A stretch of 51,744 bases of DNA from a virus, in the IMG/VR virus record IMGVR_UViG_3300046690_000688, positions 1 through 51,744 of that record; one strand, written 5' to 3'. Below, one piece after another: positions 1 to 51,744 of the stretch; position 1 is the stretch's first letter, and every line of letters begins with the position of its first letter. The position numbers and the translations under genes were made by a program. Under the pieces are notes generated by a model that did not search any database, was not told the origin of the DNA, and saw only the letters and a list, made by a program, of their open reading frames with translations.

Positions 1-55
1 CGATCTTCGAGGCAACCTCGACGAGGCCCGGACGACCGTGCTTCTCAAAGCCCAC
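1..55 (-). CDS. Possible next leftward early gene, cut by the window edge
   Basis: A GTG codon at 55-53 opens a frame that runs off the left edge after 18 codons and begins M-G-F-E-K-H-G-R-P-G-L-V-E. It overlaps the end of the preceding leftward gene by 11 nt, in keeping with the overlapping style of this gene train. The ribosome binding site is weak, and a TTG at 48-46 that overlaps the upstream stop is an alternative start in another frame. Too little is present to assign a function. Confidence 0.3.
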   Translation of the reverse strand, partial: MGFEKHGRPGLVEVASKI

Positions 56-233
56 GCTGAATCTCGTCGTCGATGATGCTGCGCACGAGTTCGTTCGGGA
101 TGAGCAGGTGCTGAAGTCGGCGGTCTGGGATGCGCGTCACGGCACGGCGTGCGACAGCGTCCGCCTGGTTGCTGTCGAGCCCGGCAATCTGTGCGCGCTC
201 GTAGGCCCAGACCCTCAGCTGTTCGCGTGTCAT
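45..233 (-). CDS. Small early protein, 62 aa, unknown function
   Basis: A soluble 62-residue protein with an Arg/Ala-rich helical N-terminus and a C-terminal stretch R-S-I-I-D-D-E-I-Q. The ATG overlaps the stop of the upstream gene by 4 nt (ATGA), the signature of translational coupling that runs through this whole train. I do not recognise the family. The position in a leftward train of tiny genes far from the structural genes suggests an early-expressed accessory role such as host takeover or defence evasion, but this is inference only. Confidence 0.75.
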   Translation of the reverse strand: MTREQLRVWAYERAQIAGLDSNQADAVARRAVTRIPDRRLQHLLIPNELVRSIIDDEIQRGL

Positions 234-502
234 AAGCTGTCTACGTACATGTCGGCGCGACCAAGGTAAAAATTATGCCACCAGTCGTTCTCAGCATGCG
301 CCGCGCTGTCGCGATCGCGAGCCGCGCAGTAGGACTGCTGCATGGCGGGTGACCACGAGAGGAAGAGCGCTTGCGGGACTTCATTCCAGGTGGTGGAGCC
401 TGCCAGGATTTGCACCTGGAACTCGCAGCGCACTGCGCGATTGACGGGCTGGATACCGTGTTTCTCTTCAGGCCCCTCAAAATCGAACTCGTCTTGATTC
501 AC
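230..502 (-). CDS. Early protein, 90 aa, unknown function
   Basis: Begins at GTG 502-500, which overlaps the upstream TGA by 4 nt (GTGA). The N-terminus is acidic and Phe-rich (N-Q-D-E-F-D-F-E-G). The remainder has several aromatic residues, including W-W-H-N-F-Y near the C-terminus, and no membrane segment. The next gene (45-233) starts inside its stop codon. I do not recognise a family. A longer reading frame upstream of this GTG exists but lies inside the neighbouring gene and has the low-complexity Arg/Ala look of out-of-frame GC-rich DNA, so I prefer the coupled start. Confidence 0.7.
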   Translation of the reverse strand: MNQDEFDFEGPEEKHGIQPVNRAVRCEFQVQILAGSTTWNEVPQALFLSWSPAMQQSYCAARDRDSAAHAENDWWHNFYLGRADMYVDSL

Positions 503-702
503 AGCAGCCTCTTGACGCGGCTCGGCGACAGTCTCAGCGCTCGGCCGGCTGCCGCTCGCGCGCAGCGCACGGCGTGCTCGAGGTCGAGGTCCCACGGTAC
601 CAGCTTCGGCGGCCGCTCGACGGCCATCTTGATCGCGAGCACCGTCTCCGTGGCCCAGTAGTCGAGCCAGGCAACGTGGTCGCGAGGATTGCTTGGAATC
701 AT
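499..702 (-). CDS. Early protein, 67 aa, unknown function
   Basis: ATG at 702-700 overlaps the upstream stop (ATGA) and the stop overlaps the next GTG. The sequence opens M-I-P-S-N-P-R-D-H-V-A-W-L-D-Y-W and continues with an Ala/Arg-rich basic C-terminal half containing two possible helices. No domain is recognised. Its place in an unbroken chain of 4-nt overlaps is the best evidence that it is translated. Confidence 0.7.
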   Translation of the reverse strand: MIPSNPRDHVAWLDYWATETVLAIKMAVERPPKLVPWDLDLEHAVRCARAAAGRALRLSPSRVKRLL

Positions 703-860
703 GCGTACCACTTTTCTATCTCTCCAAATGCCTCGGTAATCTCGGGGTCGTTGATGAACTCCAGCAGCGCCTCGTCCGCCTCGACGTGCGTATTCTCGCA
801 GTCGCCGTGCGACTCTTCGAGAAGTTCCTTCAGCTTGGTGATGAGTTCTTCTTTCGTCAC
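699..860 (-). CDS. Acidic helical early protein, 53 aa
   Basis: Starts at GTG 860-858 inside the upstream stop (GTGA). The product (V-T-K-E-E-L-I-T-K-L-K-E-L-L-E-E...) is strongly acidic, Glu/Leu-rich and predicted to be almost entirely helical, ending I-E-K-W-Y-A. Small acidic helical proteins are common among phage early genes, where some act as DNA mimics or inhibitors by protein contact. Nothing here proves such a role. No family recognised. Confidence 0.72.
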   Translation of the reverse strand: MTKEELITKLKELLEESHGDCENTHVEADEALLEFINDPEITEAFGEIEKWYA

Positions 861-1066
861 GCCGCCTCCTTCGCCCGATACGGTCCACGCCGTCCATTCC
901 CGTGCCGCGCCGACCGCAGCCGCGCCTTGTCGAAGTGCTCGCGGCAGTGGATCGAGTGCTTCACCTCGCCTGTCGAGATGACGTAGCGGTAGCGGGGCTG
1001 GGTGCATTCTCGGCAGAGCCCCTTGCTCAGCTGCCGGTCGGCCCAGTAGGTGTGGCGGGAGGTCAT
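857..1066 (-). CDS. Small zinc-finger-like early protein, 69 aa
   Basis: Contains C18-x2-C21 followed by C41-x2-H44, a spacing suited to one structural zinc site, in a basic protein (many Arg, Lys and His) that could contact nucleic acid. ATG at 1066 overlaps the upstream TGA (ATGA). Small C-x2-C...C-x2-H proteins of this size are frequent in phage early regions and usually unassigned. A DNA- or RNA-binding role is inferred only from the putative zinc site and the charge. Confidence 0.75.
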   Translation of the reverse strand: MTSRHTYWADRQLSKGLCRECTQPRYRYVISTGEVKHSIHCREHFDKARLRSARHGNGRRGPYRAKEAA

Positions 1067-1224
1067 TTGATCTTCCTCGCGTGCAGCTTTCCCATCCGTT
1101 TGGCATTGCGGCGGCCTGAGTCAACCAATCGTTCTGGCCGGCCAAATTGAGCTGGTGATACTCGACCAAGCCTGCGTAGCTTGGCGATGAAATCGTTGGC
1201 TCCCACAGATCGGCGCGTGGTCAC
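1063..1224 (-). CDS. Very basic early protein, 53 aa, unknown function
   Basis: GTG start at 1224-1222 overlapping the upstream stop (GTGA). The product has 14 Arg and 3 Lys and ends in a strongly basic tail (G-K-L-H-A-R-K-I-K). No Cys, no membrane segment. A nucleic-acid contact is plausible from charge alone. A longer in-frame extension upstream would overlap the neighbouring gene and looks non-coding. Confidence 0.65.
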   Translation of the reverse strand: MTTRRSVGANDFIAKLRRLGRVSPAQFGRPERLVDSGRRNAKRMGKLHARKIK

Positions 1225-1331
1225 GCCGCCAACCTCAGGATCAACTGCGCCTGCTTGAGGACCTCGTCGCGTACGAGGCCGGGGTACTTGAGGGCGAGTG
1301 AAATCAGCGCCTTGGCTTCGATGGTGCTCAT
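1221..1331 (-). CDS. Tiny early protein, 36 aa, unknown function
   Basis: ATG at 1331 is preceded by AGAAAGGTCAGTC, a usable ribosome binding site. The product starts M-S-T-I-E-A-K-A-L-I-S-L-A-L-K-Y-P-G-L-V and is hydrophobic-amphipathic and helical. It is the first gene after a 65-nt gap (1332-1396) that holds nothing else I can see, and it is coupled to the next gene through a GTGA overlap. Confidence 0.6.
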   Translation of the reverse strand: MSTIEAKALISLALKYPGLVRDEVLKQAQLILRLAA

Positions 1332-1396
1332 GACTGACCTTTCTGGTTGACTGAATTCCCAGCAAGCGTTACGGAGGGCGAAGGTGAAGAGGTCGA

Positions 1397-1792
1397 TCAC
1401 AACCCCTCCGTCGGCGACAGCGGCGACTTGGTCGAGCTGAGTATGCCAGACATCCTGAGCTCGAGGTAGATCTTGTCGAACAGCTTCGCGTCGGCGGAGA
1501 TGGCCGCCAGGACTCCAGTCGGCGACGTCGGGTTGGCGTGGTAGATGGTCACGTAGCCGCCAGAGCCGAACGGGCGGAACCGCGTGTGCGTGCACCTCGG
1601 ATCGAGCAGCGCCGCGCGTACCTTGCCTGGGTGCTCGTAGTGCTGGCACTCTTCGCGGCAGGCCAGGCATTCAGCGTCCGTCGGGGTCGCCGTCTCCATC
1701 AGCAGGCCGTAGATATTCTGGGCCTGGGCGTCGAGGTGACACGCGCAGGTGACCAGCTTGGCGCCGTACTTGTTCAGGATGAGGATATTCAT
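1397..1792 (-). CDS. Early protein with Cys/His clusters, 131 aa, unknown function
   Basis: Starts at ATG 1792 in a TAATG overlap with the upstream stop. The N-terminal half has C16-x-C18-H19 and C42-x2-C45-x3-C49-x-H51, enough ligands for one or two zinc ions. The C-terminal half (T-R-F-R-P-F-G-S-G-G-Y-V-T-I-Y...) looks like a compact beta-rich domain. No family recognised. It is the second gene of the train driven from the leaderless promoter at 2017-2045. Confidence 0.72.
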   Translation of the reverse strand: MNILILNKYGAKLVTCACHLDAQAQNIYGLLMETATPTDAECLACREECQHYEHPGKVRAALLDPRCTHTRFRPFGSGGYVTIYHANPTSPTGVLAAISADAKLFDKIYLELRMSGILSSTKSPLSPTEGL

Positions 1793-2010
1793 TACCGCAC
1801 CGCCTGGTTGAGTTCATCGCGGAGCGTGATGGCCAGCGTGTCGCGCTTCATGGAAGACTGCACGATCTTACCGGTCTGCGTATCGCGAACGCGGAATCGC
1901 TCGTTCTGTCCGGTGTGGCAGTGCCGTGTGTAGGATTCGACGATGTAGCGTTCCATCTTTTCCTCCGTGACGGCGCCCGTTGCTTTCGGGTCGCGGTTGA
2001 CGTGATTCAT
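1792..2010 (-). CDS. First gene of the second leftward early train, 72 aa
   Basis: ATG at 2010 lies exactly 6 nt after a TACACT -10 box, so the transcript most likely begins at or next to the start codon; no Shine-Dalgarno sequence is present, which supports leaderless translation. The product is polar, with a central segment E-R-Y-I-V-E-S-Y-T-R-H-C-H-T-G-Q and a basic C-terminal half. Function unknown. It is followed without a gap by the 131-aa gene. Confidence 0.75.
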   Translation of the reverse strand: MNHVNRDPKATGAVTEEKMERYIVESYTRHCHTGQNERFRVRDTQTGKIVQSSMKRDTLAITLRDELNQAVR

Positions 2011-2016
2011 AGGAAG

Positions 2017-2045
2017 AGTGTAGCAAATCTAAAAGGGGATGTCTA
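2017..2045 (-). promoter_or_regulatory. Leaderless-type promoter P2 of the second early train
   Basis: Reading leftward: TAGACA (-35, 2045-2040), a 17-nt spacer, TACACT (-10, 2022-2017), then 6 nt and ATG (2010). The same TACACT-N6-ATG arrangement occurs at 4188-4174 and 10315-10301. On the + strand an 11-mer AACTATTTTTA (2047-2057) lies just upstream of the -35, at the same distance as an identical 11-mer at the 4211 promoter. Confidence 0.75.
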
Positions 2046-2101
2046 TAACTATTTTTAGGTGTTTTTATTGGAGAATTTGGAGTTGCAGGTGGGGATATGA
2101 A

Positions 2102-2136
2102 AATCGGGCCCTCAGCTGGTGGGTGAGGGCCCGATT
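2102..2136 (-). terminator. Hairpin terminator ending the first leftward train
   Basis: A perfect 12-bp inverted repeat, AATCGGGCCCTC / GAGGGCCCGATT, with an 11-nt loop lies 43 nt beyond the stop of the 183-aa gene. In the leftward direction it is followed by TTTCAT, a short U-tract. It separates the train 2179-4176 from promoter P2. Stem stability is the main evidence; the U-tract is weak. Confidence 0.75.
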
Positions 2137-2178
2137 CGTCAATGAGCTAAGATGCCAGGCGCGATCTAAAGATCCCGC

Positions 2179-2730
2179 CTACATCGTCGCGACGGCCGCC
2201 AGCTTCGCCTTGCGCTTGGCCAGGTTGGCCTCGGCGCGGGCGATACGCTCGGCCTCGGTCGGCTTCGGCTTCGAAGCGCGGAGGGCGGCACGCTCTTCCT
2301 TCGTGAGCTTCGGCTTTGCCTGCTTCACGGCCTTGGCCTTGAACGGGCCGTCGAGCGTCGCGGGCGGGTATCCGTCGAACGCGCCGACGGGAAGGTGGAT
2401 GCTGATCGCGGCACCGTCGTAGATGGCGCGCTTGCCGTTCTTGCTCAGGGACTTCAGTGTCAGTGTCATGTTCTGCTCCTGCTGCGCTGCAGCGGGTTGG
2501 TCTGGCTGAATTGCCTCGACCACGATAGGTGATTCTACATCTTCTTCATTCGGCGTGTCTACAACTTTCTCCATCGGCTGTGCCGCGAGGAACGCGACGT
2601 AGTCCAGCTTCTCGGCCTGAGACATAAACTGTGTGGGATCTGGTTCCTTTCCTTTCTTCGGCTTCTTTGTCCCCAGCGGCCTCGCCTCGTTCTTCGGCAT
2701 CTTCTTCCCGTACGTCTTGACCTTGCTCAT
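2179..2730 (-). CDS. Lys/Ala-rich early protein, 183 aa, unknown function
   Basis: ATG at 2730 has a strong ribosome binding site (GAGGAGGAGAG) and overlaps the upstream stop (ATGA). The N-terminus is Lys/Pro-rich, the middle is acidic, residues ~88-130 form a possible beta-rich core (M-T-L-T-L-K-S-L-S-K-N-G-K-R-A-I-Y-D-G), and the C-terminal 50 residues are Lys/Ala/Glu-rich and likely a long helix. A shorter product from the internal Met at ~88 is possible. No family recognised; a nucleic-acid-associated role is suggested only by the basic ends. It is the last gene before the terminator. Confidence 0.75.
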   Translation of the reverse strand: MSKVKTYGKKMPKNEARPLGTKKPKKGKEPDPTQFMSQAEKLDYVAFLAAQPMEKVVDTPNEEDVESPIVVEAIQPDQPAAAQQEQNMTLTLKSLSKNGKRAIYDGAAISIHLPVGAFDGYPPATLDGPFKAKAVKQAKPKLTKEERAALRASKPKPTEAERIARAEANLAKRKAKLAAVATM

Positions 2731-3050
2731 CTCTCCTCCTCAAACTGTCGTATATTGTTTGCAGTGATCAATCTTGCGTTCTTCCCCTGCTGATTGACGG
2801 TGAACTCCCACCCCTGCTCGTCTCTGGTCAGAAAGCCGCTCACCGTCTTCCGCCCGACGTAGACGCACGCCGGGATGGTGAAGAACGTGTCGGCCTCGGC
2901 CGTGGCGAACGCGTTCCGCGCCCTGCCATCTTCGCACGGACAGCGCTCGACGCGTGCCACACTGCCGAACGCGTCCGGCGTGAGGAAGCTGCGCGAGCCG
3001 TTCGGGTGCTCGGTACACGTCTCGGCGGCGACGGAGAATTTCAGGCCCAT
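2727..3050 (-). CDS. Early protein, 107 aa, unknown function
   Basis: I place the start at ATG 3050, preceded by GGAAGGTGTT, a good ribosome binding site. A longer frame extends upstream but runs through the coding sequence of two neighbouring genes. The protein (M-G-L-K-F-S-V-A-A-E-T-C-T-E-H-P-N-G) appears to hold two small beta-rich parts: one with four Cys or His residues and one with G-R-K-T-V-S-G-F-L-T-R. It overlaps the upstream small membrane gene by 10 nt and the downstream gene by 4 nt. No family recognised. Confidence 0.75.
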   Translation of the reverse strand: MGLKFSVAAETCTEHPNGSRSFLTPDAFGSVARVERCPCEDGRARNAFATAEADTFFTIPACVYVGRKTVSGFLTRDEQGWEFTVNQQGKNARLITANNIRQFEEER

Positions 3051-3160
3051 AACACCTTCCACGCGATCAGCCCGATGATAGCTGCGGCCACCAGGATCCA
3101 GTAGAACCACCCGTATCGCGTCCGTCGGCTGCGCTCGTCGCCCGTCCAGACTATTGGCAT
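3041..3160 (-). CDS. Tiny single-span membrane protein, 39 aa
   Basis: A 39-codon gene with a strong ribosome binding site (GGAAGGAAGAAGTG before ATG 3160). A basic N-terminal part (R-S-R-R-T-R-Y) is followed by one hydrophobic span, W-F-Y-W-I-L-V-A-A-A-I-I-G-L-I-A-W, and a short tail. The positive-inside pattern predicts the N-terminus in the cytoplasm. Phage early regions often carry such single-span proteins; the function here is unknown. The ATG overlaps the stop of the zinc-ribbon gene. Confidence 0.75.
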   Translation of the reverse strand: MPIVWTGDERSRRTRYGWFYWILVAAAIIGLIAWKVLWA

Positions 3161-3429
3161 CACTTCTTCCTTCCATTAGCATCAAGGCTGTTCCAGTACT
3201 CGGCGGCCAACCGCTCTTCTTCCACGATGTCAGCTGCGAACTGATTGTCGGCAAGCCATTGCGCCTTCTCGATTTCAGCAGCTTCTGCCTGGAACTCAGG
3301 CTTGATGCCAGCATCCGTGATGTGTTCGCAGCCATCATCCGCCCACACTCGACAGATCGGGCACTTCCAGTTGCCTTGCGCCGGGCCGCATGAGGAACAG
3401 TGGGTGTCGCCACACATGCAGGGGCCCAT
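3160..3429 (-). CDS. Zinc-ribbon early protein, 89 aa
   Basis: The N-terminus is dense in Cys: C4, C6, C11, C14, C23 and C26, in the order M-C-G-D-T-H-C-S-S-C-G-P-A-Q-G-N then C-P-I-C. This supports one or two zinc sites. The C-terminal half is acidic and helical (A-E-A-A-E-I-E-K-A-Q-W-L-A). The ATG at 3429 has GAGGTGAAGTG upstream. Proteins starting with this C-M-C-G-D-T type of ribbon are, to my knowledge, recurrent in phage early gene clusters and uncharacterised. Confidence 0.8.
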   Translation of the reverse strand: MGPCMCGDTHCSSCGPAQGNWKCPICRVWADDGCEHITDAGIKPEFQAEAAEIEKAQWLADNQFAADIVEEERLAAEYWNSLDANGRKK

Positions 3430-3602
3430 CACTTCACCTCTTTTTCCCTGCGATCTTCGGCTCCCGCACGGCGGGTGATCGCACGAATCCATAAGATCGA
3501 GAGGCCATACTCAGCTGCGAGCTGCGCGAGCGGAATCCCTGCTTCGTACGACGCACGGATCTCATCGTGGTCGTAGTGCGTTAGTCGCGTCTTCTTTTCC
3601 AT
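3429..3602 (-). CDS. Small helix-turn-helix protein, 57 aa
   Basis: Residues ~11-45 fit a simple HTH: D-E-I-R-A-S-Y-E-A-G-I-P-L-A-Q-L-A-A-E-Y-G-L-S, followed by the recognition-helix-like I-L-W-I-R-A-I-T-R-R-A. The size and pattern resemble Hin/resolvase-type or sigma-like isolated HTH units found in phage early genes. ATG 3602 is preceded by GAAGGTGAAGTG. It could regulate phage or host promoters; its target is not evident. Confidence 0.78.
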   Translation of the reverse strand: MEKKTRLTHYDHDEIRASYEAGIPLAQLAAEYGLSILWIRAITRRAGAEDRREKEVK

Positions 3603-3823
3603 CACTTCACCTTCACGATCACGCCGTCCTTGACGGTCGCCTCCGCGTACCACCGATGGGGCTGCGGGTAGTGCGGACCTTCGAGCGTGACGCGGTGCTC
3701 GCCTGCCTGCACCTTCTCGGTGTTGCCGAACATGTTGTTTGGCTGGTAGACGCCGACGCGCCTGCCGGCGGTCACGGCGTCCTTGAGGGCCTTCTTTGTC
3801 GTAAAATTCACGTCCGTATACAT
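3602..3823 (-). CDS. Conserved small early protein, 73 aa
   Basis: Starts M-Y-T-D-V-N-F-T-T-K-K-A-L-K-D-A-V with a strong AAGGAGG ribosome binding site. The sequence carries G-V-Y-Q-P and, later, E-G-P-H-Y-P-Q-P-H-R-W-Y-A-E-A-T-V-K-D-G. I recognise this overall pattern as a recurrent small protein of phages and bacteria with no known activity; a compact alpha/beta fold is likely. Its high conservation makes it a secure gene call even though the function is open. Confidence 0.85.
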   Translation of the reverse strand: MYTDVNFTTKKALKDAVTAGRRVGVYQPNNMFGNTEKVQAGEHRVTLEGPHYPQPHRWYAEATVKDGVIVKVK

Positions 3824-3835
3824 GCTGCCTCCTTG

Positions 3836-3979
3836 TTATCTGTTTTCGTGATGCCACAGCGTTTCAGCCACCGCCAAGATGCGAAAGATGATCCCCGCCC
3901 CCACGACGGCCGCGCCGAGCATGGCGAGGAACGTGATCCAGTGCTGCAGGTCCGCGAGGGTCGGGATGAGGGGTGCCAT
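3836..3979 (-). CDS. Small membrane protein, 47 aa
   Basis: ATG 3979 overlaps the upstream stop in a TAATG junction. After a polar N-terminus (M-A-P-L-I-P-T-L-A-D-L-Q-H-W) comes one long hydrophobic span, I-T-F-L-A-M-L-G-A-A-V-V-G-A-G-I-I-F-R-I, and a short His-rich end (L-W-H-H-E-N-R). Only 12 nt separate it from the next gene. Function unknown. Confidence 0.72.
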   Translation of the reverse strand: MAPLIPTLADLQHWITFLAMLGAAVVGAGIIFRILAVAETLWHHENR

Positions 3980-4176
3980 TATGCCGCCTCCCGCAACATT
4001 TCTTTGAGAACCTGAACCAGGTCGTGGCGCTCGGCTGGTGTAGCCATCTCGACGAGATGGGTAAACTCTTCCATCAACGCGAGCCGCGTCTTTGCTGCCC
4101 GAACGGTCGTGTCTGGCGGCTTGCCAAGTGCGTGGAGTCCATCTGCGATTCGTTTCAGCTGTGTGGTGTTGATCAT
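3979..4176 (-). CDS. First gene of the first leftward early train, 65 aa
   Basis: I choose ATG 4176 (M-I-N-T-T-Q-L-K-R-I-A-D) and not an in-frame ATG 18 nt upstream, because ATG 4176 stands exactly 6 nt after a TACACT -10 box and there is no Shine-Dalgarno sequence. The product is soluble and helical, with an E-F-T-H-L-V-E-M-A-T-P-A-E-R-H-D-L segment. Function unknown. It heads a train of eight genes to 2179. Confidence 0.75.
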   Translation of the reverse strand: MINTTQLKRIADGLHALGKPPDTTVRAAKTRLALMEEFTHLVEMATPAERHDLVQVLKEMLREAA

Positions 4177-4182
4177 GGTGAC

Positions 4183-4211
4183 AGTGTAGATCAAGGCCGT
4201 CCGCTTGTAAA
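4183..4211 (-). promoter_or_regulatory. Leaderless-type promoter P1 of the first early train
   Basis: Reading leftward: TTTACA (-35, 4211-4206), 17-nt spacer, TACACT (-10, 4188-4183), 6 nt, ATG 4176. Upstream, on the + strand, lie AACTATTTTTA (4213-4223) and a similar TATTTTAATGG (4227-4237), i.e. A/T-tracts about one helical turn or slightly more apart. These could be an UP element or operator. The promoter diverges from the regulator gene at 4343. Confidence 0.8.
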
Positions 4212-4212
4212 C

Positions 4213-4342
4213 AACTATTTTTAACCTATTTTAATGGCTATTCCTTCAGGCTTCTGCTCACCTCCAACATCCGCGAAATCCTTAAGCATTTCCGTCTGTA
4301 TACCTCACCTCTTTTTTATACTATAATCCAACCTCTTCCTCC
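4213..4342. promoter_or_regulatory. Divergent control region between early train and regulator gene
   Basis: A 130-nt non-coding stretch between P1 and the rightward regulator. It holds the A/T-tract pair described at P1 and, on the + strand, TATACT (4317-4322) overlapping TATAAT (4322-4327), good -10 candidates for the rightward operon, 15-20 nt before ATG 4343. I see no convincing -35 for them. A Cro-like protein encoded next door would be expected to bind here. Confidence 0.5.
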
Positions 4343-4552
4343 ATGACCCGCCTCAAGTACGAACGCAAGCAGCGTCGGCAGAGCCAGTACACCCTCGGTA
4401 AGGTGGTCGGCCTGCCGCAGCCCGCGCTCAGTCAGATCGAGCGCGGCATTCTCATCCCGACACGCGCGCAGCTGGAGCGGATTGCTGGAGCGCTCGCGGT
4501 GCCGCCAGATGAACTCTTGAAAGAAGTTGTCATCGTGACACCCGCCGTATAA
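4343..4552 (+). CDS. Cro/CI-type (XRE) HTH regulator, 69 aa
   Basis: The whole protein is one HTH_XRE domain: M-T-R-L-K-Y-E-R-K-Q-R-R-Q-S-Q-Y-T-L-G-K-V-V-G, then the recognition segment L-P-Q-P-A-L-S-Q-I-E-R-G and the typical end I-A-G-A-L-A-V-P-P-D-E-L-L. It likely binds operators in the divergent region just upstream and balances leftward early against rightward transcription. It lacks any cleavage or dimerisation domain of CI-type repressors. With no integrase in the window, a lytic control role is as likely as lysogeny. The primase gene begins one nucleotide after its stop. Confidence 0.88.
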   Translation: MTRLKYERKQRRQSQYTLGKVVGLPQPALSQIERGILIPTRAQLERIAGALAVPPDELLKEVVIVTPAV

Positions 4553-4553
4553 T

Positions 4554-6626
4554 ATGACACCCCACGCCATCGTCGAGTCCTACTTCGCCAAGCGCTTCCA
4601 GGTCGTCTTCTGGCCGGCCGTCGGCGACCAGAAAGGTCCGAAGGAGAAGGACTGGCCGCGTCGACCGGCGACGCTGGAGCAGTTCACGGACGGCGACCGC
4701 GTCGGCATCCTGACGGGCATTGAAATCTCTCCCGGTAAGTTCCTTCATGATGTCGATATCGACTGGGCCCCCGGCTATCAGATTGCCGCCGCCTTCCTGC
4801 CGAAGACCGAGTTCATCTACGGCCGCGCCTCGAAGCGTGTCAGCCACTGCTTCTATACCCTCCCCGAAGCCCTCGCCTGCATTCAGTACAAGGACCCCGT
4901 CGACGGCGCGATGTTGATGGAGGTGCGCGGCGTGAAGGCCGACGGCTCGATCGGCTTCCAGTCGATGGCGCCGCCGTCGATCTGGTCAAAGGGCGACAAG
5001 CGCGAGCCGCTCGAGTTCCGCGCTGAGGGCATCCCCGCGCACTTCGAAGGGGTGAAGCACTTCCTCCAGCGCGTGACGCTCGGCGCCGTCGGCATGCTGC
5101 TCGCCAAGCGGCTCGGCCACAACGGATTCGGCCACGAGGTCCGGCTGGCATGGGCCGGGTTCCTGCTTCGCGCCTCGATCCCGCCCGAAGACCTCGTCGC
5201 CATGGGTGAGGTCATCTCCCTCCACTGTAACAACCGCGAGGTCGTTGACGTCAGGCAGGTGGTCGAATCGACGGCCGCCGCCCTCGCCGCCGGGACAAAG
5301 AAGGTCAAGGGTGGACCGGCGTTCGCGAAGCTGCTGGGCGACAAGCGCATCATCGAGCAGATCAACGCCTGGCTCGGCCGCGACTCCGACTTCATCCGCA
5401 CGCCCGACGGGCTCATCGTCAAGGACAACCAGCTGAACGTCCGTCGCGCGGTCGCGCTGATCGGCATCGAGCTCAGCTACCAGGAGTTCGCCGAGCGCAT
5501 GCTCGTCTCTGAGGATGGCAGGCCGCCACGCCCGCTCGACGACCGCACGCTCAACAACGTCTGGCTTCGCATCGACCGCGAGCACCACTTCCGGCCGTCG
5601 TTCACCTTCTACGAGAAGGTCATCACCGATGCGGCCTACGACAACGGCTTCCACCCGGTCCGCGACTACCTGTCTTCGCTTACCTGGGATGGCGAGCCGC
5701 GCATCAACACGTGGCTGTCTCAGTACGGTGGCGCCGAAGAGCAGACCGAAGGTTCCGAGACGCAGACCTATCTTGAGGCCATCAGCAGCATCGTCCTGAT
5801 CGCCGCCGTCCGGCGCGCATTCCACCCGGGCTGCAAGTATGACGAGATGCTCGTCCTCGAGAGCCAGCAGGGCTTCAACAAGTCGGGCGCGCTCAGGGCG
5901 CTCTGTCCTCAGGATGAGTGGTTCTCAGACGACCTGCCGCTGAACGTCGACGCCAAGGAGATCATCGAGCGCACGCTCGGCAAGTGGATCATCGAGGCGT
6001 CAGACCTGGTCGGCGGCAGGAAGGCAGACCGCGATCACCTCAAGTCGATGCTCTCACGGCAGATCGACGGCCCGGCACGGATGGCCTACGCGCACATCCC
6101 GGTCGAGCGGCCACGTCAGTTCATCATCATCGGCACGACGAACAACAACGAATACCTGGCCGACGCGACAGGCGCGCGCCGGTTCTGGCCGATCAAGGTC
6201 GGACGGTTCGATGTCGAGGGGCTCATCAAGGACCGCGATCAGCTGTGGGCCGAGGCCGTGCACCGCGAGGCCGCGGGTGAATCCATACGACTGGCCGAGG
6301 GGCTGTGGAGTGCGGCCGGCGCGCATCAGGAGCAGCGACGATCGGTCGATGCGTGGGAGGAGATCATCCAGGACGTGCTGGAACAGCTCGTGCCGGCCTC
6401 GAACGGGGCCGTCCGCATCGCGACGAGCAAGGTCTGGGACGCACTCGGCATCGAGGCTGCCAGGCGGGACCTGCTAGGTGCGAAACGCATCGCGGAGATC
6501 TTGCAACGCTTCGGGTTCGAGCGGACGAGAATCATGGTCGACGGGAAGACGCAGGTCGGCTATTCGAGGTCGACACCCCTCTCCGATTACAAATCTGTAA
6601 TCAGTAACACGCCAGACCTAATGTAA
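4554..6626 (+). CDS. Primase-polymerase / VirE-type helicase replication protein, 690 aa
   Basis: Residues ~1-190 fit a bifunctional primase-polymerase domain, with the acidic metal-binding cluster H-D-V-D-I-D-W at 65-71. Residues ~360-600 fit the VirE/P4-type helicase family: P-loop region at 436-444, then K-W-I-I-E-A-S-D-L (Walker B-like), T-T-N-N-N-E-Y-L (sensor 1) and G-A-R-R-F-W-P-I-K (arginine finger region). A small winged-helix-like C-terminus follows. It would unwind the phage origin and prime DNA synthesis. The P-loop is odd: E-S-Q-Q-G-F-N-K-S lacks two of the usual glycines. It is expressed together with the HTH gene and followed by the iterated repeats at 6597-6821, a candidate origin. 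Confidence 0.88.
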   Translation: MTPHAIVESYFAKRFQVVFWPAVGDQKGPKEKDWPRRPATLEQFTDGDRVGILTGIEISPGKFLHDVDIDWAPGYQIAAAFLPKTEFIYGRASKRVSHCFYTLPEALACIQYKDPVDGAMLMEVRGVKADGSIGFQSMAPPSIWSKGDKREPLEFRAEGIPAHFEGVKHFLQRVTLGAVGMLLAKRLGHNGFGHEVRLAWAGFLLRASIPPEDLVAMGEVISLHCNNREVVDVRQVVESTAAALAAGTKKVKGGPAFAKLLGDKRIIEQINAWLGRDSDFIRTPDGLIVKDNQLNVRRAVALIGIELSYQEFAERMLVSEDGRPPRPLDDRTLNNVWLRIDREHHFRPSFTFYEKVITDAAYDNGFHPVRDYLSSLTWDGEPRINTWLSQYGGAEEQTEGSETQTYLEAISSIVLIAAVRRAFHPGCKYDEMLVLESQQGFNKSGALRALCPQDEWFSDDLPLNVDAKEIIERTLGKWIIEASDLVGGRKADRDHLKSMLSRQIDGPARMAYAHIPVERPRQFIIIGTTNNNEYLADATGARRFWPIKVGRFDVEGLIKDRDQLWAEAVHREAAGESIRLAEGLWSAAGAHQEQRRSVDAWEEIIQDVLEQLVPASNGAVRIATSKVWDALGIEAARRDLLGAKRIAEILQRFGFERTRIMVDGKTQVGYSRSTPLSDYKSVISNTPDLM

Positions 6627-6821
6627 TAGAGGTAATTAGGGTAATATTCCGGGCAATATTACTGGATTACCGATAGTTACACCTTCCCCCAGAGTTTATT
6701 TCTGCGTCTTCGGACTTCCCTACTTGTTTTATCTTTTATAGATAGGGTAATAAGTGTAATAGAGGTTAACTCAGAGAGGAACAGTAGCACTTAACTGACT
6801 ACGCTCTATTACCCTTGTTAC
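6597..6821. repeat. Iterated GTAAT/GTAAC units, candidate origin or control region
   Basis: This A/T-rich non-coding stretch holds GTAAT at 6623, 6632 and 6641 (exact 9-bp steps), GTAAT at 6747 and 6756 with GTTAA at 6765 (9-bp steps again), and the reverse orientation ATTAC at 6808 with GTTAC at 6817 (9 bp apart). Further copies are ATTAC 6666 / GTTAC 6676 and GTAAT 6597 / GTAAC 6604. The best unit is GTAATAGAG. Iterons next to a replicative helicase gene are typical of origins; a terminase recognition site is the alternative. No gene is seen from 6627 to 6889. Confidence 0.6.
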
Positions 6822-6889
6822 AGTATCCAAAAGTTTTAACAAGATTCCTATAGACACCTTGGCTTTTCTATGTTTAGGTGGAAAAGACA

Positions 6890-7225
6890 ATGGCTCAACT
6901 TCAAACTCTTGCCGACTTTCTCGGAACGGAACCGTCTCCCCTCGAAGAGGAAATCGACGTCATGACGCTAACAGTCAAGGAGTTCTGCCGCGGTGTCCTG
7001 ACGTCACGCGAGTATCGTCAGTCGATTCTCGACCGTGTTACGCGCGGTACGCTTCCGCCGGCGATCGAGTGCCGCATGTATGACTATGCGTACGGCAAGC
7101 CCGTCGAGCATGTCGAGCACACCGGCGAGCACGGCCAGCCGATCGAAGTCATCACGCGCGTCGTGCGAGTCATCGTCGACCCGGAGCTGGACGACTACGT
7201 CCCCGAAACCACAGTGATGCATTGA
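6890..7225 (+). CDS. Putative terminase small subunit, 111 aa
   Basis: I place the start at ATG 6890, which has AGGTGG 8 nt upstream; a GTG 12 nt earlier has no such site. The protein has a helical N-terminal half with a possible HTH (E-Y-R-Q-S-I-L-D-R-V-T-R-G-T-L-P-P-A-I-E) and then Y-A-Y-G-K-P-V-E-H-V-E-H-T-G and a beta-rich end. The 'GKPVE' context is common in small terminase-like phage proteins that sit directly before TerL, as here. It would recognise phage DNA for packaging. The assignment rests mainly on position, size and this motif. Confidence 0.65.
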   Translation: MAQLQTLADFLGTEPSPLEEEIDVMTLTVKEFCRGVLTSREYRQSILDRVTRGTLPPAIECRMYDYAYGKPVEHVEHTGEHGQPIEVITRVVRVIVDPELDDYVPETTVMH

Positions 7226-8445
7226 TGCCGGCCGTTGCTGTAAAAGAGGTCGAGCTACGGGTCCAGACCCCTCGTGCGTTCCTACCTCTGCTGTCTCCGA
7301 ACAAGCGCTATCGAGGCGCATGGGGCGGCCGTGGCGGCGCGAAGAGCTGGTTCTTCGCCGAACTGCTCATCGAGGAGTTCATCGAAGACCCGACTCTGCG
7401 CGCCGTCTGCGTGCGCGAGTTCCAGAAGTCGCTGAAGTTCTCCTCCAAGCAGCTCATCGAGGACACGATCGAGCGCCTCGGCGTCGGTCGCCTCTTTCGC
7501 ATCCTCAGCACGCACATCGAGACGCTCAAGGGCGGCGTCATCCTGTTCCAGGGCATGGCGACGCACACGGAAGAATCTGTCAAGTCGCTCGAGGGATTCA
7601 AGATCGCGTGGCTTGAAGAAGCGCAGCGCATCTCGAAGCGCTCGCTCAACCTGCTGCGTCCGACGCTGTTCAGGGTCCCCGGCTCGGAGATCTGGGCATC
7701 GTGGAATCCGAACTCGCCGAAGGATCCGATCGACGAGCTGCTACGTGGTGCCGACGTGCCGGAGGATGCGGCAGTCGCGAAGGTCAACTGGAGCGACAAT
7801 CCGTGGTTTCCTGAGGCACTGCGCAAGGAGCTTGAGTGGGACCGCGCTCGTGACCCTGACAAGTATGCACACGTCTGGCAGGGCGCGTACGCGACACGGT
7901 CGGAGGCGCGCGTCTTCAAGAACTGGCGCATCGACGAGTTCGACTCGCCTGATGATGCGACGTACTACTATGGTGCAGACTGGGGCTTCAGCGTCGACCC
8001 GTCGACACTGATTCGCTGTCGCATCGATGGACGGAAGATGTTTATCGACCACGAGGCGTATCGCATCGGCGTGGAGATCGACCACCTGCCGGCGCTCTTC
8101 GATCAGGTGCCAGGCGCACGGGAGTGGCCGATCCGGGCAGACTCGGCGAGGCCCGAGACGATCTCATACCTGCAGCGCAACGGGTTCCCGAAGATGCGTT
8201 CTGCCACGAAGGGGCCGAACAGCGTCAAGGAGGGCGTCATTTTCCTTCAGAACTATGACATCATCGTCCATCCGCGCTGCATCCACACGATCGACGAGCT
8301 GACCGACTATTCGTACGTCGTCGACAGGCTGACAGGCCGCGTCACGCCGCTGCTTGCCGACAAGAAGAACCACATCATCGACCCGCTGCGCTATGCGACC
8401 GAAGAGGTCCGGCAGCCGGCGGTGGACGACTGGTTGGTTGTATGA
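7225..8445 (+). CDS. terL: Terminase large subunit (PBSX/Terminase_3 type), 406 aa
   Basis: ATP-driven DNA packaging motor and headful/cos nuclease. The ATPase domain has Walker A G-G-R-G-G-A-K-S at 34-41 and Walker B with catalytic acids in I-A-W-L-E-E-A at 128-133. The RNase H-like nuclease domain shows D252 in G-A-D-W-G-F, D306 in I-R-A-D-S-A and D386 in H-I-I-D-P-L-R-Y, the expected acidic triad. Length is normal for the family. I choose ATG 7225 (TGATG overlap with the small subunit stop) over a TTG one codon earlier. The stop overlaps the portal ATG. Confidence 0.95.
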   Translation: MPAVAVKEVELRVQTPRAFLPLLSPNKRYRGAWGGRGGAKSWFFAELLIEEFIEDPTLRAVCVREFQKSLKFSSKQLIEDTIERLGVGRLFRILSTHIETLKGGVILFQGMATHTEESVKSLEGFKIAWLEEAQRISKRSLNLLRPTLFRVPGSEIWASWNPNSPKDPIDELLRGADVPEDAAVAKVNWSDNPWFPEALRKELEWDRARDPDKYAHVWQGAYATRSEARVFKNWRIDEFDSPDDATYYYGADWGFSVDPSTLIRCRIDGRKMFIDHEAYRIGVEIDHLPALFDQVPGAREWPIRADSARPETISYLQRNGFPKMRSATKGPNSVKEGVIFLQNYDIIVHPRCIHTIDELTDYSYVVDRLTGRVTPLLADKKNHIIDPLRYATEEVRQPAVDDWLVV

Positions 8446-10118
8446 GCGCCAAACCCGAAGGCGTCCTTAAGTCCCTCACCTCGGTCCTCCTCGACCGCTA
8501 TCGCTTCTTCCGGCAGGCGGGCGTCAGCTTCGGCGGCGCACGCGACCTCTACGCGGTGCTCGGCTACCAGCGCATCCTTCAGTACCTCGACTATCGCCTG
8601 CGCTACCAGCGCGGCGGCATCGCGAAGCGCATCGTCGAGGCGTATCCGAAGGCGACGTGGCGCGGCGGCGTCGAGCTGTACGAGGACGAGGATGCCGCGA
8701 ATGATACGGCGTTCGAGCAGGCGTGGAAGTCGATTCAGGATCGCCTGAACGTCTGGTCGCGTCTCCAGGCGGCCGACATCCTGGCCGGCCTCAGCACGTT
8801 CTCCGTCCTCCTGATCGGTGCACCTGGCGAGCTGGAGACGGAGCTGCCGCGCGGCACGTCGCCGGACAAACTGCTCTACCTCCAGCCCTACTCGGGCGGC
8901 GGCGGCCCGCCCACGTCCAACACGCTGCTCATGCAGAATCACACGCAGGGCCTGGACTCGGACTGCTCGATCAAGAACTTCGACGTCGACCCGAAGAGCG
9001 TCCGCTTCGGCGAGCCGCTGACCTACCTGCTGCGCCGCACGGACATCAACCTGCCTGGCCAGATGCGCGAGATCCACTGGTCGCGCGTCATCCACATCGC
9101 AGAAGGCTGCCTCGATGACAACGTCTACGGCATGCCGACGTTGGAGAACGTGTGGAACCTGCTCGACGATCTCGACAAGGTCACCGGCGGCGGGGCCGAG
9201 TCGTTCTGGCTGCGCGCGAACCAGGGGCTGCACCTCGATGTCGACAAGGATATGGGGCTGCCCGGATCGACAGCCGCAGGGCTGAGCGCCGACGAGCGCA
9301 AGCAGCTGCACGAGAAGGCCGAGGAGATCCAGCACCAGCTGCAGCGCGTCCTGGTCACGCGCGGCGTGACCGCCACGCAGCTCGGCTCGGACGTCGCCAA
9401 CCTCGGTCCGAACGCCGACGCCATCCTCAAGCAGATCGGCGGCAGCAAGGGCATTCCGACGCGCATCCTGACGGGCTCGGAGATGGGGCAGCTGGCCAGC
9501 GGTCAGGACGCCGACAACTGGCGCACGCAGGTCCAGGATCGGCGCACGAGCTACGCCGGGCCGATGATCGTGCGGCGGCTCGTGGACAGGCTCGTCGAGT
9601 ACGGCTACCTGCCGAAGCCGAAGCAGTACGACATCGCCTGGCCTGTCGAGGAGGACATGTCGGAGCTGGACAAGGCGACGCTCGCGCTCACGCTGACGAA
9701 CGTGAACAAGCAGTACGGCAGCGACGTGTTCGACGCCGACTTCATCCGCGAGAAGGCGTACAAGCTCGAGCCGCTCGACGAGCTGCCGCAGTGGGAGTTC
9801 ATGTCCGAGCTGGACAAGGCGACGCTCGCCACGAAGCTGGCGATGGTCAACAAGGAGATGGGCATCACCGTCTACACGGACGACGAGATCCGCGACATGT
9901 CGTTCGGCAAGCCGCCGCTGACCGACGCGGAGAAGGTACCGATCGGGGCGCCCGAGCGCATCAGCGTGACGCAGCCGCCGGAGCTGGGGGCGGACGGACA
10001 GCCTATACCGCAACCCGCGCTGCCGAACACGCCTGAGATCAAGGCGGCGCTCAGGGCGCTGGAAGAGGCGATCGAGAAGGACGACCTCGAAGCGATCGGA
10101 AAGTTGCTCAGGTCATGA
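8442..10118 (+). CDS. Portal protein (DUF1073 type), 558 aa
   Basis: The dodecameric portal forms the DNA entry vertex and docks the terminase. Membership is suggested by the opening region (Y-A-V-L-G-Y-Q-R-I-L-Q-Y-L-D-Y-R-L-R-Y), the segment G-I-A-K-R-I-V-E-A-Y-P-K-A-T-W-R, the central W-S-R-V-I-H-I-A-E, and the position between TerL and the MuF protein. It starts in an ATGA overlap with terL. Oddity: residues ~406-441 and ~454-489 form an internal repeat beginning M-S-E-L-D-K-A-T-L-A. The last 30 residues are a charged helix. Confidence 0.9.
   Translation: MSAKPEGVLKSLTSVLLDRYRFFRQAGVSFGGARDLYAVLGYQRILQYLDYRLRYQRGGIAKRIVEAYPKATWRGGVELYEDEDAANDTAFEQAWKSIQDRLNVWSRLQAADILAGLSTFSVLLIGAPGELETELPRGTSPDKLLYLQPYSGGGGPPTSNTLLMQNHTQGLDSDCSIKNFDVDPKSVRFGEPLTYLLRRTDINLPGQMREIHWSRVIHIAEGCLDDNVYGMPTLENVWNLLDDLDKVTGGGAESFWLRANQGLHLDVDKDMGLPGSTAAGLSADERKQLHEKAEEIQHQLQRVLVTRGVTATQLGSDVANLGPNADAILKQIGGSKGIPTRILTGSEMGQLASGQDADNWRTQVQDRRTSYAGPMIVRRLVDRLVEYGYLPKPKQYDIAWPVEEDMSELDKATLALTLTNVNKQYGSDVFDADFIREKAYKLEPLDELPQWEFMSELDKATLATKLAMVNKEMGITVYTDDEIRDMSFGKPPLTDAEKVPIGAPERISVTQPPELGADGQPIPQPALPNTPEIKAALRALEEAIEKDDLEAIGKLLRS
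9657..9944 (+). repeat. Internal 48-codon tandem repeat in the portal gene
   Basis: Units begin at 9657 and 9801 (period 144 nt). Both encode M-S-E-L-D-K-A-T-L-A-x2-L-x2-V-N-K and later a x-I-R-x segment followed by a Pro-Leu pair. DNA identity is high in the first ~30 nt and drops afterwards, so the duplication is not recent or the second half has diverged. Confidence 0.7.
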
Positions 10119-10120
10119 TA

Positions 10121-10303
10121 CTATTTTGGCAGCGTAAAAGAATCGAGCCAGGCGGGTCCCAGCATATTGCGTACCTGACGCAGCGGCCCTGCATCACGTC
10201 CGTCGCCGCTCATCCAGGCAAGCCGCAATTCGTGCTTCCAGTTTCGCCCGTAGACACGGGCGAACTCTTTCAAGGCCTTCAGCTGTTCTGGTGTTGGTTT
10301 CAT
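10121..10303 (-). CDS. Antisense-oriented small protein inside the packaging operon, 60 aa
   Basis: Leftward gene between portal and MuF genes, converging on the portal stop with 2 nt to spare. The product begins M-K-P-T-P-E-Q-L-K-A-L-K-E-F-A-R-V-Y-G-R-N-W-K and ends L-G-P-A-W-L-D-S-F-T-L. I recognise this pattern (short helical N-terminus, W-K...L, then R-N-x-L-G-P-x-W-L) as a recurrent small uncharacterised phage/bacterial protein. It has its own leaderless-type promoter at 10310-10338. Its expression with the early leftward trains, unlike the late operon around it, is inferred from that promoter. Confidence 0.8.
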   Translation of the reverse strand: MKPTPEQLKALKEFARVYGRNWKHELRLAWMSGDGRDAGPLRQVRNMLGPAWLDSFTLPK

Positions 10304-10309
10304 AGGCCA

Positions 10310-10338
10310 AGTGTACTACACGTTTTTAGAGAAGTAAA
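10310..10338 (-). promoter_or_regulatory. Leaderless-type promoter P3 of the antisense small gene
   Basis: Leftward TTTACT (-35, 10338-10333), 17-nt spacer, TACACT (-10, 10315-10310), 6 nt, ATG 10303: the same geometry as P1 and P2. The -10 is overlapped by a palindrome GTGTA-C-TACAC (10311-10321), a possible operator. The -35 lies directly next to the GTG start of the MuF gene at 10339, so activity here could interfere with its translation or transcription. Confidence 0.72.
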
Positions 10339-13203
10339 GTGCTGAGTACACTAGGCGATACCCCTGGCCATGAGTTCCACGGCAATCAGTGGACGACCGG
10401 CACCGTGTCCGTTGGCGACCGACAGCTCACCGTGACCCTTCCGGCACAAGCTGCCGCGCGTGGGGACAAGCTCATCTCCGTGAACGTCGCGGCATTTGAT
10501 AAGGCGTTCGCAAAGGATGCTGGATTTTACTTAGACGCGAAAGGCTCCAACCGTATTGGTCAACGTTACGACCGAGTCAAGGAGTTCATCAAGACCTCGC
10601 ATACGATCGAAGCCAGTCAAGTGACGGTTGACAAAGAAGGTCATGTAAGGTTTAGTGATGGCCGTCACCGCTACGCTGCGCTGAGAGATTCAGGCGCGAC
10701 CAAGATTCCTTTAGCGATGGATCGTGAATCCCAGAGGAACGCGAAGCAATTTGGGTTGACGATCCGTGCTCTGGCTGCTCTTCTGCTCCTCACCGCGCAC
10801 CGCAACGTGCGGATGCGGCAGGCGGGAGACGTGCCCGGACACGAGTTTCATGGGAATCAGTGGACGGGTGGACACGAAGACCCAACGAACACTTCTCATT
10901 CCAAAGAACTGCTTCGCATGATCTCATCGCAAGTGAAGAGTGGATCCGCACCCAACAGGCGCGGATATTTTACAGTCAAAGAGATTGCCGAGGTACTAGG
11001 AGTCCACTCGAATAGCGTTAAGGGGCTTCTATCCTCGATTGCTCCAAAAGGCATTCGTTTGAAGTATGAACCAGGAATCCATAGTCCTGGTTTCAGCGGT
11101 CGAAACCCTTTCGGCAAGACAGGTCGAGCTACGACTACGAGTATTGAGGCCAGCGTCGTTTGGGAGTACATTCCTAAAAGCGAGCGTATGCTCGCCGCCA
11201 TCCCCGTCCCCTCCCGCGACCTCACTCCGCTCCACAAGGCCGCCGACGCCCACTACGCGCCCATCATGCTCGCGGTGAGCGCGGCGTTCATGAGGGGGAG
11301 GAAGGTGCTGAAGGCATCGTTACGCGGGGCGGAGTTCAATCCAGACCAACCGCGAGACGAGAAGGGGCAGTGGACGAGCGGCGGAGTTCAGCCAGAAGAA
11401 AAGGCGATCGCTGAGCGTCTTGGGCTGCCGACGACTTATAGCGGTACGGACAGCATGACGTCTCTTAGCGGTCGTTTGAATCCGGAGTCAGCTCGTGCCT
11501 ACTTCGCTGGCAAGGCAGTTGATAACCCGATTCCGAAGAACAAGACGCTGACGATGGAGCAAGCTCAGAGATTGCCCATCATGATGAGCGGCGAGACGAA
11601 AGAGGTCAGTATTGCGCCGCTCAAGTCAACGCAAGACTATGTGCAACCGAGTGCCGTTGAGAAGTATAAGAACGGCGAAGGGATGACCTCGCGTCCTGTC
11701 GTCGCCACGATCCACGGTGAGGAAGTGTTGCTGAACGGCAATCATAATGTGTTAGCAGCGCAACTACGGGGCCAGGATACGATCAAGGTTCAGCACCTCG
11801 GTGACTTCTCCAAGCATGCGGATTATATCAAGAAAGTCGATGCGCAAGGTGGTGGGTTTACGTCGTTATCCGCTGCTCCGAACATCTCCGCAGCGGTCTC
11901 CGCCATCCGCGCCTCGCTCGTCCACGACCTGCCGCCGGCGCTGGAGAAGGCGTATATTGCCGGCGGTTCCGCCGGGGCGGGCGGGTGGACGGTCGGCGGG
12001 TTGAAGGCGGCAGGGGACGTTGAAGGCCACGCCTTCCACGGCAATCAGTACACGACGGTCTACCACGGTACGACGCAGGAGAACGCGGCGAAGATCGAGA
12101 AGGAAGGGCTGCATCCTGACAAGTCGGGTGTGGTGTTCGCCACCGAGTCGTACGACGCAGCAGCGGAGTTCGCGAAGAACCTCAACTATCCGGATCCCAC
12201 GCCTGCGGCGGTCGTCACGCTGCGTGTGCCGAAGCAGGGCTTGATTATCGAGAAGCCCCTGACGAAAGGTCGCAAGGATCCCGTTGGCACGCGCACGGTG
12301 CGCATTGTGGGGCACGTGCCTGCTGAACACGTGCAGGCAGTGCGGCATCTAGGAGACAAAGAAGGTCACGAGTTCCACGGGAATCAGTGGACAGTAGCAG
12401 GCGGTGGAGTCCTCTACCACGGTACGTCATCCAAGTTACTACCCTCGATTAAGGAAAAAGGTATCATCGCCGGGCACACGAAGCGCAAGGGTGAAGTTGG
12501 GTCGCAGAACGTCGGCAAGATAGAGAGCCGTGATACCTCAGTCTATTTATCGACGACCGAACGCAAGGCGAGGGACTACGCTGACGTCTCTGCTTATGCG
12601 CATGGCGGTCATCCAGTAGTTATCGCTGTGCATATCCCGAAGGAGCACGCGTCGAGTGTGGTCCGTGACGAGCAAGATAAGAGGAATGACAGTCTGCGAA
12701 TTTCTAGAGACATCCCAGCTTCGTGGATTGTAAGTCATCGCACTCTCGCCACCAAGCTCAAGACATCCTTCGACGCCAAGAACTCCAACGCCGCCACCTG
12801 GGCCCTGACGCACGCCACGCAGATCGCCGATGACATCAGCCAGACCTCGAAGGACAACATCGCGCTGGCCGTGGCACGCGCGCAGGAAGAGGGCGACCTC
12901 AACGAGCAGTACGACGAGATCCTTGACGCCGTAGGCGACGAGGCCCGCGCTAGTCTCATTGCTCGTACAGAGTCCATGACCGCCGTCAACGAGGGGCAGC
13001 GCGACGCGTGGGACCAGGCGCTCGAGAAGGGCTTGCTGACGGAAGACAACCGAGTCGTCTGGATCGCCACGTCGGACGCCTGCCCGGAGTGCGAGGAGCT
13101 GGACGGCGAGGAGCGGACGCTGGACGGCGAGTATCCTGGGGACGGTGGTGATGGACCTCCACTACATCCCAACTGTCGGTGTACGGAAGGGATCGTAGGA
13201 TGA
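10339..13203 (+). CDS. MuF-type minor head protein fused to multiple effector-like modules, 954 aa
   Basis: The C-terminus (~810-954) is a MuF head-morphogenesis domain: A-R-T-E-S-M-T-A-V-N-E-G, C915/C918 and the terminal H-P-N-C-R-C. Ahead of it come, in order: a ParB/Srx-like module (~41-128) with S-D-G-R-H-R-Y-A-A-L; an HTH module (~208-235); a second ParB-like module (~412-490) with N-G-N-H-N-V-L-A-A-Q-L; and two ADP-ribosyltransferase-like modules, V-Y-H-G-T-T (574) ... A-T-E-S-Y-D-A-A-A-E-F-A and L-Y-H-G-T-S (692) ... V-Y-L-S-T-T. The modules are separated by copies of GHEFHGNQWT at 10-19, 167-176, 563-572 and 676-685, plus a looser F-N-P-D-Q-P-R-D-E-K-G-Q-W at 333-345. Plain MuF proteins are far shorter. 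MuF fusions to toxins are known; I infer cargo packaged in the head and injected. GTG start, with AGAGAAG upstream. Confidence 0.85.
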   Translation: MLSTLGDTPGHEFHGNQWTTGTVSVGDRQLTVTLPAQAAARGDKLISVNVAAFDKAFAKDAGFYLDAKGSNRIGQRYDRVKEFIKTSHTIEASQVTVDKEGHVRFSDGRHRYAALRDSGATKIPLAMDRESQRNAKQFGLTIRALAALLLLTAHRNVRMRQAGDVPGHEFHGNQWTGGHEDPTNTSHSKELLRMISSQVKSGSAPNRRGYFTVKEIAEVLGVHSNSVKGLLSSIAPKGIRLKYEPGIHSPGFSGRNPFGKTGRATTTSIEASVVWEYIPKSERMLAAIPVPSRDLTPLHKAADAHYAPIMLAVSAAFMRGRKVLKASLRGAEFNPDQPRDEKGQWTSGGVQPEEKAIAERLGLPTTYSGTDSMTSLSGRLNPESARAYFAGKAVDNPIPKNKTLTMEQAQRLPIMMSGETKEVSIAPLKSTQDYVQPSAVEKYKNGEGMTSRPVVATIHGEEVLLNGNHNVLAAQLRGQDTIKVQHLGDFSKHADYIKKVDAQGGGFTSLSAAPNISAAVSAIRASLVHDLPPALEKAYIAGGSAGAGGWTVGGLKAAGDVEGHAFHGNQYTTVYHGTTQENAAKIEKEGLHPDKSGVVFATESYDAAAEFAKNLNYPDPTPAAVVTLRVPKQGLIIEKPLTKGRKDPVGTRTVRIVGHVPAEHVQAVRHLGDKEGHEFHGNQWTVAGGGVLYHGTSSKLLPSIKEKGIIAGHTKRKGEVGSQNVGKIESRDTSVYLSTTERKARDYADVSAYAHGGHPVVIAVHIPKEHASSVVRDEQDKRNDSLRISRDIPASWIVSHRTLATKLKTSFDAKNSNAATWALTHATQIADDISQTSKDNIALAVARAQEEGDLNEQYDEILDAVGDEARASLIARTESMTAVNEGQRDAWDQALEKGLLTEDNRVVWIATSDACPECEELDGEERTLDGEYPGDGGDGPPLHPNCRCTEGIVG
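10366..12393 (+). repeat. Four dispersed copies of the GHEFHGNQWT linker motif
   Basis: Copies at 10366-10395, 10837-10866, 12025-12054 and 12364-12393. Each is preceded by G-D-x-(P/E) and sits at a module boundary. Copy 3 is GHAFHGNQYT. A related boundary motif, F-N-P-D-Q-P-R-D-E-K-G-Q-W, is at 11335-11373. The motif may be a conserved protease-processing site, a recombination seam or a structural cap; the sequence does not decide. Confidence 0.8.
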
Positions 13204-13236
13204 CCATAATGACCTTCACGAGCGGGGTGCTCAACG

Positions 13237-13587
13237 GTGCCACGGCCTCATGAACCTCACGAGTCGGACTACGTCGTTCGCTATAGCGGTCCTGAACGTC
13301 GGAACGGTGTGGGCAATGGCGACTGGACGTCGCTCAAGGCGTGGGCGAACGCGATCGGTATCATCGGCATTCCTGGCGCCATCGCCATCTACCTCGTCTA
13401 CATCGGCGCGACGGAGATGCCAAAGTTGGTAGTCAACAGTTCACAGGCGATCGTCGAGATTCAGAAGACGCGCGACACGCTCCGTGACCATATCGTGCAG
13501 ACGGACATCCTCATTCGTGCCATCGAGCGGACGTGCGTTGGCGTCGCGAAGGACTCCGATGCTAGAGCGAGATGCCTTGATAAGTAG
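13237..13587 (+). CDS. Small membrane/coiled-coil protein, 116 aa
   Basis: GTG start. About 33 polar residues are followed by one TM segment (A-I-G-I-I-G-I-P-G-A-I-A-I-Y-L-V-Y-I-G) and a helical, probably coiled-coil C-terminus (V-E-I-Q-K-T-R-D-T-L-R-D-H-I). Such TM-plus-coil proteins often neighbour MuF and protease genes in this type of phage; roles proposed elsewhere include holin-like or injection-associated functions, but none is shown here. A 17-codon frame (13200-13253), whose ATG overlaps the MuF stop, precedes it and could couple its translation. Confidence 0.7.
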   Translation: MPRPHEPHESDYVVRYSGPERRNGVGNGDWTSLKAWANAIGIIGIPGAIAIYLVYIGATEMPKLVVNSSQAIVEIQKTRDTLRDHIVQTDILIRAIERTCVGVAKDSDARARCLDK

Positions 13588-13933
13588 TACCTGGAAGGGG
13601 TGGATCTGGCGCGTCGGGGTGGCGCTGGTCCTGTGCTTGTGGGCCATCGTCGGGCTTGAGGCCGCGTTCAGCATCCGCGTCATCTACACGAACGCCGCGC
13701 AGATCGCGGAGGTCAACAGTGAGATCGTCGAGATGCAGAAGATTCATTCGTCAAAGATGACGGAGATGTCCTTGCGGCTCGACATGCTTGAGAAGGTCCT
13801 GTTCGGCGACGTGCTGTCAAAGATCGCCGCGCAGCCGAAGGGCATCGAGACGTGGCAGCAGAATCGGGACAGGGAGATGCGCGAGCGGATCAGCAAGCTG
13901 GAACTCTGGCGTCTGCATCAGGACGCGCGATGA
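13559..13933 (+). CDS. Second small membrane/coiled-coil protein, 124 aa
   Basis: Start chosen at ATG 13559, with GAAGGA 6-7 nt upstream; it overlaps the previous gene by 29 nt. Layout copies its neighbour: short N-terminus with W-K-G-W, one TM span (V-G-V-A-L-V-L-C-L-W-A-I-V-G-L), then a long coiled coil (E-I-V-E-M-Q-K-I-H-S-S-K-M-T-E-M-S). The two are possibly ancient paralogues or partners. Function unknown. Confidence 0.75.
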   Translation: MLERDALISSTWKGWIWRVGVALVLCLWAIVGLEAAFSIRVIYTNAAQIAEVNSEIVEMQKIHSSKMTEMSLRLDMLEKVLFGDVLSKIAAQPKGIETWQQNRDREMRERISKLELWRLHQDAR

Positions 13934-13934
13934 C

Positions 13935-14120
13935 ATGTCTCTCGACCGCGGACAGGGCGACAAGAAAAAGTTTCCGGCCAAGGACCTTGAGCGGCTCTAC
14001 AAGAAGGGTATCGAGCAGCAGAGGATTCGAGGCGATCAGTTGAACGCGATCATCGGTGGAAAGGTCTACGACCCGAACGCCTGGTACGACGTGACCGAGA
14101 AGGGTGTGGAGAAGATATGA
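13935..14120 (+). CDS. Small basic protein, 61 aa, unknown function
   Basis: ATG at 13935. A soluble Lys-rich protein (K-K-K-F-P-A-K-D-L-E-R-L-Y-K-K-G) with a conserved-looking end D-P-N-A-W-Y-D-V-T. It lies 1 nt after the coiled-coil gene, and its stop overlaps the next ATG. I do not recognise a family. Confidence 0.7.
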   Translation: MSLDRGQGDKKKFPAKDLERLYKKGIEQQRIRGDQLNAIIGGKVYDPNAWYDVTEKGVEKI

Positions 14121-14266
14121 ATCCAACGACACTGCTCATCATCTTACTGCTCATCCTTGTACTTGGAGGTGGCGGATTCTATGCCGGCGGACCAGTCGGC
14201 GTCGGAGGTGGCGTTGGGTTGGTGCTCATCATCATCTTGATCCTTTTTGCGTTGGGGAAATTGTGA
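14117..14266 (+). CDS. Gly-rich two-span membrane protein (DUF3309-like), 49 aa
   Basis: Two hydrophobic spans (L-L-I-I-L-L-L-I-L-V-L and L-V-L-I-I-I-L-I-L-F-A-L) flank a Gly-rich hinge with G-G-G-G-F-Y-A-G-G-P-V-G-V-G-G-G. This symmetric Leu/Ile-Gly pattern fits the small DUF3309 family known from bacteria and phages. It starts in an ATGA overlap and ends in a TGATG overlap with the protease gene. A hairpin membrane protein; holin-like activity is possible but unproven. Confidence 0.75.
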   Translation: MNPTTLLIILLLILVLGGGGFYAGGPVGVGGGVGLVLIIILILFALGKL

Positions 14267-16020
14267 TGCCGAACCGCCCCGAACATACGGAAAAAATGAA
14301 GAAGTGCGTCTCCGACCTGCAGGACAAGGGACAGGACGACAGCTCGGCCTACGCCATCTGCACGGCGTCGCTGCAGAAGGCGGGCGAGCCGATCTTCGTT
14401 GGGGCTGCGGCCGGTGGGGTGGAGGAATTGAAGTTGTTGGCAGGACACAGCGTGTTGAAATCCCTCCACCTCGTCGGCGCCACCGGCGTCGTGCGCACCG
14501 AGATGCTCGAGGGCCGCGAGCACCTCGTCGTGCCACTCGTCGCCCTGATGGAGGGTGTCATCCACGCCATGAACGCCGAGACGCCAGAGTTCGTGCCGCT
14601 GGCCACGCTGCAGAAGGCCGCCGCGACGTGGAACGGCCGACCTGTTACCATCGGCCACCCGTCGCGCGGCGGGGTTCAGTGCTCGGCGAACGATCCCGGC
14701 ATCCGCGAGTCGCACGGCATCGGGACGATCTTCAACTCACGCGTCGTCGGCACGAAGCTGCTGCAGGAGGCATGGATCGACAAGGCCAAGGCGAAGAGGC
14801 TTGACCCGGCGATGTTCGAGCGGCTGCTGGCCAACAAGCGCGAGGAGGTCAGCGTCGGCGCGTTCGTCATCACTGATGGCACGACTGGCAGCTACAGGGG
14901 CAAGCCGTATCGCGCGCAGTGGCTCGAGACCATCGGCGATCACCTCGCGTTCCTGCCCGGCGGGCGCGGCGCCTGCTCGGTAGAGATGGGCTGCGGGACG
15001 CACCGGGCGGCGATGCGGATGTTAGGAGGATCGATGGAACTTCTGGGATCGATGCCGGACAAGGCGCAGGTCGAGATCAACAAGCCTGGTCATCCTGCGC
15101 ACGGCAAGAAGGGCAAGATTACGTCGTCGAAGGGTGACATGTACACGGTCGGTGATTACGGCACGTTCAAGCAGTCGGAGTTGAAGGCTGCAGCGGACGG
15201 CGAAGAGGCCGCCGAGCTGGTCGGCTACAAGCTTCTCCGCACCCACCTCGACACGATGGGCAAGGCGTGGGACGAGGCCTCCGGCATCGTGAACGAGCTG
15301 ATCGCCGACGAGACGGAGAACCCCACCGAGACGGCAGCCGAGGAAGATGCCGAAGAGGAAGTAGAGTCGGCTCGCCTCGATGCCCTCATGTCGCTCATGT
15401 CCACGATTGCCAGCAGCGCGTCGCTGGCCATGTCGTGCTGCATGGACATGAACGCGCCTGAGGCGACGGACGTCACGCCGCGCTACGGCGCGATGCCGAT
15501 GATGCCCTGCCCGACGTGCGACGGGACGGGTCAGGTGAAGAACGGCAAGCAGTCTGACTGTCCGACGTGCGACGGCACGGGCGAGGTCGCCAAGTTCAAG
15601 GCGGCAGCTGGTTCACGGCATAACAAGAACGACCAGCAGATGGTTCAGGCGATTCACGATCAAGCTCAGGCGCTGGGTGCGCAGTGCGACCGGGCGAACT
15701 ACAAGATGCTCCGCGACATCTCGCAGAAACAACGCGAAAGACTTCCGGATGCAGATTTCGCTGGCAAGGGCACGTCCTTTCCCATCAAGAAGCCGGAGGA
15801 CGTGTCGGCGGCAGCGAGTTCAATCGGACGGGCGGGCGCGGGCAACTATTCGACGGACGAGTTGAAGGCGAACATCATCAGGATCGCCTACCGGAAGGGC
15901 GCATCGTTCGTGGCGCAGCTCCCGGAGGCATGGAAGAAAAAGGCAGATCAGAAAGCAGCAGCAAGCAATGACCCGAACCGATTCTACATCGAGTCGGTCA
16001 TGAAGAGCGTGGCGAAGTAA
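14266..16020 (+). CDS. DUF2213-type prohead protease fusion, 584 aa
   Basis: Residues ~1-40 (M-P-N-R-P-E-H-T-E-K-M-K-K-C-V) are a small helical domain that often occurs alone in phages. Residues ~60-260 match the DUF2213 capsid protease type (N-G-R-P-V-T-I-G-H-P, G-T-I-F-N-S-R, V-S-V-G-A-F, L-P-G-G-R-G-A-C-S). Residues ~420-445 hold two DnaJ-like zinc repeats (C-P-T-C-D-G-T-G, twice). The C-terminus (~520-584) is a helical part with A-K-G-T-S-F-P-I-K-K. The protease would mature the prohead; it stands between the membrane genes and the scaffold-like gene. I choose ATG 14266 over a farther upstream start that overlaps two genes. Confidence 0.82.
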   Translation: MPNRPEHTEKMKKCVSDLQDKGQDDSSAYAICTASLQKAGEPIFVGAAAGGVEELKLLAGHSVLKSLHLVGATGVVRTEMLEGREHLVVPLVALMEGVIHAMNAETPEFVPLATLQKAAATWNGRPVTIGHPSRGGVQCSANDPGIRESHGIGTIFNSRVVGTKLLQEAWIDKAKAKRLDPAMFERLLANKREEVSVGAFVITDGTTGSYRGKPYRAQWLETIGDHLAFLPGGRGACSVEMGCGTHRAAMRMLGGSMELLGSMPDKAQVEINKPGHPAHGKKGKITSSKGDMYTVGDYGTFKQSELKAAADGEEAAELVGYKLLRTHLDTMGKAWDEASGIVNELIADETENPTETAAEEDAEEEVESARLDALMSLMSTIASSASLAMSCCMDMNAPEATDVTPRYGAMPMMPCPTCDGTGQVKNGKQSDCPTCDGTGEVAKFKAAAGSRHNKNDQQMVQAIHDQAQALGAQCDRANYKMLRDISQKQRERLPDADFAGKGTSFPIKKPEDVSAAASSIGRAGAGNYSTDELKANIIRIAYRKGASFVAQLPEAWKKKADQKAAASNDPNRFYIESVMKSVAK

Positions 16021-16084
16021 CGCCATGAAGCACACGAGTTGCGGATGTCCGACGGCGACATGTCGCTGTCATACAGGAGAGGTT

Positions 16085-16639
16085 ATGGAGAATACGACAC
16101 GCGAGGAATTGATTGCGGCGCTCGTCACGGATCGGTACAGCGGGTACAAGGACGGCGACGAGGCGATGCTGCAGACGGCATCGGACGCGCGCCTGGGCGA
16201 GTTCAGGGCGTCGGCAGAAGCCAACCGGACGGCGGTGAACCGCATCGGGTCGCTGGAGACCGAGCAGCGCAACCTGCAGGCGCGCCTGAAGGTGGCCGAG
16301 GATCGCGTCAAGGCGTCCGAGCAGCCCCTGACGGAGGCCGAGTTCCTCCAGCGCGCGCCCGAGTCGTTCAAGCGCGTGCTTGAGGGACACAAGGCTGAAG
16401 AGGACCAGACTCGCGACGCGCTCGTGTCGATGCTGAAGGACTGCGGCGCGAACACCGAGGCCGAACTGAAGACGAAGAGCATCACCGAGCTGCAGACGCT
16501 GGCCAAGTACGCCCGTGTCGAGGTGCCCGACTTCAGCGGCAAGGCGATGCCGACCGCACGCAATGCCGAGCAGCAGACCTATGCTGCTCCCGATCCCTAC
16601 GCCGCGGGACTCAAGGCGCTGCGCGAGCAGACTCACTAA
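16085..16639 (+). CDS. Putative scaffold protein, 184 aa
   Basis: Start placed at ATG 16085, which has AGGAGAGGTT just upstream. An in-frame ATG at 16025 would add a Cys-rich leader but has no ribosome binding site. The product is helical, with a coiled coil around I-G-S-L-E-T-E-Q-R-N-L-Q-A-R-L-K-V-A-E-D and a flexible acidic-to-basic end. Position directly between protease and capsid genes, helical content and size fit a scaffold, but there is no diagnostic motif. Confidence 0.65.
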   Translation: MENTTREELIAALVTDRYSGYKDGDEAMLQTASDARLGEFRASAEANRTAVNRIGSLETEQRNLQARLKVAEDRVKASEQPLTEAEFLQRAPESFKRVLEGHKAEEDQTRDALVSMLKDCGANTEAELKTKSITELQTLAKYARVEVPDFSGKAMPTARNAEQQTYAAPDPYAAGLKALREQTH

Positions 16640-16675
16640 GATTTCGGCGGCTGAGGTCGCCAAGGAGATAGAGAG

Positions 16676-17110
16676 ATGTCAATCACGAGAACGAATCCGA
16701 ACACGATCTTCCTGGGAGGCTCGCGTACCGAGGTCGGCGATCTGGCCGCGGCAACATCCATCACGCCAGGCATGCTGGTTGAGCGCGACGACGTCGGCGG
16801 CGTCATCCGGTGGAAGCTGGCCACGGCTGACATCGCGGGACCGCCCGCCGTGGCGACCGAGCAGGCATCGGTCAACAAGGGTGTGGACGACGTCTACGCG
16901 CTCAACGACCTGATGGAAGTCTCCATCGGGCACAAGGGGGCGGCGTTCTGGATGCTGATCGCCTCAGGTCAGAACATCGCGGCGGGCGACCTGCTCGGCT
17001 CTGCCGGTAACGGCACGCTGAAGTCTGGCGCGACCGTCGCACGCTTCTCGGCACTCGAAACCAAGGCCACCGTCACCGTGACGACGCGCATCCGCGTCGA
17101 GGCACTGTAG
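16676..17110 (+). CDS. Head decoration / DUF2190-like protein, 144 aa
   Basis: Excellent ribosome binding site (AAGGAGATAGAGAG). The product is beta-rich, without Cys, with G-M-L-V-E-R-D-D-V-G-G, an A-A-G-D-L-L-G turn and an A-T-V-T-V-T-T-R-I-R-V end, typical of small capsid decoration proteins that precede the major capsid gene. It probably trims or stabilises the capsid lattice. Strong context, moderate sequence evidence. Confidence 0.7.
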   Translation: MSITRTNPNTIFLGGSRTEVGDLAAATSITPGMLVERDDVGGVIRWKLATADIAGPPAVATEQASVNKGVDDVYALNDLMEVSIGHKGAAFWMLIASGQNIAAGDLLGSAGNGTLKSGATVARFSALETKATVTVTTRIRVEAL

Positions 17111-17148
17111 TCAGCTTAGGGCTCCAGAGCCCGACAAGGAGAGATGAG

Positions 17149-18255
17149 ATGGAACAGGAAATGAGATTCACGGCGGCGGCCTCAAACAGCCCGCTGGCCA
17201 GCGTCATCATGAACGCGTTGAAGGCGAGCGGTGGATGGTCGGTCGACGCGATGCGCCAGCCGGGTATCGACCTGCTGACGGCGGCGGAGTACGAGAACGG
17301 GTATCGGTTCAGGGCGGCAGGTCCTCTGCAGGACAAGGCGCAGGTCGTCATCGACAAGGCGGTCGTCGAGGTCGGGCTGCAGCGCCTGACGATTGCGGCC
17401 GACATCATGGCGGCGGGGCTCACCTACACGCTGTCGGATCCGCTCAGCATCGCGCAGCTGGAGTGGAACTCGATGAGCAAGTCGGGAGCTGCGCAGCGCA
17501 CGATGTCACCGTCGGCGAGGGGTGAGAATTCGATGCCCATCATCACGGTGAATCGCCTGCCGATCTACCTGACGACGGACAAGTTCGAGATCGACATCCG
17601 GACGCTCAAGACGTCGCAGCGCGTCGGCACGCCGCTCGATACGTCGATGGTCAAGCAGAAGGTGCGCTCGGTCAATGAGGCGCTCGAGGACGCGATCATC
17701 AACGGGGCCACGACGCTGGACGGTCAGGCGCTGGCCGTCTCCGGCTACTCGGCGCCCGGGCTGCTGAACGAGTCGCATGTCAACACGCAGAACCTGACGG
17801 CGGCTGCGTGGACGACGACGCCGAACGGCCTGACGATCCTGACCGAAGTACAGGCGATGATCACGAAGCTGCAGGCGGACAAGAAGTTCGGTCCGTATCG
17901 GCTGTACGTCGGCACGCAGATCTCGAACGTGCTCGATACCGACTACAGCACGGCGACCAACACGGTGACGACGATCCGTGAGCGCCTGCTGATGCTTGAC
18001 TCGTTGCAGGCGATCCGCACGGCGGACCTCCTCACATCAGGCAACGGCGCGACGCCGTCCATCGGCAACAAGGTCATCCTGTTGCAGATGACGTCGGACG
18101 TGGTTGACATGGTCGTCGGACAGCCTCCGACGGTCATTCCGTGGACCTCGCTCGACGGGTTCACGATTCACAACCTGATCATGGCGATCATGATCCCGCG
18201 CGTGAAGAGCGACTACGAGGGCAACTCCGGCGTGTGCGTCGGGACGACCGCGTAG
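17149..18255 (+). CDS. Major capsid protein, encapsulin-like HK97 fold, 368 aa
   Basis: The pattern is that of phage major capsid proteins related to encapsulins (linocin/bacteriocin-like family): L-Q-D-K-A-Q-V-V-I-D-K-A-V-V-E-V, A-D-I-M-A-A-G-L-T-Y-T-L, the N-R-L-P-I-Y-L-T-T-D-K-F-E-I-D-I-R-T-L core, and a C-terminal V-Y-like beta end. It would form the icosahedral shell by self-assembly on the scaffold. Ribosome binding site AAGGAGAGATGAG. It follows the decoration gene and precedes accessory genes. The length is suited to an HK97-type subunit without a large N-terminal delta domain. Confidence 0.88.
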   Translation: MEQEMRFTAAASNSPLASVIMNALKASGGWSVDAMRQPGIDLLTAAEYENGYRFRAAGPLQDKAQVVIDKAVVEVGLQRLTIAADIMAAGLTYTLSDPLSIAQLEWNSMSKSGAAQRTMSPSARGENSMPIITVNRLPIYLTTDKFEIDIRTLKTSQRVGTPLDTSMVKQKVRSVNEALEDAIINGATTLDGQALAVSGYSAPGLLNESHVNTQNLTAAAWTTTPNGLTILTEVQAMITKLQADKKFGPYRLYVGTQISNVLDTDYSTATNTVTTIRERLLMLDSLQAIRTADLLTSGNGATPSIGNKVILLQMTSDVVDMVVGQPPTVIPWTSLDGFTIHNLIMAIMIPRVKSDYEGNSGVCVGTTA

Positions 18256-18264
18256 TTAACAGAT

Positions 18265-18328
18265 TCGACGGAGGGGGTTTCATATGGACACACCAACTGA
18301 GAAGCCATCCCTGGACCTCCTCCGTCGA
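18265..18328 (+). promoter_or_regulatory. Stem-loop that can mask a ribosome binding site
   Basis: TCGACGGAGG (18265-18274) pairs perfectly with CCTCCGTCGA (18319-18328). The left arm contains the GGAGG core that serves the 18-residue peptide. Pairing would block translation of the peptide and the coupled gene downstream; translating ribosomes would open it. It may also act as a weak terminator after the capsid gene, though there is no U-tract. Confidence 0.55.
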
Positions 18329-18340
18329 GTATTCGCATGA
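18284..18340 (+). CDS. 18-residue coupled leader peptide
   Basis: ATG 18284 has a very strong ribosome binding site (GGAGGGGG at 18270-18277) and encodes M-D-T-P-T-E-K-P-S-L-D-L-L-R-R-V-F-A, ending in a TGA that overlaps the ATG of the next gene. The next gene has no ribosome binding site of its own, so this peptide is probably read to deliver ribosomes to it. An inverted repeat (18265-18274 / 18319-18328) would hide the binding site. Confidence 0.6.
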   Translation: MDTPTEKPSLDLLRRVFA

Positions 18341-18543
18341 GAACATTGAAGCATCTGCCAGTGCCCTCGAGTCCAAGACGTGAGATCTTGGTTCCGATCG
18401 AGCGGCGCACGGTGAAGGGCACGCTGGTCTTCAAGACGCACGACGGCGACATGTACGCGCGGCTGGCGGACGGCTCGATACGGCGGACGTACCCGAAAGT
18501 TAATGGCAAAGACGCGCGACGGGCGCGAAGAAAGACAAAGTGA
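18337..18543 (+). CDS. Small basic protein, 68 aa, unknown function
   Basis: The start overlaps the stop of the 18-residue peptide (ATGA). The product has a compact core (R-R-T-V-K-G-T-L-V-F-K-T-H-D-G-D-M-Y-A-R-L-A-D-G) and a very basic tail. A small SH3-like barrel is possible. It is coupled to the signal-peptide gene by an overlap (GTGA). No family recognised. Confidence 0.65.
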   Translation: MRTLKHLPVPSSPRREILVPIERRTVKGTLVFKTHDGDMYARLADGSIRRTYPKVNGKDARRARRKTK

Positions 18544-19955
18544 AAAAACTTTTATTCTTTTTCGTACTGTTTCCGATTGCGGCGCAGGCGCAGACGATTC
18601 ATCAGTACCCCTATGATGCTAACGTCATAGCCTATACCAGTCCGTCAGCCTATCCGAACATCTCGAATCAGTGTCACTGGCGCCGGGCGAATAACCTGCT
18701 GGACAATACGGTGCCGCCGCAGATTCAATCACCGTCGCTGGGGCATACCCATCTAGAGTTCAACTTTCCCATTTACGCTGAGTTAGGTTCTGACGTCACC
18801 GTGCCCTTCACGATCATGGCCTTTCATGTGGACGGAGAGGTCTCGCTCAATGAAGAGTTCAACCCCAACGTCTCCCTCTGGGCATGGGATACTCCTACCG
18901 GCGCGAAGCCGATCATGACGGGCGATCCGGCGGGCCTCAAGATGTGGACGGGGCATGCCACCTTCAACATCCATGCGACCCAACCGTGGGTGATTCCGGA
19001 TCGGGGCTGGGCCAATTTCATCGCCACAATCGAGACCCATTTCACCAATGGCAGCGTGACCGTCAACGAGCTGGATCTGCCGTTCTATTCGGTTCGGGCA
19101 CCCAACGAGGAGACCGACAATCAGATCATCCTCCGCAGTGAATGCCGTCCCAAGGGTCCGAACGATACCTCGGGGTGGAACTTTGAACTCGTGGATTATG
19201 TCGGCTATCTACCCATTCTCTCGCCCATTACCTCGAGCACGCCTCCCGCCCCGATGGCGGCGACCTATGGCTATGGGCAAGGGCCGACCGGCTTTGCCGA
19301 GACCCGCTACGACCTCAATCTGCACATGGGGATTGCGGGGATTCTCCATGAGAGCGCGGGGGACAACGGGAACCATGAGGCGATTCTGCCGCACTCGCCC
19401 TTTGATCCGGCGGCCCTCTTGGCGCTGGGGTCCGGGGTCCATAAAGTGGCGACGATCTGGGGGCAGTTTACGACCACGGGGGATGCGGACTTCGAGCCGA
19501 ATGAGCAAGTGTCCACACTCTTGGTGGCGAGTGTCACCGTAGGTGCCGCGAGTGCCGCCGCCCCGACGCTGGCCAGCATCACCCCGACCTCGGCACAACA
19601 GGGCAGCACGGTTCCAGTGATGCTGATGGGCAATCACTTCGTCGCAGGCGCCACCACCATCAACGTGCCCGCTGGCGTGTCGGTCAGTAACGTGGTGGTC
19701 TCCAGCGCTTCCATGCTGACGGCGACGTTCGTGCTGGCTCCATCAGTCACTGGGCCGATAAGCGTCTCGGTGACGACGGGGAACGGCACGAGCGGGGCGG
19801 TCCTCTTCACGGTGGTGCCGGTGCAGACGCAGACCTGGCAACCGACCACCGTCACCTACGAGCGCCTCATCGATTCGCTACTCGGTCCGCTGAATCAGAT
19901 CAGGACATGCACGACGACCGATCATAAGTGCACGGCGGCAATGCCGGTTCAATAG
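18540..19955 (+). CDS. Exported protein with Sec signal peptide and IPT/TIG-like domain, 471 aa
   Basis: GTG start. Residues 1-18 are a textbook signal peptide: M-K-K, hydrophobic L-L-F-F-F-V-L-F-P-I, then A-A-Q-A-Q-T with the A-Q-A cleavage box. A beta-rich region of ~300 residues follows, with four Cys. Residues ~340-425 (P-T-L-A-S-I-T-P-T-S-A-Q-Q-G-S-T-V...G-N-H-F) fit an IPT/TIG Ig-like domain. A virion protein does not need a Sec signal, so this one is expected outside the cytoplasm of the infected cell. Its codon choice (many GGG, ACC, CCC) differs visibly from the capsid gene, as if it were recently acquired. The role is unknown: surface modification or superinfection exclusion are guesses. 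Confidence 0.75.
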   Translation: MKKLLFFFVLFPIAAQAQTIHQYPYDANVIAYTSPSAYPNISNQCHWRRANNLLDNTVPPQIQSPSLGHTHLEFNFPIYAELGSDVTVPFTIMAFHVDGEVSLNEEFNPNVSLWAWDTPTGAKPIMTGDPAGLKMWTGHATFNIHATQPWVIPDRGWANFIATIETHFTNGSVTVNELDLPFYSVRAPNEETDNQIILRSECRPKGPNDTSGWNFELVDYVGYLPILSPITSSTPPAPMAATYGYGQGPTGFAETRYDLNLHMGIAGILHESAGDNGNHEAILPHSPFDPAALLALGSGVHKVATIWGQFTTTGDADFEPNEQVSTLLVASVTVGAASAAAPTLASITPTSAQQGSTVPVMLMGNHFVAGATTINVPAGVSVSNVVVSSASMLTATFVLAPSVTGPISVSVTTGNGTSGAVLFTVVPVQTQTWQPTTVTYERLIDSLLGPLNQIRTCTTTDHKCTAAMPVQ

Positions 19956-19956
19956 C

Positions 19957-20697
19957 ATGATCAAGCCAGCTGCAGGTACCCCGTTGAACCCTTCTGGCTC
20001 ATTATATTCTGGCCTGCAGGATTGGTATGGGATGCTCGAAGGCAGCGGCGGGACGACGGCTGACGGGAAGGGGAGCAACACCGGCACCCTCGATACCAGC
20101 GTGACCTGGACGTCCGATAGCGATGGGGCGCTGCTTAACTTCAGTGATAACACCGTGGTGAGACCCATTCTCTTGGCAAGCCTGATCGTGCTCTCGACGT
20201 TGGGCGCGAATGACTGGTCCGTGGCGTGGCGAGGGAAGCAGACCGTGAGTAATGTGCACGGCATCTGCTGCGGCACCCCGACCACGAATGACTATATCGC
20301 GATGTTTGGCGGGGTATCCTTAGAATGGGAGGGGCAGCAGTCCGCGCCCTTAGGGTTGGCGGATTTCACGTCATTAACGGACTTCACGGCCCAAGCGGAT
20401 TATGTGCTCTCGGCGGTCTCGGGGCAGTTGCATCTCTACAAGAACGGCGTGGAGACGGCGGATAGCCCGATCACGCCCGCCGGTCTCGGGTTTGGCGTCA
20501 ACACGCTGGGGAATGGTAATGACCTCGTGAACGACGGGCTGATCGGTCAACTGAGTTATGTGGGGTTCTGGGTCAATCGGGCGCTGACGGCATCGGAGGC
20601 CGGGCTCCTGCACACCGATCCCTATGGAACGATGTACCAGATGCTTCCGATCAAGGTGAACATTCAAGAACCAGTAATCGGCGGAAGGTTCTTCTGA
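19957..20697 (+). CDS. LamG/concanavalin-like protein, 246 aa
   Basis: A single concanavalin A-like (LamG) sandwich: L-Y-S-G-L-Q-D-W-Y-G-M-L-E-G-S-G-G opening, a central V-L-S-A-V-S-G-Q-L-H-L-Y-K-N-G-V strand pair, and the typical ending F-W-V-N-R-A-L-T-A-S-E-A-G-L-L-H-T-D-P-Y. The C-terminal tail I-K-V-N-I-Q-E-P-V-I-G-G-R-F-F resembles the tail of the next protein. Such domains bind carbohydrates and sit on phage capsids or tails. It starts 1 nt after the exported protein and shares its codon usage. Confidence 0.78.
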   Translation: MIKPAAGTPLNPSGSLYSGLQDWYGMLEGSGGTTADGKGSNTGTLDTSVTWTSDSDGALLNFSDNTVVRPILLASLIVLSTLGANDWSVAWRGKQTVSNVHGICCGTPTTNDYIAMFGGVSLEWEGQQSAPLGLADFTSLTDFTAQADYVLSAVSGQLHLYKNGVETADSPITPAGLGFGVNTLGNGNDLVNDGLIGQLSYVGFWVNRALTASEAGLLHTDPYGTMYQMLPIKVNIQEPVIGGRFF

Positions 20698-21476
20698 TGA
20701 TTTCGCTCTTGACGTCGCTGACCGCAGCCTCGCCGGATAGCACGGGGCCGTCGTGTGTGACGGGTGGAGTCGATACGACCGGTGCCACGCTGATCGTGAT
20801 TGGCATCGCAGGGTTCAAATACACCGAGCGCTATGCCGGTGGTGGCGTCGTGCCACAGGATGCGAACGACTCGGGTTTCAGTGGTGGGGCACTGCTCAAT
20901 ACCTACACCCCGTTGAGCATTTACGAAGATGCAACCACGGTCTCTGGCGTAAACATCTGGTATGTCAACAATCCGGTCACGAGTACGACGCACTTTTTTC
21001 GCGGGGGATCTGGCGGCACCGGCATCTATCCCGCTATGTGGGTGTGGGTATTCAGCGGCACCAACACCAGCGGACCCTTCGATACAGAATCAGGGAATAC
21101 GGCTGCCACGCCTGTCACGACCATTCAGCCGAGTGCGGCCATCGGCACGAGTGGTGAGGTGCTGTGTTGCATCGTGGCAGACAACTTCGATACCGGTGCC
21201 GTGGAGGCGATTGACAGTTCATTCGTGCAAAGTTTCACGGAATTTAGCGGGGGCAATTCGACGGGGCAATATCCCTGGGTTGATGGCGCCCATAGTTCAG
21301 GGGGTGGGGCCTATAAAATTGTCACCGGATCTGAGCAGCCGACCTGGAGCGGACTGAATGGGGCTCTCGGTGGTCTTGATGCGGTCGTCGCCATAGCGAG
21401 CTTCAAGGCTACGGCGACAGTCGAGACACTTACGGTTCAGATTCAAGAACAGGTCACAGGCAGTAATCTTTTCTAA
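20697..21476 (+). CDS. Beta-rich appendage-like protein, 259 aa
   Basis: The product is rich in Gly, Ser and Thr and in short beta strands, without Cys pairs of note, fitting a jelly-roll-like surface protein (S-L-L-T-S-L-T-A-A-S-P-D-S-T-G opening; F-F-R-G-G-S-G-G-T-G in the middle). It ends T-L-T-V-Q-I-Q-E-Q-V-T-G-S-N-L-F, close to the ending of the LamG neighbour, so the shared tail may be an attachment peptide. Start in a TGATG overlap. Function not known; virion decoration is inferred from context. Confidence 0.68.
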   Translation: MISLLTSLTAASPDSTGPSCVTGGVDTTGATLIVIGIAGFKYTERYAGGGVVPQDANDSGFSGGALLNTYTPLSIYEDATTVSGVNIWYVNNPVTSTTHFFRGGSGGTGIYPAMWVWVFSGTNTSGPFDTESGNTAATPVTTIQPSAAIGTSGEVLCCIVADNFDTGAVEAIDSSFVQSFTEFSGGNSTGQYPWVDGAHSSGGGAYKIVTGSEQPTWSGLNGALGGLDAVVAIASFKATATVETLTVQIQEQVTGSNLF

Positions 21477-21488
21477 CAAGGAGTCAGT

Positions 21489-22118
21489 ATGAGTTTCAAA
21501 CAGGGTGAGAAGATTCACACACACGATGGCAAGGTCCACCGTGTCGGGAAGGGCGGCAAGCTGCCGAAGATGCGCGTGCCCGGAGAGCGACACGCAATCA
21601 GGGGCTTCATCAGAGGCGCACTCGTCGATTGCCTCTCCGGCGAGGAGCAGGTCGGCGACTGGCACGAGAACGTCATCACGACGTATGGCTTCGGCATCGT
21701 CGTCCGCAACTACGCGGGTCTTGCCTCGTCGGCCTCGTCAGTCGCCGCGACCGTCACCTCGGACATGGGCTTCGCCCGGTTCTGGGGTCTCGGCTACCAG
21801 ACGGAAGCGCAGTCGTCGAACTTCTCGACGATGTCGAAGATCGACTCGACCGAGTGGCCGTTGGCGTCGACAGGCGGCGTCAGCCGCGCGACGGTCAGCG
21901 TCGGCAGCCAGCTGCTGAGCGGCACGTACTCGCTCTCGCAGAGCTTCCAGTATGCATCGTCGCAGATTTCACACGCGCAGACGGTGAACTGCATCGCGCA
22001 GTATCATCACTCATCGGTCGGCTCGGGCACGGCACACTCACTGGCGACGTTCGCTTCGAGCACGAAGGGCACGACGCAGGCGCTCAACGTGACGTACAAC
22101 TGGGTATTTTCAACATAA
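21489..22118 (+). CDS. Structural-type protein, 209 aa, unknown function
   Basis: Strong ribosome binding site (AAGGAGTCAGT). The basic N-terminus (residues 1-40) is followed by I-R-G-F-I-R-G-A-L-V-D-C-L-S-G-E-E, then W-H-E-N-V-I-T-T-Y-G-F and a Ser/Thr-rich beta part. The 'N-V-I-T-T' segment after a short polar lead is common in capsid or tail appendage proteins. The 3' end shows a frame-shifted near-duplicate of its last codons (22085-22107 and 22111-22133), suggesting exchange of C-termini. Confidence 0.7.
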   Translation: MSFKQGEKIHTHDGKVHRVGKGGKLPKMRVPGERHAIRGFIRGALVDCLSGEEQVGDWHENVITTYGFGIVVRNYAGLASSASSVAATVTSDMGFARFWGLGYQTEAQSSNFSTMSKIDSTEWPLASTGGVSRATVSVGSQLLSGTYSLSQSFQYASSQISHAQTVNCIAQYHHSSVGSGTAHSLATFASSTKGTTQALNVTYNWVFST

Positions 22119-22205
22119 CCTATAACTGGGTATATGACCTTGTTATATGTTGGTCGCGCCTAGTAGGGAAACCGAACGGCGCGGCACTTTTCTCAAGGAT
22201 GGTTC

Positions 22206-22433
22206 ATGGCGAAGCAGAAGCAGACAGGACCAGATCCAAAGTTCACCGTTCCTATCGGCACCGAGGGCGCCCCTCTGGAGATCATCTACGGGCATAATAC
22301 GGTGGTCAAAAAGGTGCTGATGCAGTTCAATTTGCTCACCAGCAGTTTGATTTTGACGCCGGAAGATGCCCGCGACGTGGCGCGCAAATTGCTCCATTAT
22401 GCTGACATGGCCGACGGAAAGAAGGCCATGTGA
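22206..22433 (+). CDS. Small protein, 75 aa, unknown function
   Basis: Ribosome binding site AAGGATGG before ATG 22206. The polar N-terminus is followed by a compact part (E-I-I-Y-G-H-N-T-V-V-K-K-V-L-M-Q-F) and a helix (P-E-D-A-R-D-V-A-R-K-L-L-H-Y-A-D-M). No family recognised. It opens the enzyme cassette that follows, and its stop overlaps the methyltransferase ATG. The 87-nt gap before it holds only the duplicated gene end described at 22085. Confidence 0.68.
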   Translation: MAKQKQTGPDPKFTVPIGTEGAPLEIIYGHNTVVKKVLMQFNLLTSSLILTPEDARDVARKLLHYADMADGKKAM

Positions 22434-22999
22434 TGCTTGCACTCACACGCTTTCCGAAGTCGGCAGCATTTCTCAAGGATGAGCGTCTTCGCAAGGTAGC
22501 GAAAGCACGGCTTGACAAGCGTCTGCACGGGAAGAAGGGCATCCTTCTTGACATCTCCTTCGGCGGAACGACGCAGGCGCGGAGCGTCACGCTTGGTCCG
22601 AAGGGAGACATCAAGCAGGTTCCGACGGCACTACCATTCAAGTTGCCTAACACATGTGTGCATACAGCGGTCGTCACGCACGTGTTGGAATTCTTGAATC
22701 CTGAACGCTACTTTGAGTGGTGGAACGACCTGCACCGCGTGATGCTGAAGGATGGCATCGTCTACGTGAGCGGCCCCTACGGCGGCGATGAGAGTCAAGG
22801 CTGGCTCTCGGACCCCACGCACCGTATCCGCATCGTCGAGCAGAGCTTCGCGTGGCTCGACCCGCAGACGCCGTTCTACGCGCTGCACGAAGCACGTGGG
22901 CGCAAGACGCCGCTTCCGTGGAAGACGTTGACCGTGGCGCGGGTGCCTGGCGCGCACGGCACGGTGACGTATAACGTGACGATGCAGGCGGTGAAGTGA
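22433..22999 (+). CDS. SAM-dependent methyltransferase-like protein, 188 aa
   Basis: Resembles class I methyltransferases of the Methyltransf_11 type: I-L-L-D-I-S-F-G-G, then D-I-K-Q-V-P-T-A-L-P-F-K, V-V-T-H-V-L-E-F-L-N-P, and L-H-R-V-M-L-K-D-G-I-V-Y-V-S-G-P-Y-G-G. The glycine-rich SAM loop is atypical (no clear G-x-G-x-G near the start), so it might be a degenerate or non-canonical enzyme. ATG start overlaps the preceding stop. The substrate is unknown; neighbours suggest small-molecule or sugar modification. Confidence 0.7.
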   Translation: MLALTRFPKSAAFLKDERLRKVAKARLDKRLHGKKGILLDISFGGTTQARSVTLGPKGDIKQVPTALPFKLPNTCVHTAVVTHVLEFLNPERYFEWWNDLHRVMLKDGIVYVSGPYGGDESQGWLSDPTHRIRIVEQSFAWLDPQTPFYALHEARGRKTPLPWKTLTVARVPGAHGTVTYNVTMQAVK

Positions 23000-24333
23000 T
23001 GGACATCCGCACAATCACCGAACTCTCCAAGCTGCTCGGCTCGCGCCGCCCGAAGAGCGTCTACGAGATCGGCAGCCTCAACATTAACGGCAGTGTCCGG
23101 ACCCTCTTCCGCGACGCGAAGGAGTATCACGGCATCGATCTCGTGGAAGGTCGCGACGTCGACGCTGTCGCAGACGGCGCCACCTATGAGCCGCCCTTCC
23201 GCCCAGACTGCATCGTCTGCTGCGAAGCGTTCGAGCACACGCCGAACGTCGAGGCGATCGTCAAGCGCATGGCGGAGGTCGTCGTTCCCGGCGGCATCGT
23301 GCTGATCTCATGCGCTGGTCTGCAGCGACCGCAACACAGTGCCGTAGACGGCCTTGAACTTCCCGACGGTGAATACTATGCAGGCGTCGATCACCTGAAG
23401 CTGACCGAGTGGATGAAGGAGGCCGGCCTCGTCAACCTCCGTCTGACACTTGGATGTCTGCCTGATACGCCTGACCCGGATGTGCAGGGTGCACATGACA
23501 TCTACATGATCGGGCAGAAGCCGATCGGAGCGCTGGCCGACGCATATGACCCGGTCACGCCGAAAGACATCGCCACGCCGAAGCAGCTGACCGTCGTCGA
23601 GCAGGGCAAGACGACACTCGAGGAACTCGCGCAGGCCGTGCTCGATACGCGGGCGAAGCATGGCGACGTACTCCAGGCCTATCACGAGGTCTGGTACAAC
23701 GCGCCGCATACGTGGAGCTACACGCAGTTCCTAAACATCGGCGTGATGAAGAGTCCGAACGACATGTGGGTCTACCAGGACATCATGGTGAACCACAAGC
23801 CGCAGACGGTCATCGAGACCGGGACGTATCAGGGCGGATCAGCGCTGTGGCTCGCCTCGCTAGCTGACTTGATGGGGATCGACACGAAGATCTTCACCAT
23901 CGACATCAAGGACTTCCGGCGCTGCGCGCATCCACGCATCACGTTCATCCGAGGTGACTCGACAGACCCAGGTTTGGCAGCGGATCTTGCTAAGCAGGTT
24001 GAAGGATCGCTGCTGGTAATCCTCGACGCGGATCATTCTGCCGAGCACGTGCGGAAGGAGCTTGAGCTGTACGCGCCGCTCTGCAAGGTCGGCGACTGGC
24101 TCGTCGTCGAAGATACGAACATCGCGTGGCCGGGCGAGCAGGGCGACCGCGGTGCAGCGGGAGGGCTGGCCGATTACCTCGCGCAGCACCCTGGAGAGTG
24201 GCAGCAGGACATCCTGTCAGAGCGGTTCTTGTTGACGATGAATCCCGGTGGGTGGATGCGCCGCGTCGGTGTCTACAGGGAGTTCTACTACGAAGGCGAA
24301 CTAGAGAAGCAGCAGCTGGAGAGTGTGAAGTGA
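22999..24333 (+). CDS. Fusion of methyltransferase and CmcI-type hydroxylase/methyltransferase domains, 444 aa
   Basis: The N-terminal ~175 residues form a class I methyltransferase (S-V-Y-E-I-G-S-L-N-I-N-G; C-C-E-A-F-E-H-T-P-N-V; V-P-G-G-I-V-L-I-S). The C-terminal ~240 residues match the cephalosporin hydroxylase family CmcI, itself a SAM-binding Rossmann fold: V-I-E-T-G-T-Y-Q-G-G-S-A-L-W-L, I-F-T-I-D-I-K-D, L-L-V-I-L-D-A-D-H-S and W-L-V-V-E-D-T-N. Despite its name, CmcI-like proteins in phages and polysaccharide clusters usually act as methyltransferases on sugars. ATG chosen at 22999 (TGATG overlap). Confidence 0.82.
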   Translation: MDIRTITELSKLLGSRRPKSVYEIGSLNINGSVRTLFRDAKEYHGIDLVEGRDVDAVADGATYEPPFRPDCIVCCEAFEHTPNVEAIVKRMAEVVVPGGIVLISCAGLQRPQHSAVDGLELPDGEYYAGVDHLKLTEWMKEAGLVNLRLTLGCLPDTPDPDVQGAHDIYMIGQKPIGALADAYDPVTPKDIATPKQLTVVEQGKTTLEELAQAVLDTRAKHGDVLQAYHEVWYNAPHTWSYTQFLNIGVMKSPNDMWVYQDIMVNHKPQTVIETGTYQGGSALWLASLADLMGIDTKIFTIDIKDFRRCAHPRITFIRGDSTDPGLAADLAKQVEGSLLVILDADHSAEHVRKELELYAPLCKVGDWLVVEDTNIAWPGEQGDRGAAGGLADYLAQHPGEWQQDILSERFLLTMNPGGWMRRVGVYREFYYEGELEKQQLESVK

Positions 24334-25289
24334 AGTGGACAAAAGAGGCGGCCATCGCGCATCGAGAGCGCGTAGATGAACGCGCCAACCGCAAGGCGGA
24401 CGTCGAGAAGCGTGACTGGGCGGAACACAAGCACGCGCGAAAGCTGAAACGAACAAAGTCCATGCTCGGCGAGGTCTCGAAGGGCATCTTCGTGAACCCG
24501 GTCAACCCGAAGACCGCCGAGAATCAGGTGCAAGTCCTCCTCGGCACGCCGACGCTCGGAACCGTCCGCATCGAGTGGCACAACATGATGAAGGGCATGG
24601 TCAGCCCGCCGAACTGGTCGCTGATCACCTCGACGCCGACCGGCTATACGGTGCCGGACGCCCAGAACATGCTGGTCGATACGATGCTGCGAGGCAACCT
24701 CCGAGCACTCCTGCTGATCGAAGATGATACATGCCCGCCTCCGCACGCCATCCTGACGTTCGACCGGTGGTTCTGGAAGATGGAGCGGAAGCTGGCGCCG
24801 CCGGTCGTGAGCGGCCTCTATCACATCAAGGGCAGCGCGGAGGTGCGTAATGGGAAGAAGGGTGGTGTCGAACTGCTTGGTCCTGAGCCGCTCGCGTATC
24901 GAGGCAGTGGTCAGAGAGCGTTTAGAGACTGGAAGATGGGAGACGTTATCTGGGTTAGCGGTGTCCCTACTGGTGCATTATTGCTTCACCGCTCCATCCT
25001 CGAAGCGTGGGCGAAGGAGCCGGACGTCGAAGAATACGCGGTGCCAGGTTATCCGCACGTCATGAAGCGGATCTTCCAGCAGCCGTCGCACGTCTGGGTG
25101 GATCCTGAGACGAAGGGCGTGCACGTCGCGTCCGGTACGTCAGATCTTTGGTGGTCGGAGCAGACGATCAAGCGCGGACTGCTCGCAAAGGCTGGGTGGA
25201 AGAAGTACGCGAAGAAGGAGTTCCCATACATCATCGACACGGGCATGCACTTCAAGCACATCGATCGTGCTAGTGGGATGATGTACTGA
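24330..25289 (+). CDS. GT-A glycosyltransferase-like protein, 319 aa
   Basis: GTG start in a GTGA overlap. A basic helical lead (~60 residues) precedes a GT-A-like fold: V-Q-V-L-L-G-T-P-T-L-G-T-V, then N-M-L-V-D-T-M-L-R and L-L-L-I-E-D-D-T-C-P-P, where the E-D-D fits the metal-binding DxD position. Further on are V-S-G-L-Y-H-I-K and G-A-L-L-L-H-R-S-I-L-E. Donor and acceptor are not predictable. Coupled to the methyltransferase and GNAT genes, so part of one modification pathway. Confidence 0.65.
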   Translation: MKWTKEAAIAHRERVDERANRKADVEKRDWAEHKHARKLKRTKSMLGEVSKGIFVNPVNPKTAENQVQVLLGTPTLGTVRIEWHNMMKGMVSPPNWSLITSTPTGYTVPDAQNMLVDTMLRGNLRALLLIEDDTCPPPHAILTFDRWFWKMERKLAPPVVSGLYHIKGSAEVRNGKKGGVELLGPEPLAYRGSGQRAFRDWKMGDVIWVSGVPTGALLLHRSILEAWAKEPDVEEYAVPGYPHVMKRIFQQPSHVWVDPETKGVHVASGTSDLWWSEQTIKRGLLAKAGWKKYAKKEFPYIIDTGMHFKHIDRASGMMY

Positions 25290-25894
25290 TGGTCACGACA
25301 ATTGCGTGCCCTGTCTGTACCAAACCACGCGAGGAAGATTCGCCATGTTGGTGGTGTGAGGATGGCCTTTCGAAGACGAAGCACTCGTGGAGTTGGAAAG
25401 GTTGTGGCGTGTGCCACGGATCTTGCCATGGAGTTCCATTGCACTTTGTTCTCGTGCCCATGGCCGTCGAGGACGTGCCGTCGCTCTTCGCGTGGTACCT
25501 CGAAGATCCACCTGCGCTGTGCAAGGATAAGACGTTCGAGATCAACTGGCTCTACAAGGTTCAGGCAGACGAGAGTCAGTGGCGGTATTCCATCCGCGCG
25601 GATGGAGAGCTTGCTGGCCTGGCGACGTTGTGGTGGAACAAGAGCGTTCCGAACACACTGTCTCCGACGATCCTGGTCGCTCCAAGATGGCGGAACAAGG
25701 GCGTCGGAACGCTGGCGCTGATCACGCTGGTCGATGTTGTTGCTGGAAGCATGCCGAACGTCACGCTGCTCGGCCAGGTCAATGACGATAACCCTGCATC
25801 GCTGCGGATGGCTGAGAAGGTCTTCGGGCCTGGAACGCATGAGGGAGATAAGGTCTCGTTCTTGATGACGTTCAGGCAAGAGGTGACACCTTGA
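25289..25894 (+). CDS. Zinc-ribbon plus GNAT-type acetyltransferase, 201 aa
   Basis: An N-terminal zinc ribbon with C7-x2-C10, C20-x2-C23 and C39-x2-C42 is fused to a GNAT domain (~55-200): V-P-M-A-V-E-D-V-P-S-L-F-A-W-Y, L-A-G-L-A-T-L-W-W, and the acetyl-CoA loop region V-A-P-R-W-R-N-K-G-V-G-T-L-A-L. The R-x2-G-x-G/A signature appears as R-N-K-G-V-G. It would transfer an acyl group, perhaps to a sugar amine or protein. ATG in a TGATG overlap. The order MT - hydroxylase - GT - GNAT is that of a sugar-modification cassette. Confidence 0.75.
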   Translation: MVTTIACPVCTKPREEDSPCWWCEDGLSKTKHSWSWKGCGVCHGSCHGVPLHFVLVPMAVEDVPSLFAWYLEDPPALCKDKTFEINWLYKVQADESQWRYSIRADGELAGLATLWWNKSVPNTLSPTILVAPRWRNKGVGTLALITLVDVVAGSMPNVTLLGQVNDDNPASLRMAEKVFGPGTHEGDKVSFLMTFRQEVTP

Positions 25895-26046
25895 GTCTCG
25901 GACATTGCGGAAACGGATGCGAAGCAGTTGGCGGATGTCGGAAAACAGGATGCATCTGTAGCTTGATTGGTTCATGTCGTCCGTGGTGGAAGCCGAGGTG
26001 GCTTGGTAACTGGATGTTTGGAAGACGGATCCGTAATGGCTACTGA
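25891..26046 (+). CDS. Cys-rich 51-aa protein
   Basis: TTG start overlapping the GNAT stop (TTGA). Cys at 6, 10, 16, 21, 23 and 29 (C-G-N-G-C, then C-R-K-T-G-C-I-C) in the first half, and a Trp/Arg-rich second half (P-W-W-K-P-R-W-L-G-N-W-M-F-G-R-R). Six Cys in 30 residues suggest zinc binding or a disulphide-rich knot. The TTG start makes expression modest or coupled. No family recognised. Confidence 0.55.
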   Translation: MSLGHCGNGCEAVGGCRKTGCICSLIGSCRPWWKPRWLGNWMFGRRIRNGY

Positions 26047-26296
26047 CAACATCGGCATCGCGGATCTCGTCTTCGTCGAGATGCAAGAGTGCGCACCGCT
26101 CGATACCGTTATCGAAGAGCAGGTGCATTCAGTAGACGCCGTGCACCCAAGCAACGTGCTTGCCGGCACGACGCATCGCGACTGTGGAGGAACCGTACGC
26201 TGGGAGTACGAATCAGGTAAGCCGATCGAGTTTGGGCACGCGTGTTGCATGAAGTGTGGACAGGTGGTGACAGTGAAGGGCTCGCTAGTTGGCTGA
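26036..26296 (+). CDS. Small protein with zinc-ribbon-like end, 86 aa
   Basis: ATG 26036, GGAAG upstream, overlapping the Cys-rich gene by 11 nt. After an acidic N-terminal half, C50 and then C70/C71-x2-C74 (G-H-A-C-C-M-K-C-G-Q-V-V-T-V) form a likely zinc knuckle. The last codons overlap the TTG of the repeat protein. Function unknown; possibly a partner of the enzyme cassette. Confidence 0.65.
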   Translation: MATDNIGIADLVFVEMQECAPLDTVIEEQVHSVDAVHPSNVLAGTTHRDCGGTVRWEYESGKPIEFGHACCMKCGQVVTVKGSLVG

Positions 26297-29200
26297 TCTC
26301 TCAGTTGTCGTCGTCGCCGCGACACTTGCGCTCTCGGAGACTGTCTCTCCGAGTGGCCTCGGGAGTAGGACGCGCTTCTACTTCCCGAACAGTGGCACCG
26401 CGGCCGTCTCCCCGTCTGCAGGGACGGGTTGGAATGACACGACGCAATTCGATCGAGTCGCACTGGCTCGTAGCCATAAGAACGAGACTGGCGTCACCAA
26501 GACCGAGATCTTCAACGGTTCCGTTCCTGCCAATGTGCTCATGCGGCAGTTCGTCTCAGAGCCGCTTGCCGCGCAGACAATCTCCGGGTCCGTCAAAGGT
26601 CAGCTGCAGGGTATCACCAGCCAGGTCGCGAAGCTCGGGTCGCTGTCAGTCCGCCTCCGCATCGTCAAGAATGACGGGTCTGACTATAATCCAGTCAAGG
26701 ATCTGACGCCTGCGCCGACTGCCGGTGACGCCGTCGCTGCACCGCCGCAGTTCAGCACGACGCTCACGAACCGCTCGCTAAACAATATTCTCGAGCAGTC
26801 GACGATCGGCATCACGCCACAGGTGGTCGTCAAGGGCGACCGACTCGTCGTCGAGATCGGCGTGCTTGATACCGTCGCGAACGCTACACGAACGCTCGGC
26901 GTGAGCTTCGGCGGTACGACGGTCACGGACCTCGCCGAAGATAACACGACGACGACCGTCAACTACCCCTGGATCGAGTTCAATACGCCGATCCTGATGG
27001 CGGAGTTCGAGCAGCTCGTACTCTCTGAGACGGTCACGGCGAAACGCTACGGCGATGCGACGCCGGATGCAGAAGTCCTCCGGCTCTCGGATACGGTCAC
27101 CGTCACGCGCGATCTTGAGACTGGTACGCCTTCTGAGACGCTCAAGTTATCTGACTCAGTTTTACCTCAGATCACGGTATTCGTTCCTGCAGAAACTCTA
27201 CATCTTTCTGACACAGTTACAGCGCTTCGTATAGGCGACCTCTCTGTCGTTGTAGCGTCCGAAACGTTCCACCTAACAGATGGTGGCGCAGCTGGCCAGC
27301 ATGGAATCGTCCGGCTTGAAGGCACGCTCAAGATCGCTGATGGACCTCCAGTTGCGGCACTTGATTTCAACGTCGCGCCGAGTGAAGTTGTTCATATCAC
27401 TGATTCGGTCGCTGCATTTATCGCGGGTCCTACAGACCTCACAGCGAGTCTTACTGAGACGCTGAAGCTCTCCGATACGCCATTCGAGACGCTCAACCCG
27501 ATTCAGACTGCTCCATCTGAATCACTCCGGCTGACCGATACCGTCTTCACGACACTCGATCCGCTTCAGACGACCAAGACAGAGACCCTTGTCCTGACAG
27601 ATGGTGGTGCCGTCAGTCAGCAAGGTGTCGTCGATCTTGAAGGCGTCCTGCGCGTCATCGACGGTCCGCCTGTTGCTCAACTGGTCGGCACGGCAGGCGA
27701 CCTGAGCACGTCGCTGACGGAGACGCTCAAGATCTCCGAAAGCGTTCAGACTACGCTCGACCCGTTGCAGGCGACGCCGTCAGAGATCGTTCACGTAACG
27801 GATACCATCTTTGAGACGCTCGATCCGCTAGAGACATCGCGGACTGAGACGCTCAAGATTACTGACACGGTATTTGAAACGCTCGATCCGATTCAAGCTG
27901 CACCGACAGAGATTGTTCACGTCACGGATACTGTAACACCGACTCTCGACCCGCTGCAGGCGTCTCCGTCCGAGATTGTTCATGTAACTGACACTGCTAC
28001 ACCCTCGCTCAATCCGTTGCAGGCTACCCCGAGTGAGGTAGTCCACATAGCGGACACGCCGTTCGAGACGCTCGATCCGCTACAGACCTCGCTGAGCGAG
28101 ATCGTTCACGTCACGGATACCGTCTTCGCTTCACGCGACCTGACTGTTAGTGGCATCGACGAGACGCTCAAGCTGACGGATGCAGTCTTCGAGACGCTTG
28201 ATCCGTTGCAAGCAAGTCCGTCTGAGATCGTTCACGTTACTGATACGCCGACGCCGACGCTGGATCCTCTTCAGGCGACGCCATCAGAGACCGTTCACGG
28301 CGCCGACGTTGTTACTCCAGCGCTGGAACTGTCAACATCGCTGCAAGAGATCGTCCATGTCAGTGAGACGATAACTGCCGTCACGGATGCGCTTGCAACG
28401 CCTCAGGGTGAGACTCTCCGGATCACTGACACCGTCACTGCCAAGCGGTATGGTGATGCGACGCCTGCTGCTGAGCAGCTTCGGATCACGGACAGTGTCA
28501 CCGCAATCCTCGACCTGATCGTTTCCCTCCAGGAGACGCTGAAGCTCTCAGAGGAGCAGGCTGTCGTCATCGGTTCAGGCGTCTTCACTAATGAAACGCT
28601 GAAGCTGTCGGATACGGTATTCGTCACACTCGACCCGATCGAGACGAGTCAGTCAGAACCGCTGAAGCTCTCCGAGACTGTTACACCTGCCCTGCAGCTG
28701 GCGGCAAGCGCGCAGGAGACGCTGAAGCTCTCTGAGGAGCTGTTCGACTTCATCAATCCGGAGATCGCCTCTCAGACAGAGACGCTCAAGCTGACAGATA
28801 CTGTCTTCGCTGCCGTCGAGATCAGCGCGTCGCAGACGGAAGCGCTGAAGCTCAGTGATGCGGTCTCTGTCACGCTGGATCCGTTGAACGCGACGCCGTC
28901 GGAGACGGTTCATGTCGCCGATACGCTCTTCGCCAGCGTCGACCTTGCGACGAGCCTGGCAGAAGTCGTTCACGTTTCTGATGCGTCATCGCAGACGCTA
29001 TTCCCAGAACAGACGCAGCCAGCAGAAATCTTACGGCTGACAGATAGTGTCATCGCAAGTCTTGGCGACATTGCAGCAGCACCGGAAGAAGTTGTTCACC
29101 TTTCTGAGCAGCTCTTTGTCAGTCGCGACCTGATCGCCTCGCTACAAGAGACGTTGCGTGTAACAGATGCAGTCAATGCGGACGTCGATCTTGCTACGGA

Positions 29201-29513
29201 AGTCGTAGAAAATCTAGTACTGACGGACTCGGTCGCCACGCTACTTGATCCGCTTGAGACGAGTCCGTCAGAACAGCTTGTCCTTGCGGATGGCGTAACC
29301 ACGTCGCTTGACCTGGCCGTCGCGCTGCAAGAGAGTCTCAGAATTCATGATACGGCCTCTGGACTGGTCTTTGTTCCGCAGATCGTCCGCATCCATGTGG
29401 TCGGCAACTATCGTCCGACGGTCGATGTGGTTGGCAACGTGCGCAAGACGGTGAGCGTGGTCGGTAACGTGCGCAAGACGGTCTCCGTAACCGGAAGCTG
29501 GAGTGATGCCTGA
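26289..29513 (+). CDS. Giant repeat protein, likely tail fibre or surface appendage, 1074 aa
   Basis: TTG start with GAAGGG 9 nt upstream, overlapping the previous gene by 8 nt. Residues ~1-235 are a globular beta domain (R-T-R-F-Y-F-P-N-S-G-T-A-A-V-S-P-S). Residues ~236-1030 are about 38 units of ~20 residues with core E-(T/I)-(L/V)-(K/H)-(L/V)-(S/T)-(D/E)-T-V and linker (T)-L-D-P-L-x3-P-S, alternating 'ETLKLSD' and 'EIVHVTD' flavours. Residues ~1030-1074 hold shorter V-V-G-N-x-R-x-T-V repeats. Solenoid/fibre-like repeats on phages bind host surface sugars or space other domains. The same unit reappears three times at the C-terminus of the 46345-49041 protein, so the two probably interact or derive from each other. 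Ser/Thr in the repeats are plausible acceptors of the neighbouring transferases. Confidence 0.75.
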   Translation: MADLSVVVVAATLALSETVSPSGLGSRTRFYFPNSGTAAVSPSAGTGWNDTTQFDRVALARSHKNETGVTKTEIFNGSVPANVLMRQFVSEPLAAQTISGSVKGQLQGITSQVAKLGSLSVRLRIVKNDGSDYNPVKDLTPAPTAGDAVAAPPQFSTTLTNRSLNNILEQSTIGITPQVVVKGDRLVVEIGVLDTVANATRTLGVSFGGTTVTDLAEDNTTTTVNYPWIEFNTPILMAEFEQLVLSETVTAKRYGDATPDAEVLRLSDTVTVTRDLETGTPSETLKLSDSVLPQITVFVPAETLHLSDTVTALRIGDLSVVVASETFHLTDGGAAGQHGIVRLEGTLKIADGPPVAALDFNVAPSEVVHITDSVAAFIAGPTDLTASLTETLKLSDTPFETLNPIQTAPSESLRLTDTVFTTLDPLQTTKTETLVLTDGGAVSQQGVVDLEGVLRVIDGPPVAQLVGTAGDLSTSLTETLKISESVQTTLDPLQATPSEIVHVTDTIFETLDPLETSRTETLKITDTVFETLDPIQAAPTEIVHVTDTVTPTLDPLQASPSEIVHVTDTATPSLNPLQATPSEVVHIADTPFETLDPLQTSLSEIVHVTDTVFASRDLTVSGIDETLKLTDAVFETLDPLQASPSEIVHVTDTPTPTLDPLQATPSETVHGADVVTPALELSTSLQEIVHVSETITAVTDALATPQGETLRITDTVTAKRYGDATPAAEQLRITDSVTAILDLIVSLQETLKLSEEQAVVIGSGVFTNETLKLSDTVFVTLDPIETSQSEPLKLSETVTPALQLAASAQETLKLSEELFDFINPEIASQTETLKLTDTVFAAVEISASQTEALKLSDAVSVTLDPLNATPSETVHVADTLFASVDLATSLAEVVHVSDASSQTLFPEQTQPAEILRLTDSVIASLGDIAAAPEEVVHLSEQLFVSRDLIASLQETLRVTDAVNADVDLATEVVENLVLTDSVATLLDPLETSPSEQLVLADGVTTSLDLAVALQESLRIHDTASGLVFVPQIVRIHVVGNYRPTVDVVGNVRKTVSVVGNVRKTVSVTGSWSDA
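26998..29370 (+). repeat. About 38 tandem ~60-nt protein-coding repeats
   Basis: Counting by the core E-x-(L/V)-x-(L/V/I)-x-(D/E), I find about 38 units; unit lengths vary around 17-27 codons. Two flavours, 'ETLKLSD' and 'EIVHVTD', partly alternate between 27.7 and 28.3 kb, where near-identical unit pairs imply recent homogenisation or unequal crossing-over. Confidence 0.8.
29391..29500 (+). repeat. Short V-V-G-N-x-R-x-T-V repeats at the protein end
   Basis: Ten-codon units V-V-G-N-(Y/V)-R-(P/K)-T-V-(D/S) occur three times in tandem, with a diverged fourth (V-T-G-S-W). DNA of the last two full units is nearly identical. Confidence 0.75.
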
Positions 29514-29887
29514 TGGCCATTGATGGAGCACTTGACGGCCTGTTTATCGGTGGTGATAGCGAGGTCGTCTATACGGATAGCGACCCAGTCCCGCCGGACA
29601 TGGCCGGATGGACGATCGTGCTCGACATTCGAAAGAAGGATACGTCGAATAGTCCGGCACTGCTGTCGAAGATCGGCGTGGTAAGTGGTGTGTACGCTAA
29701 CACGCAGGCGGCGAATCAGCAGAAGGTAACGTTTACCATAGCTGCACTAGACGTCGCTTCGACGATCTTCAAGGGTGACGATCCACGGATGCGATATTCG
29801 ATCAAGAGGACGAATGCGGGTGCGGAGCAGCCGTTGCGCTACGGTGATTGCACCATCATTCGTGTGACGCAGATCGAGGGAGAATGA
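29513..29887 (+). CDS. Beta-rich protein, 124 aa, possible baseplate/appendage part
   Basis: Start in a TGATG overlap. The product has several strand-like segments (D-S-E-V-V-Y-T-D-S-D-P-V, W-T-I-V-L-D-I-R-K-K-D) and ends P-L-R-Y-G-D-C-T-I-I-R-V-T. This overall layout, an extended 'D...W-x-I-x-L-D-I-R' sandwich, recalls BppU-like baseplate or tail-tip domains. Weak family evidence. It lies directly between the repeat protein and the neck genes. Confidence 0.6.
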   Translation: MAIDGALDGLFIGGDSEVVYTDSDPVPPDMAGWTIVLDIRKKDTSNSPALLSKIGVVSGVYANTQAANQQKVTFTIAALDVASTIFKGDDPRMRYSIKRTNAGAEQPLRYGDCTIIRVTQIEGE

Positions 29888-29888
29888 C

Positions 29889-30497
29889 ATGCCGTTAGTC
29901 ATCGATGCAACTGTCGGGGGAGTCGCTTCAAACAGTTACGAGACGCTGGCCGAGGCGCAGGCGTATTACGAGTCACGTCTGCCGCTATCCGGGTGGGAAG
30001 ACGCGGACAGCCAAGACGTGCTGCTGGTCATGGCCACGAGGCTGCTCGAGAACTTCGCGAACTCGCTGAAGGTCCTCGTGCCGGCACAGAATGGCATCGC
30101 GGCCTACTACCTCATCGAGCGTCGATGGACCGGGATGCCAGCCACCGCGACACAGAAGCTCTCGTGGCCGCGCATCGGGATGTATGATGTCAACGGGAAT
30201 CTGATTCCGGAGACCGTCATCCCTCAGGAGCTGAAGGACGCCGAGTCAGAGTTCGCCGGGCAGCTTGGCCTTACCGACCGCACACTGGACAACGACGTGA
30301 TCGTGCAGGGATTAACCTCGGTTAAGGCGGGCAGTGTGGCGCTGACGTTCAAGAATCAATTTCAGCCGCAGGTCGTGCCTGACGCGGTGCTGAACCTGCT
30401 GCTGCCAGGTTGGCTGACCGACGTGGTTGTCGAGCCGGCCGTGCCTGCGCTGTTCGACGTCGTATCTGGTCCACGTCATCATGGAGGCTGGTGGTGA
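29889..30497 (+). CDS. Head-tail adaptor (DnaT-like / connector) protein, 202 aa
   Basis: Pattern of the phage neck family with an A-N-S-Y-x-T-L-x-E-A-x-A-Y-Y opening: here S-N-S-Y-E-T-L-A-E-A-Q-A-Y-Y, followed by L-L-V-M-A-T-R-L-L-E-N, L-S-W-P-R-I-G-M-Y-D-V-N-G-N and I-P-Q-E-L-K-D-A-E-S-E. Such proteins attach to the portal ring as the first neck ring. The C-terminus is longer than needed and ends in R-H-H-G-G-W-W. Strong context: next is another neck protein. Confidence 0.8.
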   Translation: MPLVIDATVGGVASNSYETLAEAQAYYESRLPLSGWEDADSQDVLLVMATRLLENFANSLKVLVPAQNGIAAYYLIERRWTGMPATATQKLSWPRIGMYDVNGNLIPETVIPQELKDAESEFAGQLGLTDRTLDNDVIVQGLTSVKAGSVALTFKNQFQPQVVPDAVLNLLLPGWLTDVVVEPAVPALFDVVSGPRHHGGWW

Positions 30498-30877
30498 GCA
30501 TCCTTGATGCGCTGCGTGCTGGCGTGAAGGTTGCAGACAAGGTGACGAAGCCTCTGCAGCCATCAGTCTCCTTCGAGCGCTACCTGAGCGAGGATGGATT
30601 CGGTACGCGCACCTATGCATCAGCCGTTTCGCTGAAGGCGATCGTCGAGCATAAGCAGCGGAACGTGAGCACGATGACCGGTGAGCTGGCCGTCAGCCAC
30701 GCGTATGTCATGTTCCTGGACATCGCCGCATTGGTGATCGCGACAGCAGGGGACGGCGTGGACGTGAACGATAAGATCACGCTGCCGAACGGCGTGACCG
30801 GACCGATCTTGAACTTCGACGGCTTCGTAGATGCCGGAACTGGACAACCACTTGCGACGGAGATATACCTCGGATGA
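30494..30877 (+). CDS. Neck / head-completion protein, 127 aa
   Basis: GTG start in a GTGA overlap. The core reads R-Y-L-S-E-D-G-F-G-T-R-T-Y-A-S-A-V-S-L-K-A-I-V-E, then V-M-F-L-D-I-A-A-L and a beta-rich part ending G-P-I-L-N-F-D-G-F-V-D. This short beta-barrel-like layout (S-V... K-A-I-V-E... D-K-I-T-L) is typical of the second head-tail joining ring. Position right after the adaptor supports it. Confidence 0.7.
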   Translation: MSILDALRAGVKVADKVTKPLQPSVSFERYLSEDGFGTRTYASAVSLKAIVEHKQRNVSTMTGELAVSHAYVMFLDIAALVIATAGDGVDVNDKITLPNGVTGPILNFDGFVDAGTGQPLATEIYLG

Positions 30878-30987
30878 TCTGGTTCAAACTTTGGCTACTC
30901 GCTATGCGGCATGGGCTATGGAGAGATCCAGTGGCTAGTGCATTGACGTTCTTGAGAAGTATAAAACTTGCATTGGTGGTCCGATGA
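30874..30987 (+). CDS. 37-aa hydrophobic peptide coupled to a radical SAM gene
   Basis: ATG 30874 overlaps the neck gene stop and its own stop overlaps the radical SAM ATG (ATGA at both ends), so it is embedded in the translational chain. Product: M-I-W-F-K-L-W-L-L-A-M-R-H-G-L-W-R, then A-L-T-F-L-R-S-I-K-L-A-L-V-V-R. It is amphipathic and rich in Trp, Leu and Arg. It could be a membrane peptide, a mere coupling ORF, or a substrate of the next enzyme. Confidence 0.5.
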   Translation: MIWFKLWLLAMRHGLWRDPVASALTFLRSIKLALVVR

Positions 30988-32057
30988 CCTTCATCGACTC
31001 TCGTCATAAACTCTTCGGCCACCTCGACAGGCTCGTCGGGTGGCAGCAGGGTGAGCATCCTTCTCCAGTAACGGTCGAGTGGGACCTCTCGAACCGCTGC
31101 GCGCTCGGGTGCATGGACTGTCACTTCGCGCACACGCATACGCGCGGTCCGTGGGCGAGCAAGCCGCGCATCCTGCCGATGGCTTATGACTCAGGTGGTG
31201 ACCTGGCTGACATCGACGTCGTCCGACGCGGTCTGGACCAGATGGCGCGTATCGGTGTCAAGGGCATCGTGTGGAGTGGCGGCGGAGAGCCGACGACGCA
31301 TCCGCGATGGCAGGATGTCGTCGACTACGCCTCGTCGCTCGGTCTGCAGCAGGGCATGTATACGTTCGGCGGACTGTTCGATGAGCGGTCGGCGACACAC
31401 CTCGCGCGGCATGCTGAATGGGTCGTCGTGTCGCTTGACGCGCCAGACGAGCATACCTACGCGCACGAGAAGGGCGTGCAGTCGTCACGGTTCTTTGCCG
31501 CCTGCGACGGTATCGGGTGGTTGGCGCAGGTGAAAAAGGCGACCGTCGGTGTTTCGTTCCTCTTGCACGCGGATAACTGGACGCGGGCGGGCGAGATGCT
31601 GTCGCTGGCACGAGCACTTGGCGCAACCTACATCACCTTCCGTCCAGCCGTTCGCACAACGCCAGACTCGCCATCAAGGTGTACTGACGACCGCTCGTGG
31701 ATCACCGCCGCGCTGCCGAACCTGAAGGACTACGAGAGCGAGCCGGACGTCGAGTGCGACGTCGATCGGTTCTTGCAGTATCGAGATTGGACGACGCGGT
31801 CCTATTTGACGTGCCACGGCGTGAAGCTGACGACGACGATCACGCCGGACGGACGTCTATGGATGTGCCCGCAGCATAGAGGCGTACCTGGAAGTTGCCT
31901 CGGTGACCTCAAGACCGAGTCGTTCAAGGACATCTGGCATAGGCATGGCGGTACCTATACACAGTTTAACAACTGCCGCGTCATGTGTCGCTTGCACCTG
32001 ATGAACGAGACGCTTGCGCAAGTCTACGCGCAGCACGAGCATGGAGCATTTTTGTGA
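30984..32057 (+). CDS. Radical SAM protein with SPASM-like C-terminus, 357 aa
   Basis: C39-x3-C43-x2-C46 (N-R-C-A-L-G-C-M-D-C-H) binds the 4Fe-4S cluster that cleaves SAM. G-G-G-E-P-T at ~99-104 is the SAM-binding GGE motif. The C-terminal ~80 residues carry further Cys (T-C-H-G-V-K, W-M-C-P-Q-H, S-C-L-G-D-L, N-N-C-R-V-M-C), as expected for a SPASM/twitch domain holding an auxiliary cluster. SPASM enzymes modify peptides, proteins or sugars. Uncommon between phage neck genes; its neighbours are glycosyl- and methyltransferases. The substrate is not evident. Confidence 0.88.
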   Translation: MTFIDSRHKLFGHLDRLVGWQQGEHPSPVTVEWDLSNRCALGCMDCHFAHTHTRGPWASKPRILPMAYDSGGDLADIDVVRRGLDQMARIGVKGIVWSGGGEPTTHPRWQDVVDYASSLGLQQGMYTFGGLFDERSATHLARHAEWVVVSLDAPDEHTYAHEKGVQSSRFFAACDGIGWLAQVKKATVGVSFLLHADNWTRAGEMLSLARALGATYITFRPAVRTTPDSPSRCTDDRSWITAALPNLKDYESEPDVECDVDRFLQYRDWTTRSYLTCHGVKLTTTITPDGRLWMCPQHRGVPGSCLGDLKTESFKDIWHRHGGTYTQFNNCRVMCRLHLMNETLAQVYAQHEHGAFL

Positions 32058-32683
32058 TCAACGTCTGTATCACCGTGTTCAACCGTTACGACCTGCTTGC
32101 TCGCCTGTTCGCGTCGCTGGGCGCCAGCACGGTGCAGCCTGATGAGATCTACGTCATCGATCGCGGAAATGATTCCGTGCGTCTGAAGCATGCCGCCAAC
32201 GGACGCCCGTTCATCACAGTGCCGCTCGAAGGGCAGAGCCTCCCGGCAGCATGGAACTGGTTCATGTCGAACGTCGAGGAGGAGCGCATCATCGTCAGCG
32301 ACGACATCGAGTTCTTCCCTGAGACGTTGGAAACCTTCTTGAAGACGCCAGGTGACCTCGTCGGACTGGAGGATGGCAAGTCGAGTCACTTTGCCTGCTT
32401 CGCGCCGCGTAACAGCTGTATCAAGAAGGTCGGGTTCTTTGACGAGTTGCTGTCACCCGACTACATGTATTTTGAAGATAGCGACTACGGCCGCCGCATG
32501 CTCCTGTTGGGCATACCGATCGTCGGCATCTCGTGCATGCATCACGGCTTGGCGCAGTCGTGGGAGAAGAAGACGGAAGCGCAACGCAGCGATCACCATC
32601 GGCGGTTCATGATCGCGCAGGACAATTACATCAAGAAGTGGGGCGGCATCCCTGGGAAAGAGAAGAAGCATGCAGATCGGTAA
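32054..32683 (+). CDS. GT2-family glycosyltransferase, 209 aa
   Basis: GTG start in a GTGA overlap. The GT-A fold is evident: I-N-V-C-I-T-V-F-N-R-Y-D-L-L at the N-terminus, P-D-E-I-Y-V-I-D-R-G, a central I-I-V-S-D-D-I-E-F-F (metal-binding DxD equivalent), and Y-F-E-D-S-D-Y-G-R-R-M for the catalytic base region. It is shorter than most bacterial GT2 enzymes, as typical in phages. Overlaps the next methyltransferase by 14 nt. Confidence 0.82.
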   Translation: MINVCITVFNRYDLLARLFASLGASTVQPDEIYVIDRGNDSVRLKHAANGRPFITVPLEGQSLPAAWNWFMSNVEEERIIVSDDIEFFPETLETFLKTPGDLVGLEDGKSSHFACFAPRNSCIKKVGFFDELLSPDYMYFEDSDYGRRMLLLGIPIVGISCMHHGLAQSWEKKTEAQRSDHHRRFMIAQDNYIKKWGGIPGKEKKHADR

Positions 32684-33185
32684 CCTCTATCATCATCGCG
32701 TACTCGGAATGCTGGCGACACGAGCGCAAAGCTACCTTGAGATCGGCGTACAGGAGGGCGACTCGCTAGCAGCAGTCGTCGAGGCGAACAGGGAGATCGA
32801 CGTCACACTCTGCGACCCGTGGGATGCCAATCATGGTGGCACGAACCGTGGCTCACATAACCACATTCAGGAGCGCCTGAACACGCTCGCGCATCGTGGT
32901 AAGCGCTGCTATCTCGACGGATTCTCGTCCGTAGAGATCCCGAAGATCGACTGTCAGCACTTCGACCTTGTCCACGTTGACGGCGATCACTCCTACGAGG
33001 GGTGCAAGAATGACCTCAAGATGTGCTGGCAGATGACGTTACGCTACCTCGTGGTACACGACGTGTTCTTCCAGGAAGTGCGTGACGCGACGTTTCAGTT
33101 TCTCGAGTGGCACCACGCGGAGTTCGGTGAGGTATCGTTCTCCGCATCTGACCACGGGACTCTGGTGATCGAGAGGGAGCGATGA
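32670..33185 (+). CDS. Methyltransferase, Methyltransf_24 type, 171 aa
   Basis: Class I SAM-binding fold: S-Y-L-E-I-G-V-Q-E-G-D-S-L (motif I), V-T-L-C-D-P-W-D (motif II), F-D-L-V-H-V-D-G-D-H-S-Y-E-G (motif IV with metal-binding-like acids), Y-L-V-V-H-D-V. Proteins of this type often lie in polysaccharide clusters and methylate sugars. Overlap with the GT genes on both sides fixes it in the same operon. Confidence 0.82.
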   Translation: MQIGNLYHHRVLGMLATRAQSYLEIGVQEGDSLAAVVEANREIDVTLCDPWDANHGGTNRGSHNHIQERLNTLAHRGKRCYLDGFSSVEIPKIDCQHFDLVHVDGDHSYEGCKNDLKMCWQMTLRYLVVHDVFFQEVRDATFQFLEWHHAEFGEVSFSASDHGTLVIERER

Positions 33186-34426
33186 AAAAGCTCCTCTGGG
33201 TCGGCGATGCCTGCGTGAGTTCCGGGTTTGCACGCGCGACACACAACATCCTCGACACGCTGCGCTATGTCTTCGACGTCCAGGTGCTTGGTCTCTGCTA
33301 CAGTGGCGATCCGCATGACTATCCGTACAAGGTCTATCCCGCATATAGCGGTGGGGACGCGTTCGGCGTCGGACGCGTCAAGGACATCGCGGAGTCGTTC
33401 AAGCCGGACATCATCGTCATCCAGCAAGATCCGTGGAACTTCCCGCCATACCTCGAGCAGCTCAAGGGGGTCGACGCGCCTATCGTCGGGCATGTGGCCG
33501 TTGATGGCAAGAACTGCGCCGGAGAGAAGTTGCAGGGGCTGGCGGCTTGCGTCTTCTGGACGATATTCGGGGAGGCGGAAGCGAAGGTTGGAGGCTATGT
33601 CGGGCCGACAGAAGTCATCCCGCTGGGCGTCGATCGTAGCATCTACAAGCCTCTTGACAAGATAGAGCTGAAGGCGAAGATCATCGGTCCTGTCCTGGCC
33701 GTGCAGCATCTCCCTGCCGACTCATTCGTCGTGGGCGTGGTCGGTCGCAATCAGGAGCGCAAGCGCCTCGACCTGACGATCCGGTACTTCGCGGAGTGGG
33801 TGCGGACGCACAAGGTTGAAGATGCCTGTCTGTGGTGCCACGTGGCACCGACCGGCGATCAGGCGTATGACATGCACCAGCTCGTGAAGTATTACGGGAT
33901 GGGCGGTCGCGTGTTCGCGCCTTCTATCAATCCGGTCTACGGGCTGCCTGAAGCGTCGATGGCGAAGGTGATCAACCTGTTCGACGTGTTCTTCTCGACC
34001 ACGCAGGGCGAGGGCTTCGGTCTACCGGCACTCGAGGCGATGGCGTGCGGCGTGCCGCCCCTCCTGCCGGACTGGTCGGCGTATGGCGACTGGGCGCGGC
34101 GAGGTGCGACGCTCGTGCCCTGCTCATCGACCGCCGTGACGCCACACATCGGCGGCGCGGTGCTCGGCGGCATCATGGATGAGGAGAAGGCCGTCGAGAA
34201 GTTGCACTGCCTCTATGCGGAGAAGGGCCTGCGTGCGCGGCTGTCACGCCAGGCGCTGGACCTCGCGTCACAGCCCGAATTCCAGTGGCCGGTCATCGGG
34301 GATGCCTGGCTGAAAGTGCTCTCAGATGTGCTCCAGAACTGGCCAGGATTGGCTGTGGAAGCTGAAAAGGATGCTGCCGTGGCTAACCCCTTCCAGAGCC
34401 AGGCTGTGGCAGAGGTGGCATCATGA
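33182..34426 (+). CDS. GT4-family glycosyltransferase, 414 aa
   Basis: GT-B fold. The N-terminal domain opens K-K-L-L-W-V-G-D-A-C-V-S-S-G-F-A-R. The C-terminal donor domain has G-V-V-G-R-N-Q-E-R-K-R-L-D (187-197) and the E-x7-E motif in G-E-G-F-G-L-P-A-L-E (276-285), which binds the nucleotide sugar. Retaining mechanism expected. It begins in an ATGA overlap and its stop overlaps the tail-completion gene, which ties glycosylation to virion assembly genes. Confidence 0.9.
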   Translation: MKKLLWVGDACVSSGFARATHNILDTLRYVFDVQVLGLCYSGDPHDYPYKVYPAYSGGDAFGVGRVKDIAESFKPDIIVIQQDPWNFPPYLEQLKGVDAPIVGHVAVDGKNCAGEKLQGLAACVFWTIFGEAEAKVGGYVGPTEVIPLGVDRSIYKPLDKIELKAKIIGPVLAVQHLPADSFVVGVVGRNQERKRLDLTIRYFAEWVRTHKVEDACLWCHVAPTGDQAYDMHQLVKYYGMGGRVFAPSINPVYGLPEASMAKVINLFDVFFSTTQGEGFGLPALEAMACGVPPLLPDWSAYGDWARRGATLVPCSSTAVTPHIGGAVLGGIMDEEKAVEKLHCLYAEKGLRARLSRQALDLASQPEFQWPVIGDAWLKVLSDVLQNWPGLAVEAEKDAAVANPFQSQAVAEVAS

Positions 34427-34842
34427 AAGGCGCCAGCGAGATGATCGCGAAGGTCAGGCTGATCGCGAAGGGAGAGCCGAGTCGAGTAGGGGCAGCGCTC
34501 TACCTTGAAGGGCAGATTGAGATGACCGAGTCGAAGCGCCGCTGCCCCGTCTCACCGACCGCCGCGCAGTTCAAGGCGATGGGCCGGACGATGCCGAAGG
34601 GTCTGGTGCCTGGCACGTTGCGTGCGAGCGGGCAGGTGGCCGAGCCGGAATATCAGGGTAACAATATCTCCGTCACGCTGTCGTATGGCGGCGCGGCGAT
34701 CGACTACGCGATCGTGCAGCACGAGCGTCTCGACTATCACCACACGACGGGCCAGGCAAAATACCTTGAGAGCGTGATCAACGAATCACGGCCGTTCATG
34801 GCCGCGCGCCTTGCTGCGCGGCTGCAGTTGAAGGAAGGCTGA
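34423..34842 (+). CDS. HK97 gp10-like tail-completion / neck protein, 139 aa
   Basis: The sequence fits the gp10-like head-tail family: G-A-A-L-Y-L-E-G-Q-I-E-M-T-E-S-K-R-R-C-P-V at the helix, a G-T-L-R-A-S-G turn, and the signature Y-A-I-V-Q-H-E-R-L-D-Y-H-H-T-T-G-Q-A-K-Y-L-E. These proteins bind between connector and tail tube. It is separated from the other neck genes by the enzyme cassette, which therefore looks inserted. Confidence 0.85.
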   Translation: MKGASEMIAKVRLIAKGEPSRVGAALYLEGQIEMTESKRRCPVSPTAAQFKAMGRTMPKGLVPGTLRASGQVAEPEYQGNNISVTLSYGGAAIDYAIVQHERLDYHHTTGQAKYLESVINESRPFMAARLAARLQLKEG

Positions 34843-34940
34843 TGTTTGTCTGGGTGCTCTGCCAACGTTGTCGGTGTTGGTTTACGCGGATTGACGTAGC
34901 GATCGTGGCGGATCCAGATCGCTGCCTGGAGTGTCAGTAA
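34842..34940 (+). CDS. Tiny zinc-finger peptide, 32 aa
   Basis: Start TGATG overlap, stop TAATG overlap. C7-x2-C10 (with C12) and C28-x2-C31 around a short hydrophobic middle (F-T-R-I-D-V-A-I-V-A) make one zinc ribbon. Miniature zinc ribbons of ~30 residues occur in many phage operons; roles are unknown. Confidence 0.6.
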   Translation: MFVWVLCQRCRCWFTRIDVAIVADPDRCLECQ

Positions 34941-35137
34941 TGGAAATAATAACGACAATAAATTTGTATCAAGCTCTCAAGGATCAGGGCTTTGAAGTGC
35001 CGAAGGAGTGTCGAGAAGCTAGATTAGTTATGTCCGCACCAGATGAGCCGATAATGATCCAGTTTGATTGCTTCGTGTTAGGTGACGATCTCCAGAAGAT
35101 TGGTCGCGCTCTCGAGCAGTTGGGAAAGGTCAAGTAA
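34940..35137 (+). CDS. Small protein, 65 aa, unknown function
   Basis: ATG 34940 overlaps the stop of the zinc peptide. Product M-E-I-I-T-T-I-N-L-Y-Q-A-L-K-D-Q-G-F-E-V-P-K-E-C-R, then a beta pair (M-I-Q-F-D-C-F-V-L) and a helix. The DNA is visibly more A/T-rich than its surroundings, which may mean recent gain. No family recognised. Confidence 0.65.
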   Translation: MEIITTINLYQALKDQGFEVPKECREARLVMSAPDEPIMIQFDCFVLGDDLQKIGRALEQLGKVK

Positions 35138-35138
35138 C

Positions 35139-35543
35139 GTGCCCTTCCTCGATGAGATCGCCGCGAAGCTCGTGACGGCCAGCGTCGGCACGATCGGCTC
35201 GAACATCTTTCTCGGCTCGAAGGCGATCATCCCTGTCGGCAACGGGCCGTACCTCTCGCTGGTCGAGACGGGCGGTAGCGCGCCGACGCGGATTCAGAAT
35301 GTCGCTGCGGCGCACACGCAGCGCCCGACGGCGCAGGTATCGGTACGCGCAAAGTCGTATCAAGCGGCCAGGACGATGCTCCAGGCGGCATACGCGGCAC
35401 TTGACGGCACGTTCAACACGACGCTGAGCGGGACGTTCTATCAGAGTATCACAGCCCGACAGGAACCGACGGACGTCGGCCTTGACGATGCGGGCCGCGC
35501 GATGATCGTGTTCAACATAGAAGTTGAGAAGCAGCCATCATGA
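35139..35543 (+). CDS. Tail terminator / minor-capsid-like neck protein, 134 aa
   Basis: GTG start 1 nt after the previous stop, with AAAGGT upstream. The core, P-Y-L-S-L-V-E-T-G-G-S-A-P-T-R-I-Q-N, then Q-R-P-T-A-Q-V-S-V-R-A-K-S-Y-Q-A-A-R-T-M-L-Q-A-A-Y and A-R-Q-E-P-T-D-V-G-L-D, is the typical pattern of phage tail-terminator proteins that cap the tail tube at the neck. Next gene is the tube protein, as usual. Confidence 0.8.
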   Translation: MPFLDEIAAKLVTASVGTIGSNIFLGSKAIIPVGNGPYLSLVETGGSAPTRIQNVAAAHTQRPTAQVSVRAKSYQAARTMLQAAYAALDGTFNTTLSGTFYQSITARQEPTDVGLDDAGRAMIVFNIEVEKQPS

Positions 35544-35624
35544 AGCAGGAGTGCGGGACATTAGGGCAGCCATCCTGAAGCATTCCCGCTTCTTGAGGCC
35601 TGTCTCTTATACAGGAGAAGGCGA

Positions 35625-36074
35625 ATGACGTTACCCCTGAGTGGACATGGTGCCAAGATCGAACGGGCACTAGCAGCGACTCCGACAGTCTTTGCCGAGA
35701 TCGCCGAGATCAAGGACATCACGCTGCCGGGCCTGGATCACAATGAGTTCGACGCGACCTCGCACAACCGGAATATCGACGCCTATGTCATGGGCGTCCT
35801 GCGCCGGGACTTGTTCACCATCAAGATGAACTTTCTGCCGAGCGACGGCTCGCAGGACCATCTGACGGGTCTGATCAAGGCGGCCATCACGAATCCCGTG
35901 CCGACGGACGGGTTCAAGATCACGTTCCCCGATAACACGAACGTGTGGGTCGCCAGCGGTCAGGTGAAGGCCGTGAAGAACATCGTGCTGCCAGTTGACG
36001 GGCTGTCGACGGCAGACGTTGAAGTCAGGTTTAGCGGGTTGATGCTCATCAACGGCGTGGTGATCGGCACGTAG
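35625..36074 (+). CDS. Major tail tube protein, 149 aa
   Basis: Excellent ribosome binding site (AGGAGAAGGCGA). The product is beta-rich with a I-A-E-I-K-D-I-T-L-P-G-L opening, a D-A-T-S-H-N region and an ending V-E-V-R-F-S-G-L-M-L-I-N-G, the form of lambda-gpV-like tube subunits. It polymerises on the tape measure into the tail tube. Position before the chaperones and after the terminator is canonical. Confidence 0.85.
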   Translation: MTLPLSGHGAKIERALAATPTVFAEIAEIKDITLPGLDHNEFDATSHNRNIDAYVMGVLRRDLFTIKMNFLPSDGSQDHLTGLIKAAITNPVPTDGFKITFPDNTNVWVASGQVKAVKNIVLPVDGLSTADVEVRFSGLMLINGVVIGT

Positions 36075-36183
36075 GTTAGTACTGCTGGCGGCTGTTTTGG
36101 TCAAACCTCCTTGGCAGCCGTTAAAACGCCGTGTGGTCCCGAGCGGTGCAGATTCGGGACAACTTGAGAAGCAGGAGGAGCAA
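36075..36183 (+). other. Non-coding, structured leader between tube and chaperone genes
   Basis: Contains a 7-bp stem GTCCCGA (36136-36142) / TCGGGAC (36154-36160) and a shorter CGGCTG / CAGCCG pair (about 36090-36115). No U-tract follows, so these are more likely mRNA structures that set the ratio of abundant tube to rarer chaperone and tape-measure products than full terminators. Confidence 0.45.
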
Positions 36184-36456
36184 ATGGAAGTCGGGCGCAT
36201 CGCGTTTGGCAAGCAATTCAGCGAACCGTTCGACACGGAACGCAACAGGAGCAGTATGCTAACGATCAAGCACATCCTCCCTAACGGCAACGAGCGCGTC
36301 TTTCCGGTCACGTCTGTCGAGAGGACTGAGGAGGGCTTGTCGTTCGGCTCTCAAGAGCTCATCACCTCGGGGAAGGTCTACCTCATGAACGACGCGGGCA
36401 AGACGGTGGCACTCTACGATTTCGAGAAGCAATCAAAGGAGCAGAACAATGGTTGA
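36184..36456 (+). CDS. Small protein before the tail chaperones, 90 aa
   Basis: Two starts are possible. ATG 36184 follows AGGAGGAG and gives 90 aa; ATG 36256 follows AGGAGCAGT and gives 66 aa starting M-L-T-I-K-H-I-L-P-N-G-N-E-R. The conserved-looking core begins at the second start. A compact beta fold with V-Y-L-M-N-D-A-G-K-T-V-A-L-Y at the end. Small proteins of this kind often occupy this place in tail modules; the function is unknown. Confidence 0.65.
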   Translation: MEVGRIAFGKQFSEPFDTERNRSSMLTIKHILPNGNERVFPVTSVERTEEGLSFGSQELITSGKVYLMNDAGKTVALYDFEKQSKEQNNG

Positions 36457-36811
36457 CGAGAAGAAAACCTATGAGTCGCTTGACGAGCTGTTCGCAAGTG
36501 GTGCGAGCGACGTGGAATATGCGTTCGTCGACGGGTTTAAGCCTGGCGAACAAGTACGCATCGGTTCCGTGACCGCCGGAGACATGATCGAGTGGAGCGA
36601 GGCGAGCGAGGGCGAGGCGAAACGTACGGCTGGCCTACGCCTCATCTGCAAGAGCATCGTGAACTCGAAGGGCGAGCGCATCGCGGACAGCAAGAAGAAC
36701 ATCGAGAAGTTCCGCGGCATGCGTCACAAGGAGACCGAGCGCATCGTGAAGGAGATCCTGAAGCTGAACGGGATGACCGTCAAGGCGGAAGCCGAAGCAA
36801 AAAAAGACTGA
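36449..36811 (+). CDS. Tail assembly chaperone (G-like), 120 aa
   Basis: Sits just before the tape measure, in the place of gpG. The product has an acidic N-terminus, a beta part (P-G-E-Q-V-R-I-G-S-V-T-A-G-D-M-I-E-W-S-E) and a helical C-terminus ending K-A-E-A-E-A-K-K-D. The slippery A-run at 36799-36805 lies at the very end, three codons before its stop. The chaperone binds the tape measure and recruits tube subunits. It overlaps the preceding gene by 8 nt. Confidence 0.82.
   Translation: MVDEKKTYESLDELFASGASDVEYAFVDGFKPGEQVRIGSVTAGDMIEWSEASEGEAKRTAGLRLICKSIVNSKGERIADSKKNIEKFRGMRHKETERIVKEILKLNGMTVKAEAEAKKD
36799..36805 (+). promoter_or_regulatory. -1 programmed frameshift slippery site (A AAA AAA)
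   Basis: Seven A's in the reading frame A-AAA-AAA meet the X-XXY-YYZ rule. A -1 slip joins the G-like frame to the next open frame, which continues to 37233. A short GC stem (GCGG-AGT-CCGC) begins about 10 nt downstream. Conserved among long-tailed phages as the G/GT switch. Confidence 0.85.
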
Positions 36812-37233
36812 AGCGGAGTCCGCATCGACGATTCGCATATCAATTGGCTGTGAAGCTGGGGCGAGTCAACGTCGAGGCGATGCTCCGCAGCTTCACAGCC
36901 AAGCAGCTCATGTGGTGGGAGGTCTACGCCAGGATGGAACCGTTCAACGAGCTGAGGGCCGACCATCGAGCGGCGATGATCGCGGCGATGGTCTTCAACA
37001 TGGCGGTCGATCCGAAGTCCCGGAAGTCGGCGAATGACAGGATGTTCCAACTCCTGTATGACGAAGAGCCGGAGCCGGAGCCGGAGCAGAAGGTCGACCT
37101 GTTGAAGACGATCGAGGTGCTGTCGGTGATCGAGAACGCGAACCCGCAGAAGCCCGAGCTGGTGAACGACGGGTCGGGACGCAAGGACCTCGCGGAACAG
37201 TTGGCGCGGGCCCGTGCCGCGATGGGGACCTAG
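36805..37233 (+). CDS. Tail chaperone T-extension, read after -1 frameshift
   Basis: In the -1 frame, AGA CTG AAG follows the slip and gives R-L-K-R-S-P-H-R-R-F-A-Y-Q-L-A-V-K-L-G-R-V-N-V-E-A-M-L-R-S-F-T and so on for ~142 residues. There is no good independent ribosome binding site for an upstream start. The T part is helical, with W-W-E-V-Y-A-R-M-E-P-F-N-E-L and an E-P-E-P-E-P-E acidic linker. The GT fusion (36449-37233) would be a minor product that adapts the tape measure and tube during assembly. Confidence 0.82.
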   Translation, partial: RLKRSPHRRFAYQLAVKLGRVNVEAMLRSFTAKQLMWWEVYARMEPFNELRADHRAAMIAAMVFNMAVDPKSRKSANDRMFQLLYDEEPEPEPEQKVDLLKTIEVLSVIENANPQKPELVNDGSGRKDLAEQLARARAAMGT

Positions 37234-37264
37234 ATGATGGACATCCAAAGCAAAAAGGTGCCTT

Positions 37265-40200
37265 ATTGATATCGGGTCCTTAACCGGAAAAATTGAGATC
37301 GAGGACCTTGCCTCCTCTACCCTTGAGAAGTTCGCCGACCGCGTGAAGGACTTTGCGGAACACTTCGAGGGTATGGCCAGGGTCGTCGTCGAGGGGTCTG
37401 CAGTGGCAGTGGCCGCGATCGCCTCGATAACCGGAGCGGTCATCACCCTCGGAGAAAAGGGCTCGACGATCATCGGCGTGACGGATGCGTTCGACAGGCT
37501 GGCGATCAAGGCCGGTACGACCGGAGAGGCGCTACGTTCAGGACTGTCAGAAGGCGTCAAGGGCACGGTCGACGATCTGAAGCTGATGGAGACGACGTCG
37601 CGCCTCCTCACGACCGGCATGAAGCTCACCGAAGACCAGACACTCCTCATGGGTCAAGCGGCACGCGAGATGGGCAAGGCGACGGGCACGGACGCGGCAC
37701 AAGGCTTGCAGACATTAAGTACGGCGTTGACCACCGGGCGTACGCGCTCGCTGGCCATGCAGGGCATCGTTGTTGACCTGAAGAAGGCCCAGGAGGACTT
37801 TGCAAGATCGCTCGGTACGACAACAGATCAACTGAGCGCAGAAGGAGTGCTTGAGGCGAAGCGCATCGCCATCCTCCAGGCGACGCAGACATACGTTGAC
37901 AGGCTTGGTGTCTCGCAGCTGACCTTTAAGGAACGCATTCAGCAGGCGCAGGTCGCGGTCGAGGAGTGGGGCGACAAGCTGGCCGTCTCGGTCGCGTCGT
38001 CGCCGCACGTGATGGCGGCGCTGGATGCCATTGGCGCAGCGATTACGAAGGCATTTGGCGGCGATGGCCAGGATGCACTCGAGACGATCACTGGATGGAT
38101 CAATAAGTTTGCTGATGCTGTGGCAACGTACGGCCCTCGCATCATCGAGACCATGGGCGAGGTCAAAGACAGCATCGTCAGCCTCTATGACTATATCAAG
38201 GAGCATAAGGAAGAGATTGAAAACCTAGCCGTTGGTGTTGGTGGCGTAGCCTTAGCGTGGGGCGCATTCTCGTTAGGCAGCGCACTCGTGACATCCATCA
38301 TCGCGGGGTTCGCAGCGATTCAAGCTGCGGCCATTGCAGCAGCCGGAGCAGCGGCTACCATACCCGGAGCTGGTGCAGCTGGTGCGGCGGGAGGTGCTGG
38401 AGCAGCGGCGGGCGGAGCTGGCATCGGATTCCTCTTGACCCGACTGCGTGGGACTGGACTGACGGGTGGCCTGCAAGGATTAGGTATCGGAACGATCGGG
38501 CTGATGGGTGGAGGCCTGGCACTTGCCAACGCTTCAAGTGAGACGCGCACGCTTGATGCCGAGACGAAGCAGATCGTCGATGACATCGCGAACGGTCGAC
38601 GTGAACTGGTGACGATGGATCAGTCAATCCAGAAGGCTCTTGCAACGGTCAAGGCTCCTGCCATCTTCGGAGCAGGACCAGCCATCCCGACACTGGCGCC
38701 AACACCTGGAGTCGGACTCGTGTCTCCGCCTTCGACAGAAGGCCTCGTCAAGCCGCCCGATACCGCGAAGATCGAAGCGGCGATACAGGCAAGTCTCACG
38801 AAGATTACCGGATACTATGACGACTTCTCGTCACGTATCGCTGCGCTGCTGCAAGGAACGCTCGAAGCGCAGCTGAGCGGCCTAGCTAAGTGGGACGACG
38901 CGCAGCAGGAGTCGATTGCCAAGCAGCTTGCAGCGGCAAAGAAGGCGCACGAAGCGACGCCCGCATACCTGAAAGCCTCCCTCGATGAACAGCAGGCGCT
39001 GAATGCGGACTACGCCGCGAAGCGCATTGAAATATTTGCGAAGTCGGACGCGGAGGCGCAGGCGAGCGTGGCGAAGGGCTTCGCCGGTCAGACAGACGCG
39101 CTGAAAAACCTCTCCCAAGCAACGGCTACGTTTGCTGCTGAAGTTGACGCTTCGTGGAACGGCATAGGGGATGCGACCGATCACATGGTCGAGGCGCTGA
39201 AGAGTGGAACGCTGTTAGTTGGTGAAGCATTAAAGGGACTACCAGCGATCATCACACCTATTGGTACAGAGTTCACGCGCGTCCAGCAGATCATCGCTAC
39301 CACGATGGCGAAGAATGCACAGTCGTTCCTTCCGCTGACCGATGCAGAGAAGGCGCAGGTCGTGCAGCTGCACAATCTCGGGTTTACCGTCGATGAGATC
39401 GCTCCGATCTTCGGACGAAACTTTCGTGTCATACAGGGCACGGTCAAGGATACGACAGATATCCTCAAGACGCTCGGTACGGTACTCGGCTCGCTCTCTG
39501 CCGACTTCGTACAGATCGCGCAGATCAGCGGCGGTACGTTCAGCAACGTAGCGAAGAACATCGGACTTGCTGTCAAGGCTGGCGAGGAGTTGTCCAAGGC
39601 GCTCGATTTCATGTCTAGCGTACAGTCAGGTGCGACGAAGGGCGGGTGGAACGCGGCGAACCTCTCGACCCTTGCTGCCGGATGGATCGGCGTCGCCACG
39701 GCCTTCTACTCGGTCGTCCAGAGCATGGAAGCGGCTGCCGCTGCCGCGCATCAGATCGCGCTGGCCAAGGAACTTGCAACAAGCGTAGCAAACGCCTTTG
39801 AATCCGCGTCAGTGTTTTCAGACTCGTTGAATGCCAGCATCGCGCAGACGAACAAGCAGCTGGAAGATTCTGACATGTCCATCCTGCTGGCGTCGAAGGA
39901 CTTTCAGGACTGGATTCAGAAGGCTGGACAAGGCAGTGCCGTCAAACTCTCGGAGACGGTTTCTGCCGCGCTCAACCTTGGACAGATCATCAAGGAGCTT
40001 GGTGGTGCCAGTACGCTGACCGCCGAGCAGCTCAAGGATGTGCAGGACCGCTTCGACCTCCTGTTCATCGTCATCAAGAGTGGCGGCGCTGTAGGTGTTA
40101 AGGCCATCAACGCGATGGACGACGCGATGCAAGAATTTGCCGACGCCGCCAACAAGTCGGGCGGCTTCGTCAGCGACACGTTCCTGCAGGTGGCGAAGGA

Positions 40201-41416
40201 CGCACAGAAGGCGGGCGTCGAACTCGAGAAGGTCAAGGCGTTCCAGCAGGCGCAGACCGCTCGTGCCGCGACCGGCCTGAACGCGGTCTTCGGGGGTTTC
40301 GATGCATCAAAGCAGGCAGGCGGCACGGGCCTGCAGATAGCGAGCAGCGCACAGGCTCAAGGCTTGGGCGGTTCCATCGCCGGCACGTTCGCCAGCGCGC
40401 TTGCTGGCGGCGCGACGACACGTCAGGCCATCGAGTCGGTCAAGACCTCGATCGACGCCATGAACAAGGCGCTCAAGGATACCGCGTTCAACGGCGGCTG
40501 GGCGTTCATCGGCCTGACGCGACTCTCGGATATCGCCGCCAATGCAGTACAAGGTCCGCTGCTCGATGCCATCGACGGCGCGAAGCAGGCGATCATCGGC
40601 ATGGGCAACGCGGGCTACCTCGATCAGCAGTCATTCGCCGCACTCGCGCTCACCGCGACGCAGGCCTATCAGCAGATCATCGCTGACGGTGGCGACGCAA
40701 ATGCCGCCGCGATGGCCATGCGGCCGACGCTGCAGACGCTCTGGGAGGGGGAGCAGAAGTTCGGTTACACGACCGACGCCGCAACGCAGGCGCTGATCGA
40801 CCAGGGCGTGGCGAACGGTACGATCGGCGAGGCGATGAAGTCGACGAACGACAAGATCCTTGACGTGCTCGTGGCGATCGGTGAGGCGTTCGGGGTGGTT
40901 ATTCCGGCTGGCATCCATAACACGTCGGCAGCATCGGCAGAAGCGGCTGCAAGGATGGGCAAGGACTGGGAGACGGCGGCAGGGAAGGCTCAGAACTCGA
41001 TCGGCGGGATTCAGACGTCCCTCGATGATCTCAAGCCACGGCCGCTCAACATCCCCATAAACGTCGATATACCCCCTGGAATACAGGATGTACCGCTTAA
41101 CAATAGTTACTCCATGGGCACCGTCTATGCTGCTACCGGAGCGAGGATCCTTCCGTTTACACCACGAGGAACAGACGTCGTGCCCGCCATGCTGACGCCC
41201 GGTGAGACGGTGCGCACGCAGCAGATGGAGCAGGATGTGCAACGACGTCTTAATGGAACAGATGGTACGGTCATCGACCTACGCGGTTCGATGGTCCTCG
41301 ACGGCCCCTCCCTCCAGCGCTTCATCGACACGCACGTGTGGAAGAAGATGGGCGACGCGGTGAACATCAGGGACGTCGGCGGGGCGACAAACGTCATCAA
41401 GAAGGCGGCATCATAA
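37265..41416 (+). CDS. Tail tape measure protein, about 1383 aa
   Basis: By length the largest gene; the tape measure sets tail length. Coding character clearly begins at I-D-I-G-S-L-T-G-K-I-E-I-E-D-L-A-S-S-T-L, but the only codon there is ATT (37265), 4 nt after AAGGTG; the first standard start in frame is GTG 37343. Helical throughout, with hydrophobic spans around residues ~45-65 and ~315-360, the latter Gly/Ala-rich. Later parts are coiled and Ala-rich, and the C-terminus ends N-V-I-K-K-A-A-S. The encoded tail, at roughly 1.5 Angstrom per residue, would be about 200 nm long. Confidence 0.88.
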   Translation: MDIGSLTGKIEIEDLASSTLEKFADRVKDFAEHFEGMARVVVEGSAVAVAAIASITGAVITLGEKGSTIIGVTDAFDRLAIKAGTTGEALRSGLSEGVKGTVDDLKLMETTSRLLTTGMKLTEDQTLLMGQAAREMGKATGTDAAQGLQTLSTALTTGRTRSLAMQGIVVDLKKAQEDFARSLGTTTDQLSAEGVLEAKRIAILQATQTYVDRLGVSQLTFKERIQQAQVAVEEWGDKLAVSVASSPHVMAALDAIGAAITKAFGGDGQDALETITGWINKFADAVATYGPRIIETMGEVKDSIVSLYDYIKEHKEEIENLAVGVGGVALAWGAFSLGSALVTSIIAGFAAIQAAAIAAAGAAATIPGAGAAGAAGGAGAAAGGAGIGFLLTRLRGTGLTGGLQGLGIGTIGLMGGGLALANASSETRTLDAETKQIVDDIANGRRELVTMDQSIQKALATVKAPAIFGAGPAIPTLAPTPGVGLVSPPSTEGLVKPPDTAKIEAAIQASLTKITGYYDDFSSRIAALLQGTLEAQLSGLAKWDDAQQESIAKQLAAAKKAHEATPAYLKASLDEQQALNADYAAKRIEIFAKSDAEAQASVAKGFAGQTDALKNLSQATATFAAEVDASWNGIGDATDHMVEALKSGTLLVGEALKGLPAIITPIGTEFTRVQQIIATTMAKNAQSFLPLTDAEKAQVVQLHNLGFTVDEIAPIFGRNFRVIQGTVKDTTDILKTLGTVLGSLSADFVQIAQISGGTFSNVAKNIGLAVKAGEELSKALDFMSSVQSGATKGGWNAANLSTLAAGWIGVATAFYSVVQSMEAAAAAAHQIALAKELATSVANAFESASVFSDSLNASIAQTNKQLEDSDMSILLASKDFQDWIQKAGQGSAVKLSETVSAALNLGQIIKELGGASTLTAEQLKDVQDRFDLLFIVIKSGGAVGVKAINAMDDAMQEFADAANKSGGFVSDTFLQVAKDAQKAGVELEKVKAFQQAQTARAATGLNAVFGGFDASKQAGGTGLQIASSAQAQGLGGSIAGTFASALAGGATTRQAIESVKTSIDAMNKALKDTAFNGGWAFIGLTRLSDIAANAVQGPLLDAIDGAKQAIIGMGNAGYLDQQSFAALALTATQAYQQIIADGGDANAAAMAMRPTLQTLWEGEQKFGYTTDAATQALIDQGVANGTIGEAMKSTNDKILDVLVAIGEAFGVVIPAGIHNTSAASAEAAARMGKDWETAAGKAQNSIGGIQTSLDDLKPRPLNIPINVDIPPGIQDVPLNNSYSMGTVYAATGARILPFTPRGTDVVPAMLTPGETVRTQQMEQDVQRRLNGTDGTVIDLRGSMVLDGPSLQRFIDTHVWKKMGDAVNIRDVGGATNVIKKAAS

Positions 41417-42243
41417 TGGGCAGCTTCTATTACGCAACAGCAGCAGATCGTTTGGCTGTGACGTGGGCGCTCACCTCTGGCACGCAACGCACTGGCTATG
41501 AGATCGCCAACCTCAACGCGCTGCCAGGCCTCAACGACCCGAGCCTGCCGCTGTGGATCCTGGAGAACTCGATCCGCATCACGGCCGATCTCGGATCTGA
41601 CAAGGTCCTCGTCGGCGCGTTTATCTTCGCGCACACGTTTGACGCCGCGCTCAACGTGCGCTTCCAGGCCAACGCGTCGAACAGCTGGGGCGCGCCGACG
41701 CTCACGCAGCCGATGACGATCAACAGTCCATATAACAAGTTCACCTGCCACGCGGGCGTCGACCTGCGGACGGCGCTGCCGAATGCCATAGATCGGACCT
41801 TTCGCTACATCTCCATCGCGAACCTCTCGGCGAACAGTAAGACGGTGGCGATCGGCGAGGTGTGGATCGTCACCGCTTACGCGCCGCTTGGCATCACGCG
41901 GGAGTTCAGCCTGCCGAAGGACGAGATCACGGTCAGCCAGGACAGCAGGCGCGGCGTACAGACCGTCTATGGGCTCGGCTCACGGCGCAGGGACATACAG
42001 GCGAAGATCCGCCTGCCCATCGCCGACGCCAGCCCGGTGCTTGACTGGCAGGACGTGCAGCAGGGCAACCTGAACCTGACGGTCGTGCAGCTCGACGCGA
42101 CGAGCACGGAGCGGAGGCTGTCCGAGCCTCGACTGTGTCGCTTCACGGGAATACAGGATCCGACGGCAGTGAACGAGATGTCGCAGTACGAGGTGTCCGT
42201 GAACCTGCAGGAAGTAGGGCAGGGGGAGCCGGTGAACGCATGA
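41416..42243 (+). CDS. Distal tail protein-like, 275 aa
   Basis: ATG in a TAATG overlap with the tape measure stop. Beta-rich N-terminal half (I-T-A-D-L-G-S-D-K-V-L-V-G-A-F-I-F-A-H-T-F) with a galectin-like layout, then G-I-T-R-E-F-S-L-P-K-D-E-I-T-V-S-Q-D-S-R-R-G. Place directly after the tape measure and size fit the Dit protein that joins tube to hub. Family evidence is moderate. Confidence 0.68.
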   Translation: MGSFYYATAADRLAVTWALTSGTQRTGYEIANLNALPGLNDPSLPLWILENSIRITADLGSDKVLVGAFIFAHTFDAALNVRFQANASNSWGAPTLTQPMTINSPYNKFTCHAGVDLRTALPNAIDRTFRYISIANLSANSKTVAIGEVWIVTAYAPLGITREFSLPKDEITVSQDSRRGVQTVYGLGSRRRDIQAKIRLPIADASPVLDWQDVQQGNLNLTVVQLDATSTERRLSEPRLCRFTGIQDPTAVNEMSQYEVSVNLQEVGQGEPVNA

Positions 42244-44345
42244 GCGGGATTGCATTCACTAACGCAAGCGATGGATTGACAAGATCAGGGTCGTTCATCA
42301 ATCCAGCAACGAGTTGGACGCGCACGGGTTGGTTTCAGATCACGACGAGTTTTGTAGATTTCAAGACGCTGTTCCTCTATGGAGACGTGAACTACGTTGC
42401 GCCATACGTCTGGCTCGGAACAGATCATACAGGCGCAGTCACGCTCGAAACATATGACGGGGCTACATACACAGACCAGACATCTGGAGTCCTCACGCTA
42501 GGCGACTGGAATAGCTGGGCGGCTGTCTACAACAGCGGTTCACACCAACTATCCTTCTATGTCAATGACGCACTGATCAGTACGATTACGGTGAACTTCA
42601 GCACGTTTGTTTTCTCAGCTACTACAGAGTTCGCAGGCAACGAGGGTGGTTCGCAGACCAACGACGCCATCACGCAGTTCCGCACATGGCAGACGGCGAA
42701 GGCGCTCGCCAACCTCCGACAGGAATGGCAGTCGCAGACGGTCGTCAGCGCGACGAGCCTCCTCGCGGCAACGCCTCTGACCGGACCGTCTGACCTCACC
42801 GACACGAGCGGGAACGGTCGAAACTGGTCAACTGTCGGAGGAGCTGGCAGCTCTGTTGCCGGTCCGTATCCGAGTAACAATCTGGCGGCAGGCGCTACGA
42901 CACTAACCCTCGATACTCCCGTCACGCAGCGATGCGACGTCGGCGGGATCGCGCTGAACGCCTGGTTCCAATATACGGCGCCGGCGGACGGTGTGCTGTC
43001 GCTCTGGATGTACGGTGCGGTCGACGTCTTCCGGCCGAATGCGGAGGTCTTCCTATCACCTGGCACAACAACGCACTACATGGCGGTAGGCGGAGGAGGC
43101 TCGACGCACTCACTCTGTCCACCGTTCCAGTTCCCGGTGCGCAGCGGCGAGACGTACCTGTTCAAGGCGAACAACATCAACACGATCAACTCCGTGCCGG
43201 CGAACCTGACAGTGCTTCTTCGGGCATTCGCACCGGCTGCGCTCCCGATCCCGATCGAGTCCATCTGCATCAACGATGACGCCGGCCGGGTCGCGCGAGG
43301 TGACGGTACGTTCGACACGTTTCCGATCTCGATCCTGTCGGGGAGCGACAGCTACGCGGCCCTGAAGTATGTACCGTCATTTCCGACCGGCGAGACTGGC
43401 GACATCATGGAGAACGGCGTCGTCTGCGTAGGTGGTGATGATGACAACTCGTTTACGAAGACGATCTTCATCTACACCTATGACGCCACCGCCGGCACCT
43501 TCACTCTCGTCACGTCGAACGACCTGACGTCTATCGCCCGCAACTTCAACAACATGCGGGCGAACCGCTCGAACGGGAAGTTCTACCTCCTCTATCAGAT
43601 TACCGACTTTCACCACCGCATCGCCAGGATCAGTCAGGCCGGTGTGGTTGAGTTCTCGACGTCGAACCTCGCGACGTGGACGAGTTCGATCGCGAGCATG
43701 ACTACCAGCCTCGACGGTACGATCGCATACTTCGCAGACGCTCACGCAACTGCACGTATCGGTCGCTGGGACATGATCGGCGACGTCGCACTGTCAGACC
43801 TCGTCAGCATTCCCGGTGCCGTCTTCGGTCGTGACATGGTGACGCTCGCGGACGGCTCCGTGATCGTCATCCTGAACAACGCGACGACCGGTCAGATCCG
43901 TCGGTACAGCGACGCTGGCGTGCTGCTCAATACGTACACGCCTGCGAGCCTCGGGATCGACTACATCAACAGCCTGGCGGATAGTCGCATTGCGGCGAGT
44001 TCCGACGGCACGAAGTTCTGGTACCGGAACCTCTCGAACGAGGATGCCAACGGCTTCCTCGGATCCTACTTCATCAAGATCGACGCGGACAGCGGAGCGG
44101 TCGTCAAGCGAATCCTCGCCGCACCGTTCTCGATCGGTGAGTTCCTCTCAGACCCGATCAACACGAGCGCGTTCCCGACGTTCTTCGGCCACTCGGAAAG
44201 CTGCACCTTCTTCATCACGCCTGGATTCGACATGCCCTCATGTGAGGGAGGCGGCGAGATCACGGTCGTCGCGGATCCGCCGGACGGCACGCCGTTCACA
44301 GGGCGGAATCAGAAGCCGAGGGCGTGGCTGGTGGTGAACACGTAA
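42240..44345 (+). CDS. LamG plus beta-propeller-like tail appendage, 701 aa
   Basis: ATGA overlap with the distal tail gene. Residues ~1-220 are a LamG-type sandwich (M-S-G-I-A-F-T-N-A-S-D-G-L-T-R-S-G; S-F-Y-V-N-D-A-L-I; T-D-T-S-G-N-G-R-N-W). Residues ~230-370 form another beta domain. Residues ~400-660 show repeated blades (T-T-S-L-D-G-T-I-A-Y-F-A-D; T-L-A-D-G-S-V-I-V-I-L; S-S-D-G-T-K-F-W-Y) of a beta-propeller. The end G-G-G-E-I-T-V-V-A-D-P-P-D-G-T-P-F matches its neighbour. Likely a carbohydrate-binding receptor protein. Confidence 0.78.
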   Translation: MSGIAFTNASDGLTRSGSFINPATSWTRTGWFQITTSFVDFKTLFLYGDVNYVAPYVWLGTDHTGAVTLETYDGATYTDQTSGVLTLGDWNSWAAVYNSGSHQLSFYVNDALISTITVNFSTFVFSATTEFAGNEGGSQTNDAITQFRTWQTAKALANLRQEWQSQTVVSATSLLAATPLTGPSDLTDTSGNGRNWSTVGGAGSSVAGPYPSNNLAAGATTLTLDTPVTQRCDVGGIALNAWFQYTAPADGVLSLWMYGAVDVFRPNAEVFLSPGTTTHYMAVGGGGSTHSLCPPFQFPVRSGETYLFKANNINTINSVPANLTVLLRAFAPAALPIPIESICINDDAGRVARGDGTFDTFPISILSGSDSYAALKYVPSFPTGETGDIMENGVVCVGGDDDNSFTKTIFIYTYDATAGTFTLVTSNDLTSIARNFNNMRANRSNGKFYLLYQITDFHHRIARISQAGVVEFSTSNLATWTSSIASMTTSLDGTIAYFADAHATARIGRWDMIGDVALSDLVSIPGAVFGRDMVTLADGSVIVILNNATTGQIRRYSDAGVLLNTYTPASLGIDYINSLADSRIAASSDGTKFWYRNLSNEDANGFLGSYFIKIDADSGAVVKRILAAPFSIGEFLSDPINTSAFPTFFGHSESCTFFITPGFDMPSCEGGGEITVVADPPDGTPFTGRNQKPRAWLVVNT

Positions 44346-46345
44346 TGTCTGGAATCGCATTCAATACGAGTGGTAGTGGACTTACTCGCAGCGGCGCGTT
44401 CGTGAGCAATGCGTCGAGCTGGACGAGACTCGGCTGGTTCAATCCGACAACAGCCAATCCTTCTGGTGGACACTATCGCACTTACTTCTTGTACGGCGAT
44501 ACATCATTCACAAATCCATACATTTGGATGGGCAGCAATAATGATACTGGTGATTGCCTCGTTGAGATATTTAACGGATCTACGTATATCGACTCTGTGA
44601 CAACGACGGTGCCTCTGGATGCATGGTTTACCTGGGCGCTCGTCTATAACTCGGTCGCCCACACGCTGGCGTTTTATGTGAATGAAACTCTTAGGCATAC
44701 CTTTAGCGTCAATCTCAGTACTATAGTCTTCGTGCAGACCACAGAGAATATCGGCACGTCTGACTATGCCGAGTGGTCAGACATTGGCGCTGCGCAGTTT
44801 CGGGTATGGCAGTCGTTCAAAACGGCTGGGCCCCTTTACACAGAATGGGCGTCCGCGACGGTCGTCGATCATACAGCACTTCTTGCCGCCACACCGCTCA
44901 CCGGACCGGCCGACCTGACGGATACGAGTGGCAACGGTCGTGATTGGTCTGTCGTCGGATCTGCAGGGTCGTCAGTTGCTGGCCCGTTCGTGTCTGGTGG
45001 GCCGTCCACTTGCTCAGCAGCGATTCCGATCACGCTTCCGATGAAGCTGTCGTTGGACACGACTGGATTTCCATCCGACCCGAGCATATCGCCGACCTGC
45101 AGTACGTCGTTCGCGGCCGTCTGGTTTTCGTACCACAATGCGTCTGCGTCGGCGAAACGCCTGTCTGTACGGATGCTCGGGTCGACCTACTACTCTGACA
45201 TCTCGGCGTGGAGTGGTACGTGCGGCTCGCTGACACAAGTTGCCTGCGGGTCGTACTACCCAGAAGACGCGATTGACACGAATGACCTTGTCTTCACGGT
45301 CGTCGTTCCAGCTGGGCAAACATACTACCTGCTCTCAGTAGACTCCGACAGCTTCCGAGGTGGCGCGCTCAAGATCGCGATCGTCGAGGAACCAGCGGTC
45401 ATGATGGCAATAGCCGGTATGACGTCAGACTTCGCCAACTGGAGTGCGACGCAAGGAGACGTACTGCTTGCCATCGGTTCGAAGCACGGTGCTCAGATTT
45501 CAGTACAGGTAGCGACAGGAGGCTGTTCTATTGCTCCAACCATTACTAGTACATGCGCGGCGACTCGCGTGCGAACGCGGTACTTCTCGAATACGGCGTT
45601 AGTTAGTACGAGCGCAGGTTTGGCAGGTTTGGTCACATCGGGATTGAATAACACACATCCGTTCACAACGTACTACGCGCCGCAGCAGACGATCGAAGCC
45701 GCATTCAAGCTGTCGTCAGCTGCTGGTGTGGCCGATGGCGCCTATTACGTCTGGATTAACGGCGTGCTTGTCGACTCTGCAACTGGTCTGACCACGAATA
45801 CCAACTCACAGAACGATGACTTCATCAACACCATCGCCGTGCACCCACAAGGCTACTTGACGGATGCGTACGTACAGAAGGACTTACTCACGCCACCTGC
45901 TGGATACGGCACAAGCATCGCTCGTAGCGTGCCTACGGGTGCATGGCAGTATTGGCCGGAAGCTGCACCGAGCCACAACGTGCCTGGCATCTCACAGAAC
46001 GCCGGGTTGATACCAGAAGCAACCTTTGTCTTGTCGTGGACGAAGCATCAGGCAGGAAGTGGCTTCCGGATTACGTGGGGCGGTCCGGCAGCGACACCAC
46101 AACCCTCTTCACCAACAGACGCGGACTATTTCAACTCGTTCAAGCAGACGATCAATCCTGGCGTTGTCTGGTGCACAAGAAGTGGTGGAGATAACTTCCT
46201 TACATACCGATTTGGGCATTATATCATACCTGTTGCGTCCTGTATCGGCGGCGGCGAGATCAGCGTCGTCGCCGATCCTCCTGACGGAACGCCGTTTATC
46301 GGACGGAATCTCAACCCACGGCTCTGGCTGAAGCTGGACATCTGA
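44345..46345 (+). CDS. Paralogous LamG tail appendage with different middle, 666 aa
   Basis: TAATG overlap. The opening (M-S-G-I-A-F-N-T-S-G-S-G-L-T-R-S-G-A-F) and LamG part (residues ~1-220), including A-T-P-L-T-G-P-(A)-D-L-T-D-T-S-G-N-G-R-(D)-W, and the ending G-G-G-E-I-S-V-V-A-D-P-P-D-G-T-P-F-I-G-R-N are shared with the 42240-44345 protein. The middle is unrelated in sequence: a P-C-like beta sandwich with Cys pairs (S-G-T-C-G-S-L-T-Q-V-A-C) and a further jelly-roll. It reads as a duplicated receptor protein with exchanged centre. Confidence 0.78.
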   Translation: MSGIAFNTSGSGLTRSGAFVSNASSWTRLGWFNPTTANPSGGHYRTYFLYGDTSFTNPYIWMGSNNDTGDCLVEIFNGSTYIDSVTTTVPLDAWFTWALVYNSVAHTLAFYVNETLRHTFSVNLSTIVFVQTTENIGTSDYAEWSDIGAAQFRVWQSFKTAGPLYTEWASATVVDHTALLAATPLTGPADLTDTSGNGRDWSVVGSAGSSVAGPFVSGGPSTCSAAIPITLPMKLSLDTTGFPSDPSISPTCSTSFAAVWFSYHNASASAKRLSVRMLGSTYYSDISAWSGTCGSLTQVACGSYYPEDAIDTNDLVFTVVVPAGQTYYLLSVDSDSFRGGALKIAIVEEPAVMMAIAGMTSDFANWSATQGDVLLAIGSKHGAQISVQVATGGCSIAPTITSTCAATRVRTRYFSNTALVSTSAGLAGLVTSGLNNTHPFTTYYAPQQTIEAAFKLSSAAGVADGAYYVWINGVLVDSATGLTTNTNSQNDDFINTIAVHPQGYLTDAYVQKDLLTPPAGYGTSIARSVPTGAWQYWPEAAPSHNVPGISQNAGLIPEATFVLSWTKHQAGSGFRITWGGPAATPQPSSPTDADYFNSFKQTINPGVVWCTRSGGDNFLTYRFGHYIIPVASCIGGGEISVVADPPDGTPFIGRNLNPRLWLKLDI

Positions 46346-49041
46346 TGGCCCAATACTTCTCCCTCGACACGCTGAACCACCCGCCGACCTATCAGGGCGG
46401 ACGGAAGATCGGCAAGATCCAGAGCATGGGGACCGTGACGCGGGAGCTGTCAGACCGAAGCTCCGCGTATAAGCCGGGCTCGGGACAGGCCGTGATCGAT
46501 GATACGGACAAGCTCCTGAGCAAGCTTGAAGCCGATCCGCTTACGCGGAACTGGTTCAACCGGGACATTCAGATCTGCCTGGCGTCAGCCGAGAGCATCG
46601 CGAACGGCGACGTGCCGTGGACGCGGATGCGAGGTATCCTCACCTCGAACCAGCAGACCGGACTCATGCGGACGCTCGGCTACATCTCCGCGCTCGGGAG
46701 CGAGTTCTCACCGCTCGACCTAGACCGGATGATCCCGAGCAGGCAGGTGAAGGACGACTTCGCCGCGACCGCACCGCCGACCAGCCTCGATACCTACGTT
46801 CCGATCTGCCTGGGCATCTTTCCTGATCGGTCCTTCGGGGCGACCGATCCGCCGACGACCGCCGTCACGAACATCCAGTGGATGCAGAAGGCGAGATCTG
46901 CCGCGCCGACAGGACTAGCCGCGGTCTATTCGAACCCGGGCGTCTTTCACCAGCCTGACAACCAGTACGGGCTGGTGGGTGGCGACACGCTCTGGTACGC
47001 CGTCTCAGCCGTGATCGACGACGGCACCGCCGAAGGGCTCGAGTCTGACCCGGCCTACATCAGCGTCGTCGTGGGGACGGGCGGACAGGTCGACCTCTCG
47101 TGGTCGGCCTACGGCGGATCGATCCTCGGCTATCGCGTCTACGTCGCCGTCAACAGCAGCAGCTTCCTCCAGCACTCGCAGCTGCTCACGCAGCTTGGAT
47201 CCGGCGTGACGGCTCTGACCGACTACTCCGGCGGGACGCACAACGGGGACACGCTGGACATCTGGACGCTTGCGACCCGTATCAATCAGTACTATCTCGT
47301 CTTCGCTAAGCTCGTCGCGACGCTGGACGGGGCAGAAGCGTTCAGCCTCCGCAATCAATCCCCGACGAACGTCATCACGCCGTCGTGGTATTCGACGACG
47401 GGCCCGGTTGGTCGCCTGTACAACGCGACGGTGACGTGGGACGCCTACACGCCGCCGACAGGCTACACGCTGACCGGCTATCGGGTCATCCGATGGCGGT
47501 CGTTCTATAGCGACTGGGGTCCGGTCTACGACCTGCAGATGGACGTCGGGCCGACGGTAACGACGGTCGATGATGTCGGGCACGGGTCGGCATACTGGGA
47601 CAGCTACTCTGACAATCCGTCCGTCGTGATCCCGGGCCTGGCGTCGGCTGGCGCGAACGACGGCGTGATCGTCGGGATCCCGGTCGGCAAGGCCACGGTC
47701 AACGGCGTCATCGTCAATCAGCTGATGCTCTGCGGACACGCGATCCGAGAGGTGGATGCCGGGTACAAGAGCCGAGACATCTCCGGGTCGGGCGTCGCGC
47801 CGACGACGCCGGTCTTCGACCTGATCATGGACGGCGAGTGGGGCACGACGTGGTGGGCGCCAGGGAAGCCTGGCTGGTCGAGCATGAGCGCGACGAACTA
47901 CGTCGTGCGAAACGGGAACTGGTATACGATCGTCTATACGACGGTCGACCCGCTGCCGACGACGGTCCTGTTCCGGGCCTGTACGATGGAGGATGCAAGT
48001 GATGGGTCCGGATCGACGATCGACGGCGCGACGCGTCAGCTCTTCCAGCTGTTCCAGAACTTCATCCTGCCGACGGCCGGCAACGCGTGGAAGTCCGGAC
48101 CGTGGCTCTCGCCGAGAACGTTCACGGACGGCACGCCCGTCATCAACAGTGCCGACGTGGTCGCACTGGAGGCGATCGAGATCCTCCGGATCGGACGCTA
48201 CTATCGCGGCCAGATCTACCTGAATACGCCGACCTCGATCCGCACGCTGCTGGGCTCAGCCTTCGACTCGTTCGGCTATCGGTTCGGCGAGAATCACCAC
48301 GGCCAGTTCTTCTGGACGTGCCTGAACGAGTTCATCGATCTGGACACGGTCACGCTGCTGACCGACGTCCGCGAGATCGTCGGGGAGACGCAGCTTGATC
48401 CCCGGCTCTCGGACATGTCGAACCGTGAGATCTACTCGTACGGCTATCGACCGGCAGACGCGACAGGCTTCCTGAAGAACGGTCAGCAGGTACAGGACGA
48501 TTACGCCATCGGCACGGAGACGCCGCCGACCGGAAACCTCGGTCGTGTCAAGTCGCATACGCGTACTATGCCGTATGTCGATGACCCGGAGACGGTTGCG
48601 AGCGTCGTCGGGCAGGATCTCCTCTTCTACGCGTATCCACCCAGGTACGTCACGATCACGTGCTCGCTGCAGGCGGTGCCCGTGAAGCTCGGGGCGATCG
48701 TCGCCGTGAACGACTACCAAGGCATCGGCGCGACCGGGTGGCTCAACCGTCCGCTCTGGGTGCTCGGAGTTCAGGACGTCTTCAACGACCTCCAGAACGC
48801 ACCTGAGATCATCCTGACGTGCGCCGACGTGTATCCGATCCTCGTCAGCCCGCCGAAGATCAGCGCGCAGATCATCGAGCACGTGACGATGTCCGACGTG
48901 CTGATTCCGAACACGCTGACGGCGAGTCTATCCGAGCGCGTTCGTGTGACGGAGACGACCTCACGGACGCTCAACCCGCTTGCGGCATCTCCGGCAGAAT
49001 CTGTGAAGGTATCGGAAACCGTATCAGGAGCGATAGTCTAA
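46345..49041 (+). CDS. Tail hub / tip protein, 898 aa, with terminal repeats
   Basis: TGATG overlap. Residues ~1-180 open A-Q-Y-F-S-L-D-T-L-N-H and have the look of a hub domain (V-T-R-E-L-S-D-R, W-F-N-R-D-I-Q-I-C-L). Residues ~180-460 contain fibronectin-III-like pieces (G-G-D-T-L-W-Y-A-V-S-A-V-I-D-D-G, Y-R-V-Y-V-A-V). Residues ~540-830 are another beta-rich hub part (G-R-V-K-S-H-T-R-T-M-P-Y-V-D-D). The last ~55 residues carry three copies of the E-x-(V)-x-(V/M)-(S/T)-(D/E) repeat of the 26289-29513 protein. Likely anchors fibres at the tail tip. Confidence 0.72.
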   Translation: MAQYFSLDTLNHPPTYQGGRKIGKIQSMGTVTRELSDRSSAYKPGSGQAVIDDTDKLLSKLEADPLTRNWFNRDIQICLASAESIANGDVPWTRMRGILTSNQQTGLMRTLGYISALGSEFSPLDLDRMIPSRQVKDDFAATAPPTSLDTYVPICLGIFPDRSFGATDPPTTAVTNIQWMQKARSAAPTGLAAVYSNPGVFHQPDNQYGLVGGDTLWYAVSAVIDDGTAEGLESDPAYISVVVGTGGQVDLSWSAYGGSILGYRVYVAVNSSSFLQHSQLLTQLGSGVTALTDYSGGTHNGDTLDIWTLATRINQYYLVFAKLVATLDGAEAFSLRNQSPTNVITPSWYSTTGPVGRLYNATVTWDAYTPPTGYTLTGYRVIRWRSFYSDWGPVYDLQMDVGPTVTTVDDVGHGSAYWDSYSDNPSVVIPGLASAGANDGVIVGIPVGKATVNGVIVNQLMLCGHAIREVDAGYKSRDISGSGVAPTTPVFDLIMDGEWGTTWWAPGKPGWSSMSATNYVVRNGNWYTIVYTTVDPLPTTVLFRACTMEDASDGSGSTIDGATRQLFQLFQNFILPTAGNAWKSGPWLSPRTFTDGTPVINSADVVALEAIEILRIGRYYRGQIYLNTPTSIRTLLGSAFDSFGYRFGENHHGQFFWTCLNEFIDLDTVTLLTDVREIVGETQLDPRLSDMSNREIYSYGYRPADATGFLKNGQQVQDDYAIGTETPPTGNLGRVKSHTRTMPYVDDPETVASVVGQDLLFYAYPPRYVTITCSLQAVPVKLGAIVAVNDYQGIGATGWLNRPLWVLGVQDVFNDLQNAPEIILTCADVYPILVSPPKISAQIIEHVTMSDVLIPNTLTASLSERVRVTETTSRTLNPLAASPAESVKVSETVSGAIV

Positions 49042-49042
49042 T

Positions 49043-49480
49043 ATGGAGATCACGGCATACACGCTTGCGCAGCGATTCGTCGGGCTGGCGGAAGTCGCAG
49101 GCGCGGTAGACAACGCGCAGATCGACGCCTTCCTGCGCCTCGACCAGCCGGAATCCGGACTGAAGGACGAGACGCCGTGGTGCTCGGCGTTCGTCAACTG
49201 GATCTCGTGGCTCCTGCGCCTGCCAAGGTCGAAGAGCCTGGCAGCACGCAGCAGCTTGAACATCGGCATCCCCGTCAACCTCGATGATGCCGAGGCAGGA
49301 TTCGACATCGTGATCCTGTGGCGGGACAACCCGACGGCCGCCACTGGGCACGTCGGCTTCTACGCGGGACGCGAGGGCGAGAACGTGCTCGTTCTAGGCG
49401 GAAATCAGAACAACCGAGTCAGCATCCAGAGCTTCTCGGCCGATCGGGTGCTCGGCGTGAGGCGTCTTGAGAGTCAGTAA
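49043..49480 (+). CDS. NlpC/P60- or CHAP-like peptidase, probable endolysin, 145 aa
   Basis: Catalytic Cys in E-T-P-W-C47-S-A-F-V-N-W and His in T-G-H103-V-G-F-Y fit the papain-like NlpC/P60-CHAP superfamily (the small TIGR02594-type proteins of phages). It would cleave peptide bonds in the cell wall for host lysis or, if virion-bound, for entry. No cell-wall binding domain and no signal peptide. First gene after the tail hub; start at ATG 49043 with AGGAG a little far upstream. Confidence 0.78.
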   Translation: MEITAYTLAQRFVGLAEVAGAVDNAQIDAFLRLDQPESGLKDETPWCSAFVNWISWLLRLPRSKSLAARSSLNIGIPVNLDDAEAGFDIVILWRDNPTAATGHVGFYAGREGENVLVLGGNQNNRVSIQSFSADRVLGVRRLESQ

Positions 49481-49511
49481 CTGGACATTGGCAACAGAAG
49501 AGAAGGGACAT

Positions 49512-49853
49512 ATGATCATTGCATTCAGCTCCGCACCGTTCGGGCGACCCGGCAGCGATGACTTTCGACAGGTCGGCACGGTAACGCCGGCCGAAAGGGC
49601 AGGCTACGTCATCATCGCCTGGGCGCCGACAGGTGCTGACGGTCGCGTACCGCAGAATCCATTGACCATCCTCGGCCTGTCACCCGACGGTAACTATAGC
49701 ACGTCGCCGGCCAACGAGGTCGGCAACGGTCAGCAGTTCAAGATCGATAACGGGAGCCTCGTCGTCAGGCCGAACATCAGCCTCAACGATGGATCCGTCT
49801 TGGGATCAGGTCCGACCGTCGCCTACGTCATCGCCATGCGGGTGATAGGATGA
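49512..49853 (+). CDS. Beta-rich protein, 113 aa, unknown function
   Basis: Start chosen at ATG 49512 with GAAGGGAC upstream. The product (M-I-I-A-F-S-S-A-P-F-G-R-P-G-S-D-D-F; G-Y-V-I-I-A-W-A-P-T-G; V-A-Y-V-I-A-M-R-V-I-G) is a small beta sandwich, possibly a virion decoration or adaptor for the next enzyme. Its stop overlaps the hydrolase ATG. Confidence 0.65.
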   Translation: MIIAFSSAPFGRPGSDDFRQVGTVTPAERAGYVIIAWAPTGADGRVPQNPLTILGLSPDGNYSTSPANEVGNGQQFKIDNGSLVVRPNISLNDGSVLGSGPTVAYVIAMRVIG

Positions 49854-51112
49854 GCGCCTCGCTGATCTTGCTGGGTGGTGGTACAGCTGCACGCTCACCT
49901 CGCCGAGGAGTGGTTCGAGCAGATGGCAAGGCGGTCCGTGACGATGCGGGCTCCTTCCATCCGCTCGGCATGACGTTCTTCTGGGCCCCGCAAGGATGGA
50001 AGTTCGATAACGCGAGGTTCCTGAAGAATCTCGACTGGGTCGCGGCGCTTCCCGCACCCCCGGACTATCTGCGTGTTCTTGGACAGGTCGACTGGCCGGG
50101 ATGGGAGATCGATCCCACCTGGCTCGACTACGACGAGGTGATGTATAGCGTCTTCAACGCCATCCATGAACGCGGCATGCGTACCGAGGTCACGATGTGC
50201 GGCTCACCGTATAACGATCCTTGGAGGCTCGCGCATCAGCTCTCGGCGATCATGCGCGACCACCCAGATTGGTTCATGGACGTCGAGACGTGGAACGAAT
50301 GGACGCAGAACGGCGGAGAGATAGGCGCGATGAAGGATGCCGCAGAGATCTTCCTTAACGAGTCAGGCGTGCCGCTCGTCGCCCTCTCGTCGAACATCGT
50401 CAACCCAGACCGCGTGATCGCCGACGCGTCAGCGGAGTGCGGCGCGACGCTCGGAACTGATCATACTGACCGCGACGACGGCGACTTCGGCTGGCGCATG
50501 GTGCGGCAGGGGAACGGGTCGAAGGACACGCGGCTCGTCTATTCGGCCAACGAGCCTCCCGGACCGAACTCCAGCATCAACGTGCTGGAGAACCCGTTGC
50601 AGCTGGCGATGCTGCGGCAGACGTCGGTTCAGTCTGGCGGCGCGCTGTTCGTCCTGCACGTCGGCGACATGGTGATGGGCAAGGAGGATCCCGCGCACGG
50701 CCGGCATCCGAACCTCTGGGAGGTTGACAACCTGCCGGCGCTCTTCGCCGCGGTGCGTAGCGTCGACCGCTTCCTGCCGGATGATATCGAGAACTGGACG
50801 CCGACGAACCAGCACGGAACCACCGAGCGCGTCGGGCCGCATCCGTTGCTAGCCGACGGCATCTGGTCGGATGGCGACGACCACGGCGTGAACCGCGCGT
50901 ATGGTGCTGTCAGCGGGAATCAGTTCGTCGAGTCGCTGCTCGGCGTGAAGGGATACGTTGTCCTGACGCCAGACAGGCCGATGACGGCGAGCGCGTTCGA
51001 CCCGGTGACTGGCGACGTGGTCTCCGCCGTCACGCTTGCGCCAGGACAGCCGTGGACGCTGCAGGGCCGGGATGACACGATGGTCGGATACGTGGTGAAA
51101 GGACAGTGGTGA
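49850..51112 (+). CDS. GH-A clan (GH5-like) glycoside hydrolase, 420 aa
   Basis: A TIM-barrel hydrolase is indicated by V-E-T-W-N149-E150-W (acid/base Asn-Glu at strand 4) and Y-S-A-N-E235-P (nucleophile at strand 7), with aromatic-rich loops and H-P-L-G-M-T-F-F-W-A near strand 1. The last ~80 residues are a small beta domain (V-V-L-T-P-D-R-P-M-T-A-S-A-F). It probably degrades a host surface polysaccharide as a virion depolymerase or helps lysis. No signal peptide is visible. ATGA overlap with the preceding gene. Confidence 0.78.
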   Translation: MSASLILLGGGTAARSPRRGVVRADGKAVRDDAGSFHPLGMTFFWAPQGWKFDNARFLKNLDWVAALPAPPDYLRVLGQVDWPGWEIDPTWLDYDEVMYSVFNAIHERGMRTEVTMCGSPYNDPWRLAHQLSAIMRDHPDWFMDVETWNEWTQNGGEIGAMKDAAEIFLNESGVPLVALSSNIVNPDRVIADASAECGATLGTDHTDRDDGDFGWRMVRQGNGSKDTRLVYSANEPPGPNSSINVLENPLQLAMLRQTSVQSGGALFVLHVGDMVMGKEDPAHGRHPNLWEVDNLPALFAAVRSVDRFLPDDIENWTPTNQHGTTERVGPHPLLADGIWSDGDDHGVNRAYGAVSGNQFVESLLGVKGYVVLTPDRPMTASAFDPVTGDVVSAVTLAPGQPWTLQGRDDTMVGYVVKGQW

Positions 51113-51273
51113 TGTGGATCACCGTGCGCATGGAGATCGTCGAGATCGCGGGGAAGCCTCAGGTCGAGGATGACGTGAAGCGCATCCTGCAGAAGCTGCC
51201 ATATCGACATGAGCTTTCTGACGTGATCATCGAGTGGGACCCGGCATCTATTCACGTAGAAGTGGAGGACTAG
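51112..51273 (+). CDS. Small protein, 53 aa, unknown function
   Basis: TGATG overlap with the hydrolase stop. Product M-W-I-T-V-R-M-E-I-V-E-I-A-G-K-P-Q-V-E-D-D-V-K-R-I-L and then D-V-I-I-E-W-D-P-A-S-I-H-V-E-V-E-D: a beta-alpha-beta mini-fold of the type strand-helix-strand. No family recognised. Confidence 0.65.
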   Translation: MWITVRMEIVEIAGKPQVEDDVKRILQKLPYRHELSDVIIEWDPASIHVEVED

Positions 51274-51274
51274 C

Positions 51275-51430
51275 ATGTTAACAACACAAGTCTCGACCGG
51301 ACTGCGCGTCATCTTTCTCGTCTTCGGCCTCGGCTGCGAGCTGATCGCCGGATTTAAGGTCGCCAACGATGGCAGGATCAACTTCACCGCGATGGGCCTG
51401 GCATTCTGGTTCGCCGCGACGCTACTCTGA
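51275..51430 (+). CDS. Two-span membrane protein, holin candidate, 51 aa
   Basis: GGAGG 7-8 nt before ATG 51275. Two hydrophobic spans (V-I-F-L-V-F-G-L-G-C-E-L-I-A-G-F and A-M-G-L-A-F-W-F-A-A-T-L-L) flank a polar turn K-V-A-N-D-G-R-I-N-F. Size, two spans and position after the lysin/hydrolase genes fit a small class II-like holin, without a proving motif. Confidence 0.65.
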   Translation: MLTTQVSTGLRVIFLVFGLGCELIAGFKVANDGRINFTAMGLAFWFAATLL

Positions 51431-51744
51431 TGGGGAAGATCTCCGTCGCAGGCGTGAGCTTGGAGGACGTACCGGGCTGGGCCGTGAGCCTCGTCGCGGT
51501 GATCATCGTCAGCGTCGTGGCGTTCGGCCTGTGGTGGAAGACGGTGCGAGACCCGTCACGACAGCTCGTCACGCTCCGCGAGGCGAACAACGCGCTGCAC
51601 GCGGAGGTGGAAGAGTATAACAAGCACATCGGCGAGGTGGCCGAGACGACATCCGTCCTGATGAACGACGTGCGCGGCAAGCTGACCGCAGGCCGCTATA
51701 ACGACGGCTGCATCCTTTTGACGCGCACGATTCCCGGCGGGCTG
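51430..51744 (+). CDS. Membrane-anchored coiled-coil protein, cut at right edge
   Basis: TGATG overlap with the holin candidate. 105 codons are visible with no stop. N-terminal ~17 residues polar, then one TM span (A-V-S-L-V-A-V-I-I-V-S-V-V-A-F-G-L-W-W), then a coiled coil (L-R-E-A-N-N-A-L-H-A-E-V-E-E-Y-N-K-H-I). Such a membrane-anchored coil beside a holin is the layout of an inner-membrane spanin (Rz-like), but it also resembles the TM-coil proteins at 13237 and 13559. Confidence 0.65.
   Translation, partial: MGKISVAGVSLEDVPGWAVSLVAVIIVSVVAFGLWWKTVRDPSRQLVTLREANNALHAEVEEYNKHIGEVAETTSVLMNDVRGKLTAGRYNDGCILLTRTIPGGL

Follow-up and report, generated by a model that had tools for sequence, protein, structure and literature searches.

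The window analysed here is the whole 51,744-nucleotide viral stretch (IMG/VR record IMGVR_UViG_3300046690_000688). Positions 30984-34426 carry four genes in overlapping frames, which encode a radical SAM/SPASM enzyme, a GT2 glycosyltransferase (GT), a Methyltransf_24 protein and a GT4 glycosyltransferase. The genes of this neck cassette, of its flanks and of an upstream cassette (cassette 1) are as follows, with the evidence for each in brackets.

22430..22999, + strand, unknown protein, cassette 1 (no family match)
22996..24333, + strand, double methyltransferase, cassette 1 (PF04989, 2.8e-41; NF045824; blastp)
24330..25289, + strand, conserved protein with IEDDTCPPP motif, cassette 1 (69-75% identical in relatives; no family match)
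25289..25894, + strand, GNAT acetyltransferase, cassette 1 (PF00583, 2.3e-8)
29889..30497, + strand, head-tail adaptor Ad1, left flank of the slot (phrog_477, 4.5e-24; conserved in relatives)
30410..30877, + strand, neck2, head-tail connector (phrog_3881, 3.1e-5)
30874..30987, + strand, 37-codon ORF with an ATGA overlap at each end, coding only putative (sequence, comparison with the relative L003)
30984..32057, + strand, radical SAM/SPASM enzyme, 357 aa (Pfam, conserved cysteines, AF2, Foldseek)
32054..32683, + strand, GT2 glycosyltransferase, GTG start over the preceding stop (PF00535; phrog_29879, 2.9e-19)
32670..33185, + strand, Methyltransf_24 class I SAM methyltransferase (PF13578, 6.5e-12)
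33182..34426, + strand, GT4 glycosyltransferase, constant final gene of the slot (PF00534; phrog_2170, 9.8e-27)
34423..34842, + strand, neck/tail-completion-like gene, right edge of the slot (conserved synteny; no family match)
35082..35543, + strand, head-tail connector (phrog_2595, 3.3e-10)
35625..36074, + strand, major tail protein (phrog_158, 7.3e-7)

All four enzymes named in the first-pass annotation are supported by Pfam, the radical SAM gene matching PF04055 (5.2e-10) and the SPASM family PF13186 (2e-6), the GT2 gene PF00535 (2.6e-6) and the GT4 gene PF00534 (4.7e-10); in GT4, which is 46-51% identical to the GT4 of relatives, E277-x7-E285 is invariant. The overlapping starts described throughout the cassette are borne out if GT2 begins at the GTG at 32054, most likely its start, with which every joint overlaps. 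Of the span 30874-34426 given there, the end holds and the start does not, as the radical SAM reading frame begins at 30984 and 30874-30987 is a separate ORF. This ORF occupies an insertion of ~100 bp and is missing from 97%-identical relatives (L003 was compared), where the radical SAM start directly overlaps the neck stop. The stop of neck2 is the left edge of the slot; its true start lies further inside the annotated ORF (126-130 aa in relatives). The four-gene set goes beyond chance, since the same genes are kept in near relatives with a dN/dS of about 0.033-0.046, indicating strong purifying selection.

PHROG matches place Ad1 and a connector upstream of the cassette and a connector and the major tail protein downstream, in agreement with the neck flanks described earlier. 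Near-identical relatives alone were uninformative on the slot, hence relatives were sought through the capsid and neck, and the slot was compared in about 40 of them. The neck genes do normally adjoin, with a gap of -24 to +182 bp in L190, L193, L208 and L215 and an overlap in L205, and an insertion of the enzyme cassette between them is confirmed. On comparison with relatives lacking the cassette, as had been proposed, the same slot was found to run from empty (these five relatives) through a lone GT4 (L175, L184, L209, L214, L216) to seven enzymes. The fullest slots span 5-7.5 kb, with up to seven genes for GTs, methyltransferases and a C-methyltransferase or B12-radical-SAM protein; every full block has exactly one of the latter two, at one shared position. 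DegT/cupin deoxysugar genes fill the slot in one branch, GT4 is the last gene of occupied slots, and the SPASM enzyme occurs there only in the close group of the window. Judged by gene content, the neck slot is a cargo site whose tailoring enzymes are exchanged among related phages.

In the radical SAM enzyme, the SAM-cluster motif C39-x3-C43-x2-C46 is conserved in 43 of 46 homologues, and PF04055 scores over its cut-off. Only four auxiliary cysteines are conserved (C277-x17-C295 and C331-x3-C335), which suggests one auxiliary cluster, a twitch-like set; the seven-cysteine SPASM motif with two auxiliary clusters was not found, though PF13186 exceeds its cut-off. The AF2 model (pLDDT 92) appears to share a common core fold with SuiB, DesII, SkfB, BlsE and anSME, the nearest Foldseek matches (probability 1.00, 13-18% identity); unlike them, the window enzyme keeps only four auxiliary cysteines and has no N-terminal RRE part, the model placing the start of the radical SAM core close to residue 30. 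Among the best matches by fold and by profile are DesII and BlsE, which act on sugars. The peptide-modifying SuiB, SkfB and anSME fit the fold equally well, which counts against a sugar substrate. NCBIfam models for RiPP, PqqE and mycofactocin enzymes all scored far under cut-off, the best being TIGR04317 (55.7 versus 380 bits) and the PqqE model giving 41 versus 381. No conserved precursor peptide was found near the radical SAM gene; the 37-codon ORF was rejected as a RiPP precursor on account of the near relatives without it. The nearest kin of the enzyme are all viral and belong to phages whose capsid is of another type. The family comprised 125 viral contigs versus 5 cellular, a count to be taken as an indication only because the search patterns were built from phage sequences. 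It appears to be a largely uncharacterised family, concentrated mostly in phages.

The genome-neighbour search that had been recommended for the SPASM protein revealed that GTs and virion genes recur around family members. Of 26 dereplicated loci from unrelated phages, 20 have a GT immediately next to the radical SAM gene (against 17% for other genes in these loci), and 24 of the 26 have a virion gene within 6 kb. A GDP-mannose 4,6-dehydratase-like gene adjoins it in one locus (L083). Remote relatives, from cells and one huge phage, sit in sugar-nucleotide clusters, with epimerases, transketolase halves, pseudaminic acid genes and UDP-galactopyranose mutase as neighbours.

Several known systems resemble the cassette in part. 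Corndog gp35-gp38 include O-methyltransferase and GT genes between portal and protease, with a proposed role in capsid modification (PMC4351075), and glycans are reported at the C-termini of mycobacteriophage capsid and tail-tube proteins in Freeman et al. 2023, as cited in PMC12619734. As in these loci, methyltransferase and GT genes are set between virion structural genes; unlike them, the window cassette lies in a neck slot with exchangeable C-methyltransferase, B12-radical-SAM and DegT cargo and includes a radical SAM gene, none being mentioned there (PMC4351075). A tblastn search with the window GT4 gave no mycobacteriophage homologue. By analogy, the cassette would be a new form of the mycobacteriophage cassettes for which virion glycosylation has been proposed. 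A methyltransferase accompanies homologues of GT4 and GT2 among the head/neck genes of Synechococcus phage S-CBS4 and Pontimonas phage phiPsal1, but both phages are without radical SAM, and their methyltransferase is kin to that of cassette 1 and not to Methyltransf_24. Podovirus ctQWt234 (MW202801) has the order radical SAM - GT2 - PhyH - methyltransferase - NodB-like - GT4 behind its capsid gene, although its radical SAM protein is only 25-27% identical and its capsid and gene set differ. Pelagimyophage host-recognition clusters are likewise variable and rich in GTs, with nearby radical SAM gene cassettes differing between close relatives; however, they lie in the myophage tail-fibre region and are read as host LPS modification (PMC7029224). 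A literature search on radical SAM, phage and virion glycosylation returned, within the collection of papers searched, no description of such a radical SAM/GT cassette among virion genes, consistent with the earlier remark that the combination is rarely reported in phages; the pelagimyophage cassettes and the 125 viral contigs qualify this.

We consider, with a probability of about 0.6, that the neck cassette glycosylates a virion protein, GT4 starting a glycan and the radical enzyme tailoring a sugar, with substrate and acceptor as candidates only. The four genes would be expressed late and the virion protein glycosylated in the cytoplasm of the host. Glycan synthesis on the acceptor would begin with GT4, which is constant in the slot; GT2 would extend the glycan and the Methyltransf_24 protein would O-methylate it, while the radical SAM/SPASM enzyme may alter a sugar or sugar nucleotide by oxidation, epimerisation or deoxygenation. 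The GT genes are embedded in a virion operon, one mark of a phage virion-glycosylation cassette. Glycosylation is favoured because slot cargo varies among empty, GT4, GT2/methyltransferase blocks and DegT plus cupin, with GT4 last, because C-methyltransferase and B12-radical-SAM genes replace each other in full blocks, and because the radical SAM family recurs beside GTs and virion genes in unrelated phages and, in remote relatives, in sugar-nucleotide clusters. It is further favoured by the gene sets of S-CBS4, phiPsal1 and ctQWt234, the ranking of DesII and BlsE, the low dN/dS and the cassette proteins being without membrane segments (none in either window cassette; maximum 19-residue hydropathy 1.63). 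Counting against it, a search for the acceptor yielded none, as the C-termini of MCP, MTP and neck proteins showed no Ser/Thr-rich tail tracking the cassette, and the window cassette has no sugar-nucleotide biosynthesis gene. To our knowledge, virion glycosylation has been proved in few phages. Phages with such cassettes probably coat their particles in unusual sugars, and, across environmental lineages, one small set of gene families would mark phages that are candidates for virion glycosylation. The slot series from none through one GT4 to seven enzymes makes the glycan-initiating gene directly testable, and linking a phage-concentrated radical SAM family to sugars points to new sugar chemistry.

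Glycosyltransferases also hypermodify DNA in other phages (Pyle et al. 2024, cited in PMC12619734), and one distant homologue of the radical SAM enzyme (L079) has ParB-like and GT-like genes in its vicinity, immediately ahead of terminase. That the GTs sugar hypermodified bases here, with the radical SAM enzyme helping base modification, is nevertheless unlikely: the cassette is tied to neck genes, and relatives have sugar C-methyltransferases and DegT in their cargo. Thymidylate synthase family PF00303 was found in 0 of 10 records (the window and nine relatives, which may be incomplete), with the positive control matching in 9 genomes; a C5-methylase is absent from the window, with a partial match in one relative among the 10, and Tet_JBP gave 0 of 10, the control genomes giving no match either. 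We attach similarly little likelihood to the exclusion of competing phages by altered host surface glycans, through masked receptors or a changed O-antigen. The slot cargo does look like surface-polysaccharide enzymes, and the variable GT and radical SAM regions of pelagimyophages have been explained in this manner (PMC7029224); however, the cassette has no membrane protein (gtrABC-type polytopic ones included), flippase or polyprenyl-linked transferase, its overlap with virion genes presumably makes it too late for most superinfection exclusion, and many unrelated phages carry such genes within their virion modules.

The first-pass annotation had left sugar and peptide modification of virion proteins side by side; a sugar-modifying role fits the comparisons, although sequence does not settle the choice. 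SPASM enzymes often have peptide substrates, and the fold matches to SuiB, SkfB and anSME suit an enzyme that modifies the virion peptide chain directly (a thioether, epimer or formylglycine, for example), either before glycosylation or independently of it. We regard this as improbable, given the scores far under all RiPP/PqqE/mycofactocin cut-offs and radical SAM neighbours that are GTs and not peptidases or precursors. Sugar is favoured because of the exchange with C-methyltransferase, B12-radical-SAM and DegT genes and the sugar-nucleotide neighbours, and because there is no RRE part or conserved precursor ORF. A further, doubtful variant is radical chemistry directly on virion glycoproteins, such as a radical-made linkage (carbon-carbon or other) or an inversion on an assembled, protein-bound glycan; if true, phage particles would bear sugars or sugar-protein links that cells are not known to have.

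The proposal that the neck cassette forms one pathway with 22433-25894 is plausible, with methyltransferase kin of the 22996-24333 protein adjoining GT4 and GT2 in S-CBS4 and phiPsal1 and a radical SAM gene in L096, but not obligatory, because the relatives L073 and L075 have the neck cassette but lack cassette 1. By blastp, it is the N-terminal half of this protein that resembles the methyltransferases of S-CBS4 and phiPsal1; the C-terminal half is of RMNT_CmcI/rhamnosyl O-methyltransferase type. The 24330-25289 protein, whose structure prediction has a mean pLDDT of only 35.6, is possibly a GT-A transferase, which is a guess. The region 25432-25898 is absent from near relatives, and the 22430..22999 protein is 63-66% identical in L070 and L071, where it also adjoins the double methyltransferase.

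The four enzymes that separate the neck genes of the window, a single virus record of 51,744 bases, are encoded by plus-strand ORFs which overlap at every joint, as the first-pass annotation had described, once the GT2 gene is started at GTG 32054, its best start. The following neck/tail gene begins at 34423, within an overlap with the end of GT4. Head-tail adaptor/connector genes form the left flank and connector/major tail genes the right (PHROGs), and dN/dS against the close relative L003 is 0.033-0.046 for all four genes. The placement of the enzymes between neck genes was borne out; the proposed start at 30874 was not, as this position opens a separate 37-codon ORF.

30874-30987, 37-codon ORF (MIWFKLWLLAMRHGLW...), joined by ATGA overlaps to the stop of the neck gene and the start of the radical SAM gene
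30984-32057, + strand, radical SAM/SPASM protein
32054-32683, + strand, GT2
32670-33185, + strand, Methyltransf_24 protein
33182-34426, + strand, GT4

The whole ~100 bp of the short ORF is missing in near relatives (radical SAM protein 97% identical), where the neck stop directly overlaps the radical SAM start.

Relatives sharing the flanking genes were found by capsid protein (57-73% identity) and by neck protein, and the slot between left neck genes and right neck/tail genes was read in records with enough sequence past the neck genes; genes were called by simple ORF rules on contigs that may be incomplete, and cargo was identified by Pfam matches. Comparison with relatives lacking the cassette revealed an empty slot in five records, the neck genes being -24 to +182 bp apart (L190, L193, L208, L215) or overlapping (L205). 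GT4 is the sole cargo (1.2-1.7 kb) in L175, L184, L209, L214 and L216, and some others add GT2-type genes. A full block, GT2b - MT11 - (C-methyltransferase Methyltransf_13/14 or B12-binding radical SAM) - GT2c - GT2 - GT2d - GT4, occupies the slot in L168, L169, L170, L172, L178, L182, L191, L195, L206 and L207, while L187 and L204 carry cupin/FdtA-like - DegT aminotransferase - GT4-type - unknown - methyltransferase - GT4. The final cargo gene ahead of the right-hand neck genes is GT4; in the distant record L199 neck and GT genes are arranged in a different order. Among slot relatives the SPASM enzyme is confined to the window's close group, and it therefore looks like a late arrival in a pre-existing GT2/GT4 slot.

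Every full block carries one, and only one, of the two alternative genes, and the same position holds an NDP-sugar C-methyltransferase in one relative (L070:13240-14478) and a B12-binding radical SAM protein in another (L074:11356-12978), an exchange which suggests equivalent carbon methylation. In a further relative, an MptE-like/DUF115 protein (PF01973; L072:1981-2877), which has the domain of flagellin-modifying Maf transferases, sits between capsid and neck genes.

The proposed phylogeny and genome-neighbour search placed the window's SPASM protein in a 15-row, all-viral clade (support 100/99), whose phages have capsid family phrog_10, unlike the window's phrog_771/264. In these phages the run tail-completion gene - GT2 - radical SAM - GT-B (PF13524) - major tail protein - tape measure is usual. 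Elsewhere on the tree the gene stands in the run GT4 - GT2 - second radical SAM - radical SAM - tail-completion gene, or in TerL-like - GT2-like - radical SAM - portal. A GT directly adjoins the radical SAM gene in 20 of 26 dereplicated loci and lies at most two genes off in 23, against a baseline of 17% with an adjacent GT for the other genes of those loci; in 24 of the 26 there are virion genes no more than 6 kb away. A profile scan found the family on 125 viral and only five cellular contigs, a contrast which is indicative only, the search patterns being derived from phage sequences, and plasmid tblastn gave four remote bacterial proteins (about 26%).

Seven cysteines are conserved in the enzyme: C39, C43 and C46 belong to the SAM cluster, while C277-x17-C295 and C331-x3-C335 make up a set of four ligands consistent with a single auxiliary cluster. 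AlphaFold2 models the enzyme with confidence (mean pLDDT 92.2, pTM 0.91), and the solved folds closest to the model are SuiB, DesII, SkfB, BlsE, anSME and PqqE; since these include both peptide- and sugar-acting enzymes, the fold by itself does not name the substrate. A sugar is favoured by the gene neighbours of relatives. A GDP-mannose 4,6-dehydratase-like gene adjoins the radical SAM gene in locus L083, and relatives in Lachnospiraceae (L157), Nanoarchaeota (L158), Streptomyces and Solidesulfovibrio plasmids and the huge phage L080 lie amid epimerases, transketolases, pseudaminic acid genes and UDP-galactopyranose mutase, with C-methyltransferase, epimerase and transketolase-like genes in L080. 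In this 735-kb phage, two transketolase-like halves flank the radical SAM gene within a large sugar cluster (L080:7409-9627), and a similar gene set surrounds the radical SAM gene of the Nanoarchaeota contig.

We favour, with a probability of roughly 0.6, glycosylation of virion proteins, in which GT4 would initiate the glycan and the radical enzyme would tailor a sugar. Direct modification of a peptide by the radical enzyme appears improbable, lacking an RRE part, a precursor or any family score. Modification of DNA is equally doubtful, as thymidylate synthase and C5-methylase genes are absent from the window; a search for TET/JBP dioxygenases matched none of ten records, but none of its control genomes either. 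A change of the host surface, although the published reading for pelagimyophages (PMC7029224), is unlikely here, as the cassette encodes no membrane protein. In its position and its types of enzyme, the cassette is of the same kind as the Corndog locus, where an O-methyltransferase and GTs lie between portal and protease and capsid modification was proposed (PMC4351075), and as mycobacteriophage loci, capsid and tail tube glycans being reported in work cited by PMC12619734. The exchangeable radical-enzyme component is new relative to these, and the literature searched contained no description of such a GT/methyltransferase and radical-enzyme cassette among virion genes, partly in keeping with the earlier remark that it is rarely reported in phages.

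A single pathway with the second cassette (22433-25894), as suggested previously, is plausible. The N-half of the double methyltransferase (22996-24333) is homologous to methyltransferases beside GT4 and GT2 in Synechococcus phage S-CBS4 and Pontimonas phage phiPsal1 and to one adjoining the radical SAM gene of locus L096, and its C-half is of the rhamnosyl O-methyltransferase/CmcI type; against this, L073 and L075 keep the neck cassette without the second one. A stretch at 25432-25898, covering most of the GNAT acetyltransferase gene, is missing from the otherwise close L003-L005. A 1074-aa Thr/Ser-rich protein (26289-29513; 14% T, 9% S) has 15 matches to the motif [ST]E-x-[LV]-x-[LIV]-[ST]-[DE], many spaced 21 residues, and is a candidate O-glycan acceptor for the second cassette; its counterparts in L070 and L071 share only 29-30% identity with it, and none was found in L073 or L075. 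Elsewhere in the window, a 954-aa protein (10339-13203) with a head-morphogenesis match at its C-terminus has a weak RNA 2'-phosphotransferase match (phrog_5470, residues ~573-613) and possibly holds a head-borne ADP-ribosyl-type domain.
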